A stretch of DNA of 33,752 nt from a virus. Each line of letters begins with the position of its first letter. The first letter of the stretch is position 1. The translations under genes were made by a program, and so were the position numbers. The stretch covers positions 1 to 33,752 of the IMG/VR virus record IMGVR_UViG_3300034198_009209. One strand, given 5' to 3'. The notes beneath the pieces were generated by a model that saw nothing but the letters and a program-made list of their open reading frames with translations, ran no database searches and was not told the DNA's origin. This document shows, in pieces, positions 1-33,752 of this stretch.

Positions 1-1
1 A

Positions 2-697
2 ACTGCAGACACGTTGCAAGATATAAAAAATAATGCATTAGCAAATTTTGCTACACAGAATCGTTTAGTAACTAGAGAAGATTATATAATACGTGCTTAT
101 TCTATGCCATCAAAATTTGGTAGTGTAGCTAAAGCATATATTGTTCCAGACGATCAAATATCTCAACAAGATTATCAAGAATCTAGATTACCAAATCCGT
201 TTGCAATGAATATGTATGTATTGGGATATAATCAATCTAAGCAATTAGTTGAATTGAATAATGCAATCAAAGAAAATTTAAAAACATACTTAAATTATTA
301 TAGAATGTTAACTGATGCAGTTAATATTAAAGATGCTTATATAATTAATATAGGACTTCAATTTGAAATATCTGTATTATCAAATTATAATAGTAACGAA
401 GTATTACTTAAATGTATTAACACAGTAAAACAACATTTTGATATTGATCGTTGGCAAATCAATCAACCAATTATAAAATCAGATGTTAATACTATTATTG
501 CTAATGTAAAAGGTGTACAATCAGTTATACGAGTTAATTTTAGTAATTTATATGAATCATCCCAAGGATATTCAGGTAATGTTTATGATTTAATTTCTGC
601 AACAAAAAATGGTGTTATTTATCCGTCATTAGATCCTAGTATATTTGAAGTTAAGTTTCCAAATACTGATATCAAAGGGCGTGTAGTAACATATTAA
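2..697 (+). CDS. 6: Baseplate wedge protein, T4 gp6-like (3' part only)
   Basis: The open frame enters from the left window edge, so the N-terminus is missing and only 231 codons are visible; the TTG at 14 is probably an internal codon, not the start. The segment 'NRLVTREDYIIRAY' followed by a Pro-containing stretch and 'AYIVPDD' resembles the T4 gp6/baseplate-J-like region, where a conserved 'T.eDY' precedes the central fold. In T4, gp6 forms the inner ring of the baseplate and joins wedges around the hub. The gene is followed 10 nt later by a structural gene, consistent with a baseplate operon. The family call rests on remembered motif similarity and position, not on an alignment. Confidence 0.7.
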   Translation, partial: TADTLQDIKNNALANFATQNRLVTREDYIIRAYSMPSKFGSVAKAYIVPDDQISQQDYQESRLPNPFAMNMYVLGYNQSKQLVELNNAIKENLKTYLNYYRMLTDAVNIKDAYIINIGLQFEISVLSNYNSNEVLLKCINTVKQHFDIDRWQINQPIIKSDVNTIIANVKGVQSVIRVNFSNLYESSQGYSGNVYDLISATKNGVIYPSLDPSIFEVKFPNTDIKGRVVTY

Positions 698-707
698 AGG
701 TAAATAA

Positions 708-1823
708 ATGTTTAGAATATTTTATACGGATAAAGATACTACATTGTATGAAAGCTTACCAGAATATAATACTGGATTAGATGAGATTTTAGAAATAGGG
801 AAACGTCTAGACACTGCGGGTGATACAAAATTATCTAGAAGTGTTTTACAGTTTGATATGACTGAAATTTCATCATCATTAGCATTATATGGTAAAACTG
901 TTAATGATTGTAAATTTATTCTTCGTTTGTATACAACCCATGCAAAAAACTTAGCATCTGAATATTCAGTGTATGCTAAATTAGTTGGCGAATCTTGGGT
1001 TAATGGTACGGGATTCCAAAATGCATTAACAATTGATGGCGCATCATGGACAGGGTCTCAGTCTGGGTCTGCTTGGATTAGTTCGAGTCAAAACATACAA
1101 GTCGGTGCCAGTTCATTATATGTTGCCGGTACCGGACAAGGTGGTTCTTGGATGTATCAAACATCCCCGTCGGGAAGTACAGCGGGTCTTATTTCTTCCG
1201 AATCATTTTCTTATAGTACTACTGATATTAATATGGATGTCACCAATGCATTGAAAATATTGTTAAGTGGATCTGCAGGTGCATCTATTCCTAATTATGG
1301 GTTTTTACTTAAATTTGCTGACACAGATGAGACTGATGATAATATTACAGGATATGTGAGATTTTTTAGTAGAGATACTCATACTATATATGTTCCTCAG
1401 TTATTAATGTACTGGGATAATAGCACTTTTACAACAGGATCTTTAAGTCAGGTAGACACTGAGTCATTTGTTGTATACAGTCAGGTTAAACCGCAGTATA
1501 AAGACACTGAGATTGTTAAGGTTCGAGTATATGCTCGAGACAAATATCCTAGAAAATCTCCTACAAATTTATTTCCATATGAAACTGTAAAGTTTTTGCC
1601 TTCAACTACATATTATGCGATATATGATGCTGAAACTGATGAAGCTATAATTCCGTATAATGATATTTATAATAAAGTTAGTTGTGATAGTACTAGTAAC
1701 TTCATCTATATTGATATGAATGGATTTATGCCTGAACGTTATTATCGTTTAGAATTTAAATTAAAAGATGGATTTACAGAACAGTATATTGACGACAAAA
1801 TTTATTTTAAAGTAGTTAGATAA
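708..1823 (+). CDS. Structural protein with DNRLRE-like N-terminal domain
   Basis: A 371-residue protein of unknown exact role. Its first ~110 residues carry a pattern typical of DNRLRE-type beta-sandwich domains: a start with 'DTTLYE', then 'NTGLDEILEI', 'SRSVLQFD' and later a Trp-containing 'SWVNGTG'. The middle (about 110-150) is rich in Gly, Ser and Trp, as in surface-exposed phage structural proteins. There is no signal peptide or membrane segment. The ATG is preceded by AAAGG at 696-700. The gene lies 10 nt after the gp6-like gene and its last base is the first base of the next start codon (ATAATGG), so the two are probably translationally coupled. A baseplate or tail-fibre attachment role is inferred from position. 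Confidence 0.6.
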   Translation: MFRIFYTDKDTTLYESLPEYNTGLDEILEIGKRLDTAGDTKLSRSVLQFDMTEISSSLALYGKTVNDCKFILRLYTTHAKNLASEYSVYAKLVGESWVNGTGFQNALTIDGASWTGSQSGSAWISSSQNIQVGASSLYVAGTGQGGSWMYQTSPSGSTAGLISSESFSYSTTDINMDVTNALKILLSGSAGASIPNYGFLLKFADTDETDDNITGYVRFFSRDTHTIYVPQLLMYWDNSTFTTGSLSQVDTESFVVYSQVKPQYKDTEIVKVRVYARDKYPRKSPTNLFPYETVKFLPSTTYYAIYDAETDEAIIPYNDIYNKVSCDSTSNFIYIDMNGFMPERYYRLEFKLKDGFTEQYIDDKIYFKVVR

Positions 1824-2671
1824 TGGCTGAAAATATTAAAAGAACTTCACAAGACTCTAGATTAAATGATCCAGTTGCTGGCGATCAACAAGCTAAGTAT
1901 ATAAAACGTGGACTTACTTATATATCTAATAATACTGCTATTATTCCTAGAGATTCGGGTGGTAATATCGTATTAACTGAATCTGCTACAGATAATCCAA
2001 TGTTATATATTGATCCGGTTGCAGAACAAATAACCATGAACTCTGCATTAAAAGTATTAGATACTAGATTTAAATACTATAAGTTCCCAGTTACAGTTAA
2101 TGCAACTACTACTACGGATTTAAATGCAGATATAACATTAGATTCAGATATTGTATATGCTAGATATAAACCTAGTGAAGATAGAACAATTAATGCCGGT
2201 ACTGTCTTTTCTGGTATTTTAATGGATGAATTAGAAGAAGGACAGCCTCAAAAAACTGCAAACACTTATTATATTACAAAAGCAGTAAAAAATGCAGGAG
2301 TTGATTTAAGATTTAGAATAAAAATTAATCATCGATATGATGCCCCATTACCAACTTCTCTGCCATCAACAGTTGCATTTACAATCATGAAACAAGGACC
2401 AAATTATCCATTGAATCGAACCTATTTAGGACAATATTCTAGGACAGGACAAGATGGACGATGGAGCGTAATGCAACCGTATGAAGTCTGGGATACATAT
2501 ATTGATGTTACTATTCTAAATTCAGAATTTGAAATTGGAGATACATTTGGTATAGGTGGGTTATCATCTATAGAAGGAAATAGTTTCTTCCACACAATTG
2601 GCGCGGAACAAACGTATTGGGTAATTACAGATGCTAGTAAAAATGTAGATGAATGGAATCAACCATTGTGA
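1823..2671 (+). CDS. Putative baseplate/tail structural protein (unrecognised family)
   Basis: I do not recognise this 282-residue protein. It has no membrane segment or signal peptide and appears to be mainly beta-structured, with Thr/Asn-rich strands such as 'VNATTTTDLNADITLDSD' and two aromatic-rich stretches near the end ('YEVWDTYIDVTI', 'EQTYWVITDASKNV'). The N-terminal ~40 residues are polar and may be a flexible attachment arm. The start overlaps the stop of the upstream DNRLRE-like gene by one base, and the next gene begins 12 nt downstream, so it belongs to the same tail/baseplate transcription unit. A role as a baseplate or fibre-connector component is inferred from this position only. 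Confidence 0.5.
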   Translation: MAENIKRTSQDSRLNDPVAGDQQAKYIKRGLTYISNNTAIIPRDSGGNIVLTESATDNPMLYIDPVAEQITMNSALKVLDTRFKYYKFPVTVNATTTTDLNADITLDSDIVYARYKPSEDRTINAGTVFSGILMDELEEGQPQKTANTYYITKAVKNAGVDLRFRIKINHRYDAPLPTSLPSTVAFTIMKQGPNYPLNRTYLGQYSRTGQDGRWSVMQPYEVWDTYIDVTILNSEFEIGDTFGIGGLSSIEGNSFFHTIGAEQTYWVITDASKNVDEWNQPL

Positions 2672-2683
2672 GAATAAAAAAAC

Positions 2684-5600
2684 ATGTTAACACAATATAA
2701 AAATATCGATCAAATACAATCAGCTGAAAAATCCGTATCAGCTACTCGTATTGATAAATCTAAATCTGACTTTTTTAGTTATGATAAAAATACACGTGTA
2801 CGTCAAGTACCAGATATTGTAAAACAAGCTGATGATATTAGAGTTGAGTTTCATGTTTATTCAAATGATGCATGGATAACTGGAAATCATCGAATCGGAA
2901 TACAAAATAAAATTCCAGACATTACCGATAAAATAACTAGCAAACGAATTAAATTTCCAAATCAACCGATTGCAATTAATTTATATAATGAGTTTGAATC
3001 TTTAAAGTTAACAGCTGGAAGTTTTAAAGTTGCAGTTAACTTTTTTAAAAATTTAATTGGTAGTTATGATCAACAATATTTAAGAATTGATGAAATTTCT
3101 CCAGATCGTACGGAATTAAGATTACGTGCAATTGATGAAGAAGATCCTATATTTATTCGTCAACTTACTGGATATATTTCTAATGTACAACATACCACCG
3201 GTGATTATCATAAAACATATCTATTAAATTTTAGTAGAAACCAAACTGCATTTGTTGTTAATAGTGTTGTTATAGGCGAATACATATATGTTAAATTATA
3301 TGAGCCTTTAGATTCCACATTAGATACAAATTTTAAAGTTTGGATTGTTGAAGAATTAAAACCTACATATATTGATAAAGTAACGATTAATCCGTTACAA
3401 ACAGACACCGTATATAAAAAATTAGCTAATCCAAATTGGCAGGCAAATTATTCATATAATACATCTACTGAAACCGGATTAAAGAATTGGAATGATATAT
3501 TAGGATCATCAATACAAACATCACAACAAATTATAGATTCATATTTTTCTGGAAGTTTAAGTGGTGTTAAATTGAATATAAATTTTTCAGACTTTAATAA
3601 TTTTATATTTTATAGTTCAGCCGTAGAACGTCTTGAAAACTTTAAATATAAATTAGAATTAATTGAATATTATACTTCGCAAAGTATAGTGGTATCACAA
3701 TTATCCGGAAGTGTTGCAACTACAAATGTTGCTGACTATACTAATAGCAAAAACAATTTAATTGGTGGATTTGATACATTTGAACAGTATTTATACTATC
3801 AATCATCATCAATGTTAACTACATATGAAATTCCAAATGAATCTTCAATTGTACCTACAATTACCGGTAGTTATGTAACGCCAGTACCAAAATTAAATTC
3901 TTCAATTCCATATACTTTAGCTCCAACTACGGGTAGCCAATTCAAAACTTGGTATAATAATTTATATCAAACTGCTTCTGCATTTGATGCACTAAATTTA
4001 AATGGATTAATTAATGCAATTCCAGAATATATACGATACGATCAAAATAACGATCAAATAATTACATTCGTTAATATGTTAGGACATCATTATGATATAC
4101 TATATACGTATATTAATCATATGTCTAAAATATACAAACGAGAAGAAAATCCTAAATTAGGTATGCCAAATGAATTGTTATATTCTGTAGCAAAACAATT
4201 TGGATGGAATCTAACAGACGGAAATCAATATCAGGAATTATGGCAATATGTTTTAGGAACAGATGAAGCAGGTACTCCATTAACTGGTTCTAATACAGTT
4301 GGAGATCCGAGTGTACCTGGACGAGATATGACTTATGCAGTTTGGCGTCGTATCGTTAATAACTTGCCTTTATTATTAAAAAGTAAAGGTACTAAACGAA
4401 GTGTACAAGCATTGTTATCTTGTTATGGTATTCCGCAATCAATGATTTCAATTAAAGAATATGGAGGTCCTAGAATTAATAGAGCACCGGTATATGAAAA
4501 ATTGAATTTTGATTATTCATTAGACTTAATGCAAAATACAGCAGGAACGGTAACTGTAAATTATTCACAATCAATTAATACCGTAGAACTTCGTTTTAGA
4601 ACAGATAATGTAATTACAAACCCGACAATGTCAGGTACAATGAATTTGTTTAAAATAGGTTCAAATGCAGTAACATTAGATTATACATCAGGTACATTAG
4701 GTAAAATTAAAATAAACGGAACTGGCTCAGGCAATATTGAAATGTTTGATGGTGGTTGGTTAACTGCAATGTTAACAACTTCTGGTTCTAATCTTCAAGT
4801 GATTGCAAAACGATCTAAATACGGGAAAATTGTTACCGCTGTTTCTGCTTCTGCAGTTACTTCATTTCCATTTTCAGGCTCAATAGTATTAGGTAGTACC
4901 AGTACTGGAGCATCTAGATTAAATGGTCAACTTCAAGAATTACGTGTTTGGAATATTTCGTTAAGTCAATCATATTTTGATAATCACGTAAAAGCTCCGG
5001 CTGCATATAATAGTATTGATCCATATGGTGAATTGATATTTCGTTTGCCATTAACACAAAAAATCAATCATACATTAACTGGGTCATTACCAGGTGTGCA
5101 ACCAAGATCTTCTTCTATATCAGCATCATTTGCGGGTTGGTCTTCTAATACGCCATATGATTCAATTGAAGAAACATACTATTATGATGCACCATCAATT
5201 GGTGCTGGTACATATGACGACAATAAAGTACGTTTAGAAACAAATAATTTGGTAGGCACATTAGATGTAAAAACTAGAGCTGAACGTAGTCAATATGATG
5301 TAGCACCGTTAGATAGTAAGAAATTAGGTGTATATTTTTCTCCACAAACAATGATTGATGAAGATATCATTGCACAATATGGTTATGTAAATTTAGATGA
5401 CTATATTGGCGATCCGGGAGAATTAGATTCTAAATCATATCCTAGATTAATATGGAAAGCTCGAGAATATTGGAAAAAATATGCTGATAAAAACGATATT
5501 AATTCTTATATAAGAATGTTTACATTGTTTGATTTATCATTCTTTAAACAACTAGAACAACTTTTACCCGCACGTGCAGACAAATTAACGGGTATTTTAA

Positions 5601-6256
5601 TACAACCAAATTTATTGGAACGTAGCAAAGATAAAATTTTGCCGGCTATTAATAAATTTGAAACGGTTTATTTAACTGAGATATCATCACAACCTTCGGG
5701 GTCAGGTGATTATCTTCAATATGTAGGTGCAATTGATGGTTCTATTTTAACATTGTCAGCAAATGATGATGATCAATGGCAAATGTATTTAACTGCATCA
5801 ACTGCAGATAAGTATGACGGAGTTGTATATTCACATCAATATTTATTGCATTCTGGAAGTACATGGATCACCGCATCTACTCCATATTGGATGAGTGAAG
5901 CTACTAGTCCAACAATTATATCAAGTGTTATATCTGAATATCGTTATATATCCGGAACTGTATTTTTTGTAACAGAAAGTTCTAGTGGTACTGTATATGG
6001 ATCTGGAAGTTATGGTACTGGAAGTTATGCAGATTTAATATACCAGCTTTCCGGAAGTTTTGCACAAGTACAAGACTTCATACCGCAAGGAATTGAAAAT
6101 CAAAGATATTCGGGTGCAAAAATGACATCACCAGCATTCAATATAAATTCAACTCAAACTATTGACGGTGGCCCGGTAGTTGAATGGAGAACGACTAATC
6201 CAAATCAATTAATTTACCAATCAAACGGCGATCAAGGTAGTTTTGTATTAGTTTAA
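2684..6256 (+). CDS. Large tail/baseplate protein with LamG-like module
   Basis: At 1190 residues this is the largest protein in the window. Residues ~464-590 ('MLGHHYDILYTY' through 'KSKGTKRSVQALLSCYGI') resemble the 'long run then Lys-Gly-Thr' core of phage tail protein I/baseplate proteins. Residues ~620-770 look like a concanavalin/LamG-type sandwich, ending in the typical 'LNGQLQELRVWN' strand. The C-terminal third is rich in Ser, Gly and Tyr, as in exposed tail proteins. In T4 the gene after 6 is 7, a ~1030-residue wedge initiator; this gene has a similar size and place but I see no direct sequence match, so equivalence to gp7 is a guess. The start is 12 nt after the previous stop. Confidence 0.55.
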   Translation: MLTQYKNIDQIQSAEKSVSATRIDKSKSDFFSYDKNTRVRQVPDIVKQADDIRVEFHVYSNDAWITGNHRIGIQNKIPDITDKITSKRIKFPNQPIAINLYNEFESLKLTAGSFKVAVNFFKNLIGSYDQQYLRIDEISPDRTELRLRAIDEEDPIFIRQLTGYISNVQHTTGDYHKTYLLNFSRNQTAFVVNSVVIGEYIYVKLYEPLDSTLDTNFKVWIVEELKPTYIDKVTINPLQTDTVYKKLANPNWQANYSYNTSTETGLKNWNDILGSSIQTSQQIIDSYFSGSLSGVKLNINFSDFNNFIFYSSAVERLENFKYKLELIEYYTSQSIVVSQLSGSVATTNVADYTNSKNNLIGGFDTFEQYLYYQSSSMLTTYEIPNESSIVPTITGSYVTPVPKLNSSIPYTLAPTTGSQFKTWYNNLYQTASAFDALNLNGLINAIPEYIRYDQNNDQIITFVNMLGHHYDILYTYINHMSKIYKREENPKLGMPNELLYSVAKQFGWNLTDGNQYQELWQYVLGTDEAGTPLTGSNTVGDPSVPGRDMTYAVWRRIVNNLPLLLKSKGTKRSVQALLSCYGIPQSMISIKEYGGPRINRAPVYEKLNFDYSLDLMQNTAGTVTVNYSQSINTVELRFRTDNVITNPTMSGTMNLFKIGSNAVTLDYTSGTLGKIKINGTGSGNIEMFDGGWLTAMLTTSGSNLQVIAKRSKYGKIVTAVSASAVTSFPFSGSIVLGSTSTGASRLNGQLQELRVWNISLSQSYFDNHVKAPAAYNSIDPYGELIFRLPLTQKINHTLTGSLPGVQPRSSSISASFAGWSSNTPYDSIEETYYYDAPSIGAGTYDDNKVRLETNNLVGTLDVKTRAERSQYDVAPLDSKKLGVYFSPQTMIDEDIIAQYGYVNLDDYIGDPGELDSKSYPRLIWKAREYWKKYADKNDINSYIRMFTLFDLSFFKQLEQLLPARADKLTGILIQPNLLERSKDKILPAINKFETVYLTEISSQPSGSGDYLQYVGAIDGSILTLSANDDDQWQMYLTASTADKYDGVVYSHQYLLHSGSTWITASTPYWMSEATSPTIISSVISEYRYISGTVFFVTESSSGTVYGSGSYGTGSYADLIYQLSGSFAQVQDFIPQGIENQRYSGAKMTSPAFNINSTQTIDGGPVVEWRTTNPNQLIYQSNGDQGSFVLV

Positions 6257-6276
6257 CATCAAAATTAACAATATGT

Positions 6277-6290
6277 ATATTTATATAAAA
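6277..6290 (+). promoter_or_regulatory. ATATTTATA promoter-like motif, copy 1
   Basis: ATATTTATA followed by TAAAA, 20 nt before the ATG at 6306, in a 49-nt gap. One of eight exact intergenic copies of the 9-mer. The promoter role is inferred from recurrence and position. Confidence 0.55.
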
Positions 6291-6305
6291 TAAGGTTAAA
6301 ACAAT

Positions 6306-6956
6306 ATGGGATATTTAGATAATACAAGCGTTACAATTGACGCTATATTAACATTAAAAGGTCGAGAACTGCTAGCAAAAGGCGGTAATGCATTTAATAT
6401 TACTCAATTTGCGGTAGGAGATGATGAAATTGATTATTCATTATGGAATCCAGATCATCCGCTGGGTACAAATTATTATGGTACTATTATTGAAAATATG
6501 CCAATAACAGAAGCAATACCTGACGAAACTCAAGCATTAAAATATAAGTTAATTACACTACCTAAACAAACAACGAATATACCAGTTATAACTGTAGGAA
6601 ATACAAACATTGTATTAGCAGCCCCTGGAGATGCATCAATTATTGCACCTAATACAAGTAATTTCCAAGGAGGAAATGCTACATTAGGTTACACTGCAAT
6701 ATTATCAGACTCAACCGTTGCTGATATACAAGTAACAAGAGCATTACAAAATTCAGTATTACCAACAACACCTAGATTTATTGGCGATAATGAAGATGCA
6801 CAAAGTGTTGCTGTTACTGGATTTGAATTTAGAATCGTTGCTAAGACTCAATTAATTGAAGATAAAACTGCAACTATATCAATTATTGCAAATGAAACGG
6901 GTGGTAGTGTAACAATTAATTTAACAGTTAATAAAGCAACTACTGCTACTATTTAA
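6306..6956 (+). CDS. Tail-collar/fibre-like structural protein
   Basis: A 216-residue protein whose N-terminus ('MGYLDNTSVTIDAILTLKG', then 'RELLAKGG' and 'ITQFAVGDDEIDY') matches a pattern common in phage tail-collar-fibre N-terminal domains, where 'T..G...LA' precedes 'i...avGd'. The C-terminal half is Thr/Val/Ile rich and ends in alternating hydrophobic residues ('SVTINLTVNKATTATI'), suggesting a small beta-sandwich. It starts a new unit: 49 nt separate it from the upstream gene and contain the ATATTTATA motif, with an AAGG element about 10 nt before the ATG. The next gene follows after 12 nt. A role in joining fibres to the baseplate is inferred from family resemblance and context. Confidence 0.5.
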   Translation: MGYLDNTSVTIDAILTLKGRELLAKGGNAFNITQFAVGDDEIDYSLWNPDHPLGTNYYGTIIENMPITEAIPDETQALKYKLITLPKQTTNIPVITVGNTNIVLAAPGDASIIAPNTSNFQGGNATLGYTAILSDSTVADIQVTRALQNSVLPTTPRFIGDNEDAQSVAVTGFEFRIVAKTQLIEDKTATISIIANETGGSVTINLTVNKATTATI

Positions 6957-6968
6957 TAGGCATAAACC

Positions 6969-8288
6969 ATGAACAACAAAACATTAATTACGCGTTTAAA
7001 ACAACAACCAAAACAAGGTCAGTTACCAGGCCGCGTTACAATACCAGGTGCTACTAATGTAAATACAGCTCAAGTTGCAACTACTAGACCCGATACAAAT
7101 CCTGCTCTAGCAGTTTCTTCCACAGTATCTGCGGTAAATGAACAAGTGCAACAATTAGCTCAACAGTTAGCTAATCAAATGGTTGCCGAAATGCAGCAGT
7201 CGCAAATATTAGCAAGAAATGGTCGGGTATATACAAAATTTGATATGGCTAATGATGTTATATCAAATCAGACCGAAGTTGTTACAGCTGGTTTATGGAG
7301 TGATAACGTTGCAAGTTTAACAACATACTTTACAGCGTCAGCTCAAACAACATCACAACGTAGATATTATGTTGATGTATTGCAAAGTAACCCTGCGGTT
7401 GATGGCGCAGCTACACAATTTTCTTTAGCGTTTGGTCATGCATTAGGTAGTGGATCTAATTCACAAGGTCAACTTAATGATTCTCCTAGTAAAGCTATTT
7501 ATTCTCAGTATCGACAATTATTATTGAATCCGACAGATACTAGATTTACAACTGCAGGATCAGGTAGTACTGACTATATTTATGTTGTAAACTTTAAAAG
7601 AAACCGAGTAAAAGAAAGATTAGATGCTGGTAATTTTGAATTACCACTTCGATTAATTTCCGGATCACGACCTACAAATGCAACAGGTAGTGTTGCAGTA
7701 TCAGGGTCTAAAATTATAACATTGATTGATGATTCGTCAATTGCATCTGCTACAATTGTAGGAGCAGGTAAAGTTTATAATATAGTGTCGGGATCTATTA
7801 ATGATGGTGTATATAATTCAGCAGCTCCAATTTATTTTGGATTAGCATATCCAGATTATGGTACATTGGTATTAGATGGTAAAATGTTAGACCAACATTT
7901 AAATTATCAAACTAAGACGGGTTCTAGTGTTGAAGGTAATAATCATTTTGCAATGTATCATTCAATTTCAGGATCGGCATTGTTAACTAACCCTTCCACG
8001 GCAGACCCATATGGATTCCAAGCACGTAATTCAGAAAAAGTAACTAGCACGCATTATTTTGTAAGAATTAAAAATGCTGAATATAATTTCTCAAACAATC
8101 CTTCTTACGTAACAGGAAGTGTTGGCCAGATTGTACAATCAACATTTATTGGAGATCCAAAAACATATATTACTACAGTTGGATTATATAATGATCGACA
8201 AGAATTATTAGCTGTTGCTAAATTAAGTCAGCCATTACTAAAATCATTCCAACGAGAAGCATTGATACGAGTTAAGTTAGATTACTAA
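6969..8288 (+). CDS. Tail structural protein with 'TTVGLYND' C-terminal module
   Basis: A 439-residue protein of unknown precise function. Residues ~1-80 are Gln/Ala-rich and probably extended or helical ('QVQQLAQQLANQMVAEMQQ'); the remainder is Ser/Gly/Tyr-rich with likely beta structure. Residues 400-439 contain 'YITTVGLYND', then 'LLAVAKLSQP' and a closing 'LIRVKLDY'. The same arrangement ends the next gene, which indicates a shared docking or assembly module. It sits 12 nt after the collar-like gene and is followed by a clear intrinsic terminator at 8308-8344. A tail or baseplate structural role is inferred. Confidence 0.55.
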   Translation: MNNKTLITRLKQQPKQGQLPGRVTIPGATNVNTAQVATTRPDTNPALAVSSTVSAVNEQVQQLAQQLANQMVAEMQQSQILARNGRVYTKFDMANDVISNQTEVVTAGLWSDNVASLTTYFTASAQTTSQRRYYVDVLQSNPAVDGAATQFSLAFGHALGSGSNSQGQLNDSPSKAIYSQYRQLLLNPTDTRFTTAGSGSTDYIYVVNFKRNRVKERLDAGNFELPLRLISGSRPTNATGSVAVSGSKIITLIDDSSIASATIVGAGKVYNIVSGSINDGVYNSAAPIYFGLAYPDYGTLVLDGKMLDQHLNYQTKTGSSVEGNNHFAMYHSISGSALLTNPSTADPYGFQARNSEKVTSTHYFVRIKNAEYNFSNNPSYVTGSVGQIVQSTFIGDPKTYITTVGLYNDRQELLAVAKLSQPLLKSFQREALIRVKLDY

Positions 8289-8307
8289 AACTTGATGATG
8301 ATTTTAG

Positions 8308-8344
8308 CCCCGTTATATTTATAATAAAGTATAACGGGGTTTTT
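8308..8344 (+). terminator. Intrinsic terminator with promoter motif inside the hairpin
   Basis: A perfect 10-bp stem, CCCCGTTATA paired with TATAACGGGG, with a 12-nt loop, is followed by five T residues (8340-8344). It lies 19 nt after the stop at 8288. The four consecutive G-C pairs stand out in this A+T-rich DNA. The 9-mer ATATTTATA (8315-8323) straddles the stem and loop. Confidence 0.85.
8315..8328 (+). promoter_or_regulatory. ATATTTATA promoter-like motif, copy 2 (inside terminator)
   Basis: ATATTTATA followed by ATAAA, ending 28 nt before the ATG at 8352. It overlaps the left stem and loop of the terminator, so the 8352 gene could be transcribed independently of the upstream unit. Promoter function is inferred. 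Confidence 0.5.
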
Positions 8345-8351
8345 ACTGAAT

Positions 8352-9923
8352 ATGGCTGATTCTAAATTAAATAATATACAAGATACGTACGAAGGATTAT
8401 ATCCATCTGTTTTTAAAAAAATAGATGCTGCAGATGTAATGATAAGTCCGTTTCAAGCCCATAAACAATGGGTTGTAGATTCCGGCAGTGCAACTAGTAG
8501 TTGTTTACCATTAACTGCAATTTATACTGATATACTTCCTCCGTTAGGATCTGAATTAACATATAATGATGCATCGAATATAGATGGTAGTTTACAAACT
8601 ATTATATATTATTCAATTAATCATTTATATTACAAATATAAAGATCAGCCAACTAATACGTACGGTCCAACAAATTTAGTTCGTACAAAAAAATATTTAT
8701 ATGAATCTGCATCAGTGTTTTCAATACCGCAATTAAAAATGGGTGAAGCAATACAACCGGAATCTTTTGCAATAAAACATAATTCATTTAATATTTCATC
8801 AGACCGTTATGGTAATATACTTAATTCAAGTATCGATACTAGTTCTTTAGTAACCGGTGAAATATTTTATGAAGGATTTAATGAATATTTTGATACTAGC
8901 AGAATTAAATATATAAGTGAAAATGTTACATATAATCCAGGTATTACCGATTTAGATGATTTAGGTTTGCCTGTCGGCTTATCAGCGTATTTTTCTGGTT
9001 CTGGTTTTATATCAACTGATATTAATGGTATGTATAATCGAGATGAGAATTATGCAATTTCATTTTTTATATCTAATAGTTTAGCTACATCGAACAATCA
9101 ACTAATTTTAACAAAAGCATCGAGTAGTATATCGCCGCAATATCCATTTAAAATAGAATTAAGTGGTAGTAATCAAATTGTTTTTTCAGTAGCCGGTAGT
9201 ACTACATTTAAAACATATGTTACATCGTCTGTATTGTCAGGCGATTGGAAACATGTTTTATGTCAAAAATCTGGAAGTTATTTGCAATTGTATATTAATG
9301 GAACATTGCAACAATCGGGTTCTAGTGTTTTATTATCTAACACATTTTCTCCATTTACTGCATCTGCTAGAATTGATAATACAGATCCTATGTACATAGG
9401 CGGATTTAATACGCAATCAGCTAATTTTTATGGATTATTAGATGAAATACGTATTTTTAATCGAGCATTGTCTTCTACGGAAATAACAAGTTTATCAACT
9501 AGAAATCTGTTAGATGGCAAATTATTACAAACAAATCATGTAGGTAATATTTTTACAAAGCAAGGTATTGCAGTTATATCTACTCCAGATTATCGATATA
9601 ATAATCTTATTAATGATTTTATTAGTATATCATATAAAAGCACCGTAACGATTAATGAATTAGGCGTTGTTGCTAAATTAGACGCTGGTGATTTTAATAT
9701 GTCAACTAATATTACATTGACACAAGATAATGATGTTACATATCATCCATTTGTTAGTGGTAGTGATTTTGCCCCATATATAACTACAGTTGGATTATAT
9801 AATGATGCTGGACAATTATTAGCTATTGGTAAATTAGCACAACCTATAAAAAAACGAAATGATGTTGATATGAATTTTTTAATACGCATCGATTTAGATA
9901 AAAATATTTCGTTAAAGGAATAA
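8352..9923 (+). CDS. Tail fibre/spike-like protein with LamG domain
   Basis: A 523-residue structural protein. Residues ~206-378 form a recognisable LamG/concanavalin-like domain: it starts near 'GLSAYFSGSGFI', contains 'WKHVLCQKSGSYLQLYING' and closes with 'LLDEIRIFNRALSSTEI', the hallmark last strands of this fold, which commonly binds carbohydrates. Residues 476-485 ('YITTVGLYND') and the following 'LLAIGKLAQP' repeat the C-terminal module of the upstream gene. It has its own promoter-like motif behind a terminator, and there is no obvious Shine-Dalgarno before the ATG. The next gene begins one base after its stop. A role in host-surface binding is inferred from the LamG domain. Confidence 0.6.
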   Translation: MADSKLNNIQDTYEGLYPSVFKKIDAADVMISPFQAHKQWVVDSGSATSSCLPLTAIYTDILPPLGSELTYNDASNIDGSLQTIIYYSINHLYYKYKDQPTNTYGPTNLVRTKKYLYESASVFSIPQLKMGEAIQPESFAIKHNSFNISSDRYGNILNSSIDTSSLVTGEIFYEGFNEYFDTSRIKYISENVTYNPGITDLDDLGLPVGLSAYFSGSGFISTDINGMYNRDENYAISFFISNSLATSNNQLILTKASSSISPQYPFKIELSGSNQIVFSVAGSTTFKTYVTSSVLSGDWKHVLCQKSGSYLQLYINGTLQQSGSSVLLSNTFSPFTASARIDNTDPMYIGGFNTQSANFYGLLDEIRIFNRALSSTEITSLSTRNLLDGKLLQTNHVGNIFTKQGIAVISTPDYRYNNLINDFISISYKSTVTINELGVVAKLDAGDFNMSTNITLTQDNDVTYHPFVSGSDFAPYITTVGLYNDAGQLLAIGKLAQPIKKRNDVDMNFLIRIDLDKNISLKE

Positions 9924-9924
9924 C

Positions 9925-10461
9925 ATGATACGACTTAAAACATTACTTCGTGAAATGAATGATGTTGAATTACAACGTTTACTTGGTAAAATAAAGAATA
10001 AACAGTTTAAATTTTTAGGGCAAGGTGATAACGGCCGTGTATATGAAATTGACGGCGAAGACAAAGTTTTTAAAATTACTAAAGAACGAGATGAATATCA
10101 AGTTGCAGATCGCATAGTTAATCGTTACTCTGAATTTACTACATTTATTCCAATTTATTATGTAAATGGAACTGATATGTATATAATGGCAAATGCTGAT
10201 ACATTGCCGCAAACAATTCGTCGTGAAATTGATTTATTCATGAATAATTTTTCTGACTTTGCTAGAAAAAATGGAGGCGAAGTTTCTATATTTGATTTCG
10301 TACAAGAAACTGAAATTACAAACAAACAATTGAATAATTTTCTTAATGCATTGCAAGTAGATGTAGATAAACTTAATATTCCAGAATTTGACTTAGATTT
10401 AGATTTTCGATCGGATAATTTAATGATTTGGAATGGAAACTTAGTATTAGTTGATTGGTGA
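9925..10461 (+). CDS. Minimal kinase-like protein with capsid-targeting-like N-terminus
   Basis: A 178-residue protein with landmarks of a protein-kinase fold: a Gly-rich loop at 32-40 ('GQGDNGRVY'), a candidate ATP-binding Lys50 in 'VFKIT', a possible catalytic loop D160-x4-N165 ('DFRSDN'), and D177 in 'VDW', equivalent to the DFG Asp. It ends one residue after that Asp, so the activation segment and most of the C-lobe of ordinary kinases (250+ residues) are absent. The first ten residues, 'MIRLKTLLRE', match those of the next gene and end in L-x-E, the T4 gp21 cleavage pattern. AAAGGA lies 5 nt before the ATG. It may be an active small kinase, a pseudokinase or an injected effector; none is proven. 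Confidence 0.6.
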   Translation: MIRLKTLLREMNDVELQRLLGKIKNKQFKFLGQGDNGRVYEIDGEDKVFKITKERDEYQVADRIVNRYSEFTTFIPIYYVNGTDMYIMANADTLPQTIRREIDLFMNNFSDFARKNGGEVSIFDFVQETEITNKQLNNFLNALQVDVDKLNIPEFDLDLDFRSDNLMIWNGNLVLVDW

Positions 10462-10479
10462 TATTTATATTATATAAAG
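10461..10479 (+). promoter_or_regulatory. ATATTTATA promoter-like motif, copy 3
   Basis: ATATTTATA followed by TTATATAAAG, 20 nt before the ATG at 10490. The first base is the last base of the kinase-like gene's TGA stop. Promoter function is inferred. Confidence 0.55.
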
Positions 10480-10489
10480 GATTTTTAGA

Positions 10490-12307
10490 ATGTTAAAATT
10501 AAAAAACTTATTGGTAGAACAAGGTAATTTAAAATCATTTACTATACAAACACCTGCACCTAAATCTATGTTAGATATAGTACGTAGTACGAAACCGAGA
10601 GGTGCTGCATTTATTCTTAAATCTACAGATGTTTTAGGCGAAACACCATCTATGGATAGTATAATAAATTTATTAAAATTAGATGATCGTTTTGGAGAAA
10701 ACAGTATTTGGGCACAAACATTAGCAGTAGAAGAAGAATTTGAAGGCTTTGTTTATGTATTTAGTGATGATTTTAAAGATTCACAACGTAAAACTAAATT
10801 TAACGTTATGATTGTTCCTAGAACGTATATCTTTGAAATGGTATTAGGAACAGATATAACAGATGACACAAAAATTACAGCTGTTAATGATTTATTAGTA
10901 ACTAAATATAGTATAGGAAATGCATCTGTAATGTTGCAACCAGAATTAGATAAATTAAAAACAGATATTGCTCCGTATTTAAATACGGAAAGACTTAAAA
11001 AATTAGAAGCAGAAAATGCTAAATTGCAACAAGCATTGGACGCTAAATCAGAACCAGAAGCACAATCACAATATACATTATCGGCTGATCAAACTGCAAC
11101 TTCAGATGTAGCAGCTACTGCATCTACTACAGAAAATAAAGCACAAGCATTATTAACTAAACTTAAAGATGCTCCAATTAAATTAAATACATCATCAGAT
11201 GATGTTTTATATATTCAAGATTTAATGTATAGAATTGGAATGGCTTCTCCAAAATTAGCTGAAAAAAATGATGTAGCTTCTTGGGTTGCATTTAGAGATG
11301 CTAAACCGCAATATGGTACTTATGGAACTCGTACTAAGAATTTTATTGATGCAATTAAAACATGGAAAGGCCTTTCTACGACAAATGATAATATTACTAC
11401 TGAAGTACTTCAAGCTATATTAGATGCTGGTAAAGGTGCTGGTATTACTGAATCTAGAAATTCATACTATGCAGATAAATTTATATATGAACAATTTGAA
11501 ATATCTGCAGATATCGACAAAGCTGTTACATCAACATCATCAAAATCATCATCTACTACTAACAAAACTAAAACTACAAAAACATCGACTGCTACTGGAA
11601 CTTTTCATCCAATTGGTACTGCTTGGGATAAATTGGATTATAAAACTCCAATTAAACAAGGAGATAAAGGTCAAGAAGTAAAAGCAATGCAGATATTCAT
11701 TAATGGAATAAATGCAGCACAAGGAGAAACGAATGGTATTGCTTTTCCGAAACAAGATGGTGTTTATGGACATCTTACCCATGAGGCTGCTAAAATGGCT
11801 GCGTTTAGAATACCTAGTGATACTTCCGGTTATATAACGATAAAAACACCAGCATCATTAAGCGATTGGAGTAAACAGTTCACAGCATGGAAATCTTATG
11901 CAGACAAACCAAAATTGAACGGAATAAATCAACAAACTATTAAAGAATCAGATGAAATGGATAAAATTTGGGATGATCTTTTTAAAGTAATTCAAAATTC
12001 TCCAGAAAATTATTTTGGTAAAATGGGATTTAAAGGTTGGGTTAATGATGATGAAAATGGAGCTGCAGATTGGTTTATAAAAGCGTTTAATGATGCATGG
12101 GGTACTACGTTAACTAGATTATCAAAATCTAAATCCACATATATACAAACAAATGTTAAAAATATTAGATGGACTGTTAAACATATTGCAAATGAATTAA
12201 TTAGAACAGGACATTCCGGACATGTTAATGTTACATATTATTACATTAATACGGGTGATACTGAATGGCATCAACAAAAATTAAAATTGCGTTGGGATTA
12301 CATGTAA
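10490..12307 (+). CDS. Peptidoglycan-binding-domain protein, candidate capsid-packaged
   Basis: A 605-residue protein. It begins 'MLKLKNLLVE', nearly the same ten-residue tag as the upstream gene and ending in L-x-E, a gp21-type cleavage pattern. Residues ~163-186 form a short coiled coil. Residues ~235-305 and more clearly ~386-438 ('KQGDKGQEVKAMQ' to 'DGVYGHLTHEAAKMAAF') match the peptidoglycan-binding-1 pattern (G..G..V...Q, then DG.fG..T..A). A Ser/Thr/Lys linker lies at ~345-365. Further (I/L)-x-E sites occur at 'GITE' and 'TIKE'. I see no lysozyme or amidase catalytic signature, though the last 100 residues are unassigned. It could be a cell-wall-binding tail protein or an internal protein delivered with the DNA; the tag favours the latter. 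Confidence 0.55.
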   Translation: MLKLKNLLVEQGNLKSFTIQTPAPKSMLDIVRSTKPRGAAFILKSTDVLGETPSMDSIINLLKLDDRFGENSIWAQTLAVEEEFEGFVYVFSDDFKDSQRKTKFNVMIVPRTYIFEMVLGTDITDDTKITAVNDLLVTKYSIGNASVMLQPELDKLKTDIAPYLNTERLKKLEAENAKLQQALDAKSEPEAQSQYTLSADQTATSDVAATASTTENKAQALLTKLKDAPIKLNTSSDDVLYIQDLMYRIGMASPKLAEKNDVASWVAFRDAKPQYGTYGTRTKNFIDAIKTWKGLSTTNDNITTEVLQAILDAGKGAGITESRNSYYADKFIYEQFEISADIDKAVTSTSSKSSSTTNKTKTTKTSTATGTFHPIGTAWDKLDYKTPIKQGDKGQEVKAMQIFINGINAAQGETNGIAFPKQDGVYGHLTHEAAKMAAFRIPSDTSGYITIKTPASLSDWSKQFTAWKSYADKPKLNGINQQTIKESDEMDKIWDDLFKVIQNSPENYFGKMGFKGWVNDDENGAADWFIKAFNDAWGTTLTRLSKSKSTYIQTNVKNIRWTVKHIANELIRTGHSGHVNVTYYYINTGDTEWHQQKLKLRWDYM

Positions 12308-12326
12308 TATTACATTTAAAAAAGTT

Positions 12327-12809
12327 ATGGCAAAAAATCATTATCATTCATCAGGTAATTCAAAACGAGCAGCTGCTCTTAAATATGGATATAAATCTGG
12401 ATTAGAACATACTGTTGCAGAACAGATTAAATCTACAGAATATCCTTTGAAATATGAAACTGAAACACTAAATTATATAGTACCAGAACGTAAAGCAAAA
12501 TATACTCCAGATTTTGTATTTACGAAGAAAAATGGCGAATTCATGTTTATTGAAACAAAAGGACGTTGGACTAGTGCCGATCGTTTAAAAATGAAACATG
12601 TTTTAGCATCGAATCCTGGAATAGATATTCGCATGGTATTTCAATCTCCTACGCAAAAAATATCAAAAGGCAGTAAAACTACATATGAAGCGTATGCTGT
12701 AAAATTAGGTATTAAACATGTTGCTAAAAAAGATATTCCTGCAGAATGGATGTTAGAATGTTTAAAAACCGGCGAAGAAGTAGTAAATGTTAAGAAATTT
12801 TTTTCATAA
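12327..12809 (+). CDS. Holliday-junction resolvase, T7 endonuclease I-like
   Basis: A 160-residue protein close to T7 gp3 (149 residues) in length and motif order. E27 in 'SGLEH', D62 in 'YTPDF', and E76/K78 in 'IETKG' correspond to the four catalytic residues of T7 endonuclease I. The downstream 'DIRMVFQSP', 'YEAYAVKLGIK' and 'IPAEWM' also track the T7 protein. The enzyme resolves four-way and branched DNA, needed to clear recombination intermediates before packaging. T4 itself uses the unrelated endonuclease VII (gp49). The gene starts 19 nt after the upstream stop with no clear ribosome-binding site, and precedes primase and SbcCD, fitting a recombination/replication island. Confidence 0.9.
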   Translation: MAKNHYHSSGNSKRAAALKYGYKSGLEHTVAEQIKSTEYPLKYETETLNYIVPERKAKYTPDFVFTKKNGEFMFIETKGRWTSADRLKMKHVLASNPGIDIRMVFQSPTQKISKGSKTTYEAYAVKLGIKHVAKKDIPAEWMLECLKTGEEVVNVKKFFS

Positions 12810-12997
12810 TGATTTGAAATGTGAAATATTTTTAATACATTCAATAAAATTAATGTTTAATTAATTAAATGATTGATTCAGTATGAAATTGAATCGATCG
12901 TTAGACCAGTAATGTAATGTATGTGTCTAACTAATATTATTATATTATTATTAATAATTAATTGGAATACTACTATAGTTTAATTATATTATTATTA
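12810..12997 (+). other. 188-nt non-coding region with palindrome and tandem hairpins
   Basis: No plausible gene is present. The stretch holds a perfect 14-nt palindrome, TTTAATTAATTAAA (12856-12869). Next comes a 10-bp stem, GATTGATTCA with TGAATCGATC (12871-12899, one G-T pair, 9-nt loop), immediately followed by a second stem GTTAGAC/GTCTAAC (12900-12931, 18-nt loop). A run made almost only of A and T follows. There is no T-tract directly after either hairpin, so they do not look like intrinsic terminators. Candidate roles are a regulatory leader, a structured RNA or a replication origin. Confidence 0.5.
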
Positions 12998-13945
12998 ATG
13001 AAGAATATTAAGTTATTGCAATTATTAGAATCAGTACTAGGTAAAGGAAAATCTACTTCCGGTGATAATATTGCATTCTTCTCTCCATTCATTTCACATT
13101 ATAAACCTAAATTAGAAATTAATATTAATACTAATAGCAATGGTGAAAACGTTTGGCATTGTTGGATATCTGATAAAAAAGGCCGAACTATATCTTCATT
13201 ATTCAAACAATTAAATTTATCAAAAGAAAAGTTTGAACAGCTAAATAAAATAATTGAAACATCAAAATACCGTACGGTTAATTTAACTGATATAAAAAAA
13301 CAGGTAACACTACAATTGCCGGATGAATATAAACCATTATGGTTTAAGAAAACTACACCTGATTATAAAAATGCAATCTTTTATCTTAAAAATAGAGGAA
13401 TTAATATATTTGATATTATTAAATATCGTATAGGATATTGCGAATCGGGCGAATATGCCGGTAAAATAATTATACCTAGTTATGATGCAACTGGCCAATT
13501 AAATTACTTTGTTAGTAGAGCATTTTATAAAGCAGATTCACAAAAGCATAAAAATCCTAAAGTTTCAAAAGATATTATCGGATTTGAAATGTTTATAAAT
13601 TGGGCTGAACCAATAATATTATGTGAAGGGGCTTTCGATGCAATTGCAGTAAAAAGAAATGCAATACCATTATTTGGTAAAGTAATACAACCAGCATTAC
13701 AAAAGAAAATTATTGAAGAACGAGTACGAAACATTTATCTTTGTTTAGATGCCGATGCATTAAAGAATGCAATTCAAATTGCAGAAAGATTTATGGCAGA
13801 AGGATTAAATGTATATTTTGTTGAATTGCAAGATAAAGATCCTTCTGAATTAGGATTCAATCAAATTACAACTATATTAGCAGATACCGACGTATTATCA
13901 TTCGAAGGTTTAATGCATTTAAAGATGGGAATGTTATGGACATAA
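12998..13945 (+). CDS. 61: DNA primase with TOPRIM domain and degenerate zinc finger
   Basis: I choose the ATG at 12998 rather than the upstream in-frame TTG at 12962; this gives 315 residues. The TOPRIM core is clear: E210 in 'EGAFDA', the D251-A-D253 pair in 'LCLDADA', and 'DKDPSELG'. The N-terminal region keeps the frame of a phage primase zinc ribbon ('PF..H.KPKL..N' and 'WHCW'), but S29 and I32 occupy the CPxC positions and S58 the last Cys of CWxC, so metal binding is probably lost or altered. Primases make RNA primers for lagging-strand synthesis, and T4 gp61 is the functional counterpart. It overlaps the next gene by 10 nt. No helicase gene is visible in the window. Confidence 0.8.
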   Translation: MKNIKLLQLLESVLGKGKSTSGDNIAFFSPFISHYKPKLEININTNSNGENVWHCWISDKKGRTISSLFKQLNLSKEKFEQLNKIIETSKYRTVNLTDIKKQVTLQLPDEYKPLWFKKTTPDYKNAIFYLKNRGINIFDIIKYRIGYCESGEYAGKIIIPSYDATGQLNYFVSRAFYKADSQKHKNPKVSKDIIGFEMFINWAEPIILCEGAFDAIAVKRNAIPLFGKVIQPALQKKIIEERVRNIYLCLDADALKNAIQIAERFMAEGLNVYFVELQDKDPSELGFNQITTILADTDVLSFEGLMHLKMGMLWT

Positions 13946-16900
13946 AAAAGATTGATGTCGGCATTGATAAAATTGACAAAATATATCATATTTCAGATAT
14001 ACATATTCGTACATTAAAACGACATCGAGAATATCGTGAAGTGTTTGAAAACATGTTTAATTATATTGCTCGAACCAGTACTGGAGCTAGTATTGCAGTT
14101 GTTACAGGTGATATTGTACATAGCAAATTAGATATGTCTCCGGAGCTAGTTCAAATGCTTGTTGATTTTTTTAATGGATTTGAAATACCTACAATTGTTA
14201 TTTTAGGTAACCATGACATGAACTTAAATAATATGCATCGAATTGATGCTGTAAGTCCCGTATTAGATGTTATACAAAATCCTAATATAATTTTTATAAA
14301 AGAAAACGGATTATTTGAATTAGGTGGTATTACATGGAATCATATGGCTGTTGATATAGCGCCATCCGAATATATACGTGCCGATCAATTTGATGCTACA
14401 TATAAAATTGCATTGCATCATGGAGCGGTTAATAGTGCAAAAACAGATATTGGATATCAAATATCAAATGAAAATGTAGGTGTTGATTTATTTGATGGAC
14501 ATGATATTACATTATTAGGTGATATACATAAACCGGCACAATTTTTAAATGAATTAAAAACCGTTGCTTATCCAGGATCACTTATTCAACAAAATCATGG
14601 TGAAGCATTGGATCATGGTATCTTAGTATGGGATATTGAAAATAAATCAGCTGATTTTGTTGAAATTCAAAATGATTATGGTTATATTACAATTGAAGTT
14701 GAAGGTACAAAAGTAATTAAATATCCACATCGTATTCCAAATAAACCTCGCGTGCGTATCAAATTTAATGACACGTCCGCTGCGGATATGAAAAAATTAA
14801 TTGCATCAATACGCAAAAAATTTAATGTTCAAGATATAACCATACAACGAAGTGTTACTAATATTAATAACGAAGCTTCATCATCATTTGCAATTGGAAA
14901 TGTACGGGATGTAGAATATCAAAACACTCTCATTACAGATTATATTGCATTAAATTTTCCTCAAGCTACTGCAGAAGAAACTGATGCAATTCGACATATC
15001 AATCGAACAATAAATTCAAAATTACCTGCAGTAGAATCTGTCAGACACATGACATGGCATCCTATTCAATTTGAATTTGATAACATGTTTTCATATGGGG
15101 AAGGCAATGTTATAAATTTTGAAAATATGCAAGATGTATGTGGTTTATTTGCTGCAAATACATCAGGTAAGTCTTCTTTATTAGATGCAATAACATATAC
15201 TATTTTTGATAAATGTAGTAAAACCGGAAAAGCTCATGAAGTTTTAAATAATAAAAAAGTTACATTCCGAGGTAAGTTTACATTTGAAATGAATGGTACT
15301 ACATATACAATTGAACGTACTGGTATCAAACAAAAAAATGGTCACGTTAAAGTATTAGTAGATTTTTATACTGATACAGAAAATTTAAATGGTGAAGAAC
15401 GCAGTGATACAAATAAATCAATACGTAGATATTTAGGTACATATGATGATTTTATTTTAACTGCATTCTCACTTCAAGCTGATAATAATAATTTCATTGA
15501 AAAGTCTCAACGAGAACGTAAAGATTTACTTTCACAGTTTTTAGATATTACGGTGTTTGAACAGTTATATCAATTAGCATCTGATGAAATCAAAGAAACT
15601 GCCGGAAAACTAAAAGAATATAAGAAAACGGATTTTGCTGAAATTATTGTTCATAATGATTCTATTATATTAAACAATCAAGATACTATATTAGAATTAG
15701 AACAACATGAAAATGAATTGCAGGAAACAAGGAATACCTTGCAAGAAAAAATTGTTGCTTTAATTGAAACAAAATTACCTACTACATATGATGGTCCGGA
15801 TATTAATGCATTAGAACAACAAGAAACTGAATTAACAAAAACTATAGAATCTATATTATCGGATATTGATACTGCATACGCAGGAATACAACTTATAAAA
15901 ACAAATATCGCACAAGCAAAGAAAAATATACGAACAAATTATAATGAAACTCAATTACAACATCACGTAGATACATTGAACCAATTACGATTAGAATTTA
16001 CAGAATTGCGTGATGAAATTAAAAATCAAAAAGGAATTATCGATGCAAAAGAAGAAAAAATTAAACATCTTGAATCTCATGAATATGATCCAAACTGCAA
16101 ATACTGTACATCTAACGTTTTCGTACAAGATGCAATTGAGGCACAAACTACAATTGATCAAGATCGAAACATATTAAATGAATTGATTAATCGATATGAG
16201 ACTAACAAAAATTCTATAGACGCTTTACAGATTTATGAAACTCAGTATAAAGAATTAACTAAAATACAAGATTCAATAACAGAAAGCCAAAATTCTTTAA
16301 ATGTAAAAGAATTAAAATTAGAATTATTAGAAAGTGATTTACAAACAAGAGAATCGGAACTAGAAACATGTTTAGAACGTCAAGAATCATTTCGAAAAAA
16401 TGCAACGGCAATAATTCATAATCAGACTGTAGATTTACATATTGCAACATGTAAAGAAAGTATCGAATCATGTTCAACTAAAATAAAATCTACGCAAGAA
16501 ACAATTAAATCATTGTTTGGTGCAATTGAAGTAGCAAAAACAAATAAAGCAGCTGCCATGACACAATTGGATTCATATCAACAATTGGAAACAGAATATA
16601 AAGCATTTGAATATTATTTGCAAACCGTAAAACGTGATGGAATTCCATATGAATTAATTTCAAAGGCAATGCCAAAAATTGAAACTGAAATAAATAACGT
16701 ATTGAATCAGGTAGTAGATTTTAATATGGTTCTTCAAAGTGATGGAAAAAATATTAATGGTTATATCATATACGATGAAGATAACTTTTGGCCATTAGAA
16801 TTAACAAGTGGTATGGAGCGATTTATTTCATCGTTGGCAATTCGAATAGCATTGATCAATGTTTCAGCGTTACCACGTCCTAATTTTATTGCAATTGATG

Positions 16901-17079
16901 AAGGTTGGGGAAGTTTGGATGCAGAACATATTTCTGCAGTAGTTAATTTATTTGATTATTTTAGAACAAAATTTGATTTCTCAGTAATTATATCTCATGT
17001 AGATTCTATGCGAGATATGGTTGATAATTTAATAGAAGTAAACAAGATAAACGGATTTAGCCAGATTCAGCACAGTTGA
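13936..17079 (+). CDS. 47-46: Fused SbcD-SbcC (gp47-gp46) recombination nuclease/ATPase
   Basis: One uninterrupted 1047-residue frame carries both subunits of the Mre11-Rad50 complex. The nuclease part (about 1-340) has the metallophosphatase motifs D21-x-H23, G58-D59-xx-H62, GNHD at 91-94, H161-H162 and G195-D-x-H198. The ATPase part starts near 350, with Walker A A406-x4-G411-K412-S413, a long coiled coil from ~560 to 900, a zinc hook C721-x2-C724 at its apex, signature 'LTSGMERF' from 956 and Walker B D988-E989. In T4 the counterparts gp47 and gp46 are separate polypeptides that resect DNA ends for recombination-dependent replication. The start overlaps the primase stop by 10 nt. All catalytic residues I checked are present, so it should be active. 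Confidence 0.92.
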   Translation: MDIKKIDVGIDKIDKIYHISDIHIRTLKRHREYREVFENMFNYIARTSTGASIAVVTGDIVHSKLDMSPELVQMLVDFFNGFEIPTIVILGNHDMNLNNMHRIDAVSPVLDVIQNPNIIFIKENGLFELGGITWNHMAVDIAPSEYIRADQFDATYKIALHHGAVNSAKTDIGYQISNENVGVDLFDGHDITLLGDIHKPAQFLNELKTVAYPGSLIQQNHGEALDHGILVWDIENKSADFVEIQNDYGYITIEVEGTKVIKYPHRIPNKPRVRIKFNDTSAADMKKLIASIRKKFNVQDITIQRSVTNINNEASSSFAIGNVRDVEYQNTLITDYIALNFPQATAEETDAIRHINRTINSKLPAVESVRHMTWHPIQFEFDNMFSYGEGNVINFENMQDVCGLFAANTSGKSSLLDAITYTIFDKCSKTGKAHEVLNNKKVTFRGKFTFEMNGTTYTIERTGIKQKNGHVKVLVDFYTDTENLNGEERSDTNKSIRRYLGTYDDFILTAFSLQADNNNFIEKSQRERKDLLSQFLDITVFEQLYQLASDEIKETAGKLKEYKKTDFAEIIVHNDSIILNNQDTILELEQHENELQETRNTLQEKIVALIETKLPTTYDGPDINALEQQETELTKTIESILSDIDTAYAGIQLIKTNIAQAKKNIRTNYNETQLQHHVDTLNQLRLEFTELRDEIKNQKGIIDAKEEKIKHLESHEYDPNCKYCTSNVFVQDAIEAQTTIDQDRNILNELINRYETNKNSIDALQIYETQYKELTKIQDSITESQNSLNVKELKLELLESDLQTRESELETCLERQESFRKNATAIIHNQTVDLHIATCKESIESCSTKIKSTQETIKSLFGAIEVAKTNKAAAMTQLDSYQQLETEYKAFEYYLQTVKRDGIPYELISKAMPKIETEINNVLNQVVDFNMVLQSDGKNINGYIIYDEDNFWPLELTSGMERFISSLAIRIALINVSALPRPNFIAIDEGWGSLDAEHISAVVNLFDYFRTKFDFSVIISHVDSMRDMVDNLIEVNKINGFSQIQHS

Positions 17080-17093
17080 TATTTATATAAAAA
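17079..17093 (+). promoter_or_regulatory. ATATTTATA promoter-like motif, copy 4
   Basis: ATATTTATA followed by TAAAAA, overlapping the last base of the SbcCD stop codon and ending 19 nt before the ATG at 17107. It would start a new unit for the fibre-like gene. Promoter function is inferred. Confidence 0.55.
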
Positions 17094-17106
17094 AGAATAT
17101 CAGCGA

Positions 17107-19791
17107 ATGAAACGTAAAGAAGCTGTCTATAAAGGTTTACAATATATTGATGTTTGGCAAACAGATACTTCTCTGACATCGCCAAATTATTTTCAAATAT
17201 CTGAATTTCCATTACGTTTAACTTCCGGAAAAAATCTATTTAAACTCCGAGGGCATCCCGTTAATTTAAAACTTGGATCATATTTAAACATTGAAATATT
17301 AGATTATAATGGTGATCCAATTTATCATGAAGTTGTAGATTATATTGATGAAGATAAGTCTCGAGTAATTGCAATTTATATATATGAAGAAACATCACCT
17401 GGCGATTGTACAGTTACTTTAATTGGTGAAGCAGCTAATGCACCACAAGAATGGCGAGGAAAAGCTAATATCAAATGGATGCGTACTGTACCGGTTAATC
17501 CGACAGTATCAAATGATTCTGAAATAATTTTTGAAACATTACCTGATGTAACATTGGTTGAACAAGTTGCAACACAATTAGATAGAGTATATTCAGGTAG
17601 TATACAATTTCCTACATATACTACTGGTACCGTACGATATTTTTTATCAAATGGTCAGCCGGCAATAGAATTGACCGGAGGTAAATTTACTTCTGATATG
17701 TCTACAGGTACAATTACTATAGCATCTCCGCAAAATCCTATCCCTACGGCTACATATCTCCCGGCTAATGTTCAATACCAATCTACAATTAAAAAGATCT
17801 TATCTCCAACATTAGCATTGTTAGATACAGAGTATATAGTTTATAGTAGCCAAAGTATTTCTACTCATACATATTCTGCATTCCAAAATTCAACATACTC
17901 ATTAACATATGAAGCAACTCCTACATATGTTCCAACTGAAAATTCAGAATCATTTGCTTTTATAGAAATAAAAGGATTACAACCAGCAACTGGCGATGTT
18001 TCTAGAATTAAAACATTCATGAGTAATAATGGCCAAGTTGGTACATGGGAATTGATTAATGATATTGAATTAGATGAAACGGAAGTATTTGTAACAAGCA
18101 CATCTTCATTATATCCGGATCAAAGTATTGGTTCATTTACATCACAAAGTATTATTAATACGTATTGGGAAGGACATACATATCAAGGTTTAACTGAAAC
18201 TACGGCTCCTACATTAACACGGACTACGGCTTCATTAGACAATGCAATGCAAATAACAAATGCCATTGATATAACACAAGTAAATACCGTATCAGTTGCT
18301 CAAATTAAATCTACATATCAAGGATATTTTATTGAAGGTGGGTCATATAAAGTAACATTCGATGCATTAGGTACTAGATCTGGAACTGCAAATCCTAAAC
18401 TATCTTTTTATTTATCAGGAAGCGCATTTAATTTTGATGTTACTGATTATTTTAATCGAGAACTTTATAAAAAATTAGGTAAACGTGTTGGTGAAATAGA
18501 AGTTACTTCCGATAACCAAAGATTTGATGATTACGTATTTAACTTTGAAGCTGATAATACAGGTAATGCTGTATTACTTGTAGTTGTCGAATCGGGCAAT
18601 TGGCAAGTTTCGGATATACGAACAACGACTGATAATGATGCAGGATATACTCCCGATTATACTAGAATACGAAGTTTAGTACCAACTGCACATAAATCGG
18701 ATAATCAGCTTTCATTTAAAGTTGAATATTACAATGTAGCCGGCGTTAAAAGTAAACAAATTAATTATCTTTACAATAAAAATTGGGAAGGCGGTAACCG
18801 TTATATTGACGGTGATTATTCAATGCTTACCGGATCATTATATGTTGCAGATTCATTAGAATCGGGTGTTGCAATATCTGGATATAAGAATACCGGATTT
18901 ATTCGTTCATTAGGATATGAAGGATTTGCTGCAGGATTTCCTGGATTTTTAATATGGTCAGGCTCAGCATTATCTGGATCTGCCGGAACAAAAGGAGGAA
19001 TACCATATAATGGTGTTGGTATAGAATTATATGCTAATTCTGACAATTATTTTAGATATTCAACTATACCATCTGAATTAGATGTACATACCGAAACATT
19101 TTTCTTTGGAGATCCTACATCTCAATATATTTCCGGAAGTAATGGTAATTTAGAAATTTCATCAAGTGGATTTTATTTAGATGCAAATGGTAATGTTACG
19201 GCATCGGCATTCCAAGCAGTTAACAACGGAACTATATTATTTGATTCGAATAGTGAATATGCAGATGGATTAAATATTGGTAGATTATTATATTACGATA
19301 CCTCTGAATATTCTGCTGCAGGACAAACTATAGATAATGGTGAAATAAATGGTATAACTGGTAGTTTATTTCATACATTTTTATTGCCTGGCGAGACTAA
19401 TATACAATGTTCATTTGATATTGAAATTGATAATAGTGCCGGTGGTAGCAGTATTCCTGATTTAACAGTTAAACATTATATTGCAACTGGAAGTTTATTT
19501 CAAAGTAGTCAGTTAACATCTAATTATAATACATTTTCTAATTTTGCTAGTATCGCTACAACAAACTTTGGTACTACTTCTGCTAATAGAATCTCTTCTG
19601 GAGTACGAAATTTAAATTTTACCGGCACAGCTATTTCAAATAGACAAGGGATGTATTGTTTAATTTATTTTGTTGTATATTATTCAGCAACATTAACAGT
19701 AAATCCAACTATTAAAATTAAAGATATAGTATACAGATCAAGTAGAACAGCCGGATCATCTACAACGGCGCCGACAGTTCCGATATTATAA
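17107..19791 (+). CDS. Large fibre-like structural protein
   Basis: An 894-residue protein with the look of a tail fibre or receptor-binding protein: high Ser/Thr/Gly/Tyr content, many 'SGS' and 'TGS' turns and predicted beta structure throughout. Residues ~677-696 ('NGNLEISSSGFYLDANGN') followed by 'VTASAFQA' resemble the repeating strand-turn unit seen near the end of J-like and fibre proteins before a terminal head domain. The last ~180 residues are a separate beta-rich region that may be the tip or a trimerisation domain. There is no signal peptide. It is flanked by ATATTTATA motifs on both sides and so may be a single-gene unit. Host-recognition function is inferred from composition and style, not from a named domain. 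Confidence 0.55.
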   Translation: MKRKEAVYKGLQYIDVWQTDTSLTSPNYFQISEFPLRLTSGKNLFKLRGHPVNLKLGSYLNIEILDYNGDPIYHEVVDYIDEDKSRVIAIYIYEETSPGDCTVTLIGEAANAPQEWRGKANIKWMRTVPVNPTVSNDSEIIFETLPDVTLVEQVATQLDRVYSGSIQFPTYTTGTVRYFLSNGQPAIELTGGKFTSDMSTGTITIASPQNPIPTATYLPANVQYQSTIKKILSPTLALLDTEYIVYSSQSISTHTYSAFQNSTYSLTYEATPTYVPTENSESFAFIEIKGLQPATGDVSRIKTFMSNNGQVGTWELINDIELDETEVFVTSTSSLYPDQSIGSFTSQSIINTYWEGHTYQGLTETTAPTLTRTTASLDNAMQITNAIDITQVNTVSVAQIKSTYQGYFIEGGSYKVTFDALGTRSGTANPKLSFYLSGSAFNFDVTDYFNRELYKKLGKRVGEIEVTSDNQRFDDYVFNFEADNTGNAVLLVVVESGNWQVSDIRTTTDNDAGYTPDYTRIRSLVPTAHKSDNQLSFKVEYYNVAGVKSKQINYLYNKNWEGGNRYIDGDYSMLTGSLYVADSLESGVAISGYKNTGFIRSLGYEGFAAGFPGFLIWSGSALSGSAGTKGGIPYNGVGIELYANSDNYFRYSTIPSELDVHTETFFFGDPTSQYISGSNGNLEISSSGFYLDANGNVTASAFQAVNNGTILFDSNSEYADGLNIGRLLYYDTSEYSAAGQTIDNGEINGITGSLFHTFLLPGETNIQCSFDIEIDNSAGGSSIPDLTVKHYIATGSLFQSSQLTSNYNTFSNFASIATTNFGTTSANRISSGVRNLNFTGTAISNRQGMYCLIYFVVYYSATLTVNPTIKIKDIVYRSSRTAGSSTTAPTVPIL

Positions 19792-19804
19792 TATTTATAT
19801 AAAA
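19791..19804 (+). promoter_or_regulatory. ATATTTATA promoter-like motif, copy 5
   Basis: ATATTTATA followed by TAAAA, ending 16 nt before the ATG at 19816; its first base overlaps the preceding stop codon. Promoter function is inferred. Confidence 0.55.
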
Positions 19805-19815
19805 GAAAATGTATA

Positions 19816-22314
19816 ATGAATAAAATAACAGTCTTATTTCCCGGAGGATTTAAACCATTGACAGGAGCACATTTAGATTTAGCAAATCGATATGCACAAG
19901 ATCCGAATGTAGAACGAGTAATACTTTTAATCGGACCTAAAGAACGAGATGGCATTACTAGAGATAAAACTATAGAAATGTTTGATATCTTAAATGATAA
20001 TCCAAATGTTGAAATACAACCTACAGAATTTAATTCTCCAATCATGGCTGCGTATGAATATCTATTTGCATTACCACAAGATGCAACGGGACGTTATGCC
20101 ATGGCGGCTTCTACTAAAGGAGATGATTATGTACGTGCAAAAGATTTTGTTCCAAATGTAGATAAATATGCAACAATTGGTGATAAAAAAGGCCGTACTA
20201 TTCCACGTGGAATTGATGCAACAGAATTAAGTATTAATGTAGATCCGTTAGCATATTTATCCGGAGATCCTGTATCAGCAACAGCCGTTCGTAGTGCATT
20301 AGTTAATAATGATTATGAAACGTTTCGGTCATCATATCCTCAATTTGAAGATGCTAAAGTAAAAAACGTTTGGCAAGTATTGAAAGGTGTTCAAGAAGCA
20401 AAGCTATTCAGTGTAGAATGGATGAAAACCCATTTAAAAGAATCTGTTGATCAGTTTATTGAAGGAATGATGTTTCCTGCCGAAAAACAAAGACACACAC
20501 AAAAAATTAAAAAATTACGTTCTTTTTTAGAAAAACATCGGGGCAAATCGTTTGTATATGATTTTGATGATTTTCAAAAAACAGTTGTTGGTGCAAAATT
20601 ATTAGAAAATATTATTAAAGAAAATTATATTACTAGATCAGAATTAGCATCGATTGAATCAGCAGTAGATGGATTTTTTAAGCATTATGGTATAGATGTA
20701 GATTTCCAAGGCAAGTTTACACACTTTATCGATCGATTAAATGATCCTAGAAATGAGGCACCTATCTATACAGATGAACTTAAAGATTTCTTTGAAGACT
20801 TAGCAAATGAATATGGTGATAAAATTGCAAGACAACTACGTTTAGATCGACCTACCGGTGTTGGTTCTGATTATCAATTTGATATTCCAATTCATATGCC
20901 ATTCATGCTTCAATGGAATCCGCGTAAAGAAATGATAGAATTGATACCAAGAACTATTAAAAAACAGCGTAATAGATGGCAATCAAATAATCCAGAAGAT
21001 ATTATTTATACAATCGAATCTCGTATGAAAACTGGAGGAATTTTAACCGAAGGTGGTGCTGCCGGTCATATGGCACATCCATGGGATGATCATGGATTAT
21101 CATTTAATGATGTTAAAGAAATAATTTCACGAGCATTATCTGGTAGATTGGATATAGAACAGTCTGTAACTGAAAAGACAGATGGACAAAATATTTTGGT
21201 TACATGGAAAAACGGACAACCTGGATTTGCTCGTAATAAAGGTACTATCATTAATCCAATGACGCCTGATCAACTAGTTGCAGACTTTGAAAGAAAGTAT
21301 CAAGAGTCTATACAAAAAAATGGAGCTGAAGCAGCGGCTGGATATAAATTAGTTGTAGATGCATTTAAAGAAATGTCACAAGATATTACCGCAGCATTAA
21401 CAAATGTACCGGCAGCAGAGTTAGATCGTATTTTTAAAAACGGCCGGGTATTTGCTAACATGGAAATTATTTATCCAGCAACACGCAATGTTATTGCATA
21501 TGATAAAGCACACCTACAATTTCATAATCTTGTAGAATATGATGAAAAAGGAAATACAGTTGAAACTGATTTAACCGGAGGCGCATTAATGCAGAAGGTT
21601 ATAGAAGATGCAAATTCACACATGCAAAATACATTTTCATTTATTCCTCCGCAACGTATTAAATTAGGTCGAGTATATGATTTTGAAGATCAACAAGCAG
21701 CGTTTTTTAATGAAGTTGATCAATTACAACAAAGATATAATTTAAAACCAACTGATTTAATCAGTGAATATCATAAGGCTTGGTGGCGAGATGTTATTAA
21801 AACAAAAGCTGAGGAATTAGGATATGATATACCGGAAGATATATTAAATACATTAATCTATCGTTGGGCATTTTATGATAAATCTACAAATATTGCAATG
21901 CTTAAAAAACAAATTGGAAATCCTGAATTTGTAAATTGGGTAACTGAATTTGACAAAGCAGATTTTAAAAAGTATCATAAACAAAACTTAGAACCATTTG
22001 AATCTATCTTTTTAAGATTAGGAGTCGTTGTATTACAAAATGCATCTAACTTTTTAGCAGCAAATCCTAATCAGACAGTACAAACTATTAAATCAGAATT
22101 AACCCAACTTATCAAAGACTTACAAACGTCAAACAATCCGGCTACACTTGCAAAATTAGAATTAGAACTTAAACGAATTCAAAAGTTAGGCGGGTTTGAT
22201 GCAATTGTACCATCAGAAGGTGTAGTATTTACATATCAAGGTAATACATATAAAATGACAGGGGCATTTGCACCGGTAAATCAAATTTTAGGAGTGTTAA
22301 AATACGCACGCTAA
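19816..22314 (+). CDS. Cytidylyltransferase/NMNAT-type domain fused to ligase-like domain
   Basis: An 832-residue, apparently bifunctional protein. Residues 1-~195 form a HIGH-superfamily nucleotidyltransferase, with 'GGFKPLTGAHL' (G10-L20, H19 in the HxGH position) and the closing 'SATAVR' (154-159) that contacts ATP. Residues ~440-832 resemble a covalent nucleotidyltransferase of the DNA/RNA ligase type: motif I K454-T-D-G457, a motif III-like 'ANMEIIY' with E550, motif IV 'EGVVF' at 801-805 and motif V K813 in 'YKMTG'. The linker contains 'ILTE', a candidate gp21-type cleavage site that would release the ligase part starting at 'GGAAGHMAHPW'. The N-domain could make NAD or activate a nucleotide; the C-domain could seal nucleic acid ends. 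Substrates are unknown. Confidence 0.75.
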   Translation: MNKITVLFPGGFKPLTGAHLDLANRYAQDPNVERVILLIGPKERDGITRDKTIEMFDILNDNPNVEIQPTEFNSPIMAAYEYLFALPQDATGRYAMAASTKGDDYVRAKDFVPNVDKYATIGDKKGRTIPRGIDATELSINVDPLAYLSGDPVSATAVRSALVNNDYETFRSSYPQFEDAKVKNVWQVLKGVQEAKLFSVEWMKTHLKESVDQFIEGMMFPAEKQRHTQKIKKLRSFLEKHRGKSFVYDFDDFQKTVVGAKLLENIIKENYITRSELASIESAVDGFFKHYGIDVDFQGKFTHFIDRLNDPRNEAPIYTDELKDFFEDLANEYGDKIARQLRLDRPTGVGSDYQFDIPIHMPFMLQWNPRKEMIELIPRTIKKQRNRWQSNNPEDIIYTIESRMKTGGILTEGGAAGHMAHPWDDHGLSFNDVKEIISRALSGRLDIEQSVTEKTDGQNILVTWKNGQPGFARNKGTIINPMTPDQLVADFERKYQESIQKNGAEAAAGYKLVVDAFKEMSQDITAALTNVPAAELDRIFKNGRVFANMEIIYPATRNVIAYDKAHLQFHNLVEYDEKGNTVETDLTGGALMQKVIEDANSHMQNTFSFIPPQRIKLGRVYDFEDQQAAFFNEVDQLQQRYNLKPTDLISEYHKAWWRDVIKTKAEELGYDIPEDILNTLIYRWAFYDKSTNIAMLKKQIGNPEFVNWVTEFDKADFKKYHKQNLEPFESIFLRLGVVVLQNASNFLAANPNQTVQTIKSELTQLIKDLQTSNNPATLAKLELELKRIQKLGGFDAIVPSEGVVFTYQGNTYKMTGAFAPVNQILGVLKYAR

Positions 22315-22327
22315 TATTTATATTAAA
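22314..22327 (+). promoter_or_regulatory. ATATTTATA promoter-like motif, copy 6
   Basis: ATATTTATA followed by TTAAA, overlapping the stop codon of the ligase-like gene and ending 22 nt before the ATG at 22345. Promoter function is inferred. Confidence 0.55.
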
Positions 22328-22344
22328 TAATAGGAATAACTGAA

Positions 22345-23172
22345 ATGGCTGAAAAACATAAAAGCAAGTATAAAAGACCTGAAAATTCAAAACCTAAACA
22401 TCGTAAAGATATGAAAGATTATACGATGGATGATAAAGATGGTGGGTTGAATCCAAAATCTACAAAAGAAAAACAATTAAATGTTTTACGTAAAACTGAT
22501 AAAGAATTTGTAGATACTGGTGACTTATATGTTAAGTACAATGCAGACGATCGTCTTTATACAGATTTAGAAGATGGGGAATGGGAACCAAAACATGCAG
22601 CAAAAGTATTAAAGAAGCGCCAAGATAAAGACGAAAAAGATAATAAAGAAAATATAAAAGATAAAATTGAAAATTTAACTAGAGAACAAAAAGAACGTTT
22701 AGTTAGAGAATATGTTCGAAGAAAAATTTACAATGTTTTAACTGAACAAGAAGAAAAGCCAGAAGATGCTCCTGCAGAAGAACCTGCTACACCCGCACCT
22801 GATGCAGCTGCGACACCACCAGCAGGAGGAGAAGCAACACCGCCGGCAACGGCTCCAGCAGCAGCTGCTCCAGCACCAGCTCCAAGTGCAGCTCCAGCAC
22901 CACCTGCCGAAGAAAAACCTGCAGCAACAAATGGGGAAGAATTATCTCCAGAATCTAAAGAAGCAGTTGCTGTAGAAAAATTTGTTAAACAACTTAAAGC
23001 GGATGGTGGAAATATTGCTAGAATTAAAACTTTAGCTAAAGTATTTAATATGATAATGAAAGATGCTGAAACAGAAGATGCTCATAATTTTTATAAATTA
23101 TTACGTCAGTTAACTGTAAAAAAATTATCAACACTTGATACTTCACCAAGCGGTAAACAACAAAAACAATAA
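22345..23172 (+). CDS. Charged protein with Ala/Pro-rich linker, function unknown
   Basis: I do not recognise this 275-residue protein. It has three parts: a highly charged Lys/Asp/Glu N-terminal region (1-~125), an Ala/Pro linker (~137-199) and a helical C-terminal domain (~200-265, 'AVEKFVKQLKADGG' onward). The junction before the linker reads 'KIYNVLTE', an (I/L)-x-E gp21-type cleavage pattern. The linker DNA is clearly richer in G and C than its surroundings because of Ala and Pro codons. Position between the ligase-like gene and the packaging block, charge and cleavage pattern would suit a prohead core or internal protein, but this is an inference. Confidence 0.45.
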   Translation: MAEKHKSKYKRPENSKPKHRKDMKDYTMDDKDGGLNPKSTKEKQLNVLRKTDKEFVDTGDLYVKYNADDRLYTDLEDGEWEPKHAAKVLKKRQDKDEKDNKENIKDKIENLTREQKERLVREYVRRKIYNVLTEQEEKPEDAPAEEPATPAPDAAATPPAGGEATPPATAPAAAAPAPAPSAAPAPPAEEKPAATNGEELSPESKEAVAVEKFVKQLKADGGNIARIKTLAKVFNMIMKDAETEDAHNFYKLLRQLTVKKLSTLDTSPSGKQQKQ

Positions 23173-23177
23173 GTTAT

Positions 23178-23825
23178 ATGTCTAAAAAGTTACAAAATGT
23201 TAAAGCCGTTCAACAAATGTTGGAAGGCACCCATAAGTTTCAAACAAAAACAACTGTTGGTTTTTCTGATGCAGAAGATGTTGCAAAGAAAAATGCAAAA
23301 CATGGCGTCGGTGACGTATGGGAAGAAACTGATTCAATTACTGGAATTACTTACATAATTGAACAACGCAATGGATTTCGTATCAAAAAAACTAAAGCAA
23401 GTGATGTATTGCAAACCGTACGAGATGAGATTCGTTCATTTCCTAATTGCAGAAAAGAAACATGTACGTGTATAAAATTAAATCATTTAGATGACAAAAT
23501 GAGAAAAATACATGGAATGTGTTTTGACTGTGTAATAGAAATGGAACATCAACTTAAAAAAGACGGCAAGTACGAAGATTACGAACAAACTAAAATTCGT
23601 GAAAATGCATTAGCATGGTTAGATTCCGCAGAACGTGATGTAAATTTACTTCGTGAAACATATACTCAAGCATCAAAATTTGTTACAAACTCCGAAGGAC
23701 AACTAGAATCATGGACGGCAAGGATGACTACAGACGAATTTGATGATACAATACAAAAACAATTTAATAAATTCAAAGAAAACTTTTTAAAAAACTTAAA
23801 TGGAGAAACTGATGAAACTAATTAA
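23178..23825 (+). CDS. Cys-rich protein upstream of terminase, function unknown
   Basis: A 215-residue protein I cannot name. It has a compact cysteine cluster, C91, C96, C98, C115 and C118, arranged as C-x4-C-x-C then C-x2-C, likely a zinc-binding or structural metal site. The rest is helical and charged, with a probable helical C-terminal half from ~130. T4 places the small terminase gp16 directly before gp17; this gene is three positions upstream of gp17 and could serve a packaging role, but I see no helix-turn-helix or other gp16 feature. It begins 5 nt after the previous stop and overlaps the start of the next gene by 14 nt. Confidence 0.45.
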   Translation: MSKKLQNVKAVQQMLEGTHKFQTKTTVGFSDAEDVAKKNAKHGVGDVWEETDSITGITYIIEQRNGFRIKKTKASDVLQTVRDEIRSFPNCRKETCTCIKLNHLDDKMRKIHGMCFDCVIEMEHQLKKDGKYEDYEQTKIRENALAWLDSAERDVNLLRETYTQASKFVTNSEGQLESWTARMTTDEFDDTIQKQFNKFKENFLKNLNGETDETN

Positions 23826-24153
23826 AAAATATTGGGCATGGATAATAGCAGGTATCGGCACAATTATTGGAATTTTATTTTTAACTAGAAAATACAATGA
23901 TCGTAAATTAGATAAATCTGCTAAACAGATTGATGCTAACAATCAACAAATAGACCAATTGCAAGGTAAGATTGAAGTTATTGAAGAACAGCGGGTTGAA
24001 GTTAAAGAAGAAATTAAACAACAAGAAAAAATAATTGAAGCGCTTGAAGATAAAAAAGAAAACATTACAATTCAAGAACCAACAGATGTAACATCTGCAA
24101 AAGCAAATATTATTAAAAAAACAAATCGTGGTAGAAAAGCTAAAAACAAATGA
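23812..24153 (+). CDS. Small membrane protein with coiled coil, i-spanin-like candidate
   Basis: The ATG at 23812 is preferred over the in-frame ATG at 23800 because GGAG lies at the right distance before it; this gives 113 residues. The N-terminus 'MKLIKKYWAW' leads into one membrane helix at about residues 8-24 with positive charges on both sides. The rest is a long charged coiled coil (~30-85) and a Lys/Arg-rich tail. This N-anchor plus coiled-coil architecture is that of inner-membrane spanins. It overlaps the previous gene by 14 nt and the next, also membrane-associated, gene by 4 nt (ATGA). No lysozyme or holin is visible nearby, so lysis function is tentative. Confidence 0.5.
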   Translation: MKLIKKYWAWIIAGIGTIIGILFLTRKYNDRKLDKSAKQIDANNQQIDQLQGKIEVIEEQRVEVKEEIKQQEKIIEALEDKKENITIQEPTDVTSAKANIIKKTNRGRKAKNK

Positions 24154-24521
24154 AAAATTTATTAATCATACTATGTTTTTTGCCGTTATTTAGTTACGGA
24201 CAAACAATGCCTGATACGTGTTTTACTGAAGAACAAATATTTGATATTTCATTTACGATAGATTCATTATATGAAGTGTGCGATATTAATGATCAAATCA
24301 TCGAAGAACAAAAACAATTGATATCAGATCAAAAGCATTTAATAAATTTAGATTCGTTGCAGATTAATTATTTAACAATGCAAACTAAATTACTTAAAAC
24401 TAACATTGATTTATATGTTGAACGAGAAAAAAGATTACAACCACGTTGGTATGATAATAAAGCAATTTGGTTTAGTGGCGGAATTCTTTCAACAATATTA
24501 ATATTCCAGGTAGCAAAATAA
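24150..24521 (+). CDS. Exported coiled-coil protein with signal peptide and C-terminal anchor
   Basis: A 123-residue protein with a clear N-terminal signal peptide: 'MKNLLIILCFLPLFSYGQ' has a short basic start, a hydrophobic core and a likely cleavage before Gln, a pattern frequent in Bacteroidota secreted proteins. Residues ~45-95 are predicted coiled coil, and ~105-122 form a hydrophobic segment ('IWFSGGILSTILIFQV') that could be a membrane anchor. No proper lipobox is seen, so it is not a typical o-spanin, but it forms an overlapping pair with the preceding membrane protein, as spanin genes do. Next to it, after one base, comes the terminase gene. A membrane-bridging lysis accessory is the best guess. 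Confidence 0.5.
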   Translation: MKNLLIILCFLPLFSYGQTMPDTCFTEEQIFDISFTIDSLYEVCDINDQIIEEQKQLISDQKHLINLDSLQINYLTMQTKLLKTNIDLYVEREKRLQPRWYDNKAIWFSGGILSTILIFQVAK

Positions 24522-24522
24522 C

Positions 24523-26103
24523 ATGGCACAGCCTAACATAAAGCAAATAATACAGCAGCAGTACATGATGTGTGCTAAAGATCCTGTATTCTTTATGCGT
24601 AATTATTGTTATATCCAACATCCTAAACGAGGAAAAATAAAATTTAATTTATTTCCATTTCAGGAAGAATCATTATCTGAATTGCGAGATAATAGATATA
24701 ATGTTATACTTAAGTCTCGGCAGTTAGGTATTTCAACTTTATCTGCAGGATTTGCTCTTTGGAGTATGTTGTTTGCAGAAGATTTCAATGTATTAGTTAT
24801 TGCAACAACACAGGAAGTAGCAAAAAACTTAGTAACAAAAGTGCGAGTGATGCATGAAAATTTACCTAGTTGGTTAAAAGGTACGGTTGAAGCAGATAAT
24901 AAATTATCATTGAAATTTAAAAATGGTTCACAAATTAAAGCAGTATCATCAGCAACAACCGGCGCACGTTCAGAAGCATTATCATTGTTAATTGTAGATG
25001 AGGCCGCATTTATTCGAAACATTGAAGAAATATGGATAGCATCGCAAGCAACATTATCAACGGGTGGTGGAGCAATTGTATTATCTACACCTAATGGTGT
25101 GGGTAACTGGTTTCATCAAACATGGGCTGATGCTGAAGCTAAAATTAATGGATTCCACACAATTAAATTGCATTGGACCGTACATCCAGAACGAGATCAA
25201 CAATGGCGTAATGAACAAACACAATTATTAGGTGAACGTGGTGCGGCACAAGAATGTGACTGTGACTTTGTTAGTTCAGGACATACAGTTGTTGACGGTC
25301 CATTGTTATTAGAATATGAAAATCTTACAGAAGAACCATTAGAACGTAGAGGATTCGATGGAAATTATTGGGTGTGGGAATATCCAGATTACGCAAAAGA
25401 TTATACCGTAGTAGCAGACGTTGCACGTGGTGATGGGGCTGATTTCTCTACATTCCAAATATTTGATGTAGAATCAGTACGACAAGTTGCAGAATATAAA
25501 GGTAAAATTGCACCAAATGATTTTGGTAATATGCTTGTCACAGTAGCTACAGAATGGAATAATGCATTGCTAGCAATTGAAAATGCAAATATAGGTTGGG
25601 CAGCAATACAACCGGCATTAGACCGAGGATACCAAAATTTACATTATACATATAAAGATGATGGATATACAGATGCATCGGTACAATTGAGAAAAGGTTA
25701 TGATATGAAAGATAAGAGCCAAATGGTTCCTGGAGTATCTACAACATCTCGTACTAGACCATTAATGATATCTGCATTAGAAATGTATATGCGTGAAAAA
25801 ACTCCGGCTATTCGTAGTAAGAGACTAATACAAGAACTATTGGTATTTGTATGGCTAAATGGTAAAGCTCAAGCACAACAAGGCTATAACGATGACTTAG
25901 TAATGTCATTTGCAATTACTCTATGGTTACGTGATACTGCATTAAAATTACGTCAACAAGGAATTGATTTGAATAAGCGAGCATTGTCTCAATTTCAAAA
26001 AACAAATCCAGTTATATATACAGGAAAATCTAGTAATACAGATACCGGATGGAACTGGAATCCAGGAGATGGAGATCAAGATCTAACTTGGTTGATACGA
26101 TAA
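24523..26103 (+). CDS. 17: Terminase large subunit, T4 gp17-like
   Basis: A 526-residue packaging motor protein (T4 gp17 is 610). The ATPase has 'KSRQLGIST' at 64-72, where the Walker A Lys appears at the start (K64) instead of the classical GKT/S position, as in deviant terminase P-loops. Walker B is 'LLIVDEAAF' with D159-E160, and a coupling motif lies in 'LSTPNG'. The nuclease part begins with D299 in 'VVADVARGDGADF'; later acidic residues such as those in 'YNDDLVMSFA' complete the RNase H-like site. The enzyme cuts concatemeric DNA and drives it into the prohead through the portal, whose gene follows 44 nt downstream. No obvious gp16-like small subunit was identified. Confidence 0.93.
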   Translation: MAQPNIKQIIQQQYMMCAKDPVFFMRNYCYIQHPKRGKIKFNLFPFQEESLSELRDNRYNVILKSRQLGISTLSAGFALWSMLFAEDFNVLVIATTQEVAKNLVTKVRVMHENLPSWLKGTVEADNKLSLKFKNGSQIKAVSSATTGARSEALSLLIVDEAAFIRNIEEIWIASQATLSTGGGAIVLSTPNGVGNWFHQTWADAEAKINGFHTIKLHWTVHPERDQQWRNEQTQLLGERGAAQECDCDFVSSGHTVVDGPLLLEYENLTEEPLERRGFDGNYWVWEYPDYAKDYTVVADVARGDGADFSTFQIFDVESVRQVAEYKGKIAPNDFGNMLVTVATEWNNALLAIENANIGWAAIQPALDRGYQNLHYTYKDDGYTDASVQLRKGYDMKDKSQMVPGVSTTSRTRPLMISALEMYMREKTPAIRSKRLIQELLVFVWLNGKAQAQQGYNDDLVMSFAITLWLRDTALKLRQQGIDLNKRALSQFQKTNPVIYTGKSSNTDTGWNWNPGDGDQDLTWLIR

Positions 26104-26113
26104 CAGGCCTGTT
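26102..26113. repeat. 12-bp perfect palindrome after terminase stop
   Basis: AACAGGCCTGTT is a perfect palindrome overlapping the terminase stop codon. Its central four bases are all G or C. It is 12 nt before the next ATATTTATA motif, so an operator role for the portal unit is conceivable. It has no loop and no T-tract, so it is not an intrinsic terminator. Confidence 0.45.
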
Positions 26114-26125
26114 CTTAATATTGTT

Positions 26126-26140
26126 ATATTTATATTAAAA
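26126..26140 (+). promoter_or_regulatory. ATATTTATA promoter-like motif, copy 7
   Basis: ATATTTATA followed by TTAAAA, ending 13 nt before the portal ATG at 26148, the shortest spacing of the set. Promoter function is inferred. Confidence 0.55.
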
Positions 26141-26147
26141 GAAAAAT

Positions 26148-27989
26148 ATGGCGTCTTTAAGAAAACGTTTACAGAATTTATTTAGTACTAATGTAATTGT
26201 TAGAGCGTATGGTAAAAACCAACTACGCGTAGTCGATACTAACAGATTACAATCATCTGGAAACTTAGCTCAAAGTAAAGTAGCAGATAGATATACTAGA
26301 TTACATGGCGCAAATAAACATCGCGTCGGTGGAATGGGTGGATATGATTCCAATTATTACATGCACCAAAATCGTATGCAGTTGTATGCTGATTATGAAA
26401 TGATGGATAAAGATCCTATTATTTCTGCAGCACTTGACATTTACTCAGATGAATCAACACTAGCAGATCAATTCGGTGATATTCTAACAATTAGAACAAA
26501 TAAAACTAACATACAAAAAATACTTTATAATTTATTTTATGATGTATTGAACATTGAATTTAATTTGTGGACATGGATTAGAAACGTTTCTAAATATGGA
26601 GATTTCTTCCTTAAATTAGATATTGCAGATGAATATGGAATAATTAACGCACGTCCTTTTTCTAGTTACGAAATGGAACGTTGGGAAGAATTTAATGAAT
26701 CAACCGGAGAATATGAAATTAAATTCAAAAATATTGCATCTGAACAAATGACATATGATACATTTGAAATTGCACATTTCCGTATGTTATCAGATTCTAA
26801 CTTTTTGCCATATGGTAAATCAATGTTAGAAGGCGCTCGTAAAGAATTTCAAAAATTAATGATGATGGAAGATGCAATGTTAATTCATCGTATCATGCGT
26901 GCACCAGAAAAACGTATTTTTAAAATTGATATTGGTAATATTCCGCCAAATGAAGTTGATACTTTCATGGAACAAATTATCAATAAAATGAAAAAAATTC
27001 CACATATTGATCCTCAGACAGGTAATTATAATCTTAAGTTTAATCTTAACAACATGTTAGAAGATTATTATTTACCGGTGCGAGGAGGACAATCATCTAC
27101 TACAATTGATACATTACCGGGAATGACATTTACGGGTATGGATGATATTGAATATATCAAAGATAAAATGATGGCAGCTCTTAAAATTCCTAAGCCATTC
27201 TTAGGATATGCAGAAGCAGTTGAAGGTAAGACTACATTAGCATCTATGGATATTCGTTTTGCTAGAACTATTGAACGTATACAAAAAATTGTAGTATCTG
27301 AATTACATAAAATTGCAATTGTACATTTATATTCACAAGGATTTGAAGGGGAAGATTTAGTTGGATTTGAATTAGAATTAACGGCTCCGTCAATAATTTA
27401 TGATCAACAAAAAGTTGCATTAATGAATGAAAAAATAACATTAGCTAATGCAATGAAAGATTCTAAATTAGTTTCAGATAAATACATATATGAGTATATC
27501 TTTAATATGTCAGAAGAACAATGGTTGCAAGAACGTACCAATGTTGTTGAAGATCTTAAACTTCGTTTCCGACAAAATCAAATTGAACAAGAAGGTAATG
27601 ATCCTGCAGTCACGGGCGTATCATTTGGTACTCCACACGATTTAGCCACAGTACATATGTCAAGTAATGAAGTTGAAAATAAAGATGTAGGAGGCCGTCC
27701 AAAAGAAGGAATAAAATCCGGACAACATAAAAATGCATTTGGATGGGATGTTACCGGCCGTAAAGAATTGAAACAAGCTTTCGATCCAGAAAACCAAAAA
27801 AATTCATTTCAACCTGATCCTAAATTTAAAAATCAAGCCGGAGCTGTCGCAGTAGAAAGTTTTATTAGGAAATTAACATCTAAAAATAAAAATAAAGTTT
27901 CTATTATAACTGAATCATTAAAATCAACTCAAACAAACGAACATGATCAGGATTCCGGAACCATGTTAGATGAAAATAACATTTTATAA
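26148..27989 (+). CDS. 20: Portal protein, T4 gp20-like
   Basis: A 613-residue portal (T4 gp20 is 524). The stretch from ~85 to 480 follows the gp20 pattern: 'DKDPIISAALDIYSDE', 'VSKYGDFFLKLD', 'YGKSMLEGARKEFQKL', 'HRIMRAPEKRIFKIDIG' and 'LKIPKPFLGY'. Portals form a dodecameric ring at one head vertex through which DNA enters and to which the neck binds. The C-terminal ~110 residues extend beyond the core and are polar; they contain 'SIITE', an (I/L)-x-E candidate gp21 site near the end. It lies after the terminase gene, behind its own promoter-like motif. In T4 the sheath and tube genes lie between 17 and 20, but here they do not. Confidence 0.93.
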   Translation: MASLRKRLQNLFSTNVIVRAYGKNQLRVVDTNRLQSSGNLAQSKVADRYTRLHGANKHRVGGMGGYDSNYYMHQNRMQLYADYEMMDKDPIISAALDIYSDESTLADQFGDILTIRTNKTNIQKILYNLFYDVLNIEFNLWTWIRNVSKYGDFFLKLDIADEYGIINARPFSSYEMERWEEFNESTGEYEIKFKNIASEQMTYDTFEIAHFRMLSDSNFLPYGKSMLEGARKEFQKLMMMEDAMLIHRIMRAPEKRIFKIDIGNIPPNEVDTFMEQIINKMKKIPHIDPQTGNYNLKFNLNNMLEDYYLPVRGGQSSTTIDTLPGMTFTGMDDIEYIKDKMMAALKIPKPFLGYAEAVEGKTTLASMDIRFARTIERIQKIVVSELHKIAIVHLYSQGFEGEDLVGFELELTAPSIIYDQQKVALMNEKITLANAMKDSKLVSDKYIYEYIFNMSEEQWLQERTNVVEDLKLRFRQNQIEQEGNDPAVTGVSFGTPHDLATVHMSSNEVENKDVGGRPKEGIKSGQHKNAFGWDVTGRKELKQAFDPENQKNSFQPDPKFKNQAGAVAVESFIRKLTSKNKNKVSIITESLKSTQTNEHDQDSGTMLDENNIL

Positions 27990-27998
27990 CGTACAACC

Positions 27999-28014
27999 AT
28001 ATTTATAATTAAAA
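27999..28014 (+). promoter_or_regulatory. ATATTTATA promoter-like motif, copy 8
   Basis: ATATTTATA followed by ATTAAAA, ending 25 nt before the ATG at 28033. Promoter function is inferred. Confidence 0.55.
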
Positions 28015-28032
28015 TAAAGCAAAGTATATCAG

Positions 28033-28881
28033 ATGAAGAAATTAAAACATTCAAAATATAAAAATACCGGTATTTTGTTTGAAATGTTAGTTAGAAAATT
28101 AACTTCAGAGACATTATCATCAAATAAATCGGTAACCATCGATATAATTAAAAAATACTTTGGTCGTAATACCGAATTATCAAAAGAACTACAATTATAC
28201 AATGCATTGCTTAAAGAACAATTTCGAAGTGAAGCACAAGGTTTAGATTATATACGTACTGTTAAATCAACACACACAAAATTAAACCAAACCGTATTGA
28301 AACGTCAACGATATAATTTAGTAAAAGAAATTTCTGAAAAATTTGCATTTACTGATGTATCTAAATTACATATAAACAATTACAAAGTTCTAGCATCAAT
28401 TAACATGATATTTGAACATGAAGAAACTGATAATCCAAAACAATTATTAGAATGTAAAAATGCAATTATTGATAATGGATTAATTACAGAACGCGTACAA
28501 GTTAAAAAAGATGCAATTTTAGAAACATATGAATCGCAACCAAAAGATTTACGTTTATTAACATATAAATTATTGGTAGACAAATTCAATCAAAAATATT
28601 CAGTATTAAATGAATCGCAAAAACAGTTATTGAACAAATACATAACTCATGTATCAGATACAGCTGCATTGCGAGAATATGTTCAAAAAATTATTCCCGT
28701 GATTAAAAAAGATTTATCATCACAAGCAAAACATATAACGGATCCAGCTACTAAAATTAAAGTATCAAAATTATCTGAAATGCTATGTAATGTAGAAACA
28801 ATGAAAGTAATCAAAGAATCTCATATTCTTTCATTACTTAGATATTTTGATTTAGTTAAAGAACTTAAGGAAATTCATTAA
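28033..28881 (+). CDS. Helical protein between portal and protease, prohead-core candidate
   Basis: A 282-residue, Lys-rich, almost wholly alpha-helical protein without membrane segment or signal peptide. It begins 'MKKLKHSKYKNTGILFEMLV', a start I associate with conserved hypothetical proteins of T4-like environmental phages, though I cannot name it. In T4 the genes between portal (20) and protease (21) are 67 and 68, prohead core components; this gene occupies that place but is longer than either. Its stop overlaps the next ATG by one base (TAATG), suggesting translational coupling. A core or assembly-chaperone role is inferred from position. Confidence 0.5.
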   Translation: MKKLKHSKYKNTGILFEMLVRKLTSETLSSNKSVTIDIIKKYFGRNTELSKELQLYNALLKEQFRSEAQGLDYIRTVKSTHTKLNQTVLKRQRYNLVKEISEKFAFTDVSKLHINNYKVLASINMIFEHEETDNPKQLLECKNAIIDNGLITERVQVKKDAILETYESQPKDLRLLTYKLLVDKFNQKYSVLNESQKQLLNKYITHVSDTAALREYVQKIIPVIKKDLSSQAKHITDPATKIKVSKLSEMLCNVETMKVIKESHILSLLRYFDLVKELKEIH

Positions 28882-29585
28882 TGAAATCATTTCTAAAAGA
28901 AATAGAAGATAAATTCATTGAATTAGAATCCGAAGTAGATAACACTTCCGAATCTGATGAAGAATTAGATGAAATGTCAGCTACAGGTGCTGTCGCCGGA
29001 TTCAATACTCCCGCGGCATTTGCTTCTCCCGGAAAATGGAAAAATAAAAAAGCTAAATATGAATCTAAAGTTGATGAATCTATAAATACGCCACCAAATT
29101 TTCAGTGGGATAAAGAAGAATATCAAACTCCAGAATCTGAAGAAGAAGAGTACATGGATAAATTTCCATTTGCATATTCCGAATCAGATTGGCAACATGC
29201 AAACTATGAATATCCATCTAAAAATTTATCAAATACTCCAGGTACCTCTACAAAAAAACATGCATCTTTAAAAGTTGGAAATGACAAAAAACAAAAAACA
29301 TCAAAAATTGAAGAAGTGTTAGAACAAAAATATGAACAACTTATAGAAGGATATCAACAATATAAATCTGGAGATATACAACCATCTAAAAAAGTTAAAG
29401 AGAGTATTCGAGAAATTGCTAAAAAATTACAAGAAATTGAAACCGTATTACATCACACATCTAAATTAAAAAATGAATCTGGAGTAGCAGCATCACAATA
29501 TGGACCGGGAACAACAAAAGCATTAACAAAAATTTCGGAACGATTAATTAAAATATCAGAAAGAGTAAGATCATTAGGGGAATAA
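28881..29585 (+). CDS. Acidic head-region protein, function unknown
   Basis: A 234-residue protein I cannot name. It starts 'MKSFLKEIEDKFIELE', an amphipathic helix containing an L-x-E motif, continues with a Glu/Asp/Ser-rich segment, then 'SATGAVAGFNTPAAFASPG' at 33-51. Residues ~70-130 are acidic and aromatic, and ~145-234 form charged helices. The combination of an N-terminal helix, acidic body and position between portal and protease suits a prohead core protein like T4 gp67/gp68. It is coupled to the previous gene (one-base overlap), and the protease starts one base after its stop. Confidence 0.45.
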   Translation: MKSFLKEIEDKFIELESEVDNTSESDEELDEMSATGAVAGFNTPAAFASPGKWKNKKAKYESKVDESINTPPNFQWDKEEYQTPESEEEEYMDKFPFAYSESDWQHANYEYPSKNLSNTPGTSTKKHASLKVGNDKKQKTSKIEEVLEQKYEQLIEGYQQYKSGDIQPSKKVKESIREIAKKLQEIETVLHHTSKLKNESGVAASQYGPGTTKALTKISERLIKISERVRSLGE

Positions 29586-29586
29586 T

Positions 29587-30216
29587 ATGTCAAAACAACT
29601 AATAGTAGAATATATGCCATTCAAGCCCGTAGGTTCGTTAACAGAATCAAATGGAGCTGCATATGGGATACCTGGTGGTTTTGTAGTACAAGGAGTTTTA
29701 CAAAGAGCTGGAGCTAAAAATCAAAACGGTCGGGTTTATCCTAAACCAATCTTAGAACGCGAATGTCGTAGATATCAACAAGAATATATCAATCAGCATC
29801 GTGCTTTAGGTGAATTAGATCATCCAGAATCTTCGGTAGTTAACTTAAACAATGTATCTCATAATGTTTTGAAAATTTGGTGGGACGGTGATGACTTAAA
29901 AGGTGCAGTACAAATTTTAGATACACCATCTGGAAAAATTTTAAAAGAATTATTTAGAGCTGGTATTACATTAGGAATTTCTTCAAGAGGTTTAGGTTCT
30001 GTAAAAGAATTACGTAATGAAGGTACTGTAGAAGTACAAGAAGATTTTGAATTGATTTGTTGGGACTTTGTATCAAATCCATCAACCCATGGAGCTTTTA
30101 TGAGACCAACTCATATGAATGAATCGGTAAATAAAAATAAAACGAATAATAAATACGTAAATGTTAATAACATAATCACATCAATTTTATGTGAAGATGG
30201 TAAATGTAGGATATAA
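29587..30216 (+). CDS. 21: Prohead core protease, T4 gp21-like
   Basis: A 209-residue serine protease of the T4 gp21 type (T4 gp21 is 212). Catalytic His79 is in 'GELDHPES' and the nucleophile is S132 or S133 in 'LGISSRGLGS'; the region 'FELICWDFVSNPSTHGAF' is also characteristic. In T4 this enzyme sits in the prohead core, activates itself and cuts scaffold, capsid and internal proteins after (I/L)-x-E. Likely self-processing sites here are 'SLTE' (17-20) near the N-terminus and 'SILCE' near the C-terminus. GGGG lies just before the ATG. The stop is one base before the next start. Confidence 0.92.
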   Translation: MSKQLIVEYMPFKPVGSLTESNGAAYGIPGGFVVQGVLQRAGAKNQNGRVYPKPILERECRRYQQEYINQHRALGELDHPESSVVNLNNVSHNVLKIWWDGDDLKGAVQILDTPSGKILKELFRAGITLGISSRGLGSVKELRNEGTVEVQEDFELICWDFVSNPSTHGAFMRPTHMNESVNKNKTNNKYVNVNNIITSILCEDGKCRI

Positions 30217-30217
30217 T

Positions 30218-30598
30218 ATGAATACTCCAAATTTAAAACGAATCTTAGAAATAATGACCGGTGAAGAAGAATCAGTAGCTTTAACTAAAGAAGAAAAGCG
30301 ACAGTTCATGCAAGATGTAGCAAATTTTTCTGCACTAGGAGAATCAGTATACGGAAGTGGAAAATTAAAAGATCTTACGGAACGAGTTCGTAATATTGTA
30401 GAAAAAGCACATCATATTATGACTGAAGATAAAGATTGGTTTGATAACGTTACAGTTAGTCGTCATGCAAAAGGATTAACTGAAGCATTTAAAGTTTTTG
30501 AATCTACTGCGAAAGAAGTAAATCAATTGCAACAACGCTTAGAAGCTGCATATGAAGATATCGGTTCGCATCTAGGTAAATACTATGAGGTTGGATAA
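30218..30598 (+). CDS. Small helical head-region protein, unknown
   Basis: The ATG at 30218 is chosen over an in-frame GTG at 30191 because it follows the protease stop by one base and has AGGA about 7 nt upstream; this gives 126 residues. The protein is helical and charged, with no membrane segment, Cys cluster or motif I recognise. Its last two thirds ('LKDLTERVRNIVEKAHHIM' and 'EVNQLQQRLEAAYEDIG') are likely long helices or a coiled coil. Position between protease and scaffold suggests a small head assembly or internal protein. Confidence that it is a real gene is good because of tight packing; function is unknown. Confidence 0.5.
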   Translation: MNTPNLKRILEIMTGEEESVALTKEEKRQFMQDVANFSALGESVYGSGKLKDLTERVRNIVEKAHHIMTEDKDWFDNVTVSRHAKGLTEAFKVFESTAKEVNQLQQRLEAAYEDIGSHLGKYYEVG

Positions 30599-30605
30599 TT
30601 CAACT

Positions 30606-30622
30606 TATTTTTATATATTAAA
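30606..30622 (+). promoter_or_regulatory. Degenerate copy of the ATATTTATA motif
   Basis: TATTTTTATATATTAAA resembles the motif with two extra T residues and lies 10 nt before the ATG at 30633, in a 34-nt gap. It is weaker than the eight exact copies. Confidence 0.35.
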
Positions 30623-30632
30623 GGTATAAATA

Positions 30633-31109
30633 ATGAATAAGATAAAAAAACTATATCGTGACTTCTTTGGATTAAATGAACAAACATCGATGACTGGTAA
30701 ACCAGATCCTAGTAAAGATGTTGTGTTATCGCCAACTGATTCTAAAGATCCTAAAAAAGTACAAGCAGCACAAAATATATTAAAAACAACAAAAGGCCGA
30801 ATTCATATCGAAGAAGAATTAGAAATTGATGAAGCTACATTGGATAATAGTATCACAGAATATCAAGGAGGTGTTCAATGGATTGTAACAGATCCAGCAA
30901 CTGCTAAACATGTTATGCAAGATATTAGTCAATGGGCAACAAAAAAAGGCTTTACTATTATTAAGCGTAAAATATCAGGTTCGGGTAAAGTTGGATACAT
31001 TTATTTTAGATTAGGACAAGATCCTTCAAAAGAAGCACAACGAATTCAAGGATATGTATCACAGACTCCAGAAATTAAACAATTTCGTTTTAAAGTATTA
31101 GGAAAATAA
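30633..31109 (+). CDS. Small protein with possible cleavable N-terminal tag, unknown
   Basis: A 158-residue protein of unknown function. The N-terminus 'MNKIKKLYRDFFGLNE' is basic and amphipathic and ends in L-x-E followed by Gln, like a gp21-cleaved capsid-targeting sequence. Residues ~20-65 are polar and probably flexible. The C-terminal part (~75-158) looks like a compact alpha/beta domain ('GGVQWIVTDPATAKHVMQDI' to 'FRFKVLGK'). It sits between the protease and bS21 genes, with a degenerate promoter-like motif before it. A packaged internal protein is a reasonable hypothesis, but nothing in the sequence names its activity. Confidence 0.5.
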   Translation: MNKIKKLYRDFFGLNEQTSMTGKPDPSKDVVLSPTDSKDPKKVQAAQNILKTTKGRIHIEEELEIDEATLDNSITEYQGGVQWIVTDPATAKHVMQDISQWATKKGFTIIKRKISGSGKVGYIYFRLGQDPSKEAQRIQGYVSQTPEIKQFRFKVLGK

Positions 31110-31120
31110 ATAAATAAGTT

Positions 31121-31366
31121 ATGAGTAAAAAACAAAAACAACATCAACAAATTGTACCAGGAAATCCATTAGCAGTAAATGTAGTAGGAACGGAAATGTA
31201 TGATTTAGGTTATGCAATTAAAACCTGGAAACGAAAAGTAAAAAATGCCGGTATTTTAGAAACCGTTAAATCTAGAAAAGAATATATTAAGCCTAGTGTC
31301 GTTAATAGACAGCAACTACAAAGAGCTTCATATATACAAATGATACGAGATTTAAATTCAAAGTAA
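31121..31366 (+). CDS. rpsU: Phage-encoded ribosomal protein bS21
   Basis: An 81-residue basic protein that matches bS21 from about residue 28. 'YAIKTWKRKVKNAGIL' aligns with the conserved 'ALRRFKR..EKAG.L' segment of E. coli bS21, followed by 'RKEYIKPSVVNR' and the helix 'RASYIQMIRDL'. The 'KPSVV.R...A.YIQ' ending resembles Bacteroidota bS21 more than the Arg-rich E. coli tail. bS21 binds the 30S platform near the 3' end of 16S rRNA and affects mRNA selection; in Bacteroidota it helps hide the anti-Shine-Dalgarno. Residues 1-25 are an extra N-terminal part. The gene has no clear Shine-Dalgarno, starts 11 nt after its neighbour and is followed by a terminator. Confidence 0.82.
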   Translation: MSKKQKQHQQIVPGNPLAVNVVGTEMYDLGYAIKTWKRKVKNAGILETVKSRKEYIKPSVVNRQQLQRASYIQMIRDLNSK

Positions 31367-31394
31367 TTCGATATTACACATAAGTCTTAATTAC

Positions 31395-31423
31395 GCCCTA
31401 GCTAAAAAAGTTAGGGCTTTTTT
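31395..31423 (+). terminator. Intrinsic terminator after bS21
   Basis: A 9-bp stem, GCCCTAGCT with AGTTAGGGC (one G-T pair), has a five-A loop and is followed by six T residues. It lies 28 nt after the bS21 stop and separates the protease-bS21 group from the scaffold-capsid unit. Confidence 0.85.
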
Positions 31424-31558
31424 ACTGGTTTTTATTTTTTGCTTATATTTATTTTAGAATACGCTATTTTTCTTTTATATAGCGTTTATACTATATTAAA
31501 AATATTCTATTAAGATTTCAAATAATCTTATTTCCAAAAAACAAATTTAAGGAGAACT
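31424..31558 (+). promoter_or_regulatory. Leader of scaffold-capsid unit with inverted repeats
   Basis: This 135-nt gap contains a near copy of the promoter-like motif (ATATTTATT, 31445-31453). It also has a 7-bp inverted repeat, ACGCTAT (31461-31467) and ATAGCGT (31479-31485), and a small inverted repeat, AAGATT/AATCTT (31512-31529). A long leader with secondary structure is unlike the short gaps elsewhere and suggests special control of these very highly expressed head genes. Where transcription starts is not evident. Confidence 0.45.
31549..31554 (+). promoter_or_regulatory. Full Shine-Dalgarno AAGGAG before scaffold gene
   Basis: AAGGAG with a 4-nt spacer to the ATG at 31559 is the strongest ribosome-binding site I found in the window. 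Several other genes have shorter purine elements (AAAGGA, GGAG, GGGGA) and some have none. Confidence 0.7.
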
Positions 31559-32644
31559 ATGGCAAAATCTGATTTGCTAAAAGAAGCAATTGCTGATGCA
31601 CGTGCTGTTAAAGAAACTGCATTAGCAAACGCAAAAATCGCACTTCAAGAAGCTTTTGCACCAAGACTTGAAAGAATGTTGTCAAACAAACTACAAATGG
31701 AAGTCGACGGCGAAGAAGAAATGGAAGCTACACCAGAAATGGATATGGATGCTGAAATGGATATGGATGCTGGTGCTGAAGTAGAAGGTGGTGATGAGTT
31801 TAATTGGGTAGATAACGATCTATCTGCAGAAGTAGGCGGAACAACCTATGATTTTGAAGTTGGCATGGCTGGCGGTGAAGAAGAAATGGAAATGGGAGCA
31901 GAAGAAGAGCTTCCAGCTGAAGAACCTGAAACCGAAACAGGTGAGTATGAAGACATGGCTGAAGAATTAGATCTAGATGAAATTATTCGTGAGCTAGAAG
32001 AAACATTACCGGCTGATGACATGGTTGAACCAATGGGAGAAGGCTATGATGATGTAGATCTAGAAGAGTCATTGAAATCTTCAGGTATCGGAAAAGGCTC
32101 AGGCAAACCATCATATGGTAAAAAAGCTAAAGCTATTTACGAACAAGAAGAGGAAGAAGAAGAAGATTATACAGATGAATCAATTGATGAAATCATTGAA
32201 GCAATTCTTCGTGAAGAAGATGGAATGGAAGATGCGGAAGAACCAGCAATGGAACAAATAGAAGCTGAATTAGATGCAACGAAAGAAGAACTAGGCGAAG
32301 CATATCGTACAGTTAAACATCTTAAGAACATCATTAATGAAGTGAATCTTCTTAACGCTAAACTTCTTTACACAAACAAATTGTTCCGTAATTTTGAGTT
32401 GAATGAAGCACAGAAAATGAAAGTAATTGAAAATTTCGATCGCGCAGGCAACACAAGAGAAGTAAAATTAGTATTTAGTACATTGGCTGAATCATTTAAC
32501 CGACCAACTAAAAAGCGTGTTGTTAAAGAGTCATATGCATCTCGACCAGTTGCAACTACAGCTCCAAGAAAAGAAACAACGCAAGTTTTATCAGAAGGTT
32601 TTGAATTAGCTAACCGTTGGAAAAAATTAGCAGGATTGCTATAA
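31559..32644 (+). CDS. 22: Prohead scaffold/core protein, T4 gp22-like
   Basis: A 361-residue, extremely acidic protein directly before the capsid gene, the position of T4 gp22 (269 residues). The N-terminal ~45 residues are a basic/Ala-rich helix ('MAKSDLLKEAIADARAVKE', with an L-x-E at 7-9). Residues ~50-235 are dominated by Glu, Asp and Met, including a duplicated 'EMDMDA'. The C-terminal part from ~235 is helical, with 'NLLNAKLLYTNKLFRNF' near 262-278. Scaffold fills the prohead and is degraded by gp21 before DNA entry; many (I/L)-x-E sites are present. Codon choice (more CTT, GGT, AAC) differs from upstream genes, in keeping with high expression. It has the window's best ribosome-binding site. 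Confidence 0.85.
   Translation: MAKSDLLKEAIADARAVKETALANAKIALQEAFAPRLERMLSNKLQMEVDGEEEMEATPEMDMDAEMDMDAGAEVEGGDEFNWVDNDLSAEVGGTTYDFEVGMAGGEEEMEMGAEEELPAEEPETETGEYEDMAEELDLDEIIRELEETLPADDMVEPMGEGYDDVDLEESLKSSGIGKGSGKPSYGKKAKAIYEQEEEEEEDYTDESIDEIIEAILREEDGMEDAEEPAMEQIEAELDATKEELGEAYRTVKHLKNIINEVNLLNAKLLYTNKLFRNFELNEAQKMKVIENFDRAGNTREVKLVFSTLAESFNRPTKKRVVKESYASRPVATTAPRKETTQVLSEGFELANRWKKLAGLL
31736..31771 (+). repeat. 18-bp perfect tandem duplication in scaffold gene
   Basis: Two adjacent identical 18-nt units (31736-31753 and 31754-31771) encode 'EMDMDA' twice. The duplication keeps the frame and lengthens the acidic region. Confidence 0.8.
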
Positions 32645-32669
32645 AATTAAAAAAAAAGGAAAACAAAAG

Positions 32670-33752
32670 ATGAGTATTTCAAATTTATTACAAACGAATG
32701 ACTTCGTCCAAAGAAACCAAGCGAAAGCTTTGGCAGGAAAATGGGAGAAGACAGGACTTTTAGAAGGTCTTAGAGGTGAGACTGAAAAAGCCGGTATGGC
32801 TCAATTGCTTGAAAACCAAGCACGTCAATTAGTAAAAGAAGCTTCTGCAACAGGTATCGCAGCTGGATCAGAAGAATGGGCAGGTGTTGCTCTTCCATTG
32901 GTTCGTCGTATTTTTGCTGAATTTGCTGCAAAAGAATTCGTTTCAGTACAACCAATGAACTTGCCATCAGGACTTATTTTCTATCTAGATTTTAAGTATG
33001 GTACAGCTCAACCTGGATTTGATAATGACAACTTGAACAGAACAGGCGATCCATTTGGTTCTCCAAATGCAGATGACTCTATGTTCGGTGTTACTACTAC
33101 AACTGGTGATCCATCAGGAGGTCTTTATGGTGCAGGTCGTTTCGGTTATTCAATTAACGAAACATCAAGTGTTGCTGCAACAATTACTACTGGTTCAATT
33201 GCTGGATCTGGATCTGTTAACTTTGATAGTGATTTTACTAGTGCATTAGGTTCTTATAAAAGAATTACTGTTGCAACTTCATCTTTACCAGGTTTAGATG
33301 TTACTGCAATCCGTTCTTTCGCATTAGTTTCTGGATCTACTCCAATCGCTAACTATGCAGCATTTACTCAATTGAATACTACAACTAATGGATCAATTGA
33401 CTTTATTATCGCAACAGGCGCTGTAACAACTGGATCTTTCTCTTTGACAGTTAAGTATAGCAAACAACCTACTGATATCACTCGTGGTGATTTTGAAGAT
33501 AACGTAGGTAGTTATGCAAATGGATATAACGTTGATATCGATATTCCAGAAGTAAACCTTGAAATGCAATCAGAACCAATTGTTGCTAAGACTCGTAAGT
33601 TGAAAGCAGTTTGGACACCTGAATTTGCTCAAGACCTTAACGCTTACCACTCAATTGATGCTGAAGCTGAATTGACTTCGATGCTTTCTGAGTATGTATC
33701 AATGGAAATTGATCTTGAAATTCTTGATATGTTGATTGCAGCAGCTCCAACA
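32670..33752 (+). CDS. 23: Major capsid protein, T4 gp23-like (5' part only)
   Basis: An open frame of 361 codons runs to the right window edge with no stop, so the C-terminus is missing. 'LPLVRRIFAEFAAKEFVSVQPM' and 'GLIFYLDFKYG' (split by 'NLPS') are the gp23 signature after the N-terminal propeptide. In T4 residues 1-65 are removed by gp21; here a similar cut is likely near residue 57 ('LVKE' followed by 'ASATG'), although the P3 residue is Val. Residues ~160-268 are rich in Ser, Thr and Gly and look like an inserted surface domain before the conserved fold resumes at 'GDFEDNVG'. AAAGGA lies 10 nt before the ATG. Codon choice is like the scaffold gene's, consistent with very high expression. 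Confidence 0.93.
   Translation, partial: MSISNLLQTNDFVQRNQAKALAGKWEKTGLLEGLRGETEKAGMAQLLENQARQLVKEASATGIAAGSEEWAGVALPLVRRIFAEFAAKEFVSVQPMNLPSGLIFYLDFKYGTAQPGFDNDNLNRTGDPFGSPNADDSMFGVTTTTGDPSGGLYGAGRFGYSINETSSVAATITTGSIAGSGSVNFDSDFTSALGSYKRITVATSSLPGLDVTAIRSFALVSGSTPIANYAAFTQLNTTTNGSIDFIIATGAVTTGSFSLTVKYSKQPTDITRGDFEDNVGSYANGYNVDIDIPEVNLEMQSEPIVAKTRKLKAVWTPEFAQDLNAYHSIDAEAELTSMLSEYVSMEIDLEILDMLIAAAPT

Follow-up and report, generated by a model that had tools for sequence, protein, structure and literature searches.

The window (the whole 33,752-base stretch analysed here, which is the sole such virus record in its assembly) has T4-like gene content and carries, among its head genes, a gene for bS21, the ribosomal protein most often borne by phages. 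On the plus strand, the order is terminase, portal, two conserved proteins, protease, the genes at 30218 and 30633, bS21, a hairpin, a scaffold-like gene and the capsid gene. The features are as follows:

24150–24521, plus strand: exported protein with a signal peptide followed by Gln
24523–26103, plus strand: large terminase, T4-type (Pfam Terminase_6N, E 3.7e-12)
26148–27989, plus strand: T4-type portal protein (Pfam Portal_T4, E 5.9e-66)
29587–30216, plus strand: prohead protease (Pfam Peptidase_S77, E 9.7e-33; PHROG head maturation protease, E 5.4e-55)
30218–30598, plus strand: small conserved protein in the protease/companion interval (101/103 clade loci; no convincing family)
30633–31109, plus strand: companion gene, upstream of bS21 (AlphaFold2 model)
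31121–31366, plus strand: bS21 (PF01165, TIGR00030, PDB 7jil_z)
31121–31171, plus strand: clade-specific N-terminal tail of bS21, residues 1–17 (MSKKQKQHQQIVPGNPL)
31331–31333, plus strand: codon of Tyr71, aligned with Flavobacterium johnsoniae Tyr54
31395–31417, plus strand: terminator-like hairpin, then T6 (a similar hairpin lies at most 110 nt past the bS21 stop in 54/62 relatives)
31549–31554, plus strand: Shine-Dalgarno (SD) sequence AAGGAG of the scaffold gene (estimated pairing -8.2 kcal/mol)
31559–32644, plus strand: prohead scaffold-like protein, acidic, next after bS21 (pre-capsid position; N-terminus conserved with the immuto and Mel-JY01 equivalents; no convincing Pfam or PHROG family)
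32656–32660, plus strand: SD sequence AAGGA of the capsid gene (-6.2 kcal/mol)
32670–33752, plus strand: major capsid protein, gp23-like, continuing past the window end (54% identity to the Mel-JY01 capsid, 50% to the immuto capsid)

Judged by its profile matches, the ORF at 31121–31366 (81 amino acids, ATG start, stop codon within these coordinates) encodes a genuine bS21, as a preliminary description of this DNA had proposed. The protein matches Pfam Ribosomal_S21 (PF01165) at 36.3 bits, where the cut-off is 27 (E 4.5e-9), passes the curated cut-off of NCBIfam S21p (TIGR00030; 30.1 bits against 28.95) and matches the PHROG 'ribosomal protein S21' (E 3.5e-5). With the single sequence as the query, its top match among solved PDB chains is 7jil_z (E 4.5e-9), from the F. 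johnsoniae ribosome (PMC9723584), followed by 9i5v (8e-6), which carries the description Porphyromonas gingivalis ribosome, and by the remaining bacterial bS21s at 2e-3 or worse. A family profile searched against the PDB keeps this order (7jil 2.6e-13, 9i5v 4e-11, next chain 3e-7). The C-terminus aligns with that of 7jil and has a Bacteroidia-like C-terminal helix, which bears out the Bacteroidota-like C-terminus noticed earlier. The AlphaFold2 model, of moderate confidence (pLDDT 76, pTM 0.41), has helices at residues 26–43, 45–50 and 58–80, as expected for bS21, and leaves the tail unresolved; in a Foldseek search of this model against solved structures, no match was significant, the best being the mitochondrial bS21 6nu2_AQ (E 0.53). 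No Rfam match was found near the gene.

The preliminary description had placed bS21 inside a phage head operon. Its position among the terminase, portal, protease, scaffold-like and capsid genes stands, but the gene is not continuous with scaffold and capsid, as the hairpin at 31395–31417 intervenes. Because this terminator-like element comes after bS21, we read bS21 as the last gene of a protease-side transcription unit, with the scaffold and capsid genes beginning another. Presenting the late head block as a contrast to an early region also proved unwarranted, since such a location is typical: of 900 phages, 310 have the prohead protease no more than ten genes away from bS21 (PMC9723584).

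Some observations in the window lie apart from bS21. The motif TATTTATA occurs 21–36 nt upstream of eight gene starts (at 6278, 8316, 10462, 17080, 19792, 22315, 26127 and 28000), is strongly strand-biased in the window and in clade contigs (e.g. 38 to 8 in G002) and resembles a late promoter element; its reverse complement is the T4 late TATAAATA. A single 1047-amino-acid ORF (13936–17079) reads like fused T4 gp47-like and gp46-like recombination nuclease subunits, and an 832-amino-acid ORF (19816–22314) has a nucleotidyltransferase-like start followed by an apparent ligase-type domain.

The tailed bS21 clade and the companion gene

A bS21 search of IMG/VR yielded 52 loci. Thirty-eight are close relatives of the window locus, with the tail and the co-directional slot, whereas in ten loci with head genes the bS21 is tail-less and on the opposite strand, the arrangement described by Chen et al. 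Because this search was seeded with the tail peptide, which could bias tail conservation, we re-tested the conservation on loci recruited by the protease alone. In all 64 of these loci whose contig reaches the slot, bS21 is present on the same strand, lying co-directionally between the 30633-type gene and the scaffold gene (64/64 evaluable loci), and the tail is found in 62/62 loci with a complete bS21 gene. Ten long contigs carry one bS21 apiece, nine of them belonging to the tailed clade and one (G010) being of the Chen type. In a bS21 tree built from about 64 columns, the tailed phage proteins form one group and the cellular Bacteroidota proteins another. Most forks are unresolved, the phage clade is not nested in any host family, and no recent transfer from the sampled hosts is seen.

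The tail amounts to about 17 extra residues relative to F. johnsoniae bS21 (Leu29 of the window protein aligns with Ile12), so that the N-terminal addition reported earlier is present but shorter than the roughly 25 residues then given. It follows roughly the pattern M[NS]K[KH]xKQHxxI[VLI]PGN plus two residues. Over 42 distinct bS21 sequences, selection is purifying (pN/pS of 0.23–0.73 by segment), and residues 2–15 are the most constrained segment of the protein: mean entropy is 0.54 bits there, compared to 0.98 in residues 28–62 and 1.65 in residues 63–81, and pN/pS is 0.23 in the tail, 0.42 in residues 28–62 and 0.58 in the C-terminal part. Synonymous diversity is similar across segments (pS of 0.51 in tail codons versus 0.56 in the core), and therefore the constraint on the tail acts on the protein; the same closeness of values led us to reject a synonymous-constraint or RNA element.

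We found no counterpart of the tail in solved PDB chains, no KQH motif among 112 extracted Bacteroidota bS21 proteins and no match to the tail pattern in a scan of bacterial genome contigs. The best bS21 matches among 296 Bacteroidota genomes begin at residue 19 or later; some weaker ones start earlier. In the open-licence full-text literature, no paper joining bS21, phage and an N-terminal extension was found. The tail is absent from the Chen-type phage bS21s and the cellular bS21s that we examined and is apparently new. A divergent bS21 at 519–725 of locus L039 also has a long N-terminal addition, but a different one (MENPKKKQRARKSEMIVVGKPN), which may be distantly related to the tail. As a separate observation, the protease (615 amino acids, 2496–4343) and portal (1287 amino acids, 5909–9772) of the Chen-type contig L045 much exceed the usual length and seem to contain intein or homing insertions.

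The companion gene, which ends 11 nt before bS21, is found in 103/103 tailed-bS21 loci but is missing from every immuto-like, Mel-like and Chen-type locus. Its product begins MNKLKKLYRDFFGLxEQ and contains an LxE site, a start that we take to resemble a T4-type head-targeting peptide. The C-terminal domain (residues 77–156) is ferredoxin-like in the AlphaFold2 model. In a Foldseek search, a P. gingivalis 70S chain ranks first (E 3.6e-4) and several ribosomal chains, presumably S6, rank high. We nevertheless do not identify the companion as a bS6: the fold is suggestive, but S6, ACT and other folds tie at Z 10–11 and the hhalign probability against bS6 is 0.6%.

This setting bears on whether bS21 is itself a virion protein, packaged in the head via its tail and injected to act as the next infection starts; packaging of bS21 was raised by Chen et al. 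2022 (PMC9723584). The gene does lie among prohead genes, and an (I/L)xE site close to the N-terminus, like those of T4 head proteins that are cleaved by the prohead protease, occurs in the companion and in the products of the genes at 9925, 10490, 28881, 29587, 30218 and 31559. Yet bS21 alone among the head-block ORFs within 28033–32644 has no LxE site in its N-terminal region, and a search of three clade genomes found the tail motif in bS21 only, which is not what a shared capsid-targeting sequence would look like. We regard packaging as quite unlikely; the reading that we favour, developed below, is that bS21 acts on host ribosomes.

The window clade shares with the Bacteroidetes jumbo phages of Chen et al. 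head-gene adjacency, a Bacteroidota-type core, an aromatic residue at the Tyr54 position, a conserved neighbour gene of its own and a freshwater origin. It differs in orientation, since in their clades a–e bS21 and the head genes lie on opposite strands whereas all evaluable loci here have them on one strand, and in that the ten Chen-type loci that we typed have a tail-less bS21 and no scaffold SD, whereas the window clade has a tailed, terminator-ended bS21 gene and SDs on scaffold and capsid. By head genes, the nearest isolates are the phage Mel-JY01 (recorded host Microcystis elabens) and Flavobacterium phage vB_FspM_immuto_2-6A (NC_055915; hereafter immuto), the closest isolate with a Bacteroidota host. 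The Mel-JY01 RpsU (PP395634) occupies the same slot and strand in the protease/scaffold interval of a related T4-like head block, but it resembles non-Bacteroidota types (best PDB match 5nd8, E 1.3e-6; 7jil, 2.7e-3), has a shorter and different N-terminal addition and is not accompanied by a 30633-type gene. Immuto has a similar gene order but lacks bS21, the companion and the scaffold and capsid SDs.

Host and Shine-Dalgarno use

The signal peptide of the exported protein encoded at 24150 varies among clade orthologues, yet nearly all of them retain the Gln that follows it, and further exported proteins of large clade contigs have, as judged by eye, Gln in the same position. Such Q-rule signal peptides have been described as specific to Bacteroidetes rather than to the FCB group as a whole (PMC5837995). 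Combined with the type of bS21, they make a Bacteroidota host likely. A portal search for phage contigs in MAGs found nothing; the Flavobacteriales MAG G506 contains related phage contigs, in which no bS21 was detectable. Assigning the host from TTTG/TAnnTTTG promoter motifs was uninformative, as the positive control, immuto itself, has no enrichment. Mel-JY01 (L371–L372) has a slight excess of these motifs (13 versus 7.3 expected), and its recorded Microcystis host may deserve a check.

We computed SD energies with an assumed Bacteroidota-type 16S tail (AUCACCUCCUUUC), taking gene starts as the longest or homology-matched ATGs, which adds noise. In the window clade, an SD at or below -6 kcal/mol precedes the scaffold gene in 29/29 distinct leaders and the capsid gene in 98% of 46 distinct sequences. 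By comparison, among 59 immuto-like loci without bS21, this is true of 0/27 scaffold and 0/33 capsid starts, and among the Chen-type loci, with their tail-less bS21, of 0/6 scaffold starts. Across three clade contigs, SD core motifs at positions -16 to -6 number 0.50–0.56 per gene, versus 0.06–0.08 further upstream, and these rates exceed those obtained with all 40 mock anti-SD tails; near the starts of immuto, the Chen-type contig G010, FCL-2 and phi14:2, they number 0.05–0.08 per gene. SDs retained in all three clade contigs include those of capsid, scaffold and protease and of genes that read as sheath, SSB, UvsX/RecA, GroEL and GroES (with Pfam support for GroEL and GroES alone, on N-terminal fragments). 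To judge from these leaders, the placement of SDs on capsid, scaffold and other genes, unlike in the bS21-less immuto group and the Chen-type phages, is apparently new. Watson et al. 2020 had found phage bS21 and ribosome-binding sites not to be clearly related, and here the Chen-type phages carry bS21 without SDs, so that carrying bS21 does not by itself entail SDs.

Among 40 Bacteroidota genomes, the 23 whose bS21 is closest to that of the phage show no SD enrichment as a group (0.08 per gene), with G020 as an intermediate exception. A phage with a Bacteroidota-type bS21 thus makes use of SDs although its likely hosts do not. Either its bS21 may alter SD access or its host may be unusual.

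Under the latter explanation, the host would be an SD-using member of the Bacteroidota, the phage SDs and the tail would be unrelated, and bS21 would merely top up or replace host bS21. Several of the 40 genomes (G201, G249, G137, G307, G076 and G065) are indeed SD-enriched, and SD enrichment is also found in Mel-JY01 and Rhodothermus phage RM378. The bS21s of the SD-using genomes, however, are poor matches to the phage protein (E 4e-5 to 7e-4), the closest genomes being those without group enrichment, and the restriction of the Q-rule to Bacteroidetes also argues against a host elsewhere in the FCB group. We consider such a host a serious possibility, with somewhat less than an even chance.

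If instead bS21 alters SD access, the tailed protein would free the anti-SD, or otherwise let Bacteroidota ribosomes use SDs, so that SD-bearing phage mRNAs, among them those of capsid, scaffold, protease and further abundant proteins, would be preferred and SD-less host mRNAs would lose. The scaffold, capsid and genome-wide contrasts given above are all consistent with this, as are the indicated Bacteroidota host and the lack of SD enrichment in genomes with the most phage-like bS21. Other observations weigh against it. Tyr71 aligns with F. johnsoniae Tyr54, and 42/42 distinct sequences have either Tyr or Phe there; in F. johnsoniae, Tyr54 stacks on the anti-SD and matters for its sequestration (PMC9976891, PMC9723584), and the retained aromatic residue and C-terminal helix would be expected to conceal the anti-SD. 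For stimulation by ribosomes of F. johnsoniae that lack bS21, exceptionally strong SDs, below -13 kcal/mol, have been described as necessary (PMC9976891). The contrast in tail and SDs is between single clades and so is one evolutionary co-occurrence, and some sampled Bacteroidota genomes do use SDs. On balance, we think a change of SD access by the tailed bS21 rather unlikely.

Proposed action of the phage bS21 on host ribosomes

In F. johnsoniae, ribosomes without bS21 raise the translation of rpsU via an extended SD (PMC9976891). In 112 Bacteroidota loci, most of them Flavobacterium, host rpsU has SDs with a median of -18.6 kcal/mol, and 94% reach -13 or lower. The same calculation gives the phage bS21 gene a median of -0.6 kcal/mol, with 0/48 sequences at or below -7. 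The phage gene is homologous in its core to F. johnsoniae rpsU and shares the anti-SD-stacking aromatic residue, but it encodes an N-terminal tail that the host protein lacks and is without the extended SD of the autoregulated host gene, the latter difference being apparently new. Without an SD, the phage gene would stand outside the host rpsU autoregulatory loop.

Our main reading, which we consider probable, is that the phage bS21 replaces host bS21 in 30S subunits. We infer that it would be made late, with the head genes, and would displace host bS21 in the 30S subunits of a Bacteroidota host. The core keeps the helices of Bacteroidia bS21 and the aromatic residue that contacts the anti-SD by stacking, and the protein is therefore expected to occupy the same platform site, beside bS18 and bS6. 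As its mRNA has no SD, normal ribosomes that contain bS21 would translate it, independently of the host feedback loop, and by filling empty sites the phage protein would also lower host bS21 synthesis. The tail would then be the phage-specific working part, probably reaching the mRNA path or 16S rRNA and favouring phage mRNAs. In favour of this reading are the family membership, the purifying selection that is strongest on the tail, the fixed slot, the conserved aromatic residue, the missing SD and the Q-rule signal peptides. The bS21 genes of phages with a similar gene context are highly transcribed together with head genes (PMC9723584), and a phage bS21 can enter foreign ribosomes: that of the Pelagibacter phage HTVC008M, which unlike the window's is of Alphaproteobacterial type and has 67 amino acids, enters E. 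coli 70S ribosomes (Mizuno et al. 2019, PMC6375957). Counting against it are the moderate confidence of the structural model, with its unresolved tail and lack of a significant Foldseek match, and the poor resolution of the bS21 tree.

Those E. coli ribosomes are nearly inactive in vitro, with about 5% activity (PMC6375957), and replacement could therefore inhibit rather than redirect translation. The incorporated bS21 would in that case poison ribosomes, stopping host synthesis or adjusting capsid stoichiometry. The E. coli assay is heterologous, however, and such a brake fits poorly with a late structural region that needs high synthesis and with transcript data tying bS21 to late capsid-gene expression (PMC9723584); we hold it to be very improbable. 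Replacement of host bS21 and its rivals are not all mutually exclusive.

The core idea of the preliminary description, that a bS21 encoded near head genes acts late to select phage mRNAs, was already published in 2022 (PMC9723584). Chen et al. 2022 described freshwater Bacteroidetes phages with a late-expressed bS21 a few genes from terminase, portal, protease and capsid, and proposed a late ribosome takeover in which bS21 selects phage mRNAs on Bacteroidota ribosomes (PMC9723584). The SD comparison makes a sharper version of this mRNA-choice idea testable without proving it. In that version, the tailed bS21 would turn Bacteroidota ribosomes, which hide their anti-SD, into SD-using ones that select SD-bearing phage mRNAs over SD-less host mRNAs, an outcome that we judge unlikely.

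The clade offers handles on the role of phage bS21: its tail is short, near-invariant and deletable, and the presence or absence of bS21 in related phages forms a natural contrast that is matched by a difference in SD use. F. johnsoniae adds a host system whose bS21 has a known control over access to SDs. Should the tail change that access, these phages would make a specialised ribosome of viral manufacture; if it does not, the tail would still mark a phage-specific part of a widespread viral ribosomal protein.
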